Assembly (NCBI GenBank): GCA_012839805.1
Contig: DUMU01000028.1
Location: 1-58,507, forward strand
Direction: 5' to 3'
DNA length: 58,507 nt
Origin: Bacillota bacterium
GTDB lineage: Bacteria > Bacillota > Limnochordia > Limnochordales > DUMU01
The notes under the pieces are model-generated. The model saw only the letters and a program-made list of their open reading frames with translations. It was not told where the DNA came from and did not search any database. Below are positions 1 to 58,507 of the stretch, piece after piece. Position 1 is the first letter of the stretch, and every line of letters begins with the position of its first letter. The translations under genes and the position numbers were made by a program.

Positions 1-383
1 CCCGCCGTCCCCGCCGTCCCCGCCGCACCCGCCGCACCCGCCCCGGAGCTCCCGCCGCTCCCACCCGGACTCGATCCCCGTACGCCGGTGTCGAAGCCCA
101 CGGCCACCTTACCCGAGCCCGCCGTAGAGCCCGAACTCCCCTCGTACCGGGTGAGAAACTCGACTGCCTGCCGGGTCACCTGCCCGTAGTCGGCCCCCCG
201 GGCGATGGAGACCACGGCCCGGTAGTCTTCCGGCAGGGGGTTCAGCTGAACCGTACGTACCTTACCCGTGTTGCTGCCAGTAACTCCCCGAACCTCACTC
301 TGGCCCGTATTACCCTGACCGGCTACCAGCACGGCCACGGCAAGGACGGCAACGGCCAAACTGGCTTTGGCTTTTGTGCTCAT
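1..383 (-). CDS. Secreted Gly/Ser/Ala-rich hypothetical protein, 3' end cut by window edge
   Basis: An open frame of 127 codons runs off the left edge of the window. The ATG at 383 has an AGGAGG ribosome site about 11 bases upstream. The N-terminus (MSTKAKASLAVAVLAVAVLV) is a clear signal peptide with a hydrophobic core. A short region with QLNPLPEDYRAVVSIARGAD and a helix-like stretch follow. The visible end is a low-complexity tail of Ser/Gly then Ala-Ala-Gly and Thr-Ala-Gly steps, encoded by tandem GC-rich triplets. I do not recognise a family. It is probably exported or cell-wall associated. The start is well supported; function is unknown. Confidence 0.6.
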   Translation of the reverse strand, partial: MSTKAKASLAVAVLAVAVLVAGQGNTGQSEVRGVTGSNTGKVRTVQLNPLPEDYRAVVSIARGADYGQVTRQAVEFLTRYEGSSGSTAGSGKVAVGFDTGVRGSSPGGSGGSSGAGAAGAAGTAGTA

Positions 384-458
384 CCCCACCCCGACCTCCT
401 GTTGCCATTTGTTACCATGCAACGCACCCAAACCCCAAGCGCCTTTCCCTTCGCCGGA

Positions 459-1520
459 TCAAAGCCGCCAGGCGAAGTGGACGGCATATCCGAAGACGAG
501 CGCTCCGAACCAGGCAAAAGCCACGTAGCGCAAGAGCCAGCGGCGGCCGGCGATGGCGCCTATGGCAGTTAGGTTCGCCACTTTCGTAGCCGGGCCTGCG
601 ATCATGAACGCCATGAGGACGCCGGGGTCGGCACCGGTAAGAAGCAGTTCCCGAAGGAGCGGGATCGTACCGCCCCCGCAGGCGTAAAGCGGGATGCCCA
701 GCGAGGCTCCGGAGAGGATGGCGGCAGGGTTGGCATCGCCCAGGACCCGGAGCAAAAGCGTTTTCGGCACCCAGAGGTCGACGGCGGCAGCCAGGACCAT
801 GCCGATCACAAAGTAGCGGCCGGAAAACCAGGCGGCGGCCACGAACTCCCGGGCAAAGGCAGCCAGAGAACGCCGGGGCAGCGACTGATCGGGCAGGCTC
901 CGGTCCTGCCCCGGGCCACGGCGCCGGCTTCGCGGCCGGTCTTCGAACCGCAGGCTGAGCTGGAAGCAGGACTGGGAACGGCCCTGCGCTGTGGGCCCGA
1001 CCTCGTCCCCACTCCGGTCGCTGATTGTCGCCAACTGGATCAACCATCCGGCCACGCTCCCCAGGACGATGGCAGCCCCGGCACGCAAGAGGGCCAGCGG
1101 CCAGCCCAGGGCCAGGCTGAAGACGAACAGGGCGGGGTTGATGAGGGGAGAAGAGACGAGAAAGGCTGCCAGTACGGCCTCGGGAACACCACCGCGCTGA
1201 AGGGTTCCCAGAATGGGCATGGCGCCGAAGAGCGAGAACGGGGAAACCGCGCCGGCGACCGCCCCGCCGATGATAGGAAGCAGGCCCGCTCGGCGGCCAC
1301 CAGCAGCGCCCCGAACTCCGGGCCCGTCATCGGGACGGGCAACGGCCCCGGACGGGTGGCCGTTGGAGGTCAAGCGCAGCGCCAGGGCCCGTTCTATGCC
1401 GCTTACCCGTGCCAGCGAACCCAGCACGACGCCAAAAAGCCAGTACGGCCAGAGTATGCGTATCTGTGCCAGCGTGATCCGAAGGAGTTGCATGTGGTAA
1501 CGCTTTCGGCCTGGCAGCAT
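459..1520 (-). CDS. ArsP/DUF318-like membrane permease
   Basis: Polytopic membrane protein of the ArsP_1 (DUF318) permease type, proposed in relatives to export arsenical, copper or other soft-metal compounds. Family-like signatures are visible: SPFSLFGAMPILG in the first half, FLVSSPLINPALF, and in the second half GIPLYACGGGTIPLLREL followed by GVLMAFMIAGPATKVANLTA. The two membrane halves are joined by a long charged linker (SDRSGDEVGPTAQG to SLPRRSLAAF). The open frame extends upstream to 1646, but ATG at 1520 has GGAG just before it; ATG at 1493 (MQLLRITL) is the other candidate. The stretch after the first membrane helix (NGHPSGAVARPDDGPGVRG) looks unlike the family and could reflect local frame drift. 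The substrate cannot be told from sequence. Confidence 0.75.
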   Translation of the reverse strand: MLPGRKRYHMQLLRITLAQIRILWPYWLFGVVLGSLARVSGIERALALRLTSNGHPSGAVARPDDGPGVRGAAGGRRAGLLPIIGGAVAGAVSPFSLFGAMPILGTLQRGGVPEAVLAAFLVSSPLINPALFVFSLALGWPLALLRAGAAIVLGSVAGWLIQLATISDRSGDEVGPTAQGRSQSCFQLSLRFEDRPRSRRRGPGQDRSLPDQSLPRRSLAAFAREFVAAAWFSGRYFVIGMVLAAAVDLWVPKTLLLRVLGDANPAAILSGASLGIPLYACGGGTIPLLRELLLTGADPGVLMAFMIAGPATKVANLTAIGAIAGRRWLLRYVAFAWFGALVFGYAVHFAWRL

Positions 1521-1756
1521 CGACTCCTGCCGGCCCTTTCTGCCAGAGAACAGCATCGTACGGACCGAGGCCGGCGAGGCGGGTCTGACGACCCGGCTTA
1601 GAACTGCCGAAGCGGTTAGCGCCAGATCCGGGTGGAACGGCTTCACCCGTAAGACAAAGGGGGGCTGCGCCCCCTTGGCCGGTGCCCAGGGGCGCCCCCC
1701 GGATGAAAGCTACGGCTTTCCTCTTCTACAACTCCTTGCCAAATCCTGCTGCCGGA

Positions 1757-2599
1757 TCACGGTTGGGGGAATCTTTTTCTTCGCCACTCTCCGCCGGCCT
1801 TGAACATATACCGTTCACTCGAAGCGGCCAGGAAGCGGAGGACGGGGTCGTCGCAGCGAATCTTCCGCAACGGCAGATGCCCCGCGATCTTGGCCTGCAT
1901 CCGCTCCAGCGTCAAGTCTTGCGGCTCGACCGTGATGAGAACGACCCCCTGCTCCTGGCTGATACCCTTCTTCATCAAGTCCCGGGCCTGCGTCGCCTCG
2001 ACCTGGCGAAGGTCGGAGTAGAGGTCCGTGGGACGGTAGTGCTGCGGTCCGTTGAACTCGAAAGCTACCCCGGTCGAGTACCACCGGTCGTATTCGAGAT
2101 TCTCACCGGTAAGGGGGTTGCGCAAGAACCCAGGCCGAGCGTTGTCGTTATACTCCTCCGAATCGACCAGCAAGTTCAACCATTCTCTCATGAGCGCCTC
2201 GCCGCCGAAGCGAGCCCGGCTGAGCCGGGCCTGTACCCGCTCGAGTTCGGCTTCCCGCTCGGCGAGGACCGGGTTGCACATAACAAACCTCGTCTGGTAG
2301 CGTCCAGTGCGTTCGACTCGGAGCCAACCGCTTTCCACCAGCTCGACAATGTGCCGGCGCAGCGTGTGGCGATCCATTGCGAATCGCCGGGCCAGTCTGC
2401 TCCAGCGTTCCACAACCTCCCCGGTTTGATCGGGACACCAAGCCAGCAGGGTAAGGAAAACCACCTTCGACGTCGCGGAGAGAGAGGCTACCAGCAGGTC
2501 AGCCGGCGCACGGATCTCGTATCGTCCAAACTCCAAGCTTCGCCCTTCTTCTTGCTGGGACTGGTCGTGTCGTTCGCTCTCCTGACTTGGCCGCTCCAT
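1757..2599 (-). CDS. Winged-helix DNA-binding protein with nuclease-like C-terminal domain
   Basis: A 280-residue protein. Residues about 35-115 form a helix-turn-helix/winged-helix domain (SATSKVVFLTLLAWCPDQTG, then RLARRFAMDRHTLRRHIVEL) of the kind seen in replication initiators and transcription regulators. Residues about 175-250 carry the pattern FEFNGPQHY, about 26 residues, ARDLMKKG, then GVVLITVEP. This resembles Vsr/PD-(D/E)XK-type restriction-endonuclease folds, where the acidic residue and the D-x2-K are catalytic. It may therefore bind a specific site and cut or nick DNA, but no activity is proven by sequence. It starts at ATG 2599, with GAGGGA about 12 bases upstream. Four palindromic sites lie upstream of its 5' end and could be its targets. 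No named family was recognised. Confidence 0.65.
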   Translation of the reverse strand: MERPSQESERHDQSQQEEGRSLEFGRYEIRAPADLLVASLSATSKVVFLTLLAWCPDQTGEVVERWSRLARRFAMDRHTLRRHIVELVESGWLRVERTGRYQTRFVMCNPVLAEREAELERVQARLSRARFGGEALMREWLNLLVDSEEYNDNARPGFLRNPLTGENLEYDRWYSTGVAFEFNGPQHYRPTDLYSDLRQVEATQARDLMKKGISQEQGVVLITVEPQDLTLERMQAKIAGHLPLRKIRCDDPVLRFLAASSERYMFKAGGEWRRKRFPQP

Positions 2600-2936
2600 A
2601 TTAGATTAGTCCCTCACTTTTTCAACCGCGTGTGCTAGTTGCAAGCCTGGCATCCATATTATCCCATGACTGGCACTATCTGTCTACTAGCCAGACCCAC
2701 CCGGTGGTTGGCCGAGGGCCGAGCCAGCCACCACCCGTCAACTGCTAAAGGAGTGCACCGGTCGCTGAGGGAAGATCCCGTGACGCCGCAATGGGACTTT
2801 CGTGGGGGAGAGAGCACATGGCTACTGCTGAGGTTACGGTTATGCGCGGCGGAAACCGCAGCAGCACACGACTCTAGGACTGGGTTGCGCGGCCCCGGGT
2901 AAGTTCCCCCGACCCCCGGTCAGGTTGTGGATGTGA

Positions 2937-2991
2937 GATGGCGCAGTTTTGCACCATCCGCACACCAGATAGTGGTGCAAGAATGCACCAC
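2937..2991. promoter_or_regulatory. Operator-like palindrome pair 1
   Basis: Two dyads of the form TGGTGCA-N4-TGCACCA. Site 1 is 2937-2958 (GATGGCGCA-GTTT-TGCACCATC, one mismatch in 9-base arms). Site 2 is 2972-2991 (GTGGTGCA-AGAA-TGCACCAC, perfect 8-base arms). Their centres (2947.5 and 2981.5) are 34 bp apart. This is the pattern of binding sites for a dimeric regulator or initiator. Confidence 0.7.
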
Positions 2992-3130
2992 ATACGGGGT
3001 TGGGGGCCGGTCAAGGGCGGAGGACCGGCAAGGGCAGGATGCCGAAGCCCAGCTAAAGCCCGGGCCCGAGTATGACCGCAGGCAATCCCGGGATTAGGTG
3101 AGCCGGAGGGGGGGCGTCGCGGAGGCGAGA

Positions 3131-3182
3131 TGGCACAACGGTGCACCAGTCATCAAAGCCGGGTTGGTGCAACAGTGCACCA
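3131..3182. promoter_or_regulatory. Operator-like palindrome pair 2
   Basis: Two more dyads of the same type. Site 3 is 3131-3148 (TGGCACA-ACGG-TGCACCA, two mismatches). Site 4 is 3165-3182 (TGGTGCA-ACAG-TGCACCA, perfect 7-base arms). Centres are again exactly 34 bp apart. The pair lies 192 bp from pair 1 and shares the preceding GAGATGGC, suggesting an old duplication of a two-site module. Confidence 0.7.
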
Positions 3183-3280
3183 TTGCCTTCCCGCCATCGC
3201 CCTTACCGACTGCCAGTGCCCTCGCCATAGTACCCCCGCCACAGCGCTAAGAGGCCAGGTTGGACGGCGGGCCGGCGGCA

Positions 3281-3309
3281 CCGGGGGGCCGGCTGTATTG
3301 GCCCCCCGG
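3281..3309. repeat. Perfect GC-rich hairpin
   Basis: CCGGGGGGCC and GGCCCCCCGG form a perfect 10-bp stem around a 9-base loop. No T-run follows on either strand, so a classic intrinsic terminator is not supported. It may separate transcription units or protect an RNA 5' end of the downstream gene. Confidence 0.4.
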
Positions 3310-3499
3310 CGGATGTACTAGCAGGACTTCCCGCTGCCGTATCGAAGAAGAAAAGGGAAAAAGTGAAAGGAAAAGGAATCCGAAAGGGGTGGTCGGAAGC
3401 ACGACACAAAGAACCCGGGATGGGTCGAGGACAGGCAAGATGGGCCAATCATAGGTTGCTCGCCAATGTGGTTCCAACATCACGCACAAGGAGTGAGAG

Positions 3500-4138
3500 A
3501 TGATGTTGAGCCTTAAGAAGGGTGTCTTGCTGGTAGCAGTGCTGGCTGCGGCAGTCCTGGCAACCGGGGCGGTCGCCCTGGCCGCGGCGGGCGACGTGCT
3601 CTTCGAGGATGATTTTTCCGCCGGCCTTGATAAGTGGTATCTGGACACCGGTACGGGCGCTAACCCGAGCAACTTCTTCGTCGACCCCGCAGCGAAGGCG
3701 ATGGTCTTCGATCCCGTCGGCTTTGGCAACGCCTTCGCCGGCGATGAGAATTGGAAGGATTACGCCTTCGAGGCCGATGTGATCATCCGTGAATACCCGC
3801 AGTACGGCAACTTCCGGTTCTTCCTGCACATGAACGAGCTCTGGTTCGGGTATGGCGTCTCGTTCCTGGCCGACGGAATGATGATTTTCCGCTTCGACGG
3901 CAACTGGGACGTACGGGAGGTGCTGGGCGAGGTATGGGACCCCAAGGCGGGTATCCCTCTTGACACGCTGACCCACGTGCGAGTAGAGATCCGGGGTAAC
4001 CAGTTGACCGTCTTCGTCAATGGTGAACAGGTTGCTCAGGTCGAAGACCCCGACGGCGTTTATCCCAGCGGGCGGGTCGGCTTCCGGTTCGACTACGTCC
4101 GGGGTGAGGTCCGCAACGTAAAGGTGACCGCCCTGTAA
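3500..4138 (+). CDS. Secreted LamG/concanavalin-like domain protein
   Basis: A 212-residue exported protein. Residues 1-30 are a signal peptide (KKGVLLVAVLAAAVLATGAVALAAA). The rest resembles a concanavalin A-like beta-sandwich of the LamG or DUF1080 type: it opens with LFEDDFSAGLDKWYLDTG and continues with alternating strands (NFRFFLHMNELWFGYGVSF, THVRVEIRGNQLTVFVNGEQ, GRVGFRFDYVRGEVRNVKV). Such domains bind or cleave carbohydrates. No catalytic residues could be assigned, so binding is the safer reading. AAGGAG lies 6-9 bases before the paired ATG ATG (3500/3503). It is followed by an intrinsic terminator and then by a sugar-type regulator and solute-binding protein, which fits a role in glycan use. 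Confidence 0.75.
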   Translation: MMLSLKKGVLLVAVLAAAVLATGAVALAAAGDVLFEDDFSAGLDKWYLDTGTGANPSNFFVDPAAKAMVFDPVGFGNAFAGDENWKDYAFEADVIIREYPQYGNFRFFLHMNELWFGYGVSFLADGMMIFRFDGNWDVREVLGEVWDPKAGIPLDTLTHVRVEIRGNQLTVFVNGEQVAQVEDPDGVYPSGRVGFRFDYVRGEVRNVKVTAL

Positions 4139-4215
4139 GGTGGCTCCATTCCGGCCCGAGCCGGGATATGTGGCGTTGTTGAGGCACCGCAGGAAAGCGT
4201 GATCACCGGTAGCAG

Positions 4216-4248
4216 AGAGCCGGCCGGACGCCGGCCGGCTCTTTGTCT
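4216..4248 (+). terminator. Intrinsic terminator after secreted lectin-like gene
   Basis: AGAGCCGGCCGG and CCGGCCGGCTCT form a perfect 12-bp stem with a 3-base loop (ACG), followed by the T-rich run TTGTCT. It lies 77 bases after the stop codon at 4138. Confidence 0.75.
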
Positions 4249-4654
4249 AATCGCTGCTACTGCCGCTGGCAGGCGGCGCGGCATGATCTCCAGGGTCTTG
4301 GCGGAAAGCGCTCCCGGTCCATCTTCTTATCCGCCTCGCAGCGAAGCTCTTGAAATTTCTGAATTCTGGCGCCCAACCGCAGCTCACCTTCTCTAACTCC
4401 CCCGCGCCGAACGGGGTTGACCCGCCACCGGGCCAGGCCGGGGACACGTCCACATCCTTGACCTGTTCGTCCGGTATCGAGGCGATCTTCGCAGCTGAAC
4501 CGGAGGTTGACTACGCGACCGTAGAATGCCATAGTGATATATGTCAATCCCGTAACCCGGCCCCAGGCAGGCACTGGGTTGCCGGTCTGCAACGAGGGCG
4601 CCTGGGAGACAGGCTCGGAGATAGCAACTTATAGCGGAGAGCAGGATTCGGCCG
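4249..4654. other. Intergenic region before GntR/LacI regulator
   Basis: About 400 bases with no supported gene. Overlapping minus-strand frames are rich in Arg and Pro and lack ribosome sites. A lower-GC patch around 4525-4550 is a likely promoter area for the regulator, but I see no clear -35/-10 pair. Confidence 0.4.
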
Positions 4655-5764
4655 ATGGTGCTGGAAAGGGTTGACCCGGGAATTCCGGGGCCGCGATACC
4701 TGCAGGTTGTCGACATGCTCCGCCGGCGGATTGCCGCCGGTGAATGGCCGGTGGGGACGCGCATTCCCTCCGATCGCGACCTGGCTGCCCGACTGGGCGT
4801 CAGCCCCGTGACCGTCAGCCGCGCGCTCCAGCGCCTGAGTGAAATGGGGATGGTGCGCCGGGAGGTAGGGCGGGGCACGTTTGTAATCGCCGACAGTCCG
4901 CAGCAACAGCTGGACGTCCATTTAAGAGTGTTGTTCGGAACCAGTCTGGCGCCGGAGACCGTGCGAACCGATTACTATCTGGGCCCGCTCTTGCGCGGAT
5001 TGATCGACGAAGCTTCGAAGCAGGGTATCCTCTTCTCCTTTGGAGAGTTACGCTCCGGGCAGAAGCCTGCCAAAGTCGAGAGTGTCAATAACGACGCTCT
5101 AATCTTCGTTGCGCCCATGGAGGATCATGTCGGGCTGCTGCGCAGTCTGTATCAAGCCAAACGTCCCTACGTCATACTCGGCGCGCATTGGCACGACCTT
5201 CCCGCCCCCAGTGTCGATAGTGACAACTTTGAAGCCGCCAGGCGGGTAGCGAAGCGGCTGGCAAAGCTCCGGCACCGGCGAATAGCGTTCTTGGGAGCTT
5301 TTGCGGGCGCCCCCAACACCCGTGATCGTCTGCTCGGGTTCAAGGCGGGGCTCGCCGAGATGGGGCTCGCAGTCGACCAGGAACTGATCAGCGTGCTTCC
5401 GAGCAACATCAACGCGGCAGCCGAAGAGACACTCGAACGTTGGATGGCCAAAAGCAACCGCCCGACGGCCGTTTTCGCTGCCGGGTATGAACTCGCGATT
5501 TGGACCTACAAATACCTTCTCCGCACCGGGCTGCGGGTCCCGCACGACGTGTCATTGGTGGGTTTCGACGACAATCCGGCTGATTTCTGGGATCAAAACC
5601 CCATTACGACTGTCATACAACCTCTCTACCGTATGGGGGTCGAGGCGGTCCGCCTGGCGCTGGCCAACCGGCTTACGTTTCCGCCAAGCACGAAGAGCAT
5701 CATTCTGTTGCCCTGCCGGTACGTGGAACGGGGCAGCACGGCCAGGGCAGCTGCAGGGCCCTAG
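4655..5764 (+). CDS. GntR/LacI-type transcriptional regulator (AraR-like)
   Basis: A 369-residue regulator. Residues about 12-78 are a GntR winged helix (YLQVVDMLRRRIAAGEWPVG, RIPSDRDLAARLGVSPVTVS, GMVRREVGRGTFV). Residues about 100-355 are a LacI/periplasmic-binding-like effector domain (VDSDNFEAARRVAKRLAKLR, HRRIAFLGAFAG, HDVSLVGFDDNP, TTVIQPLYRMGVEAV). This combination is that of AraR and related sugar-responsive repressors, which release DNA on binding a sugar. The next gene, a sugar-type solute-binding protein on the same strand, is the obvious target. The ribosome site before ATG 4655 is weak (AGGA), so the exact start is less sure than the assignment. Confidence 0.88.
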   Translation: MVLERVDPGIPGPRYLQVVDMLRRRIAAGEWPVGTRIPSDRDLAARLGVSPVTVSRALQRLSEMGMVRREVGRGTFVIADSPQQQLDVHLRVLFGTSLAPETVRTDYYLGPLLRGLIDEASKQGILFSFGELRSGQKPAKVESVNNDALIFVAPMEDHVGLLRSLYQAKRPYVILGAHWHDLPAPSVDSDNFEAARRVAKRLAKLRHRRIAFLGAFAGAPNTRDRLLGFKAGLAEMGLAVDQELISVLPSNINAAAEETLERWMAKSNRPTAVFAAGYELAIWTYKYLLRTGLRVPHDVSLVGFDDNPADFWDQNPITTVIQPLYRMGVEAVRLALANRLTFPPSTKSIILLPCRYVERGSTARAAAGP

Positions 5765-5924
5765 GGGTTAGCTACCCACCCGGGTCTGCCAGCGCAGCGT
5801 GCCAAAGCAGGCCGGGCCGGTAAGGGTGGGAAAGGTGGTGACAGGCACACCCGCAGCGGTTTAGTACACGACGGCAACGTTTCCGTAGTCGACTCATTCG
5901 CCTATCCGCAAGGAGGGGAAGCAG

Positions 5925-7253
5925 ATGTCAATTGCGTCATTCGGGCGTAGGCTCACCCCAAAAGCCGTCTTGGCCGTCATCCTGGTTGTCTTGGCACTCG
6001 TGACCTCCGTCGCTCCCGTCCTCGCGAAGACTGTGATCACCGTAGCTACCTACGGTGACATCATCACCCAAAAAGACACATGGGAGGACATCAAAAAGAC
6101 CTTTGAGGCCCAACACCCCGACTATGAACTGTCTTACACCGTTATTCCCTACAATGACTACATCACGAAACTGACCACTCTGTTTGCCACGGGCAAATAT
6201 CCTGATGTTTTCCAGTGCTGGGCTCAATACAAGCCGCGCTGGGCAGAGGACGGAATCCTTCTGGATGTAACCTCGTTCGTCAACAACAGCAAGCGACTGG
6301 ATTTGAACGACTACTTCCCGGTGGCTTGGGAGGCCACCAAGTACAAAGGCAAGTACTATGGTACGCCGCACGACTTCAACTCCGAAGTATACTATCTCAA
6401 CGTGAACATGGCCGAGGAAGCGGGACTGCCAATCCCGTCCCTGGATTGGGACTGGCAGGACTTCGAACGTTATGTAGCCAAGATGACCCGGCCGGACGAA
6501 GGAATCTTCGGAACCAACCATTCGCTGCAGTGGGGAGGCGGGCTCCAGTGGGTCTACAACTTCAGCGGTCACTACTGGCTGACCGACAATAACACCAAAG
6601 CGGCGGTTGCGGATCCGAAGGTTATAGACATGGTCAAGTTCTGGTTGAAGCTGACTTTTGACTTGAAGGCCGCTCCCTCGGTCCTAAAACCAGCACAGGG
6701 CGGAAAAGATGAGTTTGGCGGCTATTTCGGCGTCTGGCAAGGTTGGGTCGCGTATCTGGACCAACTGTCCAAAGCCGAGCAGAGTGCCCGGGCGGCGGGT
6801 AAGGACTTCTGGGAGTGGACGATGCTTCCTTACCCCGCCGGGCCGGTGGCGCAGCGCAACTTCGCCCAGGGCCACATGTGGAGCATCTACGCCAAGCATC
6901 CGAATCCCCAAAAAGCTTGGGTCCTGGCGGAGTGGCTGGCCAGTTACGAAGGTCAGAAAGTTTGGGCCCGCAAGCACGCCTTCCAGCCACTGATGCCCAA
7001 GACCGAGCTTTGGGAGAGTTACCTCAGCTTCCTGCCGAAGGAGAAATACCAGAAAACCGCGGCCTTCTTACTCGGATATCTGTATCCCAAGTACGCGCTG
7101 AACTTCCCGTACTGGCCGACCTATCCGGAGATCCAGCAGGTCTGGACCCAGGCGATGTCCGATATCTTCTTCGGGCAAAAGTCGCCTGACACCGTGCTGC
7201 AAAACGCCAACGCCCGGATGGAGGCGATCCTGGTGCGCCGCGGCGCGAAATAG
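5925..7253 (+). CDS. Extracellular sugar-binding protein (ABC family 1), orphan
   Basis: A 442-residue family 1 solute-binding protein for a sugar ABC transporter. Residues 1-35 form a signal peptide ending near VLA-K; no lipobox cysteine is evident. Typical features follow: VITVATYGDIITQKDTWEDI, FEAQHPDYELSYTVIPYNDY, KLTTLFATGKYPDVFQCWA, and a Trp/Tyr-rich cleft region. The strong ribosome site AAGGAGGGG precedes ATG 5925. No permease or ATPase genes follow: the next gene is argH on the other strand. It must either work with a transporter encoded elsewhere or act as a sugar sensor. It is probably controlled by the GntR/LacI-type regulator just upstream. Confidence 0.88.
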   Translation: MSIASFGRRLTPKAVLAVILVVLALVTSVAPVLAKTVITVATYGDIITQKDTWEDIKKTFEAQHPDYELSYTVIPYNDYITKLTTLFATGKYPDVFQCWAQYKPRWAEDGILLDVTSFVNNSKRLDLNDYFPVAWEATKYKGKYYGTPHDFNSEVYYLNVNMAEEAGLPIPSLDWDWQDFERYVAKMTRPDEGIFGTNHSLQWGGGLQWVYNFSGHYWLTDNNTKAAVADPKVIDMVKFWLKLTFDLKAAPSVLKPAQGGKDEFGGYFGVWQGWVAYLDQLSKAEQSARAAGKDFWEWTMLPYPAGPVAQRNFAQGHMWSIYAKHPNPQKAWVLAEWLASYEGQKVWARKHAFQPLMPKTELWESYLSFLPKEKYQKTAAFLLGYLYPKYALNFPYWPTYPEIQQVWTQAMSDIFFGQKSPDTVLQNANARMEAILVRRGAK

Positions 7254-7282
7254 GCTGCGAACTGGGCCGCCGCCGAGACCCG

Positions 7283-7321
7283 GCCTGCCGGTTAGCCGGC
7301 CCGGCAAGCCGGGCCGCAGGC
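7283..7321. terminator. Possible bidirectional hairpin between convergent genes
   Basis: CGGCCCGG-CAAG-CCGGGCCG (7297-7316) is a perfect 8-bp stem, enclosed by GCCTGC/GCAGGC arms (7283-7288 and 7316-7321). It lies between the convergent solute-binding-protein and argH genes. No T-run follows, so termination is only suggested. Confidence 0.3.
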
Positions 7322-7409
7322 GGGGCTTATAGCTCAGGCCGGGGGCGGGAGTAGCGGCCTATTCCTCTCCCGGCCTGTTCTGCTTCTCGTCTACTTCCCG
7401 TCTACCCAT

Positions 7410-8882
7410 CTAGTCCTCTTTCCCCACCTGGCCTCTCTCCAGGAGCGAACTGGCCGCGGCGAGCTCCTGCCGGAAGGGCTCATACCCGGTGGACCCCGGA
7501 GCGCGGCGCGCCGCTACCACGTTCCGCAGGGCGAGGGCCTCAAACACGTCCGGCTGGATGAGCTGGGCAGCACCCGCGCCCACCAACCCCCGCAGTTCAT
7601 CCAGGGAAAGATCCTCGAGCCGGCACCCCTTCTCCAGGCAGTAGCGCACGGCGCGGCCCACTGCTTCGTGGGCCCTTCGAAATGGCATCCCTTTCCTCAC
7701 CAGGTAATCTGCCAGGTCGGTAGCGTTCAGAAAGCCGCCAGACGCCGCTTCTTCCATCCGTTCCGTTCGCCAGCGGGCGGTGGCCAGCATGGGCGCAAGC
7801 AGCCGCAAACTCCCCAGCACCGTATCGACCGCGTCGAAGAGCGCTTCTTTGTCTTCCTGCAGATCCTTGTTGTATGCGAGCGGCAACCCCTTGCAGACGG
7901 TTAACACTGCCAGCAGGTCGCCGAAAACCCGGCCGGCCTTTCCCCGTACCAGTTCCGCCCCGTCCGGGTTCTTCTTTTGCGGCATGATGCTCGACCCGGT
8001 TGAGTACGAGTCAGAGAGTTCAACAAAGCTGAACTCGCTGCTCGACCAGAGCACTATCTCCTCTGCCAGCCGGCTCAGGTGCATCATGATGATGGAGAGA
8101 TCCGATAGCGCCTCCACCACATAGTCCCGGTCGCTCACCGCGTCCAGGCTATTCTCGCTGATCCGGGAGAAGCCGAGCTCACGGGCGACCCACTCCCGGT
8201 CCACCGGGTAGGGAACTCCGGCCAGCGCCCCGCTCCCTAAGGGACAGGCGTCCGCCCGGCGCAGGCAATCTGCCAGTCGCTGCCGATCCCGCTCCAGCAT
8301 CCAGAAGTAAGCAAGAAGGTGATGGCCGAGCAACACCGGCTGCGCCCGCTGCAAGTGGGTATAGCCGGGCATGATGGTCTCACCGTATTGCTTGGCCAGC
8401 TCAACGAGCACCCGCTGCAGTTCCCGGACCGCCTCGTCGACCCCGCCCGGTCCGGCCAGCGCTTCCTTTAGATAGAGCCGGGTGTCCACCTGCACCTGGT
8501 CGTTCCGGCTACGGGCAGTGTGCAGGCGCTTGCCCGCTTCCCCTACCCGCTCCACCAACCAGGCTTCGACCAGCGTATGTATGTCCTCCGGCTCTTCCGG
8601 CTCGTGCGGTCCGGCCACGGCGGACTCCCACGTTGAACCTGCCTCGGGCCAGCGCAACCGGCCACTTTCCAGATCCGCCCGGATCGCTTCCAGGCCGGCC
8701 ACGATTCGCTCGGCCTCCTCCTCAGGGATAATGCCCTGCCTCCCCAGCATCCGCGCGTGAACTATGCTCGCCCGAAGGTCCTGCCGCCACAGCCGCCGGT
8801 CGAACCGGTAAGAGTTCTGGAAACGAGCGAGGATCTTGGCGATCTCACCGGCGAACCGCCCGCCCCAAAGCTTGGTCTCCAC
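7410..8882 (-). CDS. argH: Argininosuccinate lyase
   Basis: Catalyses the last step of arginine synthesis, splitting argininosuccinate into arginine and fumarate; cytosolic homotetramer. The 490-residue product begins VETKLWGGRFAG and carries the fumarase/aspartase signature GSSIMPQKKNPD, plus RSRNDQVQVDTRLYLKEAL and TEPYTHLQ-type helix (GYTHLQRAQPVLLGHHLLAY). The GTG at 8882 is chosen because homologs begin at this LWGGRF motif and AAGAAGGTGAG lies just upstream; the frame itself extends to 8945. It sits 132 bases downstream of argG on the same strand and is probably co-transcribed. Confidence 0.95.
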   Translation of the reverse strand: METKLWGGRFAGEIAKILARFQNSYRFDRRLWRQDLRASIVHARMLGRQGIIPEEEAERIVAGLEAIRADLESGRLRWPEAGSTWESAVAGPHEPEEPEDIHTLVEAWLVERVGEAGKRLHTARSRNDQVQVDTRLYLKEALAGPGGVDEAVRELQRVLVELAKQYGETIMPGYTHLQRAQPVLLGHHLLAYFWMLERDRQRLADCLRRADACPLGSGALAGVPYPVDREWVARELGFSRISENSLDAVSDRDYVVEALSDLSIIMMHLSRLAEEIVLWSSSEFSFVELSDSYSTGSSIMPQKKNPDGAELVRGKAGRVFGDLLAVLTVCKGLPLAYNKDLQEDKEALFDAVDTVLGSLRLLAPMLATARWRTERMEEAASGGFLNATDLADYLVRKGMPFRRAHEAVGRAVRYCLEKGCRLEDLSLDELRGLVGAGAAQLIQPDVFEALALRNVVAARRAPGSTGYEPFRQELAAASSLLERGQVGKED

Positions 8883-9014
8883 TTGCTCACCTTCTTTTTT
8901 CTTTCCGGCGCCCTGCAGGCTTGCCGGCGCCTTGCAGGCGCGCACGTTCCCGTTGCACCCGGGCCCGGGCCGCGAGCCGGAACGCCCCGGCTCGGCCGCA
9001 AGCTTACTGCAAGC

Positions 9015-10289
9015 TCACTGCGCCTGGTCCTGCGCTTGGCCTTGCGCTTGGTCCTGCGCTCGGCCCTGTACCCAGCCCCGCCCCCGGACCGCGGCCCGCA
9101 CCGCCAGCGGCAGACCGAAGAGATTGATGAAGCCCGTGGCATCGGACTGCCGGTAGACCTCATCGGCGCCGAAGGTGGCGAGGTCAGTTCGATAAAGCGA
9201 GCCTTCCGCCCGGCGCCCGGTCACCGTGCAACTACCTTTGTAAAGCCGGAGCCGGACCTCTCCGGTCACCTCCCCCACCAGCGTCGAGACGAACGCATCC
9301 AGCGCTTCCCGCAGGGGCGACCACCAGAGGCCGTAGTAAACCAGTTCAGCATACTTGAGGGCTACGGCCTCTTTGAAATGGAGTGCCTCGCGGTCAAGTA
9401 CCAGGTGCTCCAGCTCTCGCCAGGCGGTATAAAGCAACGTCCCGCCCGGCGTCTCGTACACTCCCCGGGACTTCATCCCTACCAGGCGGTTTTCCACGAT
9501 GTCCACCCGGCCGATCCCGTAAGACCCTCCCAGCTCGTTCAGGCGCTGCAACAGTGGCAACGGAGCCAGTCTTTCCCCATTGAGTGAAACGGGACGACCT
9601 TTCTCGAAACCTATCTGGATCTCCCGCGGTTCATCAGGAGCTTTCTCGGCCGAAACGGTATGAAGGAACATATCCTCGGGCGGCGCGGCCCAGGGGTCTT
9701 CCAGGATTCCGCCCTCATAGCTCGTGTGCCAGAGGTTGGAGTCCATTGAGTACGGCTTCTCTTTCGTGACCGGTACCGGAATGCCATGGGCCCGGGCGTA
9801 CTCGATTTCGTCCTCCCGGGAACGGAAAGTCCACTCCGGCTCCCGCCACGGAGCGATCACCCGCAGATGGGGTGCGAACGCTTTGTAGGTGAGTTCGAAG
9901 CGCACCTGGTCGTTCCCCTTGCCCGTGCAGCCGTGAGCCAGGGCATCCGCCCCCAGCTTCAGAGCCAGTTCCACCTGGCGGCGGGCGATGAGTGGACGGG
10001 CGATCGAGGTTCCCAGCAGATACTGTCCCTCATACAGAGCCCCCGCCCGCATCATTGGAAAGAGGAAATCCCGAATGAACTCCTCCCGCAAGTCCTCGAC
10101 AAAAACCTGGTCGGCGCCGCTCATCAGAGCTTTGCGACGGATGGCCTCCAGGTCCTCGCCCTGGCCGACATCGGCCACCATGGCCACGACCTCGCAGCCG
10201 TAATGCTCCTTCAACCAGGGGATGATGACCGAGGTGTCGAGTCCCCCCGAATACGCCAGAACCGCCCGCCTTACCGCCTTACCGTTCAT
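9015..10289 (-). CDS. argG: Argininosuccinate synthase
   Basis: Joins citrulline and aspartate with ATP to give argininosuccinate. The ATP pyrophosphatase P-loop SGGLDTS is at residues 14-20. Further conserved segments are [32 protein letters not shown] and [20 protein letters not shown]. The protein has 424 residues, longer than usual because it ends in a low-complexity tail ([16 protein letters not shown]) encoded by a repeated GC-rich hexamer-like unit. ATG 10289 is the family start. It is first in an argG-argH pair. A TATAAT on the minus strand 92 bases upstream probably marks the promoter. Confidence 0.96.
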
Positions 10290-10380
10290 TAGCTAAAACA
10301 CCGTCCTTCTCGAATGGCTCCTGGAAACCTGTTGAGCCGGCGGCCTTCTGGCCTGCTGCTCCACCGGCCGTGTTTGGATA

Positions 10381-10386
10381 ATTATA
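10381..10386 (-). promoter_or_regulatory. Likely -10 element of argGH promoter
   Basis: On the minus strand the sequence reads TATAAT in an AT-rich patch (GAATGTGTATAATTATCC) 92 bases upstream of argG. No good -35 is visible. The AT-rich flank could also hold an ArgR-type site, but the match to an ARG box is poor. Confidence 0.45.
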
Positions 10387-10517
10387 CACATTCGCGCCTC
10401 CTGGTGCAGCCGGCGCTCCCGCTTTCTCTCTTCCGGCTTGACCTGGGAGCTCCTTGGGAACAGAATGAGTCTGAACCGCTAGCCTAGACGGAGTGAGTCC
10501 GGCCGGAGTTGAGTGCT

Positions 10518-12353
10518 ATGATCACCAGCGCTCGCCTCGCCGCCAGGGCCGATAGCGCCCTCGACCCCGACGCCGGGGCCGGCGAAGTCTCTCTACCTCT
10601 TGTCATAGCCGTCGACATCGGCACTACCCATTGCCGGGCGCAGGTCTTCGACCGCCTGCTCCAGCCGTTACCCGGCTTCTACGTCACCCAACCGCAGCCA
10701 GTAGTCGTGCAGTCGGACCGGGCGGAAATCGATCCCGAAGCCGCGCTCCTCGTGCTGGTCGACGTCCTGGAGCAGCTCCTTGCCCGGTTCAACCCCGCGC
10801 TCTCCCCTGAGCGGCTCCCCATCGTCGCCGTGGGGGTCTCGGCGCTCTGGCACTCCCTCGTCGGTGTGGACCGGGACGGATACCCGGTCACCCCCTGTCT
10901 GCTCTGGCCGGATCGCCGTAGCAGCCCCCAGGCCGAACGGCTACGCCGCCAGCTGGATCCTGATGAGTACCATCGCCGCACCGGAGCGTTCTTCCATCCC
11001 AGCTTCTCCGCCCCCCAGATCCTCTGGTGGCGGGAGAACGCCCCCGATCGCTTCCGACAGGTAGCCCGCTGGCTGACCCTGGCCGAGTACTTTTATCTCC
11101 GGCTTTTCGGTCGCACGGCCACCAGCTTCTCCCTGGCCTCGGGAACCGGTCTCCTCGATCAGGAAACACTCGGTTGGTATGAGCCGTTCCTCGCCCGGAT
11201 CGGCGTTTATCCCGAACAGCTATCCCCCATCGGCGAGGTGGACTCGGTCATGAGCGGCCTGCGTTCTCCCTTCGCCGAACACCTTTCCCGTCTCGCCGGC
11301 ACCCCCTTCCTGCTCCCGGCAGGGGACGGTGCCTGTGACAACCTGGGCGCGCATGCTTTGAGCCCCCGGCGATGGGCATTGATGGTGGGGACGAGCGCGG
11401 CCCTGCGGGCGATCGTGCCGGCCCGGGCGCTACCTACGCCGCCTGCCCCGCCGGCACCCGGCTCGGCCCCCAGGTCCGGTCCTGAACTGGGCGCCGGCCC
11501 AGGTGGCCACGGCCCGCGCGCCGGCTCGAACGCTGAGCCGAGCGCCGGTCCTAGCCGCCCGTATCTTCCGAACCTCTTCTTCTACCGGCTGCTGCGAGAC
11601 CAGCTGGTGGTCGGCGGCGCGCTCAGTACCGGCGGTAACCTGATCGAGTGGCTCCGTCGTACGCTCCTTCTTCCCGGTGACCCGGAGCTGCTCCAGGAGG
11701 AGCTGGCGAGTCTCGCCAGCACCGCGCCTGCCGCCCACGGCCTGCACGTCGTTCCCGACTGGGGCGGGCGGCGTAGCCCCGATTGGCCTACCCATTCCCC
11801 CGGCGGAATCATCTCCGGGCTCACTCTCTCCACCCGGCCCATCGAGATCCTGCAGGCCTGCCTGGAGGGGGTCGGTTACCGGCTGGCCGTTGTCTACGAG
11901 CAGTTGCAAAAGGAGCTCCGCGAGCAGCTGCTCAACCCCGCCATCATCTCTGCGACTACCCCGGTCGCCACGGCCGCCGGTACCCCCGCCACTGCTACCG
12001 CCGCCGCCGCCACTGCCGCCTCCCCCGCTACCGCCATCACCGCCGCCGCCGGCACCGCTACCGCCGCCCCCCTCGCCCCCGCTCTGGTCGCCACCGGCGG
12101 GGCGCTCGCCCGCTGGCCGGTCTGGGGGCAGATCCTCGCCGACCTCCTCGGGGTACCCATCACGGTGGCCGGCAGTTCCGAAACAGCATTGCGGGGAGCA
12201 GCGCGTCTTGCCCTGTGGGCGAGCGGTAACCTTCGCGACCTCTTCGGCGAGCAGGAACTCCCGCCCCCGGCCGGCACCACCTTCACCCCGGACCCCGCCC
12301 GGCATCGTGCCTACCGGTCGAAGGTTCAAGATACCGCCAGCCTGCGCCGATGA
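10518..12353 (+). CDS. FGGY-family carbohydrate kinase (gluconokinase/xylulokinase-like)
   Basis: A 611-residue ATP-dependent sugar kinase of the FGGY family. The N-terminal phosphate-1 loop is VIAVDIGTTHCRAQVFD; GVGVSALWHSLVGVD-type and LLWPDRRSS segments follow; the C-terminal half has GGALSTGGNLIEWLRR, EGVGYRLA and ATGGALARWPVWGQILADLL. The overall pattern is closest to gluconokinase-like members, but the substrate is not certain. Family members have about 490-520 residues. The extra length is two low-complexity inserts: Pro/Gly/Ala-rich near residues 300-350 and Ala/Thr-rich near 478-520. ATG 10518 is preferred over TTG 10509 because GGAG stands 9 bases before it. Confidence 0.85.
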   Translation: MITSARLAARADSALDPDAGAGEVSLPLVIAVDIGTTHCRAQVFDRLLQPLPGFYVTQPQPVVVQSDRAEIDPEAALLVLVDVLEQLLARFNPALSPERLPIVAVGVSALWHSLVGVDRDGYPVTPCLLWPDRRSSPQAERLRRQLDPDEYHRRTGAFFHPSFSAPQILWWRENAPDRFRQVARWLTLAEYFYLRLFGRTATSFSLASGTGLLDQETLGWYEPFLARIGVYPEQLSPIGEVDSVMSGLRSPFAEHLSRLAGTPFLLPAGDGACDNLGAHALSPRRWALMVGTSAALRAIVPARALPTPPAPPAPGSAPRSGPELGAGPGGHGPRAGSNAEPSAGPSRPYLPNLFFYRLLRDQLVVGGALSTGGNLIEWLRRTLLLPGDPELLQEELASLASTAPAAHGLHVVPDWGGRRSPDWPTHSPGGIISGLTLSTRPIEILQACLEGVGYRLAVVYEQLQKELREQLLNPAIISATTPVATAAGTPATATAAAATAASPATAITAAAGTATAAPLAPALVATGGALARWPVWGQILADLLGVPITVAGSSETALRGAARLALWASGNLRDLFGEQELPPPAGTTFTPDPARHRAYRSKVQDTASLRR

Positions 12354-12428
12354 AATCAAGAGAAGGCAAAGCCGCCCCGGCCAGCAGCCGGCCGGACCGG
12401 TAGCCAAGCCGGCGAGGGGGGAACGCCG

Positions 12429-12938
12429 ATGGCAACTCAAGCCGTTTCCAAACCAGCCATCCCCAGGCAAGCGGTGCTTTTCCGGCTGGGGGACGAGCAT
12501 TATGCGGTAAGTATCGACCTCGTACGGGAAGTGAACCTCCTTCAACCCATCACCCGCCTGCCCGCCACGCCGGACTTCGTGGAAGGCGTCATCAACCTGC
12601 GGGGACGGGTCATTCCCGTCATCGACCTGCGCCGCAGGCTTGGTCTACCCGCTGACCCCCCCGGCCGGGAAGCCCGGATCGTGGTCGTCGAACACCACGG
12701 GGAGACCCTGGGCATGATCGTCGACGGGGTCTCCGAGGTCTTCACCGTCGATCCCGCCGCGGTCGAACCGCCCTCCCCGTATGTCGTAAGCGTAGATACG
12801 CAGTTCATCACCGGTATATTGAAGCTCCCCGAACGGCTCGTCGTGCTGCTCGATCTCGCGCGCATCTTGAGTGAATCCGAACAGCAGGAACTCGTCGAGT
12901 TCCAGCAGGAAGCCGAGGGAAGGGAGTTCCATGAGTGA
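12429..12938 (+). CDS. cheW: Chemotaxis coupling protein CheW
   Basis: A single CheW domain of 169 residues that links chemoreceptors to the CheA kinase. Characteristic segments are QAVLFRLGDEHYAVSIDLVREV, FVEGVINLRGRVIPVIDLRRRLG and the closing ERLVVLLDLARIL. It has a GGGGGAA ribosome site before ATG 12429. The stop codon overlaps the cheA start in the sequence ATGAGTGA, so the two are translationally coupled. It heads a cheW-cheA-cheB-cheR operon. No receptor gene is present nearby. Confidence 0.93.
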   Translation: MATQAVSKPAIPRQAVLFRLGDEHYAVSIDLVREVNLLQPITRLPATPDFVEGVINLRGRVIPVIDLRRRLGLPADPPGREARIVVVEHHGETLGMIVDGVSEVFTVDPAAVEPPSPYVVSVDTQFITGILKLPERLVVLLDLARILSESEQQELVEFQQEAEGREFHE

Positions 12939-14841
12939 ACTGCCGCCATCCGGCGAAGAATCCCTGGTGCTCACCCTTTCCGACGAAGAGCTCGAACTCT
13001 TCTTCGCCGAAAGTCGCGAGCAGCTGGCCGAACTGGAAAGGATCCTGCTCTCCCTGGAGTCCGCTGCGCCTTTGTCTTCTTCCTCTTCGTCACCCGCTGC
13101 CGCCGCCGGCGAACCGGACGATCGGGCCGTCGTCGATCGCCTCTTCCGGGCTGCTCACACTCTGAAAGGAAATGCCGCTCTCGCCGGCTTCCGGGCGGTC
13201 GCCAACCTCACTCACGCCATGGAGTCAGTTTTCGCTGCCGTCCGGGACGGGCGGGCCACCTTGCGCGGCAACCGGTATCTCATCGACCTGCTCTTGCGCA
13301 CGGCGGATGTGGTGAACCGCCTCCTCAGCCCCTCCGCTCCCCCCTCCGCCAACGGGGCTGTGAACGGGGGCGGGGAGGAGAACGGGCCAATGCCCCCACG
13401 GGGCGAGGCCGCTCCGGCAGCGGTAGTAACCCAGCTGCTGGACCAGCTCGAGGCAGCAGTCGCCACTCCTCCCGGAACTGCCCCGGCTTCTCCTGCAGCC
13501 GCTGCTTCAGATGCTGCTCCGGGTGCGTCGCGAGCGGCAGCCATCCCGGCGGCCACCCTCACCCCCGACCAGGGCGGGACGGTAACCGCCGACCATGCCT
13601 CTCCGTCGTCCAACCTGATACGAGTCGATGTGCACGTTCTCGACACGCTCATGGACCTGGTCGGAGAGCTGGTCATCGACCGTAACCGGCTGGCGCTTCT
13701 CGCCAGCCGAGGCGCCCCCGGCGAGCAGGCAGTTCACGAGTTGCCGCAGCTCGCCAGTCACCTTTCCCGCCTCACGGGTGAACTGCAGACTGCCGTCATG
13801 CAGCTGCGCATGGTCCCCGTGGAGACGCTCTTTCGCAAGCTCCCGCGGCTGGTGCGGGAAACGGCCCGGGTGACCGGCAAGGAAGTACGGCTGGAGATGA
13901 GCGGGGGCGAGACCGAGCTGGATCGTTCCCTGGTCGAGGCCTTGCACGAGCCGGTGCTTCACCTGATCCGCAACGCCATCGACCACGGCATTGAAGACGC
14001 CGGTGCCCGGCAGCGCGCGGGTAAGCCCCCCGCCGGTCTGATCAGCCTTCGGGCTTATCACCGGGAGGGGAGCTTCTACCTGGAGGTCTCGGACGATGGA
14101 CGGGGTATCGATCCGGAGGCGATCAGGCAGGCAGCGGTGGTAAAGGGTGAGCTATCGCCAGAGGCGGCAGCTCGCCTCAGCGACCATGAGGCGATTCAGC
14201 TCCTCTTCCGGCCGGGCTTCTCGACCCGTCAAGAAGTGACCGAGATCTCGGGCCGGGGTGTGGGGCTGGACGTGGTTCGGCAGACGGTGGAACGCTTGAA
14301 CGGCTCGCTGGACGTGGAAAGCACCCCCGGCGTGGGAACGACCTTTCGTCTCCGGCTGCCGCTCACTTTGGCCATCATCCGTTCGCTCCTGGTGGAAGCG
14401 GCCGGCGTTGCCGTCGCTATTCCCCTCGCCTACGTCGTGGAGGCGGTCCGAGCCGATCGGGAACGGCTGGCCACCGTCCGGGGTAAGCCCATGCTCCGGC
14501 ACCGTGATCATGTCCTACCCGTCGTCCGGCTTCGCGACTGGTGGGCCGGCTCGTGGGGGCGGCCCGTCGACGGCGAGCGCGCGCCGACGGCCGCCGGCTT
14601 GCCCGCAGCGGCCGAAGCGGGGCTGCCTGCGGTTATCGTGCGGGGGGGCCGGCAAGAAGTAGCTTTACTCGTCGATGCGTTGCTGGTAGAGGAGGAGGTC
14701 GTGATCAAGCCCCTCGGCCGGTTTCTGGGCGATCTGCCGGGTCTGGCCGGCACGGCGCTCCTTGGCGACGGCCGCATCGCCCTGATTCTCGACGTCCCGG
14801 CCTACCTGGCCAAGCACGTTGCCCCGCTACCGGTCAGGTGA
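12931..14841 (+). CDS. cheA: Chemotaxis histidine kinase CheA
   Basis: A 636-residue CheA. The HPt domain comes first, with phospho-acceptor His76 in AAHTLKGNAALAGF. A Gly/Pro/Ala-rich linker follows, then the dimerisation region (VHVLDTLMDLVGELVIDRNR), the ATPase with N box HLIRNAIDHGIE, DDGRGID and GRGVGLDVV, and a C-terminal CheW-like regulatory domain (VAIPLAYVVEAVRADRERLA). A separate P2 (CheY-binding) domain is not obvious; the space between HPt and dimerisation domains is low complexity. The frame opens earlier at GTG 12871, but ATG 12931 overlapping the cheW stop is the natural start. Confidence 0.95.
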   Translation: MSELPPSGEESLVLTLSDEELELFFAESREQLAELERILLSLESAAPLSSSSSSPAAAAGEPDDRAVVDRLFRAAHTLKGNAALAGFRAVANLTHAMESVFAAVRDGRATLRGNRYLIDLLLRTADVVNRLLSPSAPPSANGAVNGGGEENGPMPPRGEAAPAAVVTQLLDQLEAAVATPPGTAPASPAAAASDAAPGASRAAAIPAATLTPDQGGTVTADHASPSSNLIRVDVHVLDTLMDLVGELVIDRNRLALLASRGAPGEQAVHELPQLASHLSRLTGELQTAVMQLRMVPVETLFRKLPRLVRETARVTGKEVRLEMSGGETELDRSLVEALHEPVLHLIRNAIDHGIEDAGARQRAGKPPAGLISLRAYHREGSFYLEVSDDGRGIDPEAIRQAAVVKGELSPEAAARLSDHEAIQLLFRPGFSTRQEVTEISGRGVGLDVVRQTVERLNGSLDVESTPGVGTTFRLRLPLTLAIIRSLLVEAAGVAVAIPLAYVVEAVRADRERLATVRGKPMLRHRDHVLPVVRLRDWWAGSWGRPVDGERAPTAAGLPAAAEAGLPAVIVRGGRQEVALLVDALLVEEEVVIKPLGRFLGDLPGLAGTALLGDGRIALILDVPAYLAKHVAPLPVR

Positions 14842-14867
14842 GCGCCAACCAGGTCCGCCGCACTCCG

Positions 14868-15959
14868 ATGGTTCGCTGTCTGGTCGTTGATGATTCGGCG
14901 CTCATGCGCCAGTTCATCCGGCGGAGTCTCGCCGAGCGGGGTATCCAGGTGGTCGGCGTGGCTCGTAACGGGGAGGAGGCCGTCTCCGGCGTCCTGCACC
15001 TCCTCCCCGACGTGGTAACGCTCGACGTTAACATGCCCGTCCTCGACGGGCTGGCCGCGCTCCGCCAGATCATGGCCTCTCGACCCACGCCGGTGGTGAT
15101 GGTCTCCCAGCTGACCGCGCGGGAAGCACCGGCCTCCATCGAAGCCCTGGCCAGCGGGGCGGTGGACGTCGTCGCCAAGCCCGAGGCTTCCACGCGTGAC
15201 CCCTCCGCCCTCGCCCGTTTTGCAGATGAACTCGCCCGCAAAGTGCGCATCGCGGCCCGGGCTCGTCCCCGGCCCGTCTCTTCGGGCCCGCAGGCCTTCG
15301 CACCCCCCAAACCTCAGAAGCCTTTCAAGTCGCCGGCCGCCTCTGCCGACCCGCGTGTGCGCCCGCCCCTGGTCGTCATAGGCTCTTCCACCGGGGGACC
15401 CGCGGCTCTTTGTGAACTTTTCGCCTCCCTCGACCCCGTGCTCTTGCCCTCCCCGGTCATCGTGGTGCAGCACATGCCCGCCGGGTTCACCCGGAGTTTG
15501 GCCGAGCGCCTCGACTCCCTTTCCCCGCTGCACGTGCGGGAGGCCGAAAACGGGGCGGCGCTGCGGCCGGGCGAAGTACTGGTTGCCCCGGGCGGATTTC
15601 ACCTGCTCATCCGGTCCGGCGGCCTCTCGGTCTCTCTCGACGACTCCCCACCCCGCCAGCACGTCCGACCTTCGGTCGACGTCACGCTGGAAAGCGCGGC
15701 CCGCCATTATCCGGGCCCGGTGGTAGCGGTCATCCTTACCGGCATGGGCAGCGACGGCGCCCTGGGCGCCAGGCTCGTGCGCGCCCGCGGCGGCCGGGTG
15801 ATCGTCCAGGATGAAAGCACGAGTGCCATCTACGGCATGCCCCGGGCCGTGGTCGAACAGGGCGATGCCGATCTCGTCTGCCCGCTGCCCGAGATCGCCA
15901 CCGCCCTGGTCCAAACGGTCACCACGCTGAACTATTCGGGGCGAGGAAACTATGAGTGA
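14868..15959 (+). CDS. cheB: Chemotaxis response regulator methylesterase CheB
   Basis: A 363-residue two-domain protein. The receiver domain has Asp9/Asp10 (VVDDSALMRQFIRRS) and phospho-acceptor Asp53 (TLDVNMPVLDG). A Pro-rich linker follows, then the methylesterase domain with catalytic Ser in VIGSSTGGPAAL, His in VVQHMPAGFTRSLAERLD, and TGMGSDGALGA. It removes methyl groups from chemoreceptors or deamidates them. A GTG at 14838 overlapping the cheA stop (GTGA) is an equally reasonable coupled start and would add ten residues. The stop overlaps cheR in ATGAGTGA. Confidence 0.94.
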   Translation: MVRCLVVDDSALMRQFIRRSLAERGIQVVGVARNGEEAVSGVLHLLPDVVTLDVNMPVLDGLAALRQIMASRPTPVVMVSQLTAREAPASIEALASGAVDVVAKPEASTRDPSALARFADELARKVRIAARARPRPVSSGPQAFAPPKPQKPFKSPAASADPRVRPPLVVIGSSTGGPAALCELFASLDPVLLPSPVIVVQHMPAGFTRSLAERLDSLSPLHVREAENGAALRPGEVLVAPGGFHLLIRSGGLSVSLDDSPPRQHVRPSVDVTLESAARHYPGPVVAVILTGMGSDGALGARLVRARGGRVIVQDESTSAIYGMPRAVVEQGDADLVCPLPEIATALVQTVTTLNYSGRGNYE

Positions 15960-16776
15960 ACTCGAGCCCCCTTCCCCTCCGCCCGGCTTTCGGCTCTTTG
16001 CGCTCACGGTCAAGGAGCTGATCGGGCTTGACCTTACTTCGTACAACCCCCGCCAGCTCTACCGCCGCCTCGAGCACCAGCTGTCGCGGGTGGGATGCCG
16101 GGACCTGGCGGAATATGCCGCTCTGATCCGGCGGGACCGGCGCCGGGCCGAAGAACTCGCTTCTTTTATCACTATCAACGTCTCCCAGTTCTTTCGTGAC
16201 CCGCACCTCTGGGAAACCCTTGCTGACCCTCTTCGCCATTATGTCTTGGATGAACTTCCGGCCCGCGGATCGCGGCCGCGACTACGGGCGTGGAGTGCAG
16301 GGTGTTCAGTGGGAGCAGAAGCCTACAGTTTGGCGATCTTCCTGACCGAGCTTCACCTGCCGGTCACTTTCCACATCCTGGCGACCGATGTCGACGAGGA
16401 GGCGTTAAAGGTCGCCGCGGCCGCAGTCTATCAGGAAAGAGAGCTGGCCGGCCTTTCGGATAAACGGCGGCGCGAGTTTTTCGTGCCGCAGGGGGAGGCG
16501 GGCTGGCAGGTACGTGGCGACCTGAGGAAAACGGTGACCTTCCGCCGCCACGACCTGTTACGGGACCAATATCCGCTCGGAATGGATCTGATCCTTTGCC
16601 GGAACGTCGTCATATACTTTACCCCCGAGGCCAAGCAGAGGGTCCAAGAGGCCCTGGCCAGGAGCCTGCGACCGGGAGGGCTCCTTTTCGTGGGGGCGAC
16701 CGAAAGCTTGATCGAACCTGGATCGTACGGGCTGGAACCGATTGCTCCCTTCCTCTACCGCAGGTCAAGGCCATAA
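15952..16776 (+). CDS. cheR: Chemoreceptor glutamate methyltransferase CheR
   Basis: SAM-dependent methyltransferase that methylates receptor glutamates. The 274 residues hold the CheR N-terminal helical domain (NPRQLYRRLEHQLSRVGCRD, TINVSQFFRDPHLWE) and the Rossmann catalytic domain (RLRAWSAGCSVGAEAYSLAI, FHILATDVDEEALKVA, DLILCRNVVIYFTPEAKQRV, GGLLFVGATESL). ATG 15952 overlaps the cheB stop by 8 bases, the same ATGAGTGA arrangement as between cheW and cheA. It closes the operon. Confidence 0.95.
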   Translation: MSELEPPSPPPGFRLFALTVKELIGLDLTSYNPRQLYRRLEHQLSRVGCRDLAEYAALIRRDRRRAEELASFITINVSQFFRDPHLWETLADPLRHYVLDELPARGSRPRLRAWSAGCSVGAEAYSLAIFLTELHLPVTFHILATDVDEEALKVAAAAVYQERELAGLSDKRRREFFVPQGEAGWQVRGDLRKTVTFRRHDLLRDQYPLGMDLILCRNVVIYFTPEAKQRVQEALARSLRPGGLLFVGATESLIEPGSYGLEPIAPFLYRRSRP

Positions 16777-16949
16777 GAACAAAGTAAACTCACGACACGG
16801 ATCGACAGACTTTTCCAGCCGCGCCGGTTAGACTAAATCCGGGCAGAGGACTGAGGGAAGGTGGTCCCCCGAACCCTGTTCCTGGCCTCGGCCGACGAGC
16901 GAAGCAGGTTACCGTTACCGGCGACAACCGGAAGAAGGGGTGGTTCGAC

Positions 16950-17306
16950 ATGACGAATGCACACACAGGGACGAACGGGCAGGCCCGAGTAGCAGACAAC
17001 GAGTTTTGGGACCAGGAGAAGCTGGTCGGGGAGGTCACCAAGAACGCCCGTGGCGAAATGATCCGGGTCAAGTACGTCACCAAGCGCGGCCGGGCGTACG
17101 TTGACGTGCGCACCTTCTACCGTGACGACCAGGGGAACCTGCGCCCCTCCCGGGGAATCAGCATCCCGGAGAACGTAGTTCCGTCCGTCATCCGGCTGCT
17201 GCAAAGCGCCTGCCAGTACCTGTCTGCCGAGGCGCGGGCGGGGCTGAATGGCGAAGCCGCGGCGGTGGCTGCATCGGAAACGGCCGGAGCGGCGGGAGGC
17301 CAATAG
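16950..17306 (+). CDS. PC4/p15-like single-stranded-nucleic-acid binding protein
   Basis: A 118-residue protein. Residues about 30-85 (GEMIRVKYVTKRGRAYVDVR, TFYRDDQGNLRPSRGISIPE, NVVPSVIRLL) match the transcriptional coactivator p15 (PC4) fold seen in small bacterial YdbC-like proteins. These bind single-stranded DNA or RNA as dimers, with basic and aromatic residues on beta strands. An Ala-rich tail follows. AAGGGG lies upstream of ATG 16950. It stands alone between cheR and glcD. The regulatory role in bacteria is not settled. Confidence 0.7.
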   Translation: MTNAHTGTNGQARVADNEFWDQEKLVGEVTKNARGEMIRVKYVTKRGRAYVDVRTFYRDDQGNLRPSRGISIPENVVPSVIRLLQSACQYLSAEARAGLNGEAAAVAASETAGAAGGQ

Positions 17307-17450
17307 CCGCGGCGTCCCCGTAGCTCCCGGTCGCACCCCGGTGGCGCTTCGGCTTGACCATCCTCCGGGCAGGAATGCGGCCCTGCCTCGGGAATATACC
17401 GGAAAGAGTGCCCCGGGGTGGGGAGCCGGGCCGGGATCGGGGGGAAGAAG

Positions 17451-18866
17451 GTGGCACTTCAGCAGGAGGGAGCGACGCGGCTGCGCCGGTCGTTCATCCA
17501 GGAGCTGGCACGGATCGTAGGAGCGGGTAACTGCCTGACGGAGGCCGCGGCTCGGGAGAGCTATGCGTACGACTCCACGCCGGGATACCGGGCTTTCCCC
17601 GACGCCGTGGTGTTGCCGGGTTCCGCGGAGGAAGTGGCTCGGGTGGTCCGCCTCTGTGCGCAGGAAGGTGTCCCCGTTACCCCTCGAGGTGCCGGGACCA
17701 ATCTCAGCGGAGGGACGGTGCCGGTCTCAGGAGGAGTAGTGATCGCCTTTACCCGCATGCAGACGATTCACTCCATCGACGCGGCCAACCAGGTGGCAGT
17801 AGTCGATCCCGGGGTGGTCACCGCCAGGTTGCACCAGGAGGTGGAAGCCCGGGGACTTTTCTACCCGCCTGACCCGAGCAGCCAGTCCGTTTCGACCCTG
17901 GGCGGCAACGTGGCGGAAAACGCCGGAGGCCTGCGGGGGCTAAAATACGGGGTCACCCGTGACTACGTGCTCGGGCTCGAGGTAGTTCTGGCCGATGGTA
18001 CGTTGATCGATACAGGTAGTAGCACCTTGAAAAACGTGACGGGGTACAACTTGACCCAGTTGCTGTGCGGGTCGGAAGGGACCCTCGCCCTCTTCACCCG
18101 CCTCACCTTACGGCTCATCCCCAAGCCGGCTACCCGGCGGAGTTTCCTCGTCTTTTTCGCGGACCTCGAGCCTGCGGCGGCCATGGTCCCCGCCCTGGTG
18201 GAGGCGGGGGTGCTACCGGCCACGCTGGAGATCATGGATCGGGTGACGCTGCAGGCCGTGGAGCAGTACGCTAAGCTGGGACTCCCCGAAGGGGTTGAGG
18301 CTCTGGTTCTGATCGAAGTGGACGGCGCTGCCGCCCAGGTCGAGGCAGAGGCCGCAGGGGTGACGGAGGTACTGCGTAAGAGCGGGGCAAAAGAATGGCA
18401 GGTAGCGAAAGACGAGGCCACTCGGGACCGGGTGTGGGCCGCGCGCCGGGCCGCGCTGGCCGCTCTCTCTCGCCGGCGCCCCACCACCGTGCTCGAGGAC
18501 GTTACCGTTCCCCGCCGGCAGATCCCGGCCATGTTTGCCGAGATCAAGTCCATAGCCCGGCGTCACCAGCTGGAGATCGGAACCTTCGGGCACGCGGGCG
18601 ACGGAAACCTGCACCCCACCATACTCTGCGACCTCCGGGACGAAGCCGAATACCACCGGGTAGAGGCGGCGGTCGAAGAACTCTTCGCGGCCTCCCTGTC
18701 GCTCGGGGGAGTGCTCTCGGGCGAACACGGGATCGGGCTCGCCAAAAACCGTTTCCTCCACCGCCAGCTGGGGCAGGCCCAAGTCCGGCTGATGCGACAG
18801 ATCAAGGAAGTCTTCGATCCGCGCCAGCTTCTGAACCCCGGCAAGGCCCTGGGGGTGATCCCCTGA
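17451..18866 (+). CDS. glcD: FAD-linked oxidase, glycolate oxidase GlcD-type subunit
   Basis: A 471-residue flavoprotein of the FAD-binding type 4 / GlcD family, oxidising 2-hydroxy acids such as glycolate or D-lactate. The FAD domain has PRGAGTNLSGGTVPVSGGVV, DPSSQSVSTLGGNVAENAGG and LKYGVTRDYVLGLEVVLADG. The C-terminal cap has GTFGHAGDGNLHPTIL and LSGEHGIGLAKN, where the His and neighbouring residues bind substrate. GTG 17451 is chosen over the upstream GTG 17418 because a GGGGGAAG run precedes it. The stop overlaps the next gene in TGATG, implying coupling with the iron-sulphur subunit. No GlcE is present. The true substrate is not determined. Confidence 0.9.
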   Translation: MALQQEGATRLRRSFIQELARIVGAGNCLTEAAARESYAYDSTPGYRAFPDAVVLPGSAEEVARVVRLCAQEGVPVTPRGAGTNLSGGTVPVSGGVVIAFTRMQTIHSIDAANQVAVVDPGVVTARLHQEVEARGLFYPPDPSSQSVSTLGGNVAENAGGLRGLKYGVTRDYVLGLEVVLADGTLIDTGSSTLKNVTGYNLTQLLCGSEGTLALFTRLTLRLIPKPATRRSFLVFFADLEPAAAMVPALVEAGVLPATLEIMDRVTLQAVEQYAKLGLPEGVEALVLIEVDGAAAQVEAEAAGVTEVLRKSGAKEWQVAKDEATRDRVWAARRAALAALSRRRPTTVLEDVTVPRRQIPAMFAEIKSIARRHQLEIGTFGHAGDGNLHPTILCDLRDEAEYHRVEAAVEELFAASLSLGGVLSGEHGIGLAKNRFLHRQLGQAQVRLMRQIKEVFDPRQLLNPGKALGVIP

Positions 18867-20626
18867 TGCCGGCTCACTCCGACCCGGCGCCCGCGGGAGG
18901 GCGGCGCGTGCCGGGGCCACGGCAGGGGTTACCAGCCCTAGAGATGGAGCTTCTCTTTGACGAGCTCGACCGGTGCTTGCGGTGCGGTTTCTGCATGGCG
19001 GTCTGCCCCACCTACGGGGCGACCGGGCAGGAGCAGTTCGTGGCCCGCGGCCGGCTCAACCTCATCCAGCAGCAGTTCCACCCCCTGCCGGTGGTGGAGG
19101 CGGCGCGAGCAGCGCCTGCGGCAGCGACGGCCGGGGAGGACGCCTGCAGCCCGGCCGGCCAGGTTGCGGGTAATCACCCGCCCCGCAAGGTCGCTCACGG
19201 GGTGGATCGACCGCCAACGGCACGGCGGCTGGAGATAGGCCGGAAGCAGTTCAAGGAGGTCATTTTCTCCTGTCTCTCCTGCCTGGCCTGTGAAACGGCT
19301 TGCCCGCCGGGAGTACCCATTACCCGTCTGATCACCGCGGCCCGAGCCGATTACGTCAGCCGCTACGGTATCCCTCTTATCAAGCGGGTGGCAATTCAAG
19401 GCGCGCTGGCCCATCCGTTCTTGCTGCGGGAGGGAGCCCATCTGGCCTCCTGGGTTCAAGGAGCTCTTTTCCGGGACCGGTCGCCCGGCGTACCCGACGG
19501 AATGGGAGTGCAGCAGCCGCGCTGCTCCCTGCCGCTGGTCGGGCGACGGGTCTTCCCGCGAGCGGCCCGGTATAGCCTCTACCGGCGGCTGGAGCAGATC
19601 CCGCGGCCGCCCAAGGCCCGGCGCCGGGTAGCGTTCTTCCCCGGTTGCATGATCTCGGCGGCTTACACCGACGTGGGAGTTGCCCTGGCTTCGATGCTGG
19701 CCCGGCGGGGGGTCGAAATGATCGCTCCCCGGCAGTGGCAATGTTGCGGCATGCCGGCGCAGGTGCACGGCGCATGGGCCACCGCCCGTCGGCAGGTGCT
19801 GAAGAACCTGGAGATTATGGAGTCCGTTCTCGACCAGGGAGCAGAGGCCATACTAACGGCTTGCGCGTCGTGCGGGTCGCAATTGTCCCACCATATGCTC
19901 GAGCTGTTCGAGGTCTCCGCCGCCGGACGAACGACCGGCGGGCAGGACGAGCAGCACCATACCGCGGCCGCTGATCGTAGCATCATCACCCGCCTTCGCC
20001 GCGTAGCCGGCAGGGTGATGGACGCCACGGTGTACCTGGCCGATGTCTTGCATTACGAACCGGGGCCGTTTGCGCTCGCCCGGCCGGTGACGGTGACCTA
20101 TCACGATCCGTGCCACCTGGCCCGTGGTCAGGGTGTACGCCAGGAGCCCCGGCAGCTCCTTGAGCGAGTTCCGGGGGCACGGTTCGTGGAGATGGAGGAG
20201 GCAGACCGGTGCTGCGGGGGGGCTGGCATATACTTCCTCGAGCATCCGGACCTCTCCGACGCGATCCAGCGGCGAAAAACCCAGGCGATCGCCGCTACCG
20301 GTGCCGACCTCGTGGCCACCGCCTGCCCGGCCTGCATGATGCAGCTCGAAGACGGGCTGGTGCGGTCGGGGGCGGGGGAAGGAGTACACGCCGTTCACGT
20401 GCTGCAATTGCTGGACGATACGGACCGGCCCCCGGCGGAGCAGCGTCGCTACCGTCCCACGAGTGAACCCGTGAAGGAGCAAAGAGAACAGGGTTCGCAG
20501 GAGGAGGCGATGGAACGGGCGAAACAAGTGGCGGCAATAAGAGGGAACGCAGAAAAGACGACACGGGGACAACTTCGCTCGCTGGCCCGGCCGGTTTTGC
20601 GGTATAATACCCGGGTCAGCAGGTAA
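18866..20626 (+). CDS. glcF: Iron-sulphur oxidoreductase, GlcF-type subunit
   Basis: A 586-residue partner of the flavoprotein. Two 4Fe-4S sites are visible, CLRCGFCMAVCP near residue 38 and CLSCLACETACP near residue 140. Two CCG domains of the heterodisulfide-reductase type follow (WQCCGMPAQVHG and DRCCGGAGIYF, each with an upstream partner Cys, as in FFPGCMISAAY and YHDPCHLARG). It passes electrons from the FAD subunit to a quinone or ferredoxin. It is longer than usual, with an Ala-rich insert between the two ferredoxin-like sites (about residues 75-110) and a charged C-terminal tail. ATG 18866 overlaps the glcD stop. Confidence 0.9.
   Translation: MPAHSDPAPAGGRRVPGPRQGLPALEMELLFDELDRCLRCGFCMAVCPTYGATGQEQFVARGRLNLIQQQFHPLPVVEAARAAPAAATAGEDACSPAGQVAGNHPPRKVAHGVDRPPTARRLEIGRKQFKEVIFSCLSCLACETACPPGVPITRLITAARADYVSRYGIPLIKRVAIQGALAHPFLLREGAHLASWVQGALFRDRSPGVPDGMGVQQPRCSLPLVGRRVFPRAARYSLYRRLEQIPRPPKARRRVAFFPGCMISAAYTDVGVALASMLARRGVEMIAPRQWQCCGMPAQVHGAWATARRQVLKNLEIMESVLDQGAEAILTACASCGSQLSHHMLELFEVSAAGRTTGGQDEQHHTAAADRSIITRLRRVAGRVMDATVYLADVLHYEPGPFALARPVTVTYHDPCHLARGQGVRQEPRQLLERVPGARFVEMEEADRCCGGAGIYFLEHPDLSDAIQRRKTQAIAATGADLVATACPACMMQLEDGLVRSGAGEGVHAVHVLQLLDDTDRPPAEQRRYRPTSEPVKEQREQGSQEEAMERAKQVAAIRGNAEKTTRGQLRSLARPVLRYNTRVSR
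20603..20608 (+). promoter_or_regulatory. Possible -10 element for ferredoxin gene
   Basis: TATAAT inside the last codons of glcF, 37 bases before the ferredoxin start. No convincing -35 hexamer stands 16-18 bases upstream, so an internal promoter is suggested but not proven. Confidence 0.35.
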
Positions 20627-20644
20627 TTCGAGGAGGAAATACCG

Positions 20645-20953
20645 GTGGCATTTGTCATCACCCAACCCTGCATAGGCACCAAGGACACCGCTTGCGTCGA
20701 GGTCTGCCCCGTCGACTGCATTCATCCCGGCAAGTCGGAGGAGCAGTACGACGAAGTAGAGCAGCTCTACATCAACCCCGATGAATGCATCGAGTGCGGC
20801 GCCTGCGAGCCGGTCTGCCCGGTACAGGCCATCTTCCCCGAGGACGACGTCCCGGACGACGCCAAGTCCTTCATCGAGAAGAACGCGGACTGGTACTCGC
20901 TCTCGGCGGAAGATTTCCAGGCCAAGTGGGGATCGCCCGGCAAGAAGTCCTGA
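20645..20953 (+). CDS. 7Fe (3Fe-4S/4Fe-4S) ferredoxin
   Basis: A 102-residue small electron carrier. The first cluster region is C-x7-C-x3-CP (CIGTKDTACVEVCPVDC) and the second is CIECGACEPVCPVQA. The spaced first motif is that of seven-iron ferredoxins with one 3Fe-4S and one 4Fe-4S cluster. An acidic C-terminal tail (DDVPDDAKSFIEKNADW) is typical. GTG 20645 is preceded by GAGGAGG. It may accept electrons from the GlcDF-type oxidase just upstream. Confidence 0.92.
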   Translation: MAFVITQPCIGTKDTACVEVCPVDCIHPGKSEEQYDEVEQLYINPDECIECGACEPVCPVQAIFPEDDVPDDAKSFIEKNADWYSLSAEDFQAKWGSPGKKS

Positions 20954-21064
20954 CCGGCATGAAGCCCCGGGCCGGTAGAACGCCAGGCGGCAAGTCCTGA
21001 GGTTCGGCCCGTAGCCGGGAAAGGCCGGGCACGGCACCCAGGCAAGAACAAAAAGGAGAAAACC

Positions 21065-21140
21065 AGGATGGCCGGCAGGTCCTACCGGTTGTAGAACCGG
21101 TGGCGTTACCAGTGCCGGCCGTCCTGTTTGCTTATTTTGC
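21065..21140 (+). terminator. Large two-level hairpin after ferredoxin gene
   Basis: AGGATGGCCGGCA (21065-21077) pairs with TGCCGGCCGTCCT (21113-21125) over 13 bp with one G-U pair. Inside it lies a second perfect stem, ACCGGTT-GTAG-AACCGGT (21084-21101). The 3' side runs into GTTTGCTTATTTTGCTT. This fits an oversized intrinsic terminator or a small structured RNA. The rest of the 322-base gap shows no gene; near 21145-21185 short GTCCG-rich repeats occur. Confidence 0.5.
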
Positions 21141-21275
21141 TTATGTCCGCGTCTGTCCGCGTCGCCGTCCGTGCCCTGGATGTCCGAACGGCCACCGGAA
21201 ACAACCTGACCGGGTAGCAGCAGCAGGTCACCCGGCCGGCCCGGCCGCTCGAGCGGCTGGTACCTCGGCCGACCG

Positions 21276-21803
21276 TTAGGACACCGGGATTCCTTGCATG
21301 GCCCGCAGGTACGCGATCTGCCCGGCGTGGTAGCTGTCATGAGCCAACAGGCCCACCACCCAGTGGTACACCCGCACACCCGTATCGTCATCGGCAGCCG
21401 CCATTAGCCTCGAGCCGGTCAAGGAACGGACCACCTCGACGAGACGCTGCTGGGCTTGGTCATACGCCTGCAGTTCTGCCTGCCAGTCGCTTTCACCGGT
21501 GCCGCGGGGAACCGACCAATCACCGGTCGCGGGATCAGGGAGCGGGGCTTGGGTCAGCCGGGCAATCACGTACGTTCGCCAGAAGTTCATGTGGCGTACG
21601 ATCTCCCAGATGGAGTGCCGCTCGGGAGCGGGTTTCCAGAGGGCCTGGCCGGTCGTCAACCCCTCCAGCAAGCGCCGGATGGGAGCATGCCACAAGTTGC
21701 GGTCGTGGTCGAAGCGTTCGAAAAGATCAGCCAGGGCCATCCCCGCCAGGCCCGCGTGCCGGACCGGCTCGTGGGGATCATGCCCGCCGTCCATGTACCC
21801 CAT
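21276..21803 (-). CDS. DinB-like four-helix protein
   Basis: A 175-residue DinB/YfiT-type helical-bundle protein. These often bind a metal with three histidines and may act as thiol-dependent transferases. Histidines in suitable places are visible: ERHSIWEIVRHMNFWRTYVI in the middle and LLAHDSYHAGQIAYLRAMQG near the C-terminus, the usual closing motif. The frame opens at 21833, but ATG 21803 has AGGAGGAGG about 11 bases upstream. It lies 42 bases after the SIMPL-domain gene on the same strand. The substrate is unknown. Confidence 0.8.
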   Translation of the reverse strand: MGYMDGGHDPHEPVRHAGLAGMALADLFERFDHDRNLWHAPIRRLLEGLTTGQALWKPAPERHSIWEIVRHMNFWRTYVIARLTQAPLPDPATGDWSVPRGTGESDWQAELQAYDQAQQRLVEVVRSLTGSRLMAAADDDTGVRVYHWVVGLLAHDSYHAGQIAYLRAMQGIPVS

Positions 21804-21845
21804 GCCTGTTGCCTCCTCCTGGAAACAGATCAAGGCGGGATAAGT

Positions 21846-22667
21846 TTAGCGCGATGCGGGCACGGCAATGAAGACCACCCGCAGCTGGGCACTGACCTTC
21901 AGCTGGCCGGGCATGAAGGGAGTGACGGCCGCTCTCACCGGCGACCCGCCCTCGGCGGCGAAGACCGGCCCGAACGTGGCGCTCTCTTCGATTTCCGCTA
22001 CTCTGAGGATCGTGTACCCGTTGATTGCGGCGAGCAGCTTGGCCTTCCGTTCGGCGTCCAGCATGGCGGCCCGGAGGGCATCGTCCTGGGCCTGTTTGGC
22101 ATCCTTGACCGTGTACTCCACGTTTTGAACCACGTTCGCCCCGGCCTGAATTGCCTGGTCGACGGCCGTAGCTACCTTAGCCAGGTCGTCGATGGGCACC
22201 TCGAAGAGATGTCGCAACACGAAGTTTCCGGGAATGCTCCTCTGTTCGGCCTCACTCCAGCGTTCCTCTCGATAGAGCTGGAACTCTACGGTCCTGATCC
22301 GCTCCGGCGGTGCGAAGCGGCGTAGCACGTCAAGGACCCGTGAGGTAACGGCCGCGCTTTTCTGTTGGGCCGTTGACGCTGTAGGAGCAGTGGTCTGCAC
22401 GCCGATCCAAACATAGACCATGTCAGGCGTGACCCGGGCATCGCCCTGGCCCTCGACTTGGATCCGCAGTTCGGCGGGCCGGAGCTCGGCCGTAGCAGGC
22501 AAATCAGGAGCAGGTTCTAACACGGTGGATGAATCGGCAGCGGCAGGTCCAGCCGTGACCGCTACCAGCACCAGTACGAGGCCGGCCGTCCCGAAAACGT
22601 GCAGCATAGAACCTAGCAGTGCCAGGAACGAGTTGGTGCGAGCCGCCGCGCCGCTATGTTCCGACAT
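21846..22667 (-). CDS. SIMPL (DUF541) domain exported protein
   Basis: A 273-residue protein with a signal peptide or anchor (LGSMLHVFGTAGLVLVLVAV, then GPAAADSS) and a SIMPL/DUF541 domain. Characteristic stretches are LRIQVEGQGDARVTPDMVYV, TVEFQLYREERWSEAEQRSI, VDQAIQAGANVVQNVEYTVK and ALRAAMLDAERKAKLLA. Members form oligomeric rings in the cell envelope, with roles reported in stress protection and signalling. ATG 22667 has GGGAGG at good spacing; ATG 22676 is too close to it. It lies 175 bases downstream of DAHP synthase on the same strand. Confidence 0.85.
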   Translation of the reverse strand: MSEHSGAAARTNSFLALLGSMLHVFGTAGLVLVLVAVTAGPAAADSSTVLEPAPDLPATAELRPAELRIQVEGQGDARVTPDMVYVWIGVQTTAPTASTAQQKSAAVTSRVLDVLRRFAPPERIRTVEFQLYREERWSEAEQRSIPGNFVLRHLFEVPIDDLAKVATAVDQAIQAGANVVQNVEYTVKDAKQAQDDALRAAMLDAERKAKLLAAINGYTILRVAEIEESATFGPVFAAEGGSPVRAAVTPFMPGQLKVSAQLRVVFIAVPASR

Positions 22668-22841
22668 TGTGTCCATCCCTCCCTACCGATTTACGCCGGG
22701 CGGCCTCCCGGTGGAAGACGGGGCACCCCTGCTCATGCCCCGCTCCTTCGCCGGTTACCCGGCCAGCAGCCGGACATGCTATTCGCCTACTTCTGCTTCA
22801 GCTCGCGGTTCCCTTTGCACACTTTCTTCCGGGCCGGCCGG

Positions 22842-23912
22842 TCAGCCGCCCCCGGTGACGGCGGCGTTGGACGCGAGCCTATCCTCGGGCCCGGGCGGGG
22901 AGAGCGAACGTCCAAGGGCGGTGGCCAGAGGCCGCAGCGTCGCCATTAGCTCGGCGAACATGGCCGGGGTCAGGGCCTGGGGGCCGTCGGAGAGGGCGGC
23001 CCGGGGGTCGGGATGAACTTCGATCATCAGGCCGTCGGCTCCGGCTGCCATCCCGGCCCGGCTCAAAGCCGCGACCCATTCCCGCCGCCCCGCCGCGTGG
23101 CTGGGGTCGACCAGGATGGGCAGGTGAGTAAGTTCTCGAGCCACGACGACGGCGCTCACATCCAGGGTGCTGCGGGTGGCGTTTTCGAAGGTCCGGATCC
23201 CGCGCTCGACCAGCACGATCTGCTGGTTGCCTTCGCTCGCGACATATTCGGCCGCCATGAGCCACTCCTCGATCGTCGCCGAGAGCCCCCGCTTGAGCAA
23301 CACCGGCTTGGGTTGGCGCCCCACCTCCCGCAACAATTCGAAATTCTGCATGTTGCGGGCGCCGATCTGTAGGGCGTCGGCATAGGTAGCCACCAGTTCA
23401 ACCTGGCGAACGGAAAGCACTTCGGTCACCACCGGAAGGCCGGTCTCGGCGCGGGCGGCAGCGAGCAAGCGTAGCGCCTCCTCGCCCAGCCCCTGGAAGC
23501 TATAGGGAGAGGTGCGGGGTTTGAATGCCCCGCCCCGCAGGATGCTTGCTCCGGCGGCTTTCACGGCCCGGGCCGTGTCGATGAGTTGCTCCCAGCTCTC
23601 CACCGCGCACGGGCCGGCGACCACGATCACCTCTTCACCACCCACCGCCACGGGGCCGATGCGTACTATGCTGCCTTGCGGGTTCACCGCCCGGTTCACC
23701 AGCTTGAACGGGTGCATAATCCGCACCACCCGTTCCACCCCGGCGAGCGACTCCAGCGCCTCCACATCCGGTAGATGGCCGTTACCGACCGCACCGATCA
23801 CGGTATGATGTTCACCGTAGATGGGGTGCGGCTTGAACCCAAAGCCGGCCAAGCGCCGGCTCACCTCGGCGATCTCCAGTTCCGAAGCCCCTGGCCGCAT
23901 GACGACGATCAT
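22842..23912 (-). CDS. aroF: 3-deoxy-7-phosphoheptulonate (DAHP) synthase
   Basis: First committed enzyme of aromatic amino acid synthesis, joining phosphoenolpyruvate and erythrose 4-phosphate. The 356-residue protein has an N-terminal ferredoxin-like regulatory domain (MIVVMRPGASELEIAEVSRR, to about residue 75), as in the Thermotoga enzyme where Phe/Tyr inhibit. The TIM-barrel catalytic domain follows: VVAGPCAVESWEQL, LRGGAFKPRTSPYSFQGLG, LQIGARNMQNFELLREVG, PVLLKRGLSATIEEWL, PILVDPSHAAGRREWV. ATG 23912 is the family start; the frame upstream is the T-box leader read through. Expression should depend on uncharged phenylalanine tRNA through that leader, so Phe may act at both the RNA and protein level. 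Confidence 0.95.
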   Translation of the reverse strand: MIVVMRPGASELEIAEVSRRLAGFGFKPHPIYGEHHTVIGAVGNGHLPDVEALESLAGVERVVRIMHPFKLVNRAVNPQGSIVRIGPVAVGGEEVIVVAGPCAVESWEQLIDTARAVKAAGASILRGGAFKPRTSPYSFQGLGEEALRLLAAARAETGLPVVTEVLSVRQVELVATYADALQIGARNMQNFELLREVGRQPKPVLLKRGLSATIEEWLMAAEYVASEGNQQIVLVERGIRTFENATRSTLDVSAVVVARELTHLPILVDPSHAAGRREWVAALSRAGMAAGADGLMIEVHPDPRAALSDGPQALTPAMFAELMATLRPLATALGRSLSPPGPEDRLASNAAVTGGG

Positions 23913-24000
23913 ACCGACCCCTTCCCTCAATGATGTTTTGCGATCATGTTCCCGGGCAGCGGTGACATACTCACGCCGCACGAGGGCACCCGGGATAAAA

Positions 24001-24350
24001 CGAAAGGACCTCGCCGTCTCAGGGCGAGGTCCCACCTCGTGGTACCACCTGAATTGCCCCGTCGTTTGGCCCTCCCGATGGAGGAGCACGCGACGAAAGC
24101 CCCTCTGCCGGGCGCCACTCAAGCCGGCCGGCTGTACCCGGCCAACCCCAAGTGAGGCCCGCTTCCCGGTAACGGGGGAACACCGGCCCGGCCTACCACG
24201 ACCGCATCCTGCCCACGTCGGCCGCCTCAGCCGGCAGCTCAGAAGCGAACTTCGCTGGCAGCGCCGGCGGGCGGCCTTACAGCCCCCGGACCGCCTCTCT
24301 GGACACCGCTTTCCGCCAGCTACTCCTCTTCGTCATCGCCATTGCCGTGC
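24001..24350 (-). ncRNA. T-box riboswitch, phenylalanine (UUC) specifier
   Basis: All main T-box parts can be read on the minus strand. Stem I has the AGTA loop-E strand followed by GCTGGC; its partner GCCAGC is followed by GAA-G-TTC-G-CTTC, the same layout as GAA-N-specifier-N-UUCUU in known leaders. The specifier TTC (24247-24249) is a Phe codon. The distal AGAGAG and GGGGGCTGTAAG loops are present. The antiterminator core AGGTGGTACCACG is at 24038-24050. The terminator is GGACCTCGCC-CTGAGAC-GGCGAGGTCC (24006-24032) followed by TTTCGTTTT. Uncharged tRNA-Phe would favour readthrough into DAHP synthase. Confidence 0.9.
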
Positions 24351-24421
24351 CATGGCGGTATTGCCGTATGGCCGTGTAACTGCCACCCTGCCCTATCCGG
24401 CTCGGTGGCTTGTTGGCAGCC

Positions 24422-24450
24422 ATGTTACGCCAAGGGCCGGCCTTTGTCAA
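24422..24450 (-). promoter_or_regulatory. Promoter of T-box/DAHP synthase transcript
   Basis: On the minus strand, TTGACA (24445-24450) and TAACAT (24422-24427) are separated by 17 bases: a near-consensus housekeeping promoter. Transcription would start near 24415, about 65 bases before stem I of the T-box. Confidence 0.75.
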
Positions 24451-24597
24451 CCGCCCACCGTACCCTTAACCGGCTAGAACCATCTCCGATTTGCCCGGTG
24501 CCGATTCGCCTCACCTCGGAGGAAAAGTAAAGGTTGGCAGCGTAAACCCAAGGGCAGTGAGAGCTACGCACCATACCCAAAGGAGAGATACGCGACC

Positions 24598-26460
24598 GTG
24601 AAAGTCTTGGAGTGCCCGCGCCCCGAATACCCGCGCCCGGATTTCGTACGCCATGACTGGCTAAACCTCAATGGCGAATGGGAGTTCGCCTTCGACGACG
24701 AGAACCGGGGGCTCAAGGAGAGGTGGTACGCCGGCACTGCCACCGGCGCCACCTTCCCCTTGCGTATCCGCGTCCCCTTTGCCTACCAGACCCCCCTTAG
24801 CGGAATCGGCGACCGCAGTTTTCACGATGTAATCTGGTATCGACGACAGGTAAGAATTCCGCGTGACCCCGCCTGGCAAGATAAGCGGGTCTTGCTCCAC
24901 TTCGGTGCCGTGGATTACGCCGCCACCGTCTGGGTGAACGGCCAGCCGGTCGCCCACCATGAAGGCGGCCACACCCCGTTCACCACCGATATAACCGATG
25001 CCCTCAGCGTCCCGCATGGCAGCACCGAAGCTCCCGTCGCCACCATCGTGGTCCGGGCTTGGGATCCGTCCGCGAACCTGGAAATCCCCCGCGGCAAGCA
25101 GTACTGGAAAGTAGACTCGGAAGGCATCTTCTACACCCGCACCTCCGGCATCTGGCAAACGGTCTGGCTAGAGCCCGTCTCCCCCGTCGCGTACCTGCAG
25201 CGGGTGCAGCTCACCACCGAGCCGGGCGGAGGGAAGGTTCGAGTGCGGGCCTGGATCGCCGGGGACTCCAGCCGGACCGATGCCGACCTCCGCCTGGAAA
25301 TCGAGGCCCGGTATAACGGTCGAACGGTAGCCACTGCCCTGGCCACGGCCGGCATGGCGGCTCCGTCCGGTACAACTGCCGTATCCTCCGTCCCCGCCGC
25401 CCCCACCGCTTCCGACCCCTGGCTGAGGCTCGATGCTGAACTCATTCCCACGGAGATCCATCTTTGGAGTCCGGAGACGCCCAACCTCTACCAGCTGACC
25501 TACCGCCTTTACCTGGGTGACCGGGTTCTCGATACGGTCAACGGGTACATGGGCCTGCGGTGGGTGAGCATCGAGAACGGCCGGGTCTGCCTGAACGGTA
25601 AACCGTACTATATGAAGCTGGTGCTGGACCAGGGATATTGGCCGGAAGGCCTGCTCACAGCCCCTTCCGACGAAGCGCTCCGGGCCGACATCGAATGGGG
25701 CAAGGCCTTTGGATTCAACGGGTGCCGCAAGCACCAGAAGGTCGAAGACCCCCGCTTCCTCTACTGGGCGGATCGGCTTGGTTACTTAGTCTGGGGCGAG
25801 ATGGCCAACGCCTATTGCTATAGCGAGGATTACGCTACCCGAATCCTCACCGAATGGCTGCAGGTGATCGCCCGGGACTACAACCACCCCTGCATCATCG
25901 CCTGGGTGCCGATCAACGAAAGCTGGGGCTTAAGCGACCTGGCTCATGACCGCCGCCAGGTGGACCACCAGCTCTCCCTCTACCATACCCTCAAGTCCCT
26001 CGATCCCACCCGCTTCGTTATGTCCAACGACGGCTGGGAGCATGCCCGTTCGGATCTGCTGACCGTTCACGATTATAGCGGTCCCGAAGAGCTTTCCCGC
26101 CGCTACCAATCCCTCGATGAAGTGCTCCGCTTCCGCCCCGGCAACCGGAGCCTCTTTGCGCCCGGCACCACCTACTCCGGTGAACCGTTGCTGGTCACCG
26201 AGTACGGCGGTATCGGCTTCCGGAAGGGGCAGCAAGAGCGGGGCTGGGGCTATGGAAACCTGGCGGCCAGCGAGGAGGAGCTACTGGAGCGCTACCGCGC
26301 CAGCACCGAAGCCCTCTTCGCCAGCCCGCTGGTTCAAGGCATCTGCTACACCCAGCTGGCCGACGTGGAGCAGGAGATCAACGGGCTGCTCACTTACGAT
26401 CGGAAGCCCAAGGTCGACCCGGCGCTGATCAAAGCCATCAACGACCGGCGGCCGGCCTAG
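24598..26460 (+). CDS. Glycoside hydrolase family 2 (beta-galactosidase/glucuronidase-like)
   Basis: A 620-residue GH2 enzyme without signal peptide, so cytosolic. It has the sugar-binding jelly roll (NLNGEWEFAFDDENRG, FHDVIWYRRQVRIP, LHFGAVDYAATVWVNGQPVA, EGGHTPFTTDIT), an Ig-like sandwich, and the TIM barrel. The likely acid/base is Glu441 in VPINESWG and the nucleophile Glu535 in LVTEYGGIGF. FNGCRKHQKVEDPRFLYWAD replaces the usual R-x-H-x-Y-P-type segment with RKHQK. Substrate specificity cannot be told. An Ala/Thr/Ser-rich insert lies near residues 245-270. GTG 24598 has AAAGGAG about 12 bases upstream. Possible substrates include beta-galactosides, glucuronides or mannosides. Confidence 0.88.
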   Translation: MKVLECPRPEYPRPDFVRHDWLNLNGEWEFAFDDENRGLKERWYAGTATGATFPLRIRVPFAYQTPLSGIGDRSFHDVIWYRRQVRIPRDPAWQDKRVLLHFGAVDYAATVWVNGQPVAHHEGGHTPFTTDITDALSVPHGSTEAPVATIVVRAWDPSANLEIPRGKQYWKVDSEGIFYTRTSGIWQTVWLEPVSPVAYLQRVQLTTEPGGGKVRVRAWIAGDSSRTDADLRLEIEARYNGRTVATALATAGMAAPSGTTAVSSVPAAPTASDPWLRLDAELIPTEIHLWSPETPNLYQLTYRLYLGDRVLDTVNGYMGLRWVSIENGRVCLNGKPYYMKLVLDQGYWPEGLLTAPSDEALRADIEWGKAFGFNGCRKHQKVEDPRFLYWADRLGYLVWGEMANAYCYSEDYATRILTEWLQVIARDYNHPCIIAWVPINESWGLSDLAHDRRQVDHQLSLYHTLKSLDPTRFVMSNDGWEHARSDLLTVHDYSGPEELSRRYQSLDEVLRFRPGNRSLFAPGTTYSGEPLLVTEYGGIGFRKGQQERGWGYGNLAASEEELLERYRASTEALFASPLVQGICYTQLADVEQEINGLLTYDRKPKVDPALIKAINDRRPA

Positions 26461-26547
26461 CCGCCGAGGACAGGCTAGAGCATCGACGCGTCCACGACCG
26501 GCGCATGTGAGTGCATACAACAACATCAGGAGGGCGGTACAAGGGCG

Positions 26548-28908
26548 TTGGGCGGTAGCCACGGGAGCAATGGATTGGGACCGGGCGGTCTGAGGGGCCA
26601 TCGGCAGCCGCGACGACGCTTGCCGCAACTCGTCCGGTATTACCGGGGCCTGGCGCTGGATGAGTTCCAGACCCAGGCCATTTTGCGCCTCGACCAGCAG
26701 ACCTCGACTCTGGTGTGCGCACCTACCGGGACGGGCAAGACCCTGATCGCCGACTACCTGGTGGAGAAGACCCTCCACGCCGGCCAACGCCTGATCTATA
26801 CCGGCCCCATCAAAGCGCTGGTCAACCAGAAATTCCGGGAGTTCAGCTGGCGCTTCGGCCGGGCCCGGGTCGGCATCCTCACCGGCGACATTTCTTTCCA
26901 ACCCGAGGCCCCTTTGCTGCTTATGACCACCGAGGTCCTGCGCAACATGCTGCTCCGGCAGCAGCCGGGCCTAAACGGCCCGGACGATCCGGAAGGCCGG
27001 CTAGGCAGCCATGGTACCGGCCGCCACCCCCGCCTCGATTCTCTCGCGTGGGTAATCTTCGATGAGATCCACTATCTCGGCCATCCCGAACGGGGCACGG
27101 TCTGGGAGGAAGCCATCCTCCTGCTGCCCCGCGGCGTGCGCCTGCTCGGCCTGTCGGCCACCATCGCCAACGCCCGTGAGCTTGCCGACTGGCTTCGGGC
27201 CGCCCGGGACGAACCCTGTGCCCTGGTCGTCTCCCGGGAACGAAGTGTGCCTTTGGTTCACCGGTACTTCAACCGTGACTCGGGAGCCGTCGACCTGCCC
27301 GGGCTACTACGAGCCTTCATCGAAGGCTACCGGCCGGACCTGGCCGAGCTCGAATGGAAGAAAGAGCCGGGGGCGGGAAACGGCGGGCCGCAGTTCGACT
27401 GGCGCGACACCGTGGAGTTGCTTGCCCATCGTTTGCGCACTCATCCCCGCCGCGGTGGTGGCACGGCTGAGCCCCGCCGGACCGGCCATCTCGACCTCAT
27501 CCGCTACGTCCAGCACGAACACCTCTTCCCCACCCTTTACTTCGTCTTCAGCCGTCGCGGCACCGAAGAGCGGGCGGCCGAGCTGGCCCGAATCCGTGAC
27601 TTTCTGCGCCCGATAGAGAAGGAAACGGTTCGGGTCACGGTCAAGCAGACCCTGGAGCAACAGGGTCTGCGCCCCGCCCAGATCCCCGACCTGCCAGGCC
27701 TCATGGAGCTTTGGCGGCGCGGCATCGCCTTCCACCACGCCGGTCTCCTGCCGGCCGTCAAGCGCATCGTCGAAAACCTGCTGGAACGGCGGGTGCTCCG
27801 GGTCGTCTACGCCACCGAAACCTTCGCGGTCGGCGTTAATATGCCGGTGCGTTCGGTCTGTTTCGATGCGCTGGAAAAGCATGTCGACGGCCGCCTGCGC
27901 CTGCTCGACCGTCACGAGTACCTGCAGATGGCCGGCCGGGCCGGCCGCCGGGGCCTGGACCGGGTGGGTACCGTCATCAGCCGGGTGGACTTCTCCGATC
28001 TCGAACGCTGGCTGACCTCTTACGACGGCGAGGACCTGCTCCTTGCGACCGACTGGACCAGGGAGCAGCCCGAGCCCATATTGAGCCAGTTACGCTTATC
28101 GTTCAACTTGGTACTCAACCTGACGTTGGAACGGGGCGTAGCCGGCGTGGAAACGCTGCTACGCCGCTCCCTCGGCGTCTACCAGAGCGAACGAGACCGG
28201 CAGGAACAAGAAGAGAGTGAAGCGCCCGTCTGGCGGCGCCTGGTCGACGACTATCGTAGCCGCCTGCAGCTCCTCGCCGTTCTCAACCATATTGCTCTGT
28301 CCTCTGTGCCACCGCTTACCGAAACGCCCGCGCCGCCCGGCGTTTCCCCCGGGGAAGTGCCGGCTGCCCCCGGTGGTCCGGCGAACCCCGGCCCCGTCGG
28401 GCTGCTGCCGCGGGGCGAGATCAGTCGTAACCTGTACGTTCGGGAATTGCTGGTAGCCGAACTCCTCTACGAAGGGCTGCCCCAGCGCCTGTCGCCGCCC
28501 GAACTCGCCGGCCTGGCCGCGGCCCTGGTGTACGACGAGGGTGAGGCCGAAGTCCGGCTCGGGCTCCGGATACCGCTCTCGCCGCCGCGCTGGTGGGGCG
28601 AGGTGTCGGCCCTGGCCGACCGCCTGCGCCGGGCGGCCTTCACCGCCCGCCTGCCCCTGGCCGAAACGGAGCTTGCCGTGCAGGTAGCGGTCGCGCCGCC
28701 GGTTCAGGCCTGGGCCGCGGGTGCTCCCCTTGCCCAGGTGCTCCAGGAGTTCGACCTGGAGCCGGGTGACTTCGTCTCCCTCTGCCGGCAGACCATCGAC
28801 CTTCTCCGGCAGATGGCCGGCGCCCTGCCAGACGACCAGGCCCTGCAGTCCCGGGTCGAAGCCGCCCTCACCGGCCTCGACCGGGACGTAGTGCAGGTCC
28901 GGCTCTAG
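26548..28908 (+). CDS. Ski2/Mtr4-like DExH RNA helicase
   Basis: A 786-residue superfamily 2 helicase. Motifs in order: Q-like DEFQTQAI, Walker A APTGTGKT (58-65), TGPIKALVNQKF, TTEVLRNML, DEIHYLGHPERG, LSATIANARELADWL, then the second RecA domain with VFSRRGTEERAAEL, FHHAGLLPAVKRIVE, YATETFAVGVNMPVRSV and QMAGRAGRRGLD. The C-terminal part resembles the DSHCT helical region. Eukaryotic relatives feed RNA to the exosome; bacterial members are presumed RNA helicases. A Pro/Gly/Ala-rich insert lies near residues 590-625. The start is TTG 26548 after AGGAGG at 26528-26533, with long spacing, so the exact start is uncertain. Confidence 0.85.
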   Translation: MGGSHGSNGLGPGGLRGHRQPRRRLPQLVRYYRGLALDEFQTQAILRLDQQTSTLVCAPTGTGKTLIADYLVEKTLHAGQRLIYTGPIKALVNQKFREFSWRFGRARVGILTGDISFQPEAPLLLMTTEVLRNMLLRQQPGLNGPDDPEGRLGSHGTGRHPRLDSLAWVIFDEIHYLGHPERGTVWEEAILLLPRGVRLLGLSATIANARELADWLRAARDEPCALVVSRERSVPLVHRYFNRDSGAVDLPGLLRAFIEGYRPDLAELEWKKEPGAGNGGPQFDWRDTVELLAHRLRTHPRRGGGTAEPRRTGHLDLIRYVQHEHLFPTLYFVFSRRGTEERAAELARIRDFLRPIEKETVRVTVKQTLEQQGLRPAQIPDLPGLMELWRRGIAFHHAGLLPAVKRIVENLLERRVLRVVYATETFAVGVNMPVRSVCFDALEKHVDGRLRLLDRHEYLQMAGRAGRRGLDRVGTVISRVDFSDLERWLTSYDGEDLLLATDWTREQPEPILSQLRLSFNLVLNLTLERGVAGVETLLRRSLGVYQSERDRQEQEESEAPVWRRLVDDYRSRLQLLAVLNHIALSSVPPLTETPAPPGVSPGEVPAAPGGPANPGPVGLLPRGEISRNLYVRELLVAELLYEGLPQRLSPPELAGLAAALVYDEGEAEVRLGLRIPLSPPRWWGEVSALADRLRRAAFTARLPLAETELAVQVAVAPPVQAWAAGAPLAQVLQEFDLEPGDFVSLCRQTIDLLRQMAGALPDDQALQSRVEAALTGLDRDVVQVRL

Positions 28909-28945
28909 CCGCTACCCACGGTCATCCCGGGGGCGGGGTGTAGAC

Positions 28946-29167
28946 CTACCGGCGCAGCGCCGCCAGCAGCCAGAAAAGCCCGGTGAGCAAGAGACTCACC
29001 AATAGCGACGTTGCGAGAGGAAAATAGAAGCGAAAGTGCGGGCGCTCCACCACGATGTCGCCCGGGAGCCGCCCGATGGGAAACCACCGGCCTCCCAGCT
29101 CGAACACGAGGCCCACCGCTACCAGCAAAAGCCCGAAGACGATCAGAAAGCGGCCCATCCCGCCCAC
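28946..29167 (-). CDS. DUF2905 family small membrane protein
   Basis: A 73-residue protein with two membrane helices (MGRFLIVFGLLLVAVGLVFE and PLATSLLVSLLLTGLFWLLA) joined by the conserved DUF2905 segment RLPGDIVVERPHFRFYFPLA. GTG 29167 is selected because AGGAGG stands 7 bases upstream; ATG 29158 and the frame start at 29209 are alternatives. It follows nagB closely on the same strand. Function is unknown. It is common in Bacillota as a small integral membrane protein. Confidence 0.8.
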   Translation of the reverse strand: MGGMGRFLIVFGLLLVAVGLVFELGGRWFPIGRLPGDIVVERPHFRFYFPLATSLLVSLLLTGLFWLLAALRR

Positions 29168-29205
29168 CCTTGCACCTCCTCCGGCGTTGCCGCTTTGCGC
29201 CCGGC

Positions 29206-30006
29206 TCAAGCTGGCGCCTGTGCCTGTTCGGTCCAGGACCAGTCCGGCGGCAAAAGCGCCGCCGATTCTCTGTCCAGGAACAAGACTGCCCGGGGATGCC
29301 GGCGCAGGATCGAGGCCGGGCAGGAGGTACTTATCGGGCCGAGCAGAGCGGCTTTGACTGCTTCCGCTTTTCTCGCCCCCGGAACGACGCAGGATATGAA
29401 CCTGCTCCGCATGATGGCCGGAATCGTGACCGTGATCGCCTGCCGCGGCACCTCATCCAGCGAAGGGAAGCAACCGTCGTTCACCTGCTGCTGCCGATCT
29501 CGCTCGTCGAGCTCGACCACCTTCACGCTGAACGGGTCCTCGAAATCCGCCACCGGCGGGTCGTTGAACGCCAGGTGTCCATTCTCCCCAATCCCGATGC
29601 ACGCTATGTCTAGCGGCGCCTCGTCCAGCAGCGCCGCGTAACGCCGGCACTCAGCGTCCGCATCACCGGTCTCCCCATTGATCCAGTGCATAACCCCGGG
29701 CCTCGTCGCCTCGACGATATGCTTGCGCAAATAGCTCCGGAACGACTGGGGCGAGTCGGCGGCCAGTTCGAGGTATTCATCGAGGTGGAAGGCAATCGCT
29801 TTCGTCCAATCTACGCCCGTCTCCTCCTGGAGCGCCGCTAGAAACTCGTTCTGGGACGGTGCCGCGGCGAAGATGATCCGCACCCGGCCCCGTTCACCGG
29901 CGATTCGCCGGTACAGCCCGGCCACCCACCGGGCTGCTGCCCGTCCCATCTCTTTCCGATCCTCGTATACCTGTACCGTTAGACCTTCAACCTGGATTTG
30001 CCGCAT
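29206..30006 (-). CDS. nagB: Glucosamine-6-phosphate deaminase
   Basis: Converts glucosamine 6-phosphate to fructose 6-phosphate and ammonia, the last step in amino-sugar breakdown. The 266 residues show the NagB pattern: IIFAAAPSQNEFLAALQE, AIAFHLDEYLELAADSPQSF (catalytic Asp region), DIACIGIGENGHLAFNDPP (active-site loop with His) and GCFPSLDEVPRQAITVTIPA. AAAGGAG lies 7 bases before ATG 30006. No NagA or transporter is adjacent. It is divergent from the ABC exporter genes. Confidence 0.92.
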   Translation of the reverse strand: MRQIQVEGLTVQVYEDRKEMGRAAARWVAGLYRRIAGERGRVRIIFAAAPSQNEFLAALQEETGVDWTKAIAFHLDEYLELAADSPQSFRSYLRKHIVEATRPGVMHWINGETGDADAECRRYAALLDEAPLDIACIGIGENGHLAFNDPPVADFEDPFSVKVVELDERDRQQQVNDGCFPSLDEVPRQAITVTIPAIMRSRFISCVVPGARKAEAVKAALLGPISTSCPASILRRHPRAVLFLDRESAALLPPDWSWTEQAQAPA

Positions 30007-30254
30007 AAGCCTGCTCCTTTCGATCTTCTCGCCACCACCGCTTTACGCTTGCTGTGCGCCTGTACCGGCGGCGCGGCGACGTCCCGGTCGCGCCGGCCGC
30101 GCCCGCTCGGGCCGGCCGCCCCCGCCGGTTCATTTCTGTTACAATCGCAGTGTATCATGCTTGCCATGTTGAAGTCCCTGCCCGAAAAGTTCCCTACCAT
30201 CCGGCAAAATGCCCGGTTGGTTTCGGCGCGGACAGCGCAAAGAGAGGACGGGTG

Positions 30255-31268
30255 ATGATGGCCAGGCTAACGCCCCTGGGCACAGAGCCAGCGGGTTCGC
30301 CCGGACCCGGTGGGTTGAAGGTCGCAGGTCAGAACGGTTCGGCCGGGCTCACCATCGAAGAGGTTTCCAAATCGTTCGGCGACTTGACCGCGGTCAACGG
30401 CGTTTCCCTCCACGTCGAACCCGGCACGGTCTACGGCCTGATCGGGCCGAACGGCGCCGGCAAGACCACCACCATGCGCATGGTGATGACCATTCTCGTA
30501 CCCGACCGCGGCCAGATCCGCTGGAACGGCCGGCCGGTAGCCGAGGTCGCCTCCCGCAAGTTCGGCTACTTACCGGAAGAGCGGGGGCTTTACCCCAACA
30601 TGACCATCCGTGATCAGCTTCGCTTCTTCGCCGCCCTGCACGGCATGGCCGGTCCGGCGGTCGACCGGGAGATCGACCGGTGGATCGAGCGGCTGGCCCT
30701 GGGCGAGCATGCCGCCAAGAAGGTAGAAGAACTATCCAAGGGCAACGCGCAGAAGGTCCAGTTCATTGCCGCGTTGCTCCACCATCCCGAGCTCCTCATT
30801 CTGGACGAACCTTTCTCCGGTCTTGACCCGGTCAACGTTCACATCCTCAAAAACACCCTGCTGGACCTGGCGCGAAATGGCACGGCCATTCTTCTCTCCA
30901 CCCACCGGATGGAGCACGTCGAGGAGCTGTGTGAACGGATGGCGTTGATCAAAGGCGGCAGCATCGTTGCCGAGGGCACGGTTACCGACGTGCGCCGCTC
31001 CACCGGCCGGCTGCGGCTGCGGCTCGCGGCCGAGCCCGGCGAGCGGGCAGCCGAACTCCTGGCCTCCTTTGATGAACTGCCCCCCGCCCGCCCCACCCCC
31101 TTCGGTTGGGAAGTTCAGCTGCCGGCCGCTTTCCGGGCCCAAGCCGTGCTTGAACGGGCCCTGGCGGAAGGCCTCTCCATCACGCGTTTTGAGGTGTCTC
31201 CGCCTTCGCTGGAAGAGACCTATGTCATGCTCATGGGAGGCGAAGTGAATGGCGCCAATAACGAGTGA
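30255..31268 (+). CDS. ABC transporter ATP-binding protein (NatA-like)
   Basis: ATPase of an ABC-2-type exporter, about 337 residues. Walker A is GLIGPNGAGKTTTMR, the signature is VEELSKGNAQKVQF, Walker B is LLILDEPFSGLDPVN and the switch His is in LLSTHRMEHVE. The C-terminal region (SPPSLEETYVMLMGGE) is typical of the NatA/YhaQ group. The N-terminus carries a Gly/Pro-rich extension before LTIEEVSKSFGDL. ATG 30255 has GAGAGG at suitable spacing; GTG 30252 and ATG 30258 adjoin it. The 3' end overlaps the permease gene by 20 bases, so they form a coupled pair. Sodium or drug export is usual for the group; the substrate here is unknown. Confidence 0.9.
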   Translation: MMARLTPLGTEPAGSPGPGGLKVAGQNGSAGLTIEEVSKSFGDLTAVNGVSLHVEPGTVYGLIGPNGAGKTTTMRMVMTILVPDRGQIRWNGRPVAEVASRKFGYLPEERGLYPNMTIRDQLRFFAALHGMAGPAVDREIDRWIERLALGEHAAKKVEELSKGNAQKVQFIAALLHHPELLILDEPFSGLDPVNVHILKNTLLDLARNGTAILLSTHRMEHVEELCERMALIKGGSIVAEGTVTDVRRSTGRLRLRLAAEPGERAAELLASFDELPPARPTPFGWEVQLPAAFRAQAVLERALAEGLSITRFEVSPPSLEETYVMLMGGEVNGANNE

Positions 31269-32730
31269 ACTGCGCCCTGCTCCTGCCGGCTGGTGGGTGG
31301 TGGCAAGCAGAGAGTTCACCATGCTGGTAAGAAACGGGGCCTACATTGTCACTACCGTCATAGGGCTGCTCCTTCTTGTCGGATTCTCCTTCTTGCCGGC
31401 TCTCCTCGATTACCTGGCCGCTCGCGATGAGGCCCATCCCCTGAAAATCGTAGTGGTAGCCGGGCCGGGTGCTACCGGCATGGGGGAGGACGGGCTCGCG
31501 CAAGCTCTGGAGAACGCTTTGAAGGCTGTTCCGGCCGGTTTCCGGCCCCATTGGCGCTTCGTCCCTGCCCACCGGGCCCTGGCGGATCTTGGGGCCACCG
31601 ATCCTGAGCAAGCCGTGGAGCTTCCGCCGGGCGGCGATTGGCCGCAGGTCCAGGCCAAGCTTGACCCCCTGGTCAAACAGGGGCGGATAGACGGCTACCT
31701 CTGGATCGGACAAAGCAAGGAGGAGGGCACGGGCTCAGGCCAGTTCCCGGGCGCTGACGTAGGCGCAGGCGCAGGTACCGGCACGAAGGCCGGCCCCGGC
31801 GCAAGCGCAGGCGGATTGACCGCCCGGTTCACCCGCAAAGAGGTAAGCAACACCGACATGGGCTTCGTACGCGCCCTGGTCGAACCCCTGGCCGCCGCGG
31901 AGCGGGCAGTTGCAGCCGGGTTGTCTCCGGCTCAGCTCGCCATCCTCAACGCTCCCACTGACATAGAGGTACGAAGCATAAGCCCGCGCTTTAGCGATCG
32001 CGCACAGATCTTCTCCGAAATCCTCACCTATTTCTTGCTCATAGCTCTCTATATGGCCGCGGTTCTCTACGGAAACATGATCACTATGGGAGTTGTTCAC
32101 GAGAAAAGTAACCGGGTGGTTGAACTCCTCGTCTCGGCGGTACGGCCCATCCACATCCTGGTTGGGAAGGTGCTTGGAATCGGGCTCGCGGGGCTCCTGC
32201 AGTTCGGGGTTTGGACCGCCGGGGGCCTGGCGATAACGCTCTTTTCCGACCCGTTGCAACAGTTCCTAAGGCTGGAGGACGGGAGTTCACTCTTAGCCTC
32301 TATCCCGCTCCCCATCCTGCTATACTTCACGGTTTTCTTCCTGCTCGGCTACTTCCTCTACGCCGTGCTGAACGCGGGGCTCGCCTCCATGGCCAGCCGG
32401 GTGGAAGAGATGAACGCCGTCATCTTCCCGGGCATCACTCTGATCATGATCGCGTACTTCCTGGCCTTCGCTTCGTTTACCCGGGCGGATAACCCGCTGG
32501 TGGTTGTCGGGTCGCTCATCCCGTTCTTCACGCCCATGGTGATGTTCACCCGGGTCATCCTGATCCCGGTGCCGGCATGGCAGGTGGCGCTTTCGATCGT
32601 GCTCACACTGGCCACCATCGTGGGCGGACTCGTGTTATCGGCGCGGCTTTACCATGCCAACATCCTGCGCTTCCGCCGGGTAAGCTGGAAGGAAGCCTGG
32701 CGGACCCTGGCCGGTCGCAGGGCAGGCTAG
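31249..32730 (+). CDS. ABC-2 type permease (NatB/YhaP-like)
   Basis: Membrane partner of the upstream ATPase, 493 residues. One N-terminal membrane helix (GAYIVTTVIGLLLLVGFSFLPALL) is followed by a large external domain of about 230 residues and then five or six helices (EILTYFLLIALYMAAVLYGNM, GLLQFGVWTAGGLAITL, ILLYFTVFFLLGYFLYAVLN, VIFPGITLIMIAYFLAF, ALSIVLTLATIVGGLVL). MGVVHEKSNRVVELLVSAVRP is the hallmark cytoplasmic loop of this family. A Gly/Ala/Thr-rich low-complexity insert sits in the external domain near residues 160-185. It starts inside the ATPase gene. Confidence 0.9.
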   Translation: MAPITSELRPAPAGWWVVASREFTMLVRNGAYIVTTVIGLLLLVGFSFLPALLDYLAARDEAHPLKIVVVAGPGATGMGEDGLAQALENALKAVPAGFRPHWRFVPAHRALADLGATDPEQAVELPPGGDWPQVQAKLDPLVKQGRIDGYLWIGQSKEEGTGSGQFPGADVGAGAGTGTKAGPGASAGGLTARFTRKEVSNTDMGFVRALVEPLAAAERAVAAGLSPAQLAILNAPTDIEVRSISPRFSDRAQIFSEILTYFLLIALYMAAVLYGNMITMGVVHEKSNRVVELLVSAVRPIHILVGKVLGIGLAGLLQFGVWTAGGLAITLFSDPLQQFLRLEDGSSLLASIPLPILLYFTVFFLLGYFLYAVLNAGLASMASRVEEMNAVIFPGITLIMIAYFLAFASFTRADNPLVVVGSLIPFFTPMVMFTRVILIPVPAWQVALSIVLTLATIVGGLVLSARLYHANILRFRRVSWKEAWRTLAGRRAG

Positions 32731-32823
32731 ATTCGGGTGCAGACGCCCCGGACCGCCCGGGTGTATACTCCGGGTTAGTGACCCACCGCGTGGATACATC
32801 GTGTCAACGAAAGGAGTCGGCCT

Positions 32824-34998
32824 GTGGGAACGGAGAAAAACGTCCGCAAGTCTATGCCTGCATCGGGGTCTGCGCCGGCGGCTGCACCGGCGGGGGTGCT
32901 CCCGCCCTTGTCCACCGAGCAGGTTCGCCTGGTTGCCAACACGGTGAGGGTTTTGAGCGCCGAAGCGATCGAGAAGGCCGGCTCGGGCCATCCCGGCCTG
33001 CCGCTGGGAGCGGCCGAGATCGGCGTGATCCTCTTTGGCGAGTTCCTCAAGCACGACCCTACCAGGCCCGACTGGCCGGACCGGGACCGGTTCGTGCTCT
33101 CGGCCGGGCACGGCTCGATGTGGCTTTACTCTTTGCTCCACCTTACCGGCTACGATCTGAGCCTGGACGAGTTACAACGCTTTCGCCAGCTCGGATCGAG
33201 GACCCCGGGCCACCCGGAGTACGGGCGCACCCCCGGGGTGGAGACGACCACCGGCCCGCTGGGCCAGGGCCTGGGTAACGCCGTGGGAATGGCCGTGGCC
33301 GAGCGGATGCTGGCCGCCCGGTACAACCGCCCGGGACACACCATCGTCGATCACCGGACCTACGCCCTGGTCGGCGACGGCGATTTAATGGAAGGGATTA
33401 CCAACGAGGTTTCGTCCCTGGCCGGGCATTGGGGTCTCGGCCGCCTGATTGTGATCTATGACTCGAACCGGATCTCGATCGAAGGTAGCACGGAGCTTGC
33501 GTTCACCGAGTCGGTGGCCGGGCGCTACCGCGCCCTGGGCTGGGACGTAGCCGAGGTCGACGGCTACGACCCGGACGCGCTGCGCCAGGCCCTGGCGGCC
33601 GCACGGGCCAACGAGGAGCGCCCCCACCTCATCATCGCCCGCACCCGCATCGGTAAAGAGAGTGTCAAAGAGGATAGCGCAGAGGCTCACGGGGCGCCCC
33701 TGGGGGCAGAAGCGGTCGCCCGGCTCAAACAGAAGCTCGGCTGGCCGGCGGAAGCGTTTTATGTCCCTCCCGCCGTCTACCAGCTGTTTGCCGAACGCCG
33801 TACCGCCTGGGCGGCTGCCCGTTCCCAATGGGAGCAGCGCTTCGCGGCCTGGCAACAGGCTCACCCCGAGGAAGCCCGGCTCTGGCAAGAGGCGATGGAG
33901 CAAAAGCTCCCGGATGACCTAGAAGCCGAACTACCCCACTTCACGGCCGGCGACCGGGTGGCTACCCGGAGTTCCGGCGGAAAAGTCCTGCAGGCGGCGG
34001 CGAAGAAGGTTCACTATCTGGTGGGTGGATCGGCCGACCTTGCCCCCTCGACCCACACGTATCTCAAGGGCGAAGGGGATGTGGGGCGCGGGGCGTTTGG
34101 CGGCCGTAACTTCCACTTCGGCGTGCGGGAGCATGCCATGGGTGCGATTTTGAACGGCCTGAGCCTCCACGGGGGTCTGCGGGTCTTCGGTTCGACTTTC
34201 CTCGTCTTCTCCGACTACATGCGCCCGGCCATTCGCCTGGCCGCGCTGATGCGGCAACCGGTCATCTACGTCTTTACCCACGACTCGATCTACGTGGGCG
34301 AGGACGGTCCCACCCACCAGCCCGTGGAGCAGACGGAAAGCTTGCGACTGATCCCCGGCCTGGAAGTCTTCCGGCCGGCCGATGCCGAAGAGAGCCGCCA
34401 GGCCTGGATCGAAGCCCTGCGCCGGACCGACGGGCCGACCGCCCTCATCCTGACCCGGCAGAACCTGCCGGTTCTCCCGCATACGGCAGAAGCGGTGGCC
34501 GAGGGGGTGCGACGGGGTGGCTATCTGCTGCAGATGGTCACGCCGGAAAGCGTGCTGCCCGACCGCACCGCCGCGGCCGGAGCAAACGGTTCGTCGGCAG
34601 CAGCGCCGGGCACGGTCAACTCCGCCGTACCCCCCGCCAACGGTGCGGACGATGATGACCTCAAGCTTACCCTGGTCGCGAGTGGCAGTGAGGTCGCGCT
34701 GGCGCTTGCGGCCGCGGAAAAGCTGGCCGCACAGGGTTACCGCTGCCGGGTGGTCTCCATGCCGTGCCGGGAGCGGTTCCTCCGCCAGCCCACCGACTAC
34801 CAGCGTTCGGTCTTGCCCAATTTCGGTCGCCGGGTTTTCATCGAGGCCGGGGTGGGGAACGGCTGGTATCGCCTGGCCCGGCCCGGCGACGTGGTAATCG
34901 GCATCGACAACTTCGGTGAAAGCGGCCCGGCGGAAGCGGTCGCCCGCCATTTCGGCCTCACCGCGGACGCCGTAGCCGACGTGGTCCGCAGAACGTGA
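32824..34998 (+). CDS. tkt: Transketolase
   Basis: Thiamine diphosphate enzyme of the pentose phosphate pathway, moving two-carbon units between sugar phosphates and supplying erythrose 4-phosphate for DAHP synthase. The 724 residues contain [20 protein letters not shown], the ThDP-binding [71 protein letters not shown] and [18 protein letters not shown]. Family length is about 660; the excess is an N-terminal extension and an Ala/Asn-rich insert near residues 580-610 ending in DDDD. AAAGGAG stands 6 bases before GTG 32824. It is a single transcription unit as far as can be seen. Confidence 0.95.
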
Positions 34999-35106
34999 GG
35001 GGTGAGCGGCGGCCGGCGACCTGCACCGGATCTGGAACTCGGGTTCGCATTGGCTGCATTTGCGGGCTTGACCGGGCGGCGAGCGATGGCTATCATCTGA
35101 GCCAGA

Positions 35107-35261
35107 GCCTTCGGGGCAGGGTCGGACGACTCGCCGGGGTCGTCCTGCTTCCCGACCGGTGGTGATGCCTCCCGCCAGCACGGGAGGACGAGCCCATCAG
35201 CCCCAGCAGTCGATCCGGTGAGAATCCGGAGCCGCCAGTTGAAGTCTGGATGGGCGAAGGC
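35107..35261 (+). ncRNA. FMN riboswitch (RFN element)
   Basis: The P1 helix GCCTTCG (35107-35113) pairs with CGAAGGC (35255-35261). Conserved segments are GGGGCAGGGT, TTCCCGACCGGTGGT, GATCCGGTGAGAATCCGGAG, CCGCCAGTTGAAGTCTGGATG. The first stem-loop is enlarged by an extra hairpin (GGACGAC/GTCGTCC) inserted between CAGGGT and TTCCCGACC, where most RFN elements have only a short loop. A terminator stands 94 bases downstream, before an S-component gene, so FMN should shut off riboflavin uptake by early termination. Confidence 0.92.
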
Positions 35262-35354
35262 GTTCGGAGACAGAGCCGGTGACCGGTGGGCCTGGTAAGG
35301 CCCGAGCCGGGCGGCCGGGCTTTCCGTTCTCCCCACGCAAGAAAACCGAGGAAG

Positions 35355-35406
35355 CCCCTGGAGTACCCCTGATTCCCATTGGAGGCGCTCCAGGGGTTCG
35401 TTTTTG
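35355..35406 (+). terminator. Terminator of FMN riboswitch
   Basis: CCCCTGGAG (35355-35363) pairs with CTCCAGGGG (35388-35396), followed by TTCGTTTTTG. It lies between the riboswitch aptamer and the S-component gene and is the natural expression platform. The loop of 24 bases is long. The possible open-frame start at 35379 lies inside this hairpin and is not a gene start. Confidence 0.75.
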
Positions 35407-35465
35407 CCCTTATTCCCGGCGAGCGGCCGCCCCCCGTGGCGAAATTCACGGGAGGAGCGATCCGC

Positions 35466-35993
35466 ATGCGTGCTCTGCGTACTGTTGTCTACGGTGGTCT
35501 CGGCATCGCCCTGGTGATGCTCGGCACTCTCATCATCCGTTACCCGCTCCCGGCCACCGGCGGCTACGTCAACGTGGGCGACACCTTCATCTTCGCCCTG
35601 GCCGCCCTTTTCGGACCCTACCTCGGCATGATCGCCGGGGGGATTGGATCAGCCCTGGCGGACCTCATCGCCGCGCCGGTGTTCGCCCCGTTCACTCTGG
35701 TGGTCAAAGGGCTGGAAGGCCTCATAGCCGGATGGTTGGCCCACCGCCGGCTGGTCGCGCGCACCGGCCGGATCACCTGGCAAACCGCGCTTTCCTTCGT
35801 CGCCGCCGCCGCCTGGATGGTGGTCGGATACCAATTCACCTACAGAATCCTGGGAAGCTGGGGAACGGCACTCGCGAGCCTCCCCGGTGACGCAATCCAG
35901 GGCTTGAGCAGCACGATATTGGGGCTGCTCCTCACGGGCGCTCTCGCCCGGGTATTGCTTGCCCGCACCCGGGGCCAGGCAGGCGGCGGGTGA
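35466..35993 (+). CDS. ECF transporter S component, probably riboflavin (RibU-like role)
   Basis: A 175-residue integral membrane substrate-capture subunit of an energy-coupling-factor transporter. Six hydrophobic segments are visible, with YVNVGDTFIFALAALFGPYLGMIAGGIGSALADLIAAP-type architecture (seen as NVGDTFIFALAALFGP and AGGIGSALADLIA), then FTLVVKGLEGLIAGWLAHRR. The FMN riboswitch directly upstream argues for riboflavin or a precursor as cargo; sequence alone would allow other vitamins. GGGAGGAG lies just before ATG 35466. The energising EcfA/T proteins are not in this window. Confidence 0.85.
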   Translation: MRALRTVVYGGLGIALVMLGTLIIRYPLPATGGYVNVGDTFIFALAALFGPYLGMIAGGIGSALADLIAAPVFAPFTLVVKGLEGLIAGWLAHRRLVARTGRITWQTALSFVAAAAWMVVGYQFTYRILGSWGTALASLPGDAIQGLSSTILGLLLTGALARVLLARTRGQAGGG

Positions 35994-36020
35994 TCACCTG
36001 CCGGGCTTCGCCAGGAGGGC

Positions 36021-37760
36021 CTAGTTGAGGAAAGACGAAGCGGCCGGGTCCGGGGGCGTCCCGTAGATCTCGATCATCTCAGCTCCCGGGCCGGTCAGCC
36101 CCGCTCCCGGGCCGCCGCTCGTCCCACTCCCCGGGTCTCCGCCCTCTGCCGCCCCGGCCGTGCGGACCACGAAGTGCTCCGGTGCCGGGCAGCGCATGTC
36201 GGTAAACCGTTCGGCCGTGAACGGTACTTTCACATCGCCCCGCCAAAGCCAGACCTCCGACCAGACCGCCGCCGTAACCCGGGCCGCGGTCGGCTGCACC
36301 GGGCGGCCTTCGTTGCCAGCCTGATCGATAGCGTTGACCCGCTTGAACTGCTGTACAATGCCGGGCCCAAAGCCCCAGGCATCGAAAACCACCGTAAAAC
36401 CCTTCTGGCTGCCGGTCCTTTCGCCGGGAAACTCGCTTCCGGCCCCCCTCCCATCGCCGGGCGGCACGCTCATTACCGTGAGCCGGAGTTTACCGGGCCC
36501 GGCCACCACCACCGACATCCTGACCGTTTCGCCCGGATACCAGATAAACTTATCCGGAATCCCGGGAGCATTGTGCCAGGTTTGGTTCCGCCAGAACGGG
36601 CGCCAGCCGCCCAACTGGTGATCCCAGCTTAAGCCGGCATCGATCTCCTGGCCGCGAGCCTGCCCGCCCATGTAAATCGAAGCTCCGTCCCGAGGACCGT
36701 CCGGTCCGTTTCGCGCCGGATCGATAATAAGGTTCGGAAGCGTTACCACCCCTTCGATGCCGGTCCAATAGTCGAAGCTTGAGACCGCCTTCCGGTAATA
36801 AGCACCGAGGAAGCAGGGGTAACCAGAAGCAGGTGGCACCTCCCCCGGTATCGCCTCTACAACCTTATTCACCACCGGAACTGTCTCCGGTGTAGGCAAG
36901 TAGTGCCGGAAGAAGTCATCCGGCGAGATCGGGCTAAACTCCGCTTTCACCGCCTGCGGAACATATGCCCGGATCGCCGCATACAGAGCCTGCTGCAACT
37001 CGGGTACGACCAGGATCTGTTCTTCGAAGACCGGTAGCGCGAAATAAAGCCCGGCGTCGCTCTCCACGATGACGGCAGGATATGACCGGGAGAGAACCCC
37101 ATTCGCGTCCGCCCGTCCCGCCACCATCCGCCCGCCGGGGAGAAGCTCCACTATCTGGCTGCCACTCCGGACCGGGATCGCCTTCGGCAGCCCGGTGAAC
37201 GAGGGAGACGGTTCAACCAGCTGGATTTGCCGGAACGTGGGATCGTTCATCCACCGTAACCAGCGAATGCGCAGCAGTTCACCCAGTTGCATGCCGACCA
37301 GGGTTAGGTTTTCATCCCGCAGGGCGGTCGAGAAAACGGCGATGATCTTACCGCCATCGGCCACGAATTGCTGCCAGGCCTGCACTTCCCGGCCGGTCAT
37401 CACAGCATTTTCCGGGAGGATAGCCAGTTTGTAGCCTGCTTCTGAGAGCCTCCCGGCCTCTACGTCCCGTTCGGTGATGATGTCGAAAGAGAAGAAACGA
37501 TCAAGCCATCCCGCGGCCGTGTTGAACTCTTCGTCGTAGGTGGGGTAGTTCTGCCGGGCGGCGGAGGTGCGTTCACTGCGAACGAGGACCAGGGGAGTTC
37601 GGGCGGCTTGGACGGCGCTGCCGGCGGCCAGCGCGACGGCACCGGCAAAAGCGAGGGCCGCGACCACGGCGTAAAGTGAGAAGCCCGCGGCCGGTCGTGC
37701 TGCTCCCCGTGCTTCCCGGCTCTCGGATGGCCGGGCGATCGCATAACGGAGTGCTCCCAA
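36021..37760 (-). CDS. Secreted/anchored protein with GATase-like domain
   Basis: A 579-residue protein with an N-terminal membrane segment (FSLYAVVAALAFAGAVALAA). The following region (TYDEEFNTAAGWLDRFFSFD, GYKLAILPENAVMTGREVQA, WQQFVADGGKIIAVFSTAL) resembles the class I glutamine-amidotransferase-like or beta-galactosidase-trimerisation fold, without obvious catalytic Cys. The C-terminal half is beta-rich and ends in a Gly/Pro-rich stretch. I recognise no defined family. TTG 37760 is supported by AGGAGG 9 bases upstream. It is the last gene of a minus-strand group starting with the corrinoid protein and sits 52 bases after a sugar isomerase-like gene, so a role in carbohydrate handling outside the membrane is possible. 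Confidence 0.65.
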   Translation of the reverse strand: MGALRYAIARPSESREARGAARPAAGFSLYAVVAALAFAGAVALAAGSAVQAARTPLVLVRSERTSAARQNYPTYDEEFNTAAGWLDRFFSFDIITERDVEAGRLSEAGYKLAILPENAVMTGREVQAWQQFVADGGKIIAVFSTALRDENLTLVGMQLGELLRIRWLRWMNDPTFRQIQLVEPSPSFTGLPKAIPVRSGSQIVELLPGGRMVAGRADANGVLSRSYPAVIVESDAGLYFALPVFEEQILVVPELQQALYAAIRAYVPQAVKAEFSPISPDDFFRHYLPTPETVPVVNKVVEAIPGEVPPASGYPCFLGAYYRKAVSSFDYWTGIEGVVTLPNLIIDPARNGPDGPRDGASIYMGGQARGQEIDAGLSWDHQLGGWRPFWRNQTWHNAPGIPDKFIWYPGETVRMSVVVAGPGKLRLTVMSVPPGDGRGAGSEFPGERTGSQKGFTVVFDAWGFGPGIVQQFKRVNAIDQAGNEGRPVQPTAARVTAAVWSEVWLWRGDVKVPFTAERFTDMRCPAPEHFVVRTAGAAEGGDPGSGTSGGPGAGLTGPGAEMIEIYGTPPDPAASSFLN

Positions 37761-37812
37761 CGGCCTCTACCTCCTGTCGAGAGGGCAACCGGCGGCGCCG
37801 GTGCCGGGAAAA

Positions 37813-38691
37813 TCACAGGCGGCCGCCGATAATGCGGTCGAGCGCGGCGGCCGTATCGTAGATGAGCTGCTCGGGAGCGGTCGGGTAGGGGCTGAGTTCG
37901 GCGGTCAAGGGCCCGTCGTACCCGATCTCGCCCAGGGCATCGACCACGGCCCGCCAAGTTACGTGCCCCTGCAGCAAAGGCACGAAGCCCTGGAGGTTGC
38001 CGATGTCGGTACGGAAGTCTTTCACGTGGCAACGGCGGACCAGCGGCCCGAGAATCCGGATCCACTGATCGGGGAAGCCGTTCACGAGGACGTTGCCGAT
38101 ATCGAAGTATGCCCCTACCCACTCGCTGCCCACCGCCTCCACAAAGCGGCGAAACTCGAGGGGACTGAGCAGGAACTTATTCCAGACGTTCTCGACGCCG
38201 ATCACTACCCGGTGCTTCGCGGCCACCCGGGCCAGGTGCTGCAGCCCCTCCAGCGAGCGATCCCAAACTTTCTCGTACGGGGCATCGGCCGTCACCACGC
38301 CGGGAACCACCAGAATGACTTCCACCTTCATCCAGGCTGCGAGTTCCAGCATCTTCTCGACGAAAGCAATGCCCTGCGAGCGCTGCTTTTCATCGGGCGA
38401 CGACAAAGGAATCTGCCAGAGGGCTGCCGTGCTCAGGCTGGAAATCTCGAGCCCGGTGGCCCGGATCGCCTCCGCCAGCGACCGGGCTTCGGCTTCGGTG
38501 GTTTCGGTGGTCAATCGTTCCGGAAGGCGCGCTTGGCCCTCAGAGCTCGCGGCGGCCGTCCGGCCGGCCGCGGCCGGCGGAAGCTCCACATTCGGTTCAA
38601 ACGTGTCGAAGCCGGCCTTGGCAGCCAGTTGTGCCGCCTCGACCAACGAATACCCCTTTGGGAAACACCAGTGGTTGATTCCCTTCTTCAT
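37813..38691 (-). CDS. Sugar phosphate isomerase/epimerase-like TIM barrel protein
   Basis: A 292-residue AP-endonuclease-2/xylose-isomerase-like barrel. Start MKKGINHWCFPKGYSLVEAA is typical. Metal-site regions visible are FEPNVEL, GVENVWNKFLLSP, GAYFDIGNVLVNGFPDQWI, RRCHVKDFRTD and LTAELSPYP, giving the usual Glu/Asp/His/Glu set. An Ala-rich insert follows ELPP near residue 45. The frame opens at 38763, but ATG 38691 matches the family start. Members isomerise or epimerise sugars, inositols or hydroxypyruvate; the substrate is not clear. It lies in line with the corrinoid-methyltransferase genes on the same strand. Confidence 0.82.
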   Translation of the reverse strand: MKKGINHWCFPKGYSLVEAAQLAAKAGFDTFEPNVELPPAAAGRTAAASSEGQARLPERLTTETTEAEARSLAEAIRATGLEISSLSTAALWQIPLSSPDEKQRSQGIAFVEKMLELAAWMKVEVILVVPGVVTADAPYEKVWDRSLEGLQHLARVAAKHRVVIGVENVWNKFLLSPLEFRRFVEAVGSEWVGAYFDIGNVLVNGFPDQWIRILGPLVRRCHVKDFRTDIGNLQGFVPLLQGHVTWRAVVDALGEIGYDGPLTAELSPYPTAPEQLIYDTAAALDRIIGGRL

Positions 38692-38826
38692 GCCAGTTCG
38701 CACCGCCCTTTTGCGTTTGGACCGCCGTTCATGGCTACGCCATGCCGGCCCCTTTCGGTCCATTTTGACGACCAGGGCGGTATTCCTTCCGGGAGGTCGT
38801 CACTCTCGACCCGGGTGCGCCACGGG

Positions 38827-39879
38827 CTACTTGTCGTGGCCCGCTTGCCGGCGCCACCCGCGCCCCGCCCGCATGAAGGTCTCGACGTTGGCAAGAGGGG
38901 TGTTCCAAGGCAAGTCGCAGCCGGTGCTGAGGATGAAGTTGGGGTACGGGTCCATGGCCTCGAGCAGGTGCTCCACCGCCGCCGCCACCGCCTCTTGATC
39001 GCCGGCTCCCATTACGGCCACCGGATCAATGTTGCCGACCAGCACCACGTCGGCCGGGACCCGCCGAGCGGCAGCGGCCAGGTCCACGTCGCTGTCGAGG
39101 CTAAGGCCCTGGGCTCCGGTCTCGGCCATGGCCTCGACCAGGTGCCCGGCGTCACCGCAGATATGCAGGATCGTCATGACCTCCTCGCCCGCAGTCGCCG
39201 CCTTCCTGCTACTTTCTTCCTGCAACGCCTGGATGACCTGCCGATCGGCCCGGCCGGCGAACTTCCGGAAGGCGGCCGGAGACAAGAAGGTGGCCGTGGG
39301 CTCTAAGATCGCGATCACCTGCGCACCTGCCTTGACCAGCTCTCGCCCGTACGCCTCGACCACGCCCCGGGCGAACTCCACGACCTCGGTCACCAGCTCG
39401 GGCTGCTCGACCGTGGCCAGGGCCAGGGACGTCGCTCCCATCAAAAGCCCGGCCAAGGTGAAGGGCCCGACCACGTAGCCTCCCCGCAGGATCCCTGCCG
39501 GCAGGAGGTCCTTCATCCTCCGCATGGTGTCGATATGGGCCTGGATCAGCGCGTCTGCCAGCGGATCGATTTGCCGGAACTGTTCCAGGTCAGATGCCCG
39601 GCGCACCGGGTGCTCTTCTACGCTTGCCGACTCCTGGAGCGGATAGCGCACCGGCAGGCCGAGAGCACCTGCTTCCAGCGAAAGGTTCATCATGAAGAAA
39701 AGCAGGTCCGGCCGGAACCGCTCGGCGAGAGCCTGGAGGGAGCGGGCATGTAGTTCACTATTGAAGGTGTTCTGCCGGATGGTTGACCCGGTCAGCTGAA
39801 CTCCCGGGTACCCCAACAAGGGCGCGACCATCCGCCGGCCGTCGCGGTAAGCCGCGACGGCCAGTTGATCAAGACGCAT
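38827..39879 (-). CDS. UroD-family methylcobamide:thiol methyltransferase (MtaA-like)
   Basis: A 350-residue protein of the uroporphyrinogen-decarboxylase superfamily, on the methyltransferase side of that family. The zinc-ligand set H-x-C-xn-C is present: His239 and Cys241 in LHICGDAGHL and Cys321 in LSTGCDLP. Such enzymes take a methyl group from a methyl-corrinoid protein to a thiol (coenzyme M in methanogens) or another acceptor. GPFTLAGLLMGA and LSLDSDVDL are also family features. ATG 39879 has GAGAGG close upstream. It lies 91 bases downstream of a corrinoid-protein gene, its likely partner. Acceptor identity in a bacterium is open. Confidence 0.85.
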   Translation of the reverse strand: MRLDQLAVAAYRDGRRMVAPLLGYPGVQLTGSTIRQNTFNSELHARSLQALAERFRPDLLFFMMNLSLEAGALGLPVRYPLQESASVEEHPVRRASDLEQFRQIDPLADALIQAHIDTMRRMKDLLPAGILRGGYVVGPFTLAGLLMGATSLALATVEQPELVTEVVEFARGVVEAYGRELVKAGAQVIAILEPTATFLSPAAFRKFAGRADRQVIQALQEESSRKAATAGEEVMTILHICGDAGHLVEAMAETGAQGLSLDSDVDLAAAARRVPADVVLVGNIDPVAVMGAGDQEAVAAAVEHLLEAMDPYPNFILSTGCDLPWNTPLANVETFMRAGRGWRRQAGHDK

Positions 39880-39970
39880 CCTCTCATGCCGCCTTTCTAC
39901 CCGTGAACCCCAGATGCTTCCTGCGGTACGTGCGGTACCTTGGCTACCTTGCTGCCACCCTTTCCTTTGT

Positions 39971-40627
39971 TCAAGCACCTTTGAGCTTGCCAAGGAGGCT
40001 GTCGGCTACCCGCACCGCCGCCGAGGCGTTCGGCGCGTACCCGTCGGCACCGATCTCCTTAGCAAAGCGTTCGTTGACCGGTGCGCCTCCCACCAGGACG
40101 CCCACCTTCCCCTTGAGACCGGCCTGTTCGACGGAGCGGACGACGTCCTGCATGCGAATCATGGTGGTGGTGAGCAGCGCCGAAACCCCGATGAGGGACG
40201 CTTGCTGCTCTTTGGCCGTCTGTACGAATTTATCGGGAGGAACGTCGGTTCCCAGATCGATTACCTCGTAACCCGCGCCCTCCAGCATCATCCCCACCAG
40301 GTTCTTGCCGATGTCGTGCAGGTCGCCTTGGATCGTTCCCAAGACCACCTTAGCCTTGGTTACCTTCTCAGTGCTTCGTAGCAACGGTTTAACGATGGCA
40401 AGGCCGGCCCGCATGGCCCGGGCGGAGATCAGCATCTCGGGCACGAAGAACTGCCCTTCCTCGAAGAGCTCGCCTACCTTGATCATGGCCGGGATCATGC
40501 CCTCATTGATGATGGACTCGGGGGCCGCCCCGGCCTCGAGGAGACGGCGTACCTCGCTTTCCACCGCGGCCGTCTTTCCGTCGATGATCGCCTGCTGCAG
40601 CACGTCCCACTGACCGGCTGCGCTCAT
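39971..40627 (-). CDS. mtaC: Corrinoid (B12-binding) protein, MtaC-like
   Basis: A 218-residue carrier with the N-terminal helical cap (residues about 1-90) and the Rossmann B12-binding domain. The cobalt ligand motif D-x-H-x2-G is GDLHDIGKN (Asp102, His104, Gly107); ALLTTTMIRMQ and GGAPVNERFAKEIGADGYA complete the nucleotide-loop pocket. It shuttles methyl groups as methyl-Co(III). The frame opens at 40666; ATG 40627 has GGAGG at good spacing. It heads the minus-strand group and is divergent from mtaB, with which it probably works. Confidence 0.92.
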   Translation of the reverse strand: MSAAGQWDVLQQAIIDGKTAAVESEVRRLLEAGAAPESIINEGMIPAMIKVGELFEEGQFFVPEMLISARAMRAGLAIVKPLLRSTEKVTKAKVVLGTIQGDLHDIGKNLVGMMLEGAGYEVIDLGTDVPPDKFVQTAKEQQASLIGVSALLTTTMIRMQDVVRSVEQAGLKGKVGVLVGGAPVNERFAKEIGADGYAPNASAAVRVADSLLGKLKGA

Positions 40628-40944
40628 GTCCACACTTTCCTCCCCCAGCTGATGTTGGCCTTGCACCTAAACGCGGACTCCCGTGGAGCCCGTGGTACCG
40701 ACCGTACCGAATGTTTCAGCCATTGAACATCGACTTCCCCAACCCTTGCGACAATCCTTCGCCGGTCCGGAGTTTCTTCCGAAAGGGTTGGCCACGAGGA
40801 CTTCGCAACACAAGAAAGCCCGCATCGTTAAAGCATTGTCCCCAGGAGAGTCGCTGGGCGCGGTTTATACTCCCTACCCGATGAATGAACGACGCCTGGC
40901 CCGGCGTTGCCGCCGGGGCCGGCCCGAAGAGGAGGCTGTACCCG
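40628..40944. other. Divergent control region between mtaC and mtaB
   Basis: About 317 bases between the two divergent methyltransferase groups. It contains dyads GGTAC-N5-GTACC (40694-40708) and ATGTT-N10-AACAT (40711-40730), both possible regulator sites. A plus-strand TATACT (40866-40871) could be a -10 for mtaB, but no good -35 goes with it. No cobalamin riboswitch was seen. Confidence 0.45.
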
Positions 40945-42348
40945 ATGATCCCGACGCGCCCCCGGACGCGCCTGCGGACGATGGCATACTCCCGCTGGGA
41001 TGAGATGGAGTTCGGTCAAGCGCTCCACCCGGTCACCTGCGGCCTGGGAATCACCATCGGGGGTGGTCAGGTAATCCCCGAAGTAAAGTACGCACCCCGC
41101 CCGGGCAAGGAAGCCGACTACGACACGCTGCGCCAGGAGTACGCCCATGTCACCGAGCAGGTTCTCGAGCGCGCGGTGCAGCTCGGATTCCCCGGCCTGC
41201 TGCTCGAGCTGGAACACGTGTTCCAGCTGACCGATAACCCCGCCTGGGGCGCCGGTATTACCGCCCAGACGAAGGAGCAGATGGTTCAATACCATGAGAA
41301 ATACGGCATTCCACTGGCGCTCCGCGTAACGATTGCGGACATTCGCCGCCCCGAACACGGGCTTCGGGAAGGTAGTCCCGAGCTTGCCAAGATGCTGGAG
41401 AGCTTCGAACGGTGTGCGGCGGCCGGTGCCGACATCCTCTCGATCGAGTCGATTGGCGGAAAGGAAGTCTTCAACCACTGTGTCACCCGCCAGGACATCG
41501 CAGGAATGCTTTTTGCCGTCGGCGTGCTGGGAAGTGCGGACATGGAGTTTCTCTGGGAGCGCATCGTCGCCATTGCCAATGCCCACGGAATCGTTCCCGG
41601 GGGTGACACCGACTGCGCCCATGCCAATAGCGCCATGTTCCTTGCCGGAGGCCTTTTGAACAACGAACTTCCCCACACCTTTGCCGCTCTGGTGCGGGCC
41701 ATCGGAGCAGCCCGCTCTCTGGTGGCCTTCGAATGCGGTGCGACCGGCCCGGACAAGGACTGCGGCTACGAAGGCCCCGTGATCAAGGCGATAACGGGGT
41801 GCCCGATCTCCATGGAAGGTAAGAGTAGTGCCTGTGCCCACTCCGACCTTATGGGGAACATTGCCGCCGCGGTTTGCGATCTGTGGAGCAATGAGGCAGT
41901 GCAGTACGGTGATATGTTTGGAGGCACGACGCCGGCCGTTTTCACCGAAATCCTGGGGTATGATGCAGCCCAGTTCAATGCGGCCCGGGCTCTGGGCTAT
42001 AGCCGGGAACAGCGCGACATCCTGATCCACTCCGATCGGCTGCGCGATCCCCAAGCCTTCGTCATCTCCCCGGACGTTGCCTACGAGATAGGCAAGGCTA
42101 TCGTAAGCGAGGAAACCGATTCCGATTACCGCCGGGCGCGGGCCGCCTGCCTGCGAGCCGGCGAGCTGATCCAGGAGGCTTGCGCCAAGCAAGAGCTCCT
42201 TCTCACGCCCTTGGAAAAGCGGGCTCTCAGCGAGGCGCTGGACACCGTGGCCGCCCTACCAGATGACGAGGAAGAGTTCCTGGCATTAGCATGGCGTCGT
42301 TACCAAAACTTAGAAGAGCTCCGGCCGGCCTCTTATGGATTCTCTTGA
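40945..42348 (+). CDS. mtaB: Methanol:corrinoid methyltransferase MtaB
   Basis: A 467-residue zinc enzyme that moves the methyl group of methanol to Co(I) of its corrinoid partner. It aligns by eye along its whole length with Methanosarcina MtaB: GLGITIGGGQVIPEVKYAPR, ESIGGKEVFNH, GGDTDCAHANSAMF, GPDKDCGYEGP, MEGKSSACAHSDLMGN, YGDMFGGTTPAVF, and the final PASYGFS. The three zinc ligands Glu168, Cys224 and Cys273 match Glu164, Cys220 and Cys269 of the archaeal enzyme at a constant offset of four. ATG 40945 follows GAGGAGG at 9 bases and is preferred over ATG 40981. A related small alcohol or methoxy donor is possible, but methanol is most likely. Confidence 0.93.
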   Translation: MIPTRPRTRLRTMAYSRWDEMEFGQALHPVTCGLGITIGGGQVIPEVKYAPRPGKEADYDTLRQEYAHVTEQVLERAVQLGFPGLLLELEHVFQLTDNPAWGAGITAQTKEQMVQYHEKYGIPLALRVTIADIRRPEHGLREGSPELAKMLESFERCAAAGADILSIESIGGKEVFNHCVTRQDIAGMLFAVGVLGSADMEFLWERIVAIANAHGIVPGGDTDCAHANSAMFLAGGLLNNELPHTFAALVRAIGAARSLVAFECGATGPDKDCGYEGPVIKAITGCPISMEGKSSACAHSDLMGNIAAAVCDLWSNEAVQYGDMFGGTTPAVFTEILGYDAAQFNAARALGYSREQRDILIHSDRLRDPQAFVISPDVAYEIGKAIVSEETDSDYRRARAACLRAGELIQEACAKQELLLTPLEKRALSEALDTVAALPDDEEEFLALAWRRYQNLEELRPASYGFS

Positions 42349-42429
42349 CAATTCTGCGCTGCGTCTTCAGGTGGGCCGGTTATTGCCGCGCGCAATGGCG
42401 AACGAACTGCGGAACCGGAGGGATGAATA

Positions 42430-44313
42430 ATGCAACCACGAGTTCGTTTCTGGCGGGCACTCCATGGTTTGCCGATGGACCGGCCGCCGGTAGCGGCGGT
42501 GAATACCACCGCTACTGCATCGCAGATGGAGGCCGTCCAAGCCTGGTTCCCTGAGGCGTACAGGGAGGCCGGGCCCATGGCCCGGCTGGCCGCCGCTGCT
42601 TACGAACAATTCGGCCTCGAAACCGTGGGTCTTCCTTTCGACCAGTGTGTGGAAGCAGAGGTTTGGGGATGCGAGGTCCGTTACGGAGGGCGCTTTGACC
42701 CCCTCTCCGTGGTCTCTCATCCTTACACCCTCGATCAACCCCCGCCGTTCCCGCCCGACTTTCTGAGCCGGGGACGAATCCCTGCCGTACTCGAAGCTCT
42801 TCGCCGCCTGAGAAGCCGGGTTGGCGCCCAAGTTACCGTAATCGGCCGGGTTATCGGACCTTTCACTACGGCCGGGTACTGGATCGGCACCGACGAGCTG
42901 CTCGTCCAAAGCGTGCTGGCGGCAGAGAAGGTGAGCCGGCTAATGGAGGTGGCAAGGCAAGGCGCAGCTATGCTCGCCGAAGCTATGGTAGCGGCGGGCG
43001 CCGACATTATTTGCGTGGAAGACATGACTGCCTCCGGGGACATGATCAGTCCCGAGACCTATCGAAACCTGGTCCTTCCCCACCACCAATGGCTCTTTGC
43101 CAACATTCCCGTCCCCGGCATTCTGCACATCTGCGGGCACGTGGACCGGCAGATCGAGGCTATGGCAGAGTCGGGGGCAGCCGGCCTTTCCATAGACGCG
43201 GTCACCAACCTGGCTACCGCCCGTCTAAAGGTCGCCGGGAAAGGCCCGAAGGACCACGTGACGCTGATCGGTAACGTTCCCCCGACGGCAGTTCTGCTTC
43301 AGGGTACACCAGAACGGATCCGGCAGGCAGTTCAACAAGCTCTGGGTGAGGGTATCGGCATCCTGGCCCCTGGGTGCGGTATTCCCGTTCAGACGCCGGC
43401 CTCGAATCTTCGCACTTTTGTGCAAGCCGGTCGCGAGCTCGGGATCATGGCCGCCCGGGATCGACTCGCTGCTTCCGCCTCTATGCCGCGAGCCTTGCCG
43501 AACGCGGTGAGCGCCGGGACGGCGGCAGCGGGCCATCTAAGCGCAACCGTCACCGTCTTTCGGAGGTACGACGTCGAGCTGGCCCGGGACCGGAGGGAGA
43601 GCGTCCGGATTTTCGCTCATTCGCCTTTGGCCGTCCCCCAAGACGAAAGCCGCGCCCTTCTGGCTCGAGTGGTAGAGGCCGTGGTAGCCGGCTCCGCCGA
43701 AGAGGTCTCCCGGGCCGTAGAAAGGGCGTTGAGCATCCTGCCGCCCCTCGAGGTGATCGAAAAGGGGCTCGTAGCCGGCATGAACGAAACGGGGCGTCTC
43801 TGGTCGGACGGCGAGTACTTCCTGCCGCAGGTGATCCTGGCTGCCGATGCCTTACAGGCAGGTATGCGGCTGTGCGAGAAGGCGATGGGTGCCCAGCGCC
43901 AAGCCAAAGGGCTCGTGGTTTCCCACGTCGCGGAAGGAGATATCCACACTATCGGAAAAAACATTGTCAAAAGCCTGCTCGAAGCGTACGGGTACAAGGT
44001 GATCGATCTGGGTATAGACGTGCCCACCGACAAGGTAGTCGCCGCCGTGCGGCACTACCGCCCCCAGCTGCTGGTCGGCCACGCCTTGATGACGACCACG
44101 ATGTCCGCCTTCCCCCGGACGGCGGCTGCGCTGCGAACGGAAGGGCTCGAACTCCCCTTCGCCTGCGGTGGAGGTGCGGTTACCCAGGAGTTCTGCGAGA
44201 GCTTCCCGCTCGGAGTCTACGGTGAGAAGGCCATCGAGGCGCCGGCCATAGCGCAAGCAGCCGCGGAGGGCGCCACCTGGCAGGAGTTGCGCCGCCGCTT
44301 CCACAAGAAATAA
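42430..44313 (+). CDS. Fused methyltransferase-corrinoid protein (MtaA-MtaC type)
   Basis: A 627-residue single chain. Residues 1-345 are a UroD-type methyltransferase with zinc ligands His233/Cys235 (ILHICGHVDRQ) and Cys316 (LAPGCGIPV). A short Ala-rich linker (350-375) follows. Residues about 390-627 are a corrinoid protein with a helical cap and the B12 ligand motif GDIHTIGKN (His506), then ALMTTTMSAFP and CGGGAVTQEF. The normally separate acceptor-side methyltransferase and corrinoid carrier are thus one polypeptide. The continuous frame and the linker argue against a sequencing artefact. GGAGG stands 9 bases before ATG 42430. It lies 81 bases after mtaB in the same direction. Confidence 0.9.
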   Translation: MQPRVRFWRALHGLPMDRPPVAAVNTTATASQMEAVQAWFPEAYREAGPMARLAAAAYEQFGLETVGLPFDQCVEAEVWGCEVRYGGRFDPLSVVSHPYTLDQPPPFPPDFLSRGRIPAVLEALRRLRSRVGAQVTVIGRVIGPFTTAGYWIGTDELLVQSVLAAEKVSRLMEVARQGAAMLAEAMVAAGADIICVEDMTASGDMISPETYRNLVLPHHQWLFANIPVPGILHICGHVDRQIEAMAESGAAGLSIDAVTNLATARLKVAGKGPKDHVTLIGNVPPTAVLLQGTPERIRQAVQQALGEGIGILAPGCGIPVQTPASNLRTFVQAGRELGIMAARDRLAASASMPRALPNAVSAGTAAAGHLSATVTVFRRYDVELARDRRESVRIFAHSPLAVPQDESRALLARVVEAVVAGSAEEVSRAVERALSILPPLEVIEKGLVAGMNETGRLWSDGEYFLPQVILAADALQAGMRLCEKAMGAQRQAKGLVVSHVAEGDIHTIGKNIVKSLLEAYGYKVIDLGIDVPTDKVVAAVRHYRPQLLVGHALMTTTMSAFPRTAAALRTEGLELPFACGGGAVTQEFCESFPLGVYGEKAIEAPAIAQAAAEGATWQELRRRFHKK

Positions 44314-44345
44314 CGCGAGCGACCGAAGGAGCGCCGGGAGACCGT

Positions 44346-45062
44346 ATGCCTGCTTCTGTTCTACCCGTTACCGAATGCATCTTTGAACTGGTTGCCAGTC
44401 CCTGGGAGGCTCTGGAAGAGCGCCCCCGGGCGGCCTGGGGCTATCTCGGCTATGCCAGTACGAGCCCGGTCTCGCGCACCGTAGCGGCGCTGATGGAGGA
44501 AGCCCGTCACCTGGTGGCCGCTCGCGTCGGCGAGGCAGGTGGCATCAAAGGTCGGGCCGTGATCCGTCGCCTCCGGGTCTACGATGCCGCCGTCGAAGTG
44601 TTGGCCGATGGGGACATCGGTGAGGGTGGGGACGGTAAACCGGGCGCGTGTAACCCTCAAGTCTGGCAGACGCCCACGCTGGCTCGCCGCCTCTCCGGCT
44701 GCGACCGCCTGGTCGCTCTGGCCTGTACCCTGGGACCGGGGGTCGACGATGCCATCCATACGGCTTTTGCCGAAAACCCGGGTTTGGCGGTGGTTTTAGA
44801 TGCAGTCGGTTCAGCTATGGTAGGCGGAGCCCTCGATCTCTTCGTCCGGCAGCTGAAAGCGGAGGCCGAACGCCGCGGGTTTAAGCAGGTACGCGGATAT
44901 GCCCCGGGCTATCAAGACTGGCCCATCACCGATCAGTCCGGCCTTCTAGACCTGGTCCAAGCCTCCAAGCTCGGCATCGTTATCAACGAAAGCGGTATGA
45001 TGCGCCCTGCCAAGTCGCTCACCACGGTCCTGGGATGGAAGAGCACGGGAGCCTCCCGGTGA
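44346..45062 (+). CDS. MetH activation-domain-like protein
   Basis: A 238-residue protein resembling the C-terminal reactivation domain of B12-dependent methionine synthase. The hallmark is RGYAPGYQDWPITDQSGLLD, followed by LGIVINESGMMRPAKSLTTV, the segments that in MetH bind S-adenosylmethionine and contact cobalamin. Here it is free-standing. In acetogens such proteins are found beside corrinoid methyltransferases. It may help reductive methylation of inactive corrinoid or dock to the fused carrier upstream. GGGAG precedes ATG 44346. It lies 32 bases after the fusion gene and 75 before the RACo-like gene, so all are probably one operon. Confidence 0.8.
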   Translation: MPASVLPVTECIFELVASPWEALEERPRAAWGYLGYASTSPVSRTVAALMEEARHLVAARVGEAGGIKGRAVIRRLRVYDAAVEVLADGDIGEGGDGKPGACNPQVWQTPTLARRLSGCDRLVALACTLGPGVDDAIHTAFAENPGLAVVLDAVGSAMVGGALDLFVRQLKAEAERRGFKQVRGYAPGYQDWPITDQSGLLDLVQASKLGIVINESGMMRPAKSLTTVLGWKSTGASR

Positions 45063-45137
45063 CACCGGATTCGCCCGACCCCGGATTCCCGGGTTGGACT
45101 GCGAAGCAAGCAGATCCGACGGAGAGGACGGCTGGCG

Positions 45138-47156
45138 GTGGTAGGACAGGTGGTACGACAGTACGAGATCGGCATTCTTCCTGACCGGAAGATCCTGGTC
45201 GCAGAAGGCAGCCCCTATCTCGACGTGCTGGCTCGGGCCGGGTTTACCGTGGATGCGCCTTGCGGCGGCCAGGGGACGTGCGGAAAATGCCGGGCCCGCT
45301 TCGTCGAAGGAGCCCCGCCGCCGACGGCCGCCGACCGTGACCACTTCCTCCCCGCTGAACTGGCTGCCGGCTGGCGCCTCCTCTGCCAGCACTGGGTGCG
45401 CGGCCCCGCCAGGCTGGAAGTTCACTCGGCGGAGCACCTGAGCTGGAAACAGCAGATGGCCGCGGGGGAAACCGGTAGTGAACTCGCTGCCAAGTTCGTG
45501 CCGGCGGTGCGGCGGGTAGTCGTCCGGCTGGGTAGGCCGACGCGGGAGCGACCGCTCAGCGACATCGCCCGGGTACGGGAAGCATTGCCGGTCCGGCTTC
45601 GCCACGCCCGTGTTTCCCTCGACTTTCTCCGGACTCTCCCCCAGCTACCTCGATCCGAAGCCGAGGTGGAGCTCATCCTGGTCGGCGACGAGATCGTGAC
45701 CTGGCGGCCGCTGCCGGCCGATCCGCCATCGCTCACGACGCCGGCCGCCACCGCCGGTGTGAATCACGGCAGTTCTCGGGTCGCCGGCCGGCCAATCTGG
45801 GGGCTCGCCCTGGACATAGGCACGACCTCGCTCGCAGCAGCGCTGATCGACCTCGATTCGGGCCGGACCGTGGCGGTGGAGGCAGAGACCAACCCCCAAA
45901 TCCGGTTCGGTGCCGATATTATGTCCCGGATTGCTTACGCCCGGACCAGACCCGAGGGAACTCAAGAGCTGCATGAGGCGGTACGGCAGGGGGTCGAGGC
46001 GCTCCTTCAGCGTCTTTTGGCCAAGGCGGGGAGCGGCCCCCACGGCGACCCCGCGGGCGACATCCTGGACGTCGCCGTAGTCGGAAACAGCGTCATGGAA
46101 CACCTCTTTCTCGGCATCTCCCCGGCCAACCTGGGAGTGAGCCCCTTCGTCGCCGCCACCCACGACCCCGTTGTCCTGGACGGTGCCACCGCCCGCCAAG
46201 AGTTGGGCTTGCTGGTGCACCCACGGGCCCGGGTTTTCGTCTTCCCCACCGTGGCCGGTTTCGTCGGGGGCGACACCGTGGGCGTGGCCCTGGCCGCCGG
46301 TTTCCCGGCCTTTCTCCGGGCTGCGACCGCGACCGGCCGAGCAACGGCAGGCGGTCCGGCAACGGAGGCGGCCGGCCGGCCGGGCAACGTGCTCGCCATC
46401 GACCTCGGGACCAATACCGAAATCATCCTCGCCACCGCTAGCGGGGAACTTTACTGCTGCTCGGCTCCGGCCGGCCCGGCCTTCGAAGGGGCCGAGATCA
46501 ACCGGGGCATGCGGGCGACTACCGGAGCCATCCGTTCCGTGCGGGTACACGGCGACTATTGGCCCGGTACTCATCCGTCCGGCCGGACCAGCCGGCTCGA
46601 AATCGAGGTTATCGGCGGTATGGACGCATCGGAGGCTCGCGGCATTTGCGGCTCGGGTCTGGTCGACGCGGTGGCCGAGCTCTTGCGTACCGGGGCTCTC
46701 CGCCCCGACGGGCGCCTCAGCCTTCCCGGCGGTGAAAACGTCGTTCGTCTGGGCCCGGTGGCCCTGACCCAGGCCGACCTGCGCCAGTTCCAGCTGGCCA
46801 AGGCCGCGGTGGCGACCGGAGTGACCATCCTCCTCGATCTGGCCGGCCTCACCCCCGCCGAACTCGACCGGGTCCTGGTGGCGGGCACTTTCGGGAACTA
46901 TCTGGACCGCAACTCTGCTTTACGGGTGGGGCTGATACCGCCCGTCCCGGCATCCAAAGTTCAGTTCGTGGGCAACGCTGCCCTGGAAGGGGCCCGGCTC
47001 GTTCTGCTCCACGACCCTTTGCACCACGAGGCAGCCAGGCTTGCCCGCGGTATGAAACACGTCGAACTCTCGCTCCATCCCTCTTTCCAAGAGGTTTATG
47101 TAAGTAGCACCATGCTCGGGCCAGCGCAGGAAGTTGGGAAACCCGGTGTAGAATGA
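45138..47156 (+). CDS. RACo-type ATP-dependent reductive activator of corrinoid proteins
   Basis: A 672-residue protein that would return inactive cob(II)amide to Co(I). The N-terminus is a 2Fe-2S ferredoxin domain with Cys42, Cys48, Cys51 and Cys83 (DAPCGGQGTCGKCR and LLCQH). After a linker and middle domain comes the ASKHA-type ATPase (DUF4445): LALDIGTTSLAAALIDLDSG, AVVGNSVMEHLFLGISP, LAIDLGTNTEIILA, GICGSGLVDAVAELLRTGAL and LVAGTFGNYLDRNSAL. An Ala/Gly/Thr-rich insert sits near residues 395-415. GTG 45138 has GGAGAGG about 10 bases upstream. It completes the methyl-transfer set mtaB, fusion, activation domain, RACo. Confidence 0.92.
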   Translation: MVGQVVRQYEIGILPDRKILVAEGSPYLDVLARAGFTVDAPCGGQGTCGKCRARFVEGAPPPTAADRDHFLPAELAAGWRLLCQHWVRGPARLEVHSAEHLSWKQQMAAGETGSELAAKFVPAVRRVVVRLGRPTRERPLSDIARVREALPVRLRHARVSLDFLRTLPQLPRSEAEVELILVGDEIVTWRPLPADPPSLTTPAATAGVNHGSSRVAGRPIWGLALDIGTTSLAAALIDLDSGRTVAVEAETNPQIRFGADIMSRIAYARTRPEGTQELHEAVRQGVEALLQRLLAKAGSGPHGDPAGDILDVAVVGNSVMEHLFLGISPANLGVSPFVAATHDPVVLDGATARQELGLLVHPRARVFVFPTVAGFVGGDTVGVALAAGFPAFLRAATATGRATAGGPATEAAGRPGNVLAIDLGTNTEIILATASGELYCCSAPAGPAFEGAEINRGMRATTGAIRSVRVHGDYWPGTHPSGRTSRLEIEVIGGMDASEARGICGSGLVDAVAELLRTGALRPDGRLSLPGGENVVRLGPVALTQADLRQFQLAKAAVATGVTILLDLAGLTPAELDRVLVAGTFGNYLDRNSALRVGLIPPVPASKVQFVGNAALEGARLVLLHDPLHHEAARLARGMKHVELSLHPSFQEVYVSSTMLGPAQEVGKPGVE

Positions 47157-47201
47157 AGCAGAGGGGCGACGAACCAACGAGCACCCCCGGAGGGGATAAC
47201 C

Positions 47202-50129
47202 TTGGCTACTGAACACCCGGCAATCTACATCCTCCGGCTCACCCTGGCGGTAGCCAGCATCGGACTGCTTTTCGGTCTCCTCTATCTCGCCGTTCTCGCC
47301 TTTCTGAACTGGGGCGACCGGCGCGAGAAGGCACTGCTCGGGCACCGGGCGATCTCCCGGGCCGATCTCCATCAGCTGGACTACCTGAGTGACGTATTCA
47401 GGGAAGGTCAAGCCGCGTTTGCTCCGGACCGAATTATCTTGGGTTCGGCTTTCCTGGCCGGGTTTTCGCTAGCATTCATCTTGCCGGTCATCCACTTTTT
47501 GTACGCCCTTAGCATATACATATTGAACCTCATTTTCATGACTCATGCTCCCGTCGATCCGCGCCTGCCCGCCTCCATGTATCCCTGGCCGGTTTTCCGC
47601 GACAATCTCCTTACCATCTTGCGCTACCTTCCCTACCTCCTGCCGGCCGGCATTGTATACGGGCTGCTCGCGCTGCTTTTCGGCCGCGGGCGGCAACTCT
47701 TCATCCGCCGGCGCGTGCGCTGGAGCTTCCTCGGGATTGAGATCCCGGGCTCATGGACGATCGGCGTTCCGCTCGGGGGCCTCTACTATTTCCTGGCTGC
47801 AATGGCTCCCGTTCAACCCAGCCTTAACTGGCTGCTCGGGCAGTACCTGCTGTGGATCGCGTCGTTCTACCTCGTTCCCTACTACTTGCACCGCACCCAG
47901 GACGTGCTTCTCTACTGGTTCACCCGTTTCCACTGGGAGGAACGTACCGTCGCCGCCGCCCGTTACCTGCTGCTGACCCGTTTTGTCTACCAGACCGCCC
48001 CTGCTACCTCTGCCCCCGCTGCCACCGCCCCCGCTGCCACCGCCCCCACTGCCGCCCCGGCAGCCCCCGTTGCCCGCTCAGCCCCCACTGGCGCCCCTGC
48101 CCCCACCGCGGGCGCCGGCAGCAGTTCCCCGGCCGGCGGGCCGCCTGCGCGTGGCCCTGCCTCCCTGGCCGAGCTGGCCCGGGTGGAGGCCCGCTTTGCC
48201 GACGGCCTCGTCGTCGTGGACGCCCCCCTGCAAGATGAGGATGTTCCGTTTTGCGCCGGGCTCATCTCCGAGCTCCCCGGAGTAGAGAAGGTAGAGGTGC
48301 GGGTGAACGGCCGGCCGTTCGTCTCGGCGGATCGAGGACCCCAAGTGTTACGTGAGGCGGCACTTTTGCGGGGTGAAAGGCGCGAGAGGCCGGAGCGCTG
48401 GCGCTCCGGCCCAAGCCAGGAAGCACGCTCACTTTTTCAGCCCGAGGCGGAGGAATCCCGGTCTTCGCGGTCGACGCCGCGCCGGGCCGCCTTGCTGGCG
48501 GGCCATGTTCCGGCGGACCGCGCCGTGCTCGACCGGGTCGCGTTCGACCGCGCTCCCGTCGCGCACGGGTACGATCGTTCCCCCTCCCCGCCCCGCTTGC
48601 GCCCCCGGTCCCGGCCTCGTTTCCGATTCCGCTTCTCCCTGGGGGCTCTCCAGGTTCTGCTCTTCGCGGTAGGCGCGCTCTTTCTCGGCACTTACTTCTA
48701 CGGGCCGGCCGCCTTCCGGGCCCTCTGGCCGGAGCGGGTATACGGGCAGCCCCCCGATTCCCGGATCGAGCCGGGACTGGAACTGCGAGCAGCCGGTGAA
48801 CTGCCCTCGCTCCCCCTTGAAACCTCCCCCAGCCCCCTCTTCTTTACTGACTCGGGTTCATTGCTACTGCTCGACACGAACGGCAGGCTCTGGAGGTGGA
48901 CGGCCGCGGCCCGGGCCCTCTCCGCCCGGGTCGTCGACGGCACTACGGCCTGGCAGCCCCCGTTCGAGCCCCTTACCCTACCGGGTACTCCCGGTGAACG
49001 GGTAACCCACGCTGCCCCCGCGCCCGGCGACGGCGATCGCCTCCTGCTGGCCCTCGAGATCACCGGCAGTTCCACCGGTTCGGCAGGGCCGCCCGGTTCG
49101 CCGGCCGCGAGGGCTTCGCCATTACGATTGGTCTGGTATGATCCCGGGTCCCAGCAGACCTCGGAACTGCCCGTCCCTCCGTCTATCAACGAACCAATTC
49201 CTCCGGCCGGAGCACGGTCGCTCCTCGAGATCGGAATAGCTCAGGTAATCGTCGACCACCGGGGCCGCCCTTACGTGGTGGTACGGGAAAAGTGGTTGGC
49301 GAAGAACGGCAAAGAAGAAGCGGGAAAGAGCACCCATGAGCAGGTTACCGTGTACGGGTGGGTAAGTGGCCGCTGGGTGCCGGTTTACCGCGACGGGCCC
49401 GGCTTCATTGAGCTAGTCCCCTCTTACGAAGACGGTTTACCCCTGGTTGAACTGCGTGCTACCCCGCCCCTGCTCAAACGCGTAGGTTACCAGCGCGACG
49501 ACACCTTCCCGGTACGGAATGCGACTTGGAAAAACGGAAGCGGCACCGGAGCATGGCAGGCCGCCGCCATGAGTCCCAGCCGCTATCTGGCTTTGAGTAG
49601 CGGGGATGGTTCACTGGTGCAGATTGCCCCCGACGGGTACCCGGTGTCCCGGCTAACATTGAGGAACAGCCTGGTCTTCTCACCGGCAGATGCTCCCGCC
49701 CGGCGACGGATCGCCATTGCCTCCTGGTCGGACCCGGAGGGGAAGGAAGAATGGGTGGTCGTCCTGGGCGGCAACCGTTTTGCAGTCTTCCAGCCGGATG
49801 GGAGCGGGCGCCTGATACGGGACGCTCTGCGGCTCACGCAGGCGAGCCGCCTGGCCGATGCCACTTCGGTCTGGAAAAACGTGGCGGCCCGCTCGCCGGG
49901 ACTGCCGCAAGCTCGTCTCGCCCTGGGCAAGGCATACTTCGAAAGCGAAGAGTGGCAGAAAGCAGCGGCAGCTTTCTACTACGCGGGCGACCGGGCCTGG
50001 CTTGAGCGCGCCCTTGCCAACCTGGATCGTGAGGTTCGCCGCGGCTGGCTCCTCTGGTTTCTGATTGCGGGGATTGCGTTCATCCTCACGTCCATAGCAG
50101 CTTCCTTTGTGAGCGTAGAGCCGCAATAG
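47202..50129 (+). CDS. Large multi-domain membrane protein of unknown function
   Basis: A 975-residue protein with no recognised family. Residues 1-250 hold about six membrane helices (LTLAVASIGLLFGLLYLAVLAF, LAGFSLAFILPVIHFLYALSIY-like stretches, ILRYLPYLLPAGIVYGLLALL, WLLGQYLLWIASFYLVPYYL). Residues about 265-325 are Ala/Pro/Thr-rich. A small alpha-beta region (LAELARVEARFADGLVVVDA, PGVEKVEVRVNGRPF) follows, then an Arg/Pro/Ser-rich stretch, one membrane helix (GALQVLLFAVGALFLGTYFY), a beta-propeller-like region (LLLLDTNGRLWRWTA and similar strands), a TPR-like unit (AALALGKAYFESEEWQKAAA type) and a final membrane helix. TTG 47202 has GGAGGGG at good spacing. It is probably an envelope sensor or scaffold. 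Confidence 0.7.
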   Translation: MATEHPAIYILRLTLAVASIGLLFGLLYLAVLAFLNWGDRREKALLGHRAISRADLHQLDYLSDVFREGQAAFAPDRIILGSAFLAGFSLAFILPVIHFLYALSIYILNLIFMTHAPVDPRLPASMYPWPVFRDNLLTILRYLPYLLPAGIVYGLLALLFGRGRQLFIRRRVRWSFLGIEIPGSWTIGVPLGGLYYFLAAMAPVQPSLNWLLGQYLLWIASFYLVPYYLHRTQDVLLYWFTRFHWEERTVAAARYLLLTRFVYQTAPATSAPAATAPAATAPTAAPAAPVARSAPTGAPAPTAGAGSSSPAGGPPARGPASLAELARVEARFADGLVVVDAPLQDEDVPFCAGLISELPGVEKVEVRVNGRPFVSADRGPQVLREAALLRGERRERPERWRSGPSQEARSLFQPEAEESRSSRSTPRRAALLAGHVPADRAVLDRVAFDRAPVAHGYDRSPSPPRLRPRSRPRFRFRFSLGALQVLLFAVGALFLGTYFYGPAAFRALWPERVYGQPPDSRIEPGLELRAAGELPSLPLETSPSPLFFTDSGSLLLLDTNGRLWRWTAAARALSARVVDGTTAWQPPFEPLTLPGTPGERVTHAAPAPGDGDRLLLALEITGSSTGSAGPPGSPAARASPLRLVWYDPGSQQTSELPVPPSINEPIPPAGARSLLEIGIAQVIVDHRGRPYVVVREKWLAKNGKEEAGKSTHEQVTVYGWVSGRWVPVYRDGPGFIELVPSYEDGLPLVELRATPPLLKRVGYQRDDTFPVRNATWKNGSGTGAWQAAAMSPSRYLALSSGDGSLVQIAPDGYPVSRLTLRNSLVFSPADAPARRRIAIASWSDPEGKEEWVVVLGGNRFAVFQPDGSGRLIRDALRLTQASRLADATSVWKNVAARSPGLPQARLALGKAYFESEEWQKAAAAFYYAGDRAWLERALANLDREVRRGWLLWFLIAGIAFILTSIAASFVSVEPQ

Positions 50130-50267
50130 CTCTGGCCCCCCGGGTGGCTGCCGTCACGGGTGGCGGCTGACCCGCGTGGCTGCTGTCCCGGGCGGCTGCC
50201 AACTTCGCCCCCTTTCTCCCTTCGCCCTTCACTGTCGATGCCCCCTCACTGTCGTGTTCTGCTGCCG

Positions 50268-50852
50268 TCACCGGTTCGTGCTGCGGCGGCCGTTTTTGCC
50301 CTCTGCCTGCAGCCCCGCCCGGGCCAGGGCTTCGGTCACCGCCACCGCAGCCGCCAGTTTGAGTAGATCACCGGGTACAAAGGGTAAAAGCCCTACCGCC
50401 AGGGTCTTCCCGGCCGGCAGGTGCGCCACCACCGCCAGCCACGGCAGCCCGATCAGGTAAAGAAGAGCAGTGGCCAGGGCGAAGACGACGGCACGCCGGA
50501 CGGTCTTGCCGCGGCCTTGCCCCGGCGGAGCAAGTCCTGCTACCGCGGCCTGGGCTATGAAACCGAGGAGAAAGCCTCCGGTCGGGCCCAAGAGTACCGC
50601 GGCCCCTGCCTTACCCCCGGCAAACACCGGAAATCCGGCCAGTCCCAGCAGAACATAGGCCAGCTCGGCCAATGCCCCGCCTACCGGTCCGATGGTCGCG
50701 CCCGCGAGCAAAGGAAAAAGGCTCTGAAGCGTAATAGGGACAGGCGAGAAGGGTAGCGGTACGGATATCCAGGCACCGGCGGCGGTTAACGCGGTGAAAA
50801 GCGCGCCGGTGACGAGGGCTCGCAAGGGAAGCCATGAGGTTCGACCGTTCAA
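50268..50852 (-). CDS. bioY: Biotin transporter substrate-binding protein BioY
   Basis: A 194-residue S component for biotin uptake with six hydrophobic segments. BioY features are visible: GAWISVPLPFSPVPITLQSL, GLAGFPVFAGGKAGAAVLLG, PTGGFLLGFIAQAA and LLPFVPGDLLKLAAAVAV. The only in-frame start near the family N-terminus is TTG 50852, and its ribosome site is poor, so the start is uncertain. It works alone or with shared ECF energisers. The 138-base gap between it and the convergent membrane-protein gene has an imperfect 23-base direct repeat (50144-50166 and 50176-50198). Confidence 0.9.
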   Translation of the reverse strand: MNGRTSWLPLRALVTGALFTALTAAGAWISVPLPFSPVPITLQSLFPLLAGATIGPVGGALAELAYVLLGLAGFPVFAGGKAGAAVLLGPTGGFLLGFIAQAAVAGLAPPGQGRGKTVRRAVVFALATALLYLIGLPWLAVVAHLPAGKTLAVGLLPFVPGDLLKLAAAVAVTEALARAGLQAEGKNGRRSTNR

Positions 50853-50977
50853 GAGGAGTCAACCCCTTCGAGTCGAATCGAGAATAGGGAAAGATAAACT
50901 AGGGGCGACGCGGCTGAGTATATTGGGAGTGGCCCTGCTCGTCAAGCAATCGCTCGAGGTCAGGAGGCGTTATTCCC

Positions 50978-51205
50978 ATGTTCTGGCTCTTCCTCATCAT
51001 CACGCTGGCTCTGGCCGCTCTCACCTGGCGTTGGGTGCAGGTGCGCCAGACCCACCTCGTCCCCATCGGGCTCACGGCCACCATCGCTTTCCTTATCCTG
51101 GCGGTCGCGCAGCAGCTCGGAGCCTTCGGCCGCGGCTTTTTCACCGCCCTGGGCGCGGTCGCGCTGGCCGGCGTGCTTGTGCTCATCGTGCGAACCACCC
51201 GCTGA
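50978..51205 (+). CDS. Small two-helix membrane protein
   Basis: A 75-residue protein composed almost wholly of two or three hydrophobic helices (MFWLFLIITLALAALTWRWV, LVPIGLTATIAFLILAVAQQ, FFTALGAVALAGVLVLIV). AGGAGG stands 10 bases before ATG 50978. No family recognised. It is divergent from bioY and is the last high-GC gene before the composition change. Confidence 0.6.
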   Translation: MFWLFLIITLALAALTWRWVQVRQTHLVPIGLTATIAFLILAVAQQLGAFGRGFFTALGAVALAGVLVLIVRTTR

Positions 51206-51360
51206 TGGGCCATCCTCGATCTCGCGCCGGCCCTTCCGCCCTGTCATTCCAGGCCCGCCCGGCTTCTCCCCGCCCTGCTCTTTCAGACCCGCGGTAAACC
51301 CGAAGCAGGGTTGTCTCGTCCCGGGCTTTCCGTCCCTTTTCTTCTCAGATTGGCTGACCG

Positions 51361-51384
51361 CTTAGGGGTTCTCTTAGGGGTTCT
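51361..51384. repeat. Tandem 12-base direct repeat
   Basis: CTTAGGGGTTCT occurs twice in direct succession (51361-51372, 51373-51384). It lies at the point where GC content drops, just upstream of the RiPP genes. Confidence 0.7.
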
Positions 51385-51413
51385 TGCCGATCGCTTCTTG
51401 TTCCACCAGTCGC

Positions 51414-51426
51414 CTGTACGGTACAG
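51414..51426. promoter_or_regulatory. Palindrome upstream of RiPP cluster
   Basis: CTGTAC-G-GTACAG is a perfect dyad. It lies about 350 bases before the first long gene of the cluster and could be an operator. No regulator gene is present in the cluster as seen. Confidence 0.35.
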
Positions 51427-51681
51427 TATGGCGCGCAAGTCTTGATGGCCCTTCCTGACCGATACGGCTCATGCATGCAGGTGACCAGCCGGCCCCTCTC
51501 GTAGACTGCTCATCAGCCACCGAACGTGCGAAATGTTTAGGCAAAGAGCGTGAGTAGCAACAGTCCCTTCCGCAAGTGGCCCGCCGTCTGAACGCTGTAG
51601 CTCGCAGCGCGCCGAGATCCGATGTCGCGCCACTATCTGCTAGTGCCTCGATAAACTTCCTCGTCTGTTCAAGAAGGAGTC

Positions 51682-51771
51682 ATGACAGTAACGACGAATT
51701 ACAAAAAAGATTCAGGAAGTATCCGCGTGTCGGAGGGAAGGGAAGGCGCGTCGACGAAGGGGAGCGTGTGA
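51682..51771 (+). CDS. Possible 29-residue leader or small peptide
   Basis: ATG 51682 follows AAGGAG, although the spacing is only 2-3 bases. The peptide is Lys/Ser/Gly-rich and starts MTVTTNYKKDSGSIRVSEG. Its TGA stop (51769-51771) ends 2 bases before the ATG of the nucleotidyltransferase, so it could couple translation of that gene. It has no cysteine and does not resemble the precursor peptide further down. It may be chance. Confidence 0.3.
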   Translation: MTVTTNYKKDSGSIRVSEGREGASTKGSV

Positions 51772-51773
51772 GG

Positions 51774-53012
51774 ATGGAACCTCAAATCGCTCACCATCAG
51801 GAAACGGACCGACCGGCCAAAGGTCATCCAGAGTGGTTCCCTTGGTGCCTACCATGTGAGGCCCAGAGCGATCTTCCTGCCGAGGACGTCAGTGAAAGCG
51901 CCCACCAACTTCTGGCCTGGGCCGTTCGTCAGAGAACAAGCACCATTGTCAGTTACAACTTGTTGCGTGCGCCCTTCGCAATCCGGCCGGATGTACGGGC
52001 ACTGTGCTGGGCCTATACAGCAAATGCCCGAAGAGTCTGGGCTGCCTACGTGCGGCAGGTAGGGGCAGTAGCAGATACTCTGTCTCAAGCCGGGTGTAAC
52101 TGGGTCCTCCTCAAAGGAGCTGCGTTTGCAGCCACAGCTTATCCGGAACCGTGGTTACGAATCTGCGGTGATATCGACGTACTGGTGGCAGCAGATGAGC
52201 TGGAGTTGGCCCATGAAGCTCTAGTCCAGCAAGATTTTCGGCAGGACCAGGAATATGATATTCGAGCTTTGGCCAGAAAGGTTCGGGCGGGGCGCGCCCG
52301 GCTCCAACATTTACCCCCCTACTTCCGGCCTACGGGGGATTCGATCCTACCTGGCATCACAGTGGAAGTTCACCACCGATTGACTACAGCCGCAGAGCCT
52401 TATAGCCTTCCAGGAGACGATGTCCTTTCGGGAGCTATGCTCCTACAGATTGGCGAGGGACCCTTTCGGATTCCCAGACCCGAGATGACCCTCCTTGTTG
52501 CGGTGAGTCACGCTTACAGGCATGCCCGTTCGCTGAATGCGATCATTCAGGGTGAGGATTTCCGTATGGGTCGTTTTGTGGATGTGGTGCAGTTGTTGCG
52601 GCACTATGGTCACTGTTTGAACGGAGAGGAAGTCTTAAAAGTCGCCCAGAGGAATCGCTTGGAGCCGGCGTTGGCCTTTGTACGAACGGTAGTTGATGAA
52701 TGCTTTGGTCGGCAACCCTGGCCCGCGGCGTTCGACCGTTTACAGGATCATCCTAGCGTGGCGCAGACAATCGCAGACGCGACTTTATTCGACCATGAAG
52801 TGGTGATGGGGCAGTGGTCTTTGCCTCCGGCCCAACGGTTTTTTCAGACAGACACCGAACGGTGTTTGGAAGCTCTTCTCGCTTTGTATTCTTACCTACG
52901 TGCGAATAGGAAGCAGGAGATCGCTGCGGAGGACCAACACTTGGACATTGGAGGGCAGGAATTCATTGGGCCTTTTAACCCGGCCTCCCGGTTTTTCGGA
53001 ATGGGAGGATAG
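51774..53012 (+). CDS. Nucleotidyltransferase family protein (NTP_transf_5-like) of RiPP cluster
   Basis: A 412-residue protein. Residues about 100-200 have the minimal nucleotidyltransferase pattern WVLLKGAAFAATAYPEPWLR followed by GDIDVLV, with the catalytic pair Asp133/Asp135. VEVHHRL farther on fits the third carboxylate region. This family (uncharacterised nucleotidyltransferase) recurs in RiPP clusters beside PqqD-like proteins, where it is thought to tailor the peptide or a side group with a nucleotide. ATG 51774 is chosen with AAGGGGAG 9 bases upstream; the frame itself extends to 51576. It lies two bases before the next gene. Confidence 0.8.
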   Translation: MEPQIAHHQETDRPAKGHPEWFPWCLPCEAQSDLPAEDVSESAHQLLAWAVRQRTSTIVSYNLLRAPFAIRPDVRALCWAYTANARRVWAAYVRQVGAVADTLSQAGCNWVLLKGAAFAATAYPEPWLRICGDIDVLVAADELELAHEALVQQDFRQDQEYDIRALARKVRAGRARLQHLPPYFRPTGDSILPGITVEVHHRLTTAAEPYSLPGDDVLSGAMLLQIGEGPFRIPRPEMTLLVAVSHAYRHARSLNAIIQGEDFRMGRFVDVVQLLRHYGHCLNGEEVLKVAQRNRLEPALAFVRTVVDECFGRQPWPAAFDRLQDHPSVAQTIADATLFDHEVVMGQWSLPPAQRFFQTDTERCLEALLALYSYLRANRKQEIAAEDQHLDIGGQEFIGPFNPASRFFGMGG

Positions 53013-53014
53013 CC

Positions 53015-53383
53015 ATGGACAACGGACTGGTACGGTTCTATGGTTGTTGTTTGGCCCCGGAGCTGGGTCAGCTACGTCCTTCGGGTGGAGAAATTAGGGA
53101 CAACGCGACATTGCACATCGATCCGACACTACAGGAAACAGAAGACCAAGAAGGCTGGACCCACCTCACGAAACCTGGGTGGTTCTTTGGGCTGACCGTC
53201 CAGACGTCGCTGTGGCAGGGCCTCAGAAGAACTTCGGGCCAAACCGTTGGGGATGTGCTCCGCAAGTTCACCCAGGCAGATGGACAGTGCTACCGATCGG
53301 TACTGAGCGCTATTCGTCTCTTAGCGGCATGGCGAGTTTTGTGTGTGACGACCTCCTCCCCGACCTCTGACAACGCCGAGTAG
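53015..53383 (+). CDS. PqqD-like (RiPP recognition element) small protein, divergent
   Basis: A 122-residue protein with GGGAGG before ATG 53015. Residues about 45-105 (LTKPGWFFGLTVQTSLWQGL, SGQTVGDVLRKFTQADGQ, SAIRLLAAWRVLCV) match the PqqD order: a hairpin ending in L-x-x-x-x-x-x-W, then T-V-x-D-V and a final helix. The usual Asn after the Leu is replaced. PqqD domains bind RiPP leader peptides and present them to enzymes. The relationship is by eye and moderately secure. It is immediately downstream of the nucleotidyltransferase and may guide that enzyme. Confidence 0.55.
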   Translation: MDNGLVRFYGCCLAPELGQLRPSGGEIRDNATLHIDPTLQETEDQEGWTHLTKPGWFFGLTVQTSLWQGLRRTSGQTVGDVLRKFTQADGQCYRSVLSAIRLLAAWRVLCVTTSSPTSDNAE

Positions 53384-53583
53384 CAATCACCAGAAGCTAA
53401 GCCCAGAAATCCGACCTATCATGCGCTCGAGTGACAATAAGCTCTAGCGGGGGCGAGACGCGACGAAAAAGGAGATTCATGCGGGAACTGGAACTGTGCC
53501 AATGGATTCGTTGTATCTAGTAGCTGCTGTACATCTCTTGGAAACCACGACGAGCATCGTTGAAAGGAGGCGCGTACTATACA

Positions 53584-53874
53584 ATGACCCCGGAGAATAT
53601 TGCCATCGACAAACAGTTTGTGCTGCGGCAAGACGTCCTTGTTGATCAAATCGGTGACGAATGTGTTGTCTTTGATCCCACCACTAAAATGGTATTCACT
53701 GTAAACCAAACGGGAGCTATGATCATTAACAAGCTAAGGCAACCGCAGTTGATAGCTACCCTAGTTGAATACCTGGCCTCGTGTTCTTCTGCATCCCGCG
53801 ACGTCATTCTTAGGGACTGCGAGGCCTTCCTTGCGATACTGCTTGACAAGGGGTTGGCTACTTGTGTTGAATAA
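53584..53874 (+). CDS. PqqD family leader-binding protein
   Basis: A 96-residue PqqD/RRE domain. The pattern is clear: VLVDQIGDECVVFDPTTKMV (paired strands), FTVNQTGAMIINKLRQPQLI, ATLVEYLASCSSASRDVILR, and DCEAFLAILLDKGLATCVE. It should bind the leader peptide of the precursor at 57971. AAAGGAGG lies 14 bases before ATG 53584; TTG 53560 has no ribosome site. In the 200-base gap before it, a 13-codon frame (53479-53520) with a good AAGGAG is present, perhaps a leader peptide. The gene overlaps the downstream protease gene. Confidence 0.85.
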   Translation: MTPENIAIDKQFVLRQDVLVDQIGDECVVFDPTTKMVFTVNQTGAMIINKLRQPQLIATLVEYLASCSSASRDVILRDCEAFLAILLDKGLATCVE

Positions 53875-54499
53875 AGCGACTCTCCTAAAACACTCATCTC
53901 GTCGGCTCATTCATACCATGTTGAGCAACTGGGGTGTAGTCGCACTAACCTACAGAGGGTGCAGTATGTCCCCCTTGTTCTGGGAGGGACAACGAGTGCT
54001 TGTAACACCACTCCGTCAAGATCCAATAGAAGTTGGCGATTGCGTGGTTTATTGGAGCGATGTACAACAGTGGTTTGTCTTACACCGCGTCGTCAGTGTG
54101 AGCCAACAGAATGATAGACGGGTCATAGTGACTAAAGGAGACGCCTTGCCTTACCAAGACCCTCCAATAGATGACAATCACCTGCTGGGACGGGTGTACA
54201 CCACTGATCTACTGTTCCGGAGAAGCCTTCCGAAGCTTCGCAGCGGACTCACAATACGAGAAGAGGAAGGTGGTGGATTACTCTACGATGTAGCAACTGC
54301 TGACCTCAAGGTTCTAAACCGCGCGGGATTCGTGGTTTGCCGGTGCCTAACGCAGGGAATGGCGCCGGCAGACATAGTTGTGGAGTTAGCGAAATCCTTT
54401 CCTGGGGTTAGTGCTGAAAGGCTAGTTGGAGATTTGGATGCTTTTCTGAGTAAGATGTCAGAACGTGGATTGGTTCAATGGGAGGATGTTGGATGCTAA
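53864..54499 (+). CDS. S24/S26 signal-peptidase-like protease fused to PqqD domain
   Basis: About 211 residues in two domains. Residues 25-115 match the SipW/ER-type signal peptidase fold: YRGCSMSP with nucleophile Ser34, VGDCVVYW, FVLHRVV with His74 in place of the usual Lys, and VTKGDAL with Asp93. Residues about 125-211 are a PqqD-like leader-binding domain (GGGLLYDVATADLKVLNRAG, APADIVVELAKSFPG, LDAFLSKMSERGLVQW). No membrane helix is present, unlike normal signal peptidases. The likely job is cutting the leader from the modified peptide inside the cell. GTG 53864 overlaps the pqqD stop and has AAGGGG upstream; TTG 53867 and ATG 53918 are alternatives. Confidence 0.8.
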   Translation: MLNKATLLKHSSRRLIHTMLSNWGVVALTYRGCSMSPLFWEGQRVLVTPLRQDPIEVGDCVVYWSDVQQWFVLHRVVSVSQQNDRRVIVTKGDALPYQDPPIDDNHLLGRVYTTDLLFRRSLPKLRSGLTIREEEGGGLLYDVATADLKVLNRAGFVVCRCLTQGMAPADIVVELAKSFPGVSAERLVGDLDAFLSKMSERGLVQWEDVGC

Positions 54500-55539
54500 G
54501 TGCGCCGATTGTCGTCTCTATAGCGATCACTTCTAGGTGTAACCTTAGGTGCCTTCATTGTTCGGCATCGGCTGGGGAGGGGCTGGGCGTACCCGATTTA
54601 GGGCGGGAGGAGTGGCTGGAAGTGATTCGGGAGTTGGCTCGCAGCCATGTTTTTGAGATCGTGCTGACTGGCGGTGAGCCACTTATGGTGCCATGGTGGG
54701 TTGACATTGTTAAGGAAGCTGTAAGAGCGGGTATGAGATGTAGTCTGAATACCAACGCTCTTATGGTGACCGAAGCGGTTGTATCAGTCCTTCGGGACAT
54801 TCCGGGCCTTGGTCTGATAACTGTCAGCTTTGATGGCGATGATAGGGACAGTTATGAGAGTCTGCGAGGACAAGGTACATTCGAAAGAGCCGTAGCCGGG
54901 ATAAAGAAACTCGTTAATGCAGGCTTGAGAGTTAGGTTGTTTACCGTGGTAAGTAGGTTGAATGTAGGGCGGCTCCATGGCATAGTTGAGAACGCCAAGG
55001 AACTGGGTGTCGATAGCATCGCCTTAAATTGCTTTTGTCCAGTGTCGGTAGGAAAGAGGCATGAAGCAAAGCTTAGTCTGTCGACAGACGAAGAAGTGCG
55101 TGCTTACCAAGTGGTTTATGCTTTAAGAGAAACGTTTGGCTCGTTTCTAGATGGCTCCTTTGTGAGTAGAGCTTTGCTGTATAAGAAATGGGAGGAAAGA
55201 CACCAGGGTGAGAGGCTCGGTCCGCCAGCCAGGCTGGGTTGTGGCGCTGGGTGGACCACGGTCTCTATCCGGCCAGATGGGGAAATCGTGCCGTGCGATA
55301 TGATGTGGGATGCTCCCTGTGGGCATGTGCTTAGAGACGGCTTTGCAAAAGTATGGAGATCATCTGAACTCCTCGGAAGAATGCGATCCCTCCGCAATAT
55401 GACTACAGCCGACATTGAGGTTTGCCGCCGGTGCCGGGTGAATGACTTGTGTTCGGGAGGCTGTAGAGCGGTGGCGTGGGCCCATGGGGATTTGTTTGGT
55501 GGTGGCCATGGTTGCCCAATTGCTGCTGGAGTTTACTAA
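54493..55539 (+). CDS. Radical SAM/SPASM peptide maturase A
   Basis: A 348-residue radical SAM enzyme. The SAM-cluster motif is Cys16-x3-Cys20-x2-Cys23 (TSRCNLRCLHC). EIVLTGGEPLM is the GGE loop, and ITVSFDGDDRDSYESLRGQG is typical of peptide-modifying members. The C-terminal SPASM region has auxiliary-cluster cysteines: LGCGAGWTTVSIRPDGEIVP, CDMM, CGHV, VCRRCRVNDLCSGGCRA and GCP. Such enzymes form thioether, C-C or C-O crosslinks in RiPPs. GGGAGG stands 7 bases before ATG 54493, which overlaps the protease stop. It probably acts on the precursor with a PqqD partner. Confidence 0.9.
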   Translation: MLSAPIVVSIAITSRCNLRCLHCSASAGEGLGVPDLGREEWLEVIRELARSHVFEIVLTGGEPLMVPWWVDIVKEAVRAGMRCSLNTNALMVTEAVVSVLRDIPGLGLITVSFDGDDRDSYESLRGQGTFERAVAGIKKLVNAGLRVRLFTVVSRLNVGRLHGIVENAKELGVDSIALNCFCPVSVGKRHEAKLSLSTDEEVRAYQVVYALRETFGSFLDGSFVSRALLYKKWEERHQGERLGPPARLGCGAGWTTVSIRPDGEIVPCDMMWDAPCGHVLRDGFAKVWRSSELLGRMRSLRNMTTADIEVCRRCRVNDLCSGGCRAVAWAHGDLFGGGHGCPIAAGVY

Positions 55540-55560
55540 ACGCTTGGAGGCTTGCGTACG

Positions 55561-56643
55561 ATGAGTAATCGTTTAGACGAGTTGATTCTTCATGTTACGA
55601 ATAGGTGCAACCTCCGCTGTAAGCATTGTTGGGTGGATGCCGGAGGTGGCAGGCTCGAGGAGCTGGAAACTTCGGACTGGAGGGAGATTGTAAGAAAAGG
55701 CAGCGAGCTAGGCGTACGTGCGGTGAAGGTTACTGGGGGTGAACCCCTGATCAGGAATGATGTGCCTGACCTATTAGGGTACATCCGAGAGTGTGGGATG
55801 ACCCCCGTACTGGAGACGAATGGCAGCCTCGTAACCGACGACATTGCATGCAAGATCGCGAAAGCGCAGCCACTAGTGGTAGCTGTTAGTCTTGACAGTC
55901 CGGATCCTGAGTTCCATGATTGGTTTCGTCAAAGTCCCGGCGCCCACGCTGCTGCTCTCCGCGGTGTGAGGGCCTTGCTGTCAGCTGGAGTCTCCGTTCA
56001 GATTGTGTGCAGTTTATGCCAGCAAAATGTTAGCGCGTGGCGGGAGATGGTAGAGATGGCGGACGCTCTTGGAGTAAACTCAATCAAGCTCAATCCAGTG
56101 ATGCCATTTGGTAGAGCTATGCTTCAGGATGGTATCCAGTTGCTCTCTGTCGAGAATATCATAAGCCTGCATAAAGAAGTAGTAAAGTACGTTAAGTACG
56201 CGCAGATAAAGGTGGGAGTGTCGTACCCGATTCCGCTCGCATTCCGCGGGCTCGATGCCCTTCGGAGGGCCCAACCGGAGTGTAACATCTGTCATAGGCT
56301 AGGCGTCCTGTGCGATGGTAAGTTATCGATTTGCGGAATAGGGCAGACAACGCCTGGATTAGTGCTCGGTCAGTGGGGGCGGACAGAGTTGGAGGAAGCA
56401 ACAGCAGTGCTACCGAGTGACGAAGATCTCATGCGGAGCCTTACAGGCGTGTGTGCTCTCTGCATTCATCGAAAGTTATGCCTTGGCTTCTGCCGCGCAT
56501 TGGCGTTTGCAGTGAGCGGGAATCTAGGTGCGCCATATTTTGTGTGCCAGGAGGCATATAGGCTGGGCTTTTTCCCGACAAACAGGCTAGCCCAAGGTAG
56601 AGCGGCCGCAGGGGACGAGGCGGGCCCCGGCAACTTCCGGTAG
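55561..56643 (+). CDS. Radical SAM/SPASM peptide maturase B
   Basis: A 360-residue enzyme of the same class but clearly different from maturase A. The motif is Cys16-x3-Cys20-x2-Cys23 (TNRCNLRCKHC), with VKVTGGEPLI and VAVSLDSPDPEFHDWFRQSP. The SPASM cysteines are in CNICHRLGVLCDGKLSICGI and VCALCIHRKLCLGFC. GGAGG is 10 bases before ATG 55561; TTG 55552 is too near it. Two distinct maturases in one operon suggest two types of crosslink or two successive steps on the peptide. The C-terminus ends in a GC-rich Ala/Gly-rich tail. Confidence 0.9.
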   Translation: MSNRLDELILHVTNRCNLRCKHCWVDAGGGRLEELETSDWREIVRKGSELGVRAVKVTGGEPLIRNDVPDLLGYIRECGMTPVLETNGSLVTDDIACKIAKAQPLVVAVSLDSPDPEFHDWFRQSPGAHAAALRGVRALLSAGVSVQIVCSLCQQNVSAWREMVEMADALGVNSIKLNPVMPFGRAMLQDGIQLLSVENIISLHKEVVKYVKYAQIKVGVSYPIPLAFRGLDALRRAQPECNICHRLGVLCDGKLSICGIGQTTPGLVLGQWGRTELEEATAVLPSDEDLMRSLTGVCALCIHRKLCLGFCRALAFAVSGNLGAPYFVCQEAYRLGFFPTNRLAQGRAAAGDEAGPGNFR

Positions 56644-56676
56644 GGACAACCCACTAGTTGTGCAGGAGGCATGCGT

Positions 56677-57639
56677 GTGGGCACGATCGTTGTTTCAGCA
56701 GCTGATATCCGGGTTGGGCTACAGACCCCGTGGGACTGGGATATTGAGCTTCCACCCGCGTGGCAGACTCTGCCAGGCGCGAAGCCAGACCTGATGCTTA
56801 CTGTTAAAGTCTCTCCTCAGCCCAGCCAGGTAGCAGTAGACGAACGGTACATGCACTATCTTGCAGAGCGATATGAACGTTTGCTCGGCAGCAATATTCG
56901 ACCCGAAGCCAGAGAGGAGTGCCTAAGGCGACTCATTTCAAATATGTTATGCCATTTCGGGGCTAATGGTTTCAGTCCCTGGATGGACCGGGTCATCTTG
57001 GCACGTGATACATCGTTTTTTGCCATAGGTGATACATGCGTTTTCGTTCCTCATCGTTGTGAGGAAGGCGAGGCTTATGTTGGACCCACCTCATATATGC
57101 AAATGTTTTATGGTGACTCACGTCCCTTGATTCCGCTGGCCCTCTTCGCCGCCGGTTTTGATGGTCGCTTCTTGTGTATACATGGGGCAGGCGTAGTGGA
57201 TGCCAAGGGCTGCTATGTATTTTATGGGCCAAGTGGTGCTGGGAAGTCTACGGTCTGCAAGTTGTCCGCGGGCATGCAAGTGTTAAGCGACGAATTGGTG
57301 GTTATCCGATCGAGTTCAGACTGTATGATGGCTACGGCTTCGCCGTGGGTACGCAGCTCCTGTTGGTACGCAGCACAGCAGAACTGGTACCCAATAAGAG
57401 CGTTGGTCTCGCTTAAGAAAGCTGAACGTACACGGCTTGTTCCGCTGTCGCCCACTGCAGCACTTGTGCAGGTCGCAACGTGTATGTTCGAGATCGCTTA
57501 CAATGTCGTAAGCGATCTGAATTTGCACAAAAGGGCGTTCGAGAACGCTTGCAGACTGGTGAAAGCGACCAGTTGCTGGCAACTCGAGTTTACGCGCGAT
57601 GGGACGATATGGGACGAAATCAGGAGGGTCTTGCCATAG
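56677..57639 (+). CDS. HPr kinase-like P-loop protein of RiPP cluster
   Basis: A 320-residue protein related to the kinase domain of HPr kinase/phosphorylase. The core is IHGAGVVDAKGCYVFYGPSG with the Walker A GPSGAGKST near residues 184-192, then VLSDELVVI, the position of the catalytic acidic pair. The N-terminal 150 residues are cluster-specific. Homologs in some lasso clusters phosphorylate Ser of the peptide; here the core peptide is rich in Thr and Ser. GTG 56677 is preferred because AGGAGG is 7 bases upstream; ATG 56671 is one base from it. Confidence 0.75.
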   Translation: MGTIVVSAADIRVGLQTPWDWDIELPPAWQTLPGAKPDLMLTVKVSPQPSQVAVDERYMHYLAERYERLLGSNIRPEAREECLRRLISNMLCHFGANGFSPWMDRVILARDTSFFAIGDTCVFVPHRCEEGEAYVGPTSYMQMFYGDSRPLIPLALFAAGFDGRFLCIHGAGVVDAKGCYVFYGPSGAGKSTVCKLSAGMQVLSDELVVIRSSSDCMMATASPWVRSSCWYAAQQNWYPIRALVSLKKAERTRLVPLSPTAALVQVATCMFEIAYNVVSDLNLHKRAFENACRLVKATSCWQLEFTRDGTIWDEIRRVLP

Positions 57640-57653
57640 CATGAGATGATTCT

Positions 57654-57781
57654 CTAGGAGACCGTCCAAGAAATGGCCTTTACTCTGTGCTGATCACTAC
57701 TTGGGGTATGGTTACAGGCCTGGTAGCCCAAGCGGTGATATGGCTAGACACACAAGGACTAATTCTTAGACTGTCTCCTAG
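57654..57781. mobile_element. MITE-like remnant with 17-base inverted ends
   Basis: CTAGGAGACCGTCCAAG (57654-57670) and the reverse complement of 57765-57781 (CTAGGAGACAGTCTAAG) match at 15 of 17 bases. The 128-bp unit has no coding capacity. The GAGAC-x-GTC-x-AAG ends resemble IS256/Mutator-type termini, so it is probably a deletion derivative of such an element. No clear target duplication is visible. Confidence 0.5.
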
Positions 57782-57813
57782 CCAATTGTTGAGAGATGCT
57801 TGATATGTGAGTT

Positions 57814-57851
57814 CTGCACGACGGGGGTCCGGGGTAAAAGTAGTCGTGCAG
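57814..57851. promoter_or_regulatory. Hairpin upstream of precursor gene
   Basis: CTGCACGAC (57814-57822) and GTCGTGCAG (57843-57851) are perfect 9-base arms around a 20-base loop. It lies 120 bases before the precursor start and could be an operator, an attenuator or an mRNA stabiliser. No T-run follows. A weak -10 (TATACC near 57890) is downstream of it. Confidence 0.4.
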
Positions 57852-57970
57852 TTGTAAGGCCGTCACTGTACGGATGCAGCGTTGTGTGGTATACCATGCG
57901 AAGGATTAGTACTTGGCGGGCACCGGGGAGGTATGGAGGTATGAACCTAAGTGGAAAGGAGGGTAGGGAC

Positions 57971-58132
57971 ATGGATCAGAAGACGGAGGTCCAGTACGAG
58001 GCCCCTGCCATTGTTGAAGTTGGGGAGCTGGCTGATGAAGTGCTTGGGGCAACGTGCCGGTCGCCTGGTACCACTCCTACGGGAAGGACCGCCGTGTGTA
58101 ACAACCCAGGCACAACTCCGACTAACCCATAG
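57971..58132 (+). CDS. RiPP precursor peptide with two-repeat core
   Basis: A 53-residue peptide with a strong AAAGGAGG 8 bases before ATG 57971. The leader MDQKTEVQYEAPAIVEVGEL has the Y-x2-P-x-(I/L)-x3-G motif recognised by PqqD-type domains. The core begins around GATC. It contains two copies of one unit: Cys29-RSPGTTPTG and Cys43-NNPGTTPTN, 14 residues apart, ending in Pro53. Each unit has one Cys and several Thr as possible acceptor and donor for radical SAM chemistry. It lies last in the cluster, separated from the kinase-like gene by a mobile-element remnant. Confidence 0.85.
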   Translation: MDQKTEVQYEAPAIVEVGELADEVLGATCRSPGTTPTGRTAVCNNPGTTPTNP

Positions 58133-58254
58133 TGGAGGACTCCCAGTGGATGTTACCCCGAGGTCAGAGCTATGAGCCAGCTGCTGTAAGGAGCTAAGGA
58201 CAACTCCCCGGTGCTCGCCAATACCACGAAAGAGGAGAGGGCGGAGAAGGCAAA

Positions 58255-58383
58255 ATGAGTCCATGCTACTACCCGCGGTACTTACTAGTGCGCTGGGTAG
58301 GCCCCGGGGCTGTCTTGAACGGAATGGCGCGTTCGCAACTTCTGAGATCATGTTGGCAGGCCCAGGACCAGTGCACAAATTGA
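58255..58383 (+). pseudogene. Gene start cut off by IS3-type insertion
   Basis: ATG 58255 follows GGAGAAGG at good spacing. The frame encodes 42 residues (MSPCYYPRYLLVRWVGPGAV and onward, Cys- and Trp-containing), and its stop codon TGA is the first three bases of the insertion sequence terminus at 58381. This strongly suggests an original longer gene interrupted by the element. The remainder should lie beyond the IS, outside this window. Its position directly after the precursor makes it a candidate cluster member such as a transporter or tailoring enzyme. No family is recognisable. Confidence 0.45.
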
Positions 58384-58507
58384 AGTGGACCCAGAAAACT
58401 GGGCACCGATCCGGGCCGTTTTAAGTTATAACTGAGCCATGAGGAAGAGGTATTCGCCAGAGTTCAAAGCCAGGGTTACGCTCGAATTGATCCGGGAGGA
58501 GAAGAGC
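58381..58507 (+). mobile_element. IS3-family insertion sequence, left end, cut by window edge
   Basis: The terminus starts TGAAGTGGACCCAGAAAACT, the form of IS3-family inverted repeats (TG start, GGACCC, then an inverted CCAG/CTGG pair). It is followed 58 bases later by the first codons of a transposase. The right end is outside the window, so target duplication cannot be checked. Confidence 0.75.
58439..58507 (+). CDS. IS3-family transposase OrfA, N-terminal fragment
   Basis: Twenty-three codons from ATG 58439 to the window end read MRKRYSPEFKARVTLELIRE and EKS. This is the standard beginning of the IS3-family OrfA helix-turn-helix protein. It is partial only because the window ends. It would bind the element ends and, after programmed frameshifting with OrfB, form the active transposase. 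Confidence 0.8.
   Translation, partial: MRKRYSPEFKARVTLELIREEKS

Follow-up and report, generated by a model that had tools for sequence, protein, structure and literature searches.

This locus raises the question of whether a run of eight genes, close to the end of a contig from a Bacillota bacterium, encodes a new kind of RiPP or a variant of a gene set that already has a name. The window, meaning here the whole stretch of 58,507 nucleotides that was analysed, carries on its plus strand, between positions 51,774 and 58,132, genes for an NTP_transf_5 protein, a third RRE-like protein, a PqqD protein, a peptidase-PqqD fusion, two radical SAM/SPASM enzymes, an HprK-like kinase, and a 53-aa peptide with a YxxP leader. 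An earlier note, made from the DNA alone, had named these parts and called the run a RiPP cluster. Pfam/NCBIfam HMM scores and ORFs recover every part on the plus strand near the place it had given, and its RiPP assignment is borne out. Within its proposed span (51682-58383) the real start is at about 51774, position 51682 being the upstream part of an open frame, while the other parts lie about where it had put them. The HMM searches that it suggested place PqqD, radical SAM, signal peptidase, and NTP_transf_5 over their cut-offs, and return ScmC, below cut-off, as the best model for the HprK-like protein. Scans for tRNA, Rfam families, repeats, and promoters added nothing.

The two radical SAM genes are part of the operon, overlapping their neighbors or lying close to them, and each product has a Radical_SAM domain (78.5 and 88.1 bits, cut-off 29.5). 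The first (rSAM1, ScmE-like, 348 aa, 54493..55539, plus strand) starts with an ATG that overlaps the upstream stop. Its best model is TIGR04250 ScmE at 189 bits, compared to 132 for the next best and a cut-off of 400; identity is 27-30%, and the CxxxCxxC motif and six auxiliary Cys are conserved. In trees rSAM1 shows no clear grouping with ScmE, one tree placing it with the enzymes of loci L222, L223, and L227 at 93/93, and a clade of rSAM1 plus ScmE was not rejected by the AU test (p=0.19). The second enzyme (rSAM2, ScmF-like, 360 aa, 55561..56643, plus strand) groups with ScmF. Its best model is TIGR04251 ScmF (247 bits, next best 134, again below a cut-off of 400), identity is 32-37% with 10 of 10 conserved Cys kept, and it falls in a starred set of 13 (12 F plus L012) at 99/93, as sister of the ScmF clade in separate trees (88/74 and 96/78).

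These models belong to the Scm (SynChlorMet) cassette, which NCBIfam represents by TIGR04248 (ScmD), TIGR04249 (ScmC), TIGR04250 (ScmE), TIGR04251 (ScmF), and TIGR04252 (ScmA). We compared the window with a sample of at least 12 Scm loci found from rSAM2, outside which closer relatives may exist. Among the matches listed, PqqD, ScmE, and ScmF occur together in 12 of 12 loci; an HprK-like gene is present in nine, SpI/S26 in seven, NTP_transf_5 in seven, and an ABC-exporter match in nine, several of the contigs being incomplete. Fuller loci thus add HprK, an SpI peptidase, an NTP transferase, an ABC exporter, and Cys-rich YxxP precursors to the PqqD and radical SAM core. The hosts of the 12 are methanogens, Chlorobia, Desulfobacterota, Nitrospirota, Aminicenantes, and Lentisphaerota, and one of them, L177 from Chlorobium, qualifies as an Scm cassette in the strict sense, as ScmD, E, F, and C all score over cut-off there; it also has S26, NTP_transf_5, and ABC genes.

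The same gene set, consisting of PqqD, two SPASM radical SAM enzymes, an HprK-like protein, and a small Cys-bearing YxxP precursor, with S26 and NTP_transf_5 as in the fuller Scm loci, is present in the window. The earlier note could name no RiPP class described with precisely these parts; that statement does not hold, as the set matches the cassette modelled as TIGR04248-04252, whose complete loci carry S26/SpI, NTP_transf_5, and ABC genes. It had also proposed to look for the same gene order in other genomes: PqqD and the two radical SAM genes recur together in at least 12 loci, the other kinds in some of these, and the window locus is divergent and rearranged. It differs from Scm cassettes in its Scm-model scores (ScmE, ScmF, ScmC, ScmD), which lie far under the family cut-offs, in the fusion of S26 to PqqD and an additional candidate RRE, and in a core whose two Cys lie in C-x3-G units, where Scm cores have many C-x2-G repeats. 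Our best explanation, with a probability of roughly 0.78, is a RiPP biosynthetic operon of Scm type, from a divergent and rearranged branch, which would combine RRE binding, SPASM crosslinking, phosphorylation/capping, leader cleavage, and export. In its favor, rSAM1, rSAM2, and the kinase score best with the NCBIfam models ScmE, ScmF, and ScmC, respectively; counting against it are the sub-cut-off scores, the grouping of rSAM1, the two-Cys core, a weak precursor HMM signal, a Glu in the kinase, and the exporter, which was not seen.

Four of the other components also resemble those of the linear polyphosphorylated peptides (LPPs), in which the kinase LppK polyphosphorylates a peptide (Popov et al., Nat Commun 2026, PMC13381572). 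The window's HprK-like kinase (ScmC/LppK-like, 322 aa, 56671..57639, plus strand) has the Walker A motif GPSGAGKST, and in the alignment the His and first Asp of its HKDD set are conserved while the second Asp is Glu. TIGR04249 ScmC is its best model at 41.8 bits (cut-off 125), and an HMM of Scm HprK proteins matches it at E=4e-20. The NTP_transf_5 protein, the LppN/PsmN counterpart (412 aa, 51774..53012, plus strand; PF14907, 130 bits, cut-off 31.2), is a single copy in the genome, has an intact G-D-I-D motif in the aligned active-site columns, and is matched at E=3e-17 by an HMM built from Scm-locus NTP proteins.

The leader peptidase is a SipW/archaeal-type signal peptidase (S26) with a C-terminal PqqD/RRE domain (211 aa, 53864..54499, plus strand), its start overlapping the PqqD gene. 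As the earlier note had it, this is a protease-PqqD fusion: the archaeal-type signal peptidase I model TIGR02228 (56.7 bits, cut-off 51.85) and PF05402 at the C-terminus (27.4 bits, cut-off 23.4) both score over cut-off, the alignment shows the Ser (GCSMSP), His (LHR), and KGD boxes, and a Scm S26 HMM matches at E=3e-14. None of the other Scm loci read has such an SpI-RRE fusion. In vitro, the SpI peptidase LppS cleaves the leader only together with the RRE protein LppB (PMC13381572), and the fusion resembles a natural single-chain LppS-LppB pair that could aid structural study of RRE-guided leader cleavage.

Two further proteins bear on leader recognition. The discrete RRE of the PqqD family (96 aa, 53584..53874, plus strand), in the ScmD/LppB position, scores 44.0 bits with PF05402 (cut-off 23.4), 22.4 with the ScmD model (cut-off 100), and 26.2 with lasso_PqqD_Strm; its best PDB match is TfuB1, and a Scm PqqD HMM matches it at E=6e-8. 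Upstream of it, starting 2 nt past the preceding stop, is a 122-aa protein (53015..53383, plus strand) that is a candidate third RRE with a PqqD-like winged helix. Two of the three PqqD domains claimed by the earlier note are thus recognized by PF05402, and the third is supported, moderately, only at the level of fold, because Pfam gave no match even at E<=10 and the AlphaFold (AF2) model (mean pLDDT 68) is RRE-like, with beta strands followed by three helices; Foldseek ranked PqqD 5sxy first and also returned TigE 8vpo, PbtF, and TbiB1, with probability about 1 and E about 0.02-0.04. The 122-aa protein is probably an RRE that grips the leader.

With its SipW-type leader peptidase, discrete RRE, HprK kinase, NTP transferase, and YxxP leader, the window contains the LPP core, which is a second respect in which its set was not unmatched (PMC13381572), and one could read the locus as an LPP cluster proper with incidental radical SAM neighbors. 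We regard this as very unlikely and rejected it: the radical SAM genes lie within the operon, the pair is conserved alongside this chassis across many phyla, and the leader YEAPAIVEVGELADEVLGATC retains only YxxPxI of the LPP motif YxxPxVLxHQxIxFETxxS, the HQxIxFETxxS part being absent. The LPP paper, in which radical SAM terms are absent, describes neither such enzymes nor an RRE-fused peptidase, and LPP loci have an MsbA-like exporter, none of which was seen in the window up to where the contig ends inside an insertion sequence. The window locus instead appears, from its sequence, to be a divergent Scm-type cassette on an LPP-type chassis.

The run closes, as had been noted earlier, with a small peptide bearing a PqqD-type recognition motif. 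This precursor (53 aa, 57971..58132, plus strand, alternative ATG at 57941) follows a strong SD, aaaggagg, and consists of the leader YEAPAIVEVG and the core GATC-RSPGTTPTGRTAV-C-NNPGTTPTNP. It is the one plausible gene in 58.5 kb with YxxPx[hydrophobic]xxxG behind a Shine-Dalgarno sequence; the only other match to the pattern is a Pro/Arg-rich ORF at 25211-25375 on the minus strand. A 42-aa ORF at 58255-58383 was rejected as a precursor or gene, having no family match and a stop where an IS3-type element begins (58381 onward). The layout of the precursor is common to 14 candidates from 10 Scm loci, which share Y/WxxPx[hydrophobic] and a first Cys 17-22 residues further on (20 in the window), and the window core matches their GA[D/N/T]C. 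The TIGR04252 ScmA model did not match it, and a Scm leader HMM gave a weak signal, in which the peptide came 3rd among 1248 ORFs of the window and 2nd among 2001 in a comparison with shuffles.

The peptide also scores 19.5 bits with the lasso-leader model NF033521 (lasso_leader_L3, cut-off 19), and the stand-alone PqqD scores best with a lasso PqqD model. Phosphorylated lasso clusters of the paeninodin/pseudomycoidin type likewise combine a PqqD-like RRE that binds a [Y/W]xxPx[L/V/I] leader with an HprK-type kinase and NTP_transf_5-type tailoring, so the locus might be a lasso cluster with radical SAM tailoring, its cyclase and B2 protease being located past the contig end. This reading we likewise rejected, as highly improbable: throughout the 96%-complete assembly PF00733 exceeds its cut-off only in a 641-aa AsnB (a scan of this genome alone) and PF13471 is absent, which extends to the whole assembly the earlier observation of no lasso cyclase or B2 protease. 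The leader fits YxxPxIxxxG where lasso leaders have YxxPxLxxxG, but the penultimate lasso Thr (Y+15) is Val, which also speaks against this reading. Other differences from the phosphorylated lasso clusters are the lack of a C-terminal Ser in the core and a peptidase of the serine SpI type.

For the preferred Scm-type operon, the predicted product is most likely a thioether-crosslinked, phosphorylated peptide. The stand-alone PqqD, the PqqD tail of the peptidase, and probably the 122-aa protein would grip the YEAPAI leader, and the two SPASM enzymes would act on the Cys/Gly/Thr-rich core. In Scm precursors Gly follows at +3 in 61 and at +4 in 14 of 79 Cys (75 of 79 in total, background Gly 18%); in the window core both Cys have Gly at +4, that is, Cys-x3-Gly twice, with a spacing of 14 compared to the usual 9-11. 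The cores of the cassettes from Chlorobium (L177) and Methanogenium (L104) contain six Cys. Cys29 and Cys43 may be thioether-linked to nearby residues within such C-x(2-3)-G-[ST] units. SPASM maturases make several types of bonds, and with a TTPT-rich core of two Cys only, the same chassis might instead direct C-C/ether crosslinks, epimers, or other changes to Thr/Pro/Gly; against the Cys-rich Scm cores with their near-fixed C-x2-G, we consider this a plausible but less favored chemistry. Sactipeptides and ranthipeptides share SPASM maturases and a Cys-bearing core with the window, but not its paired maturases, HprK/NTP tailoring, and separate RREs, and AlbA, SkfB, and PapB are not the closest models of its enzymes.

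Following thioether formation in this Scm-type scheme, the HprK-like kinase would add one or more phosphates to core Ser/Thr. Ser31 is the sole Ser of the core, and LppK tolerated no exchange of Ser for Thr (PMC13381572). The NTP_transf_5 protein may extend or cap the phosphate with a nucleotidyl or hexose group: LppN had no visible effect (PMC13381572), whereas its lasso homolog PsmN has been connected with the attachment of a hexose to phospho-Ser (PMC9266682). Of the crosslinked peptide with phosphate and/or nucleotide envisaged by the earlier note, SPASM crosslinking and phosphate are probable from the families involved, and a nucleotide is just one option. The SipW-type serine peptidase would then remove the leader, the RRE that must present the substrate in LPP cleavage being fused here, and an ABC exporter, found in most Scm loci, would export the product.

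The contig ends 375 bp beyond the precursor, inside the left end of an IS3-like element (58381..58507, plus strand), and no exporter was seen up to that point; it may be missing here because the contig ends in the element. The same 125 bp closes another contig (C26), and a search of the genome for a continuation via the IS end gave that contig end and a short relict on C37, with no bridge. An ABC gene on contig C5, the best of many found with a Scm exporter query, was rejected, having a housekeeping neighborhood, an internal TAA, and no link to the cassette. The adjoining IS, the unseen exporter, and the interrupted frame of this most Scm-exporter-like ABC could point to a decaying remnant that makes no product any more, which we think unlikely: all eight ORFs are intact, SD-like sequences precede several starts, and the catalytic motifs are conserved. 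The Scm-type cassette has 51-55% GC, compared to ~65% in its surroundings, and a search of the 72 further genomes of the class (73 with its own) gave no rSAM2 homolog at E<=1e-30, which together fit horizontal acquisition; the locus is probably a horizontally acquired low-GC island. Close relatives at E<=1e-40 were absent from 299 genomes of the phylum, plasmids yielded generic radical SAM proteins only and no HprK match, and viral contigs gave generic matches only.

The Scm gene set already has database names, its product being uncharacterised in the literature searched, where we found no paper with "SynChlorMet", none that brings together HprK, radical SAM, and a precursor peptide, and no product of any Scm cassette; the LPP half was recently shown to make phosphate-tagged peptides. 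We see an even chance that there is a RiPP class combining SPASM radical crosslinking, (poly)phosphorylation, and nucleotidyl/sugar capping, with the leader cut by a serine signal-peptidase-type enzyme with fused RRE, and that the Scm cassettes, which occur in archaea and in many phyla of bacteria, would form its radical-SAM branch within a superfamily shared with LPPs and phosphorylated lasso peptides. Four or five Scm parts correspond to the LPP chassis, in which the roles of kinase, leader peptidase, and RRE have been shown and an effect of the NTP transferase was not seen, so that what is left to explain is chiefly the core and the pair of SPASM enzymes. The comparison makes this orphan archaeal and bacterial gene set open to a direct co-expression experiment.

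The cassette extends from 51774 to 58132 with all genes on the + strand, and encodes an NTP_transf_5 protein (51774-53012), a 122-aa protein (53015-53383), a PqqD protein (53584-53874), a signal peptidase/PqqD fusion (53864-54499), two radical SAM/SPASM enzymes (rSAM1, 54493-55539, and rSAM2, 55561-56643), an HprK-like protein (56671-57639), and a 53-aa peptide (57971-58132). Three gene junctions overlap or are at most 2 nt apart, and a Shine-Dalgarno-like sequence lies upstream of several starts. From 52 kb on, GC content is 51-55%, compared with ~65% elsewhere in the window. The window corresponds to contig C14 of the 2.78-Mb assembly, and its last base, 58507, lies within the left end of an IS3-like element (58381-58507); the same left end terminates a second contig (C26, 55987-56111), and a partial relict of 41 bp (90% identical) is found at C37:42076-42116.

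The closest models for both radical SAM enzymes belong to the SynChlorMet (Scm) cassette: rSAM1 scores best against ScmE (189 bits, runner-up 132) and rSAM2 against ScmF (247 bits, runner-up 134), with a cut-off of 400 in each case. In phylogenetic trees, rSAM2 and the ScmF clade form a group with good support, rSAM2 being sister to that clade, while rSAM1 sits on a long branch, its grouping with ScmE neither supported nor rejected (AU p=0.19). All 10 conserved Cys of rSAM2 align, as do the CxxxCxxC motif and six auxiliary Cys of rSAM1. The HprK-like kinase likewise has ScmC as top model (41.8 bits, cut-off 125), with His, Lys and Asp present and Glu at the second Asp position, and the PqqD protein scores 22.4 bits against ScmD (cut-off 100). 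Since the window proteins miss these curated cut-offs, strict Scm membership would be an overstatement.

No rSAM2 homolog at E<=1e-30 was found in the 72 other genomes of the class. A scan of genome contigs identified at least 12 loci with ScmF proteins ~32-37% identical to rSAM2, in Methanogenium, Methanospirillum, Methanoregulaceae, Chlorobium, Chlorobiaceae, Desulfobacterota, another deltaproteobacterium, Nitrospirae, Aminicenantes, Lentisphaeria, and an unclassified bacterium. The Chlorobium locus (L177) scores above the curated cut-offs and is thus a bona fide Scm cassette. By part-family HMMs, PqqD, ScmE and ScmF occur in all 12 listed loci, and HprK-like (9/12), S26/SpI (7/12), NTP_transf_5 (7/12) and ABC exporter (9/12) matches in many, several of these contigs ending early. 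These HMMs, built from some of the twelve loci with the window sequence excluded, recovered the window's ScmE (3e-59), ScmF (5e-79), HprK (4e-20), NTP transferase (3e-17), S26 (3e-14) and PqqD (6e-8) proteins, the E-values being relative to a small ORF set. Some Scm loci (L108, L106, L177) carry two HprK-like paralogs, and the window kinase is nearer to the L108 copy at 7534-8487 than to the other (phmmer 6.9e-15 vs. 7.7e-6). The Aminicenantes locus L110 encodes the S26 peptidase and NTP transferase as one 678-aa fusion (12832-14868).

The window peptidase exceeds the archaeal signal peptidase I cut-off (56.7 vs. 51.85 bits), has the Ser and His boxes, and is fused to an RRE, the fusion gene spanning 53864-54499. 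This fusion was not seen in the Scm loci compared, and the other S26 matches in 398 genomes of the phylum span the peptidase part only, without the RRE part. The earlier note counted three PqqD domains; three RREs are indeed likely, because the predicted structure of the 122-aa protein is RRE-like, despite the lack of any match in a sequence-family search.

The 53-aa peptide exceeds the lasso leader model NF033521 (19.5 bits, cut-off 19), and has the leader motif, a GATC with Cys at Y+20, and two C-x3-G-T-T-P-T units at a spacing of 14. In 10 of the 12 listed Scm loci there are small ORFs that combine a Y/WxxP leader with Cys in the core; those carrying GADC/GANC have Cys at Y+18 or +19. Across 14 Scm-locus peptides, Cys are mostly spaced by 9-11, and Gly follows Cys at +3 in 61/79 and at +4 in 14/79 (background Gly 18%). 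A leader HMM places the window peptide no higher than 3rd among the 1248 ORFs of the window, and 2nd among 2001 in a comparison with shuffles, so its identity as precursor rests jointly on position, motif, Shine-Dalgarno sequence, and NF033521.

The remaining chassis matches the core of linear polyphosphorylated peptide (LPP) loci, namely a SipW-like SpI, a discrete RRE, an HprK kinase, an NTP transferase, and an MsbA-like exporter (PMC13381572). The LPP kinase was reported to place up to four phosphates on a single Ser and not to accept Thr, no effect was seen for the NTP transferase LppN, and the core is released by SpI, which needed the RRE in vitro (PMC13381572); in pseudomycoidin, an NTP transferase homolog is tied to a hexose (PMC9266682). 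From the parts and homologies observed in the window, we infer a route in which the RREs would capture the leader, radical crosslinking would take place at Cys of the core, the kinase would phosphorylate the core (Ser31 being its sole Ser), the NTP transferase may cap the peptide by analogy with the hexose in pseudomycoidin, and RRE-guided cleavage of the leader would precede export. The ABC half-transporter of this genome nearest to Scm exporters (C5:26711-28498; 34% over nearly its whole length) has an internal TAA, lower GC, and housekeeping genes around it, and is perhaps an orphan or decayed exporter.

The same phylum holds further loci (L222, L223, L227) in which this chassis occurs alongside YxxP peptides and a single, more distant radical SAM enzyme. 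L223 (same class, 7.6-kb contig) and L222 are compact; besides one divergent radical SAM gene they carry genes for HprK-like, PqqD, S26 and NTP_transf_5 proteins, and their YVKP-leader peptides (L223 5312-5497, L222 10280-10444) look like precursors. L227 holds an LPP FET-motif peptide (YVKPMIINETEIQFETLVS), near a radical SAM gene, and a second, YTKP peptide (6994-7122 and 11536-11709, both on the − strand), together with two S26, two HprK-like, two PqqD and one ABC gene. This suggests that chassis and maturases are exchanged. Another locus (L012, 8033-9588) combines a ScmF-like enzyme with PqqD and a pair of small YxxP peptides whose core is of the RGCSGGNCCNGK type; with no HprK, S26 or NTP transferase gene seen there, it is possibly a simpler relative.

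The window locus is a divergent form of the Scm kind, already modeled but uncharacterized. The earlier note's view that no described RiPP class has this exact gene set is superseded, as the set is already modeled as Scm and partly explained by the LPP chassis. Our literature search found no experimental product for a radical SAM and LPP-chassis combination; the combination of an Scm radical SAM pair with this chassis is now directly testable.
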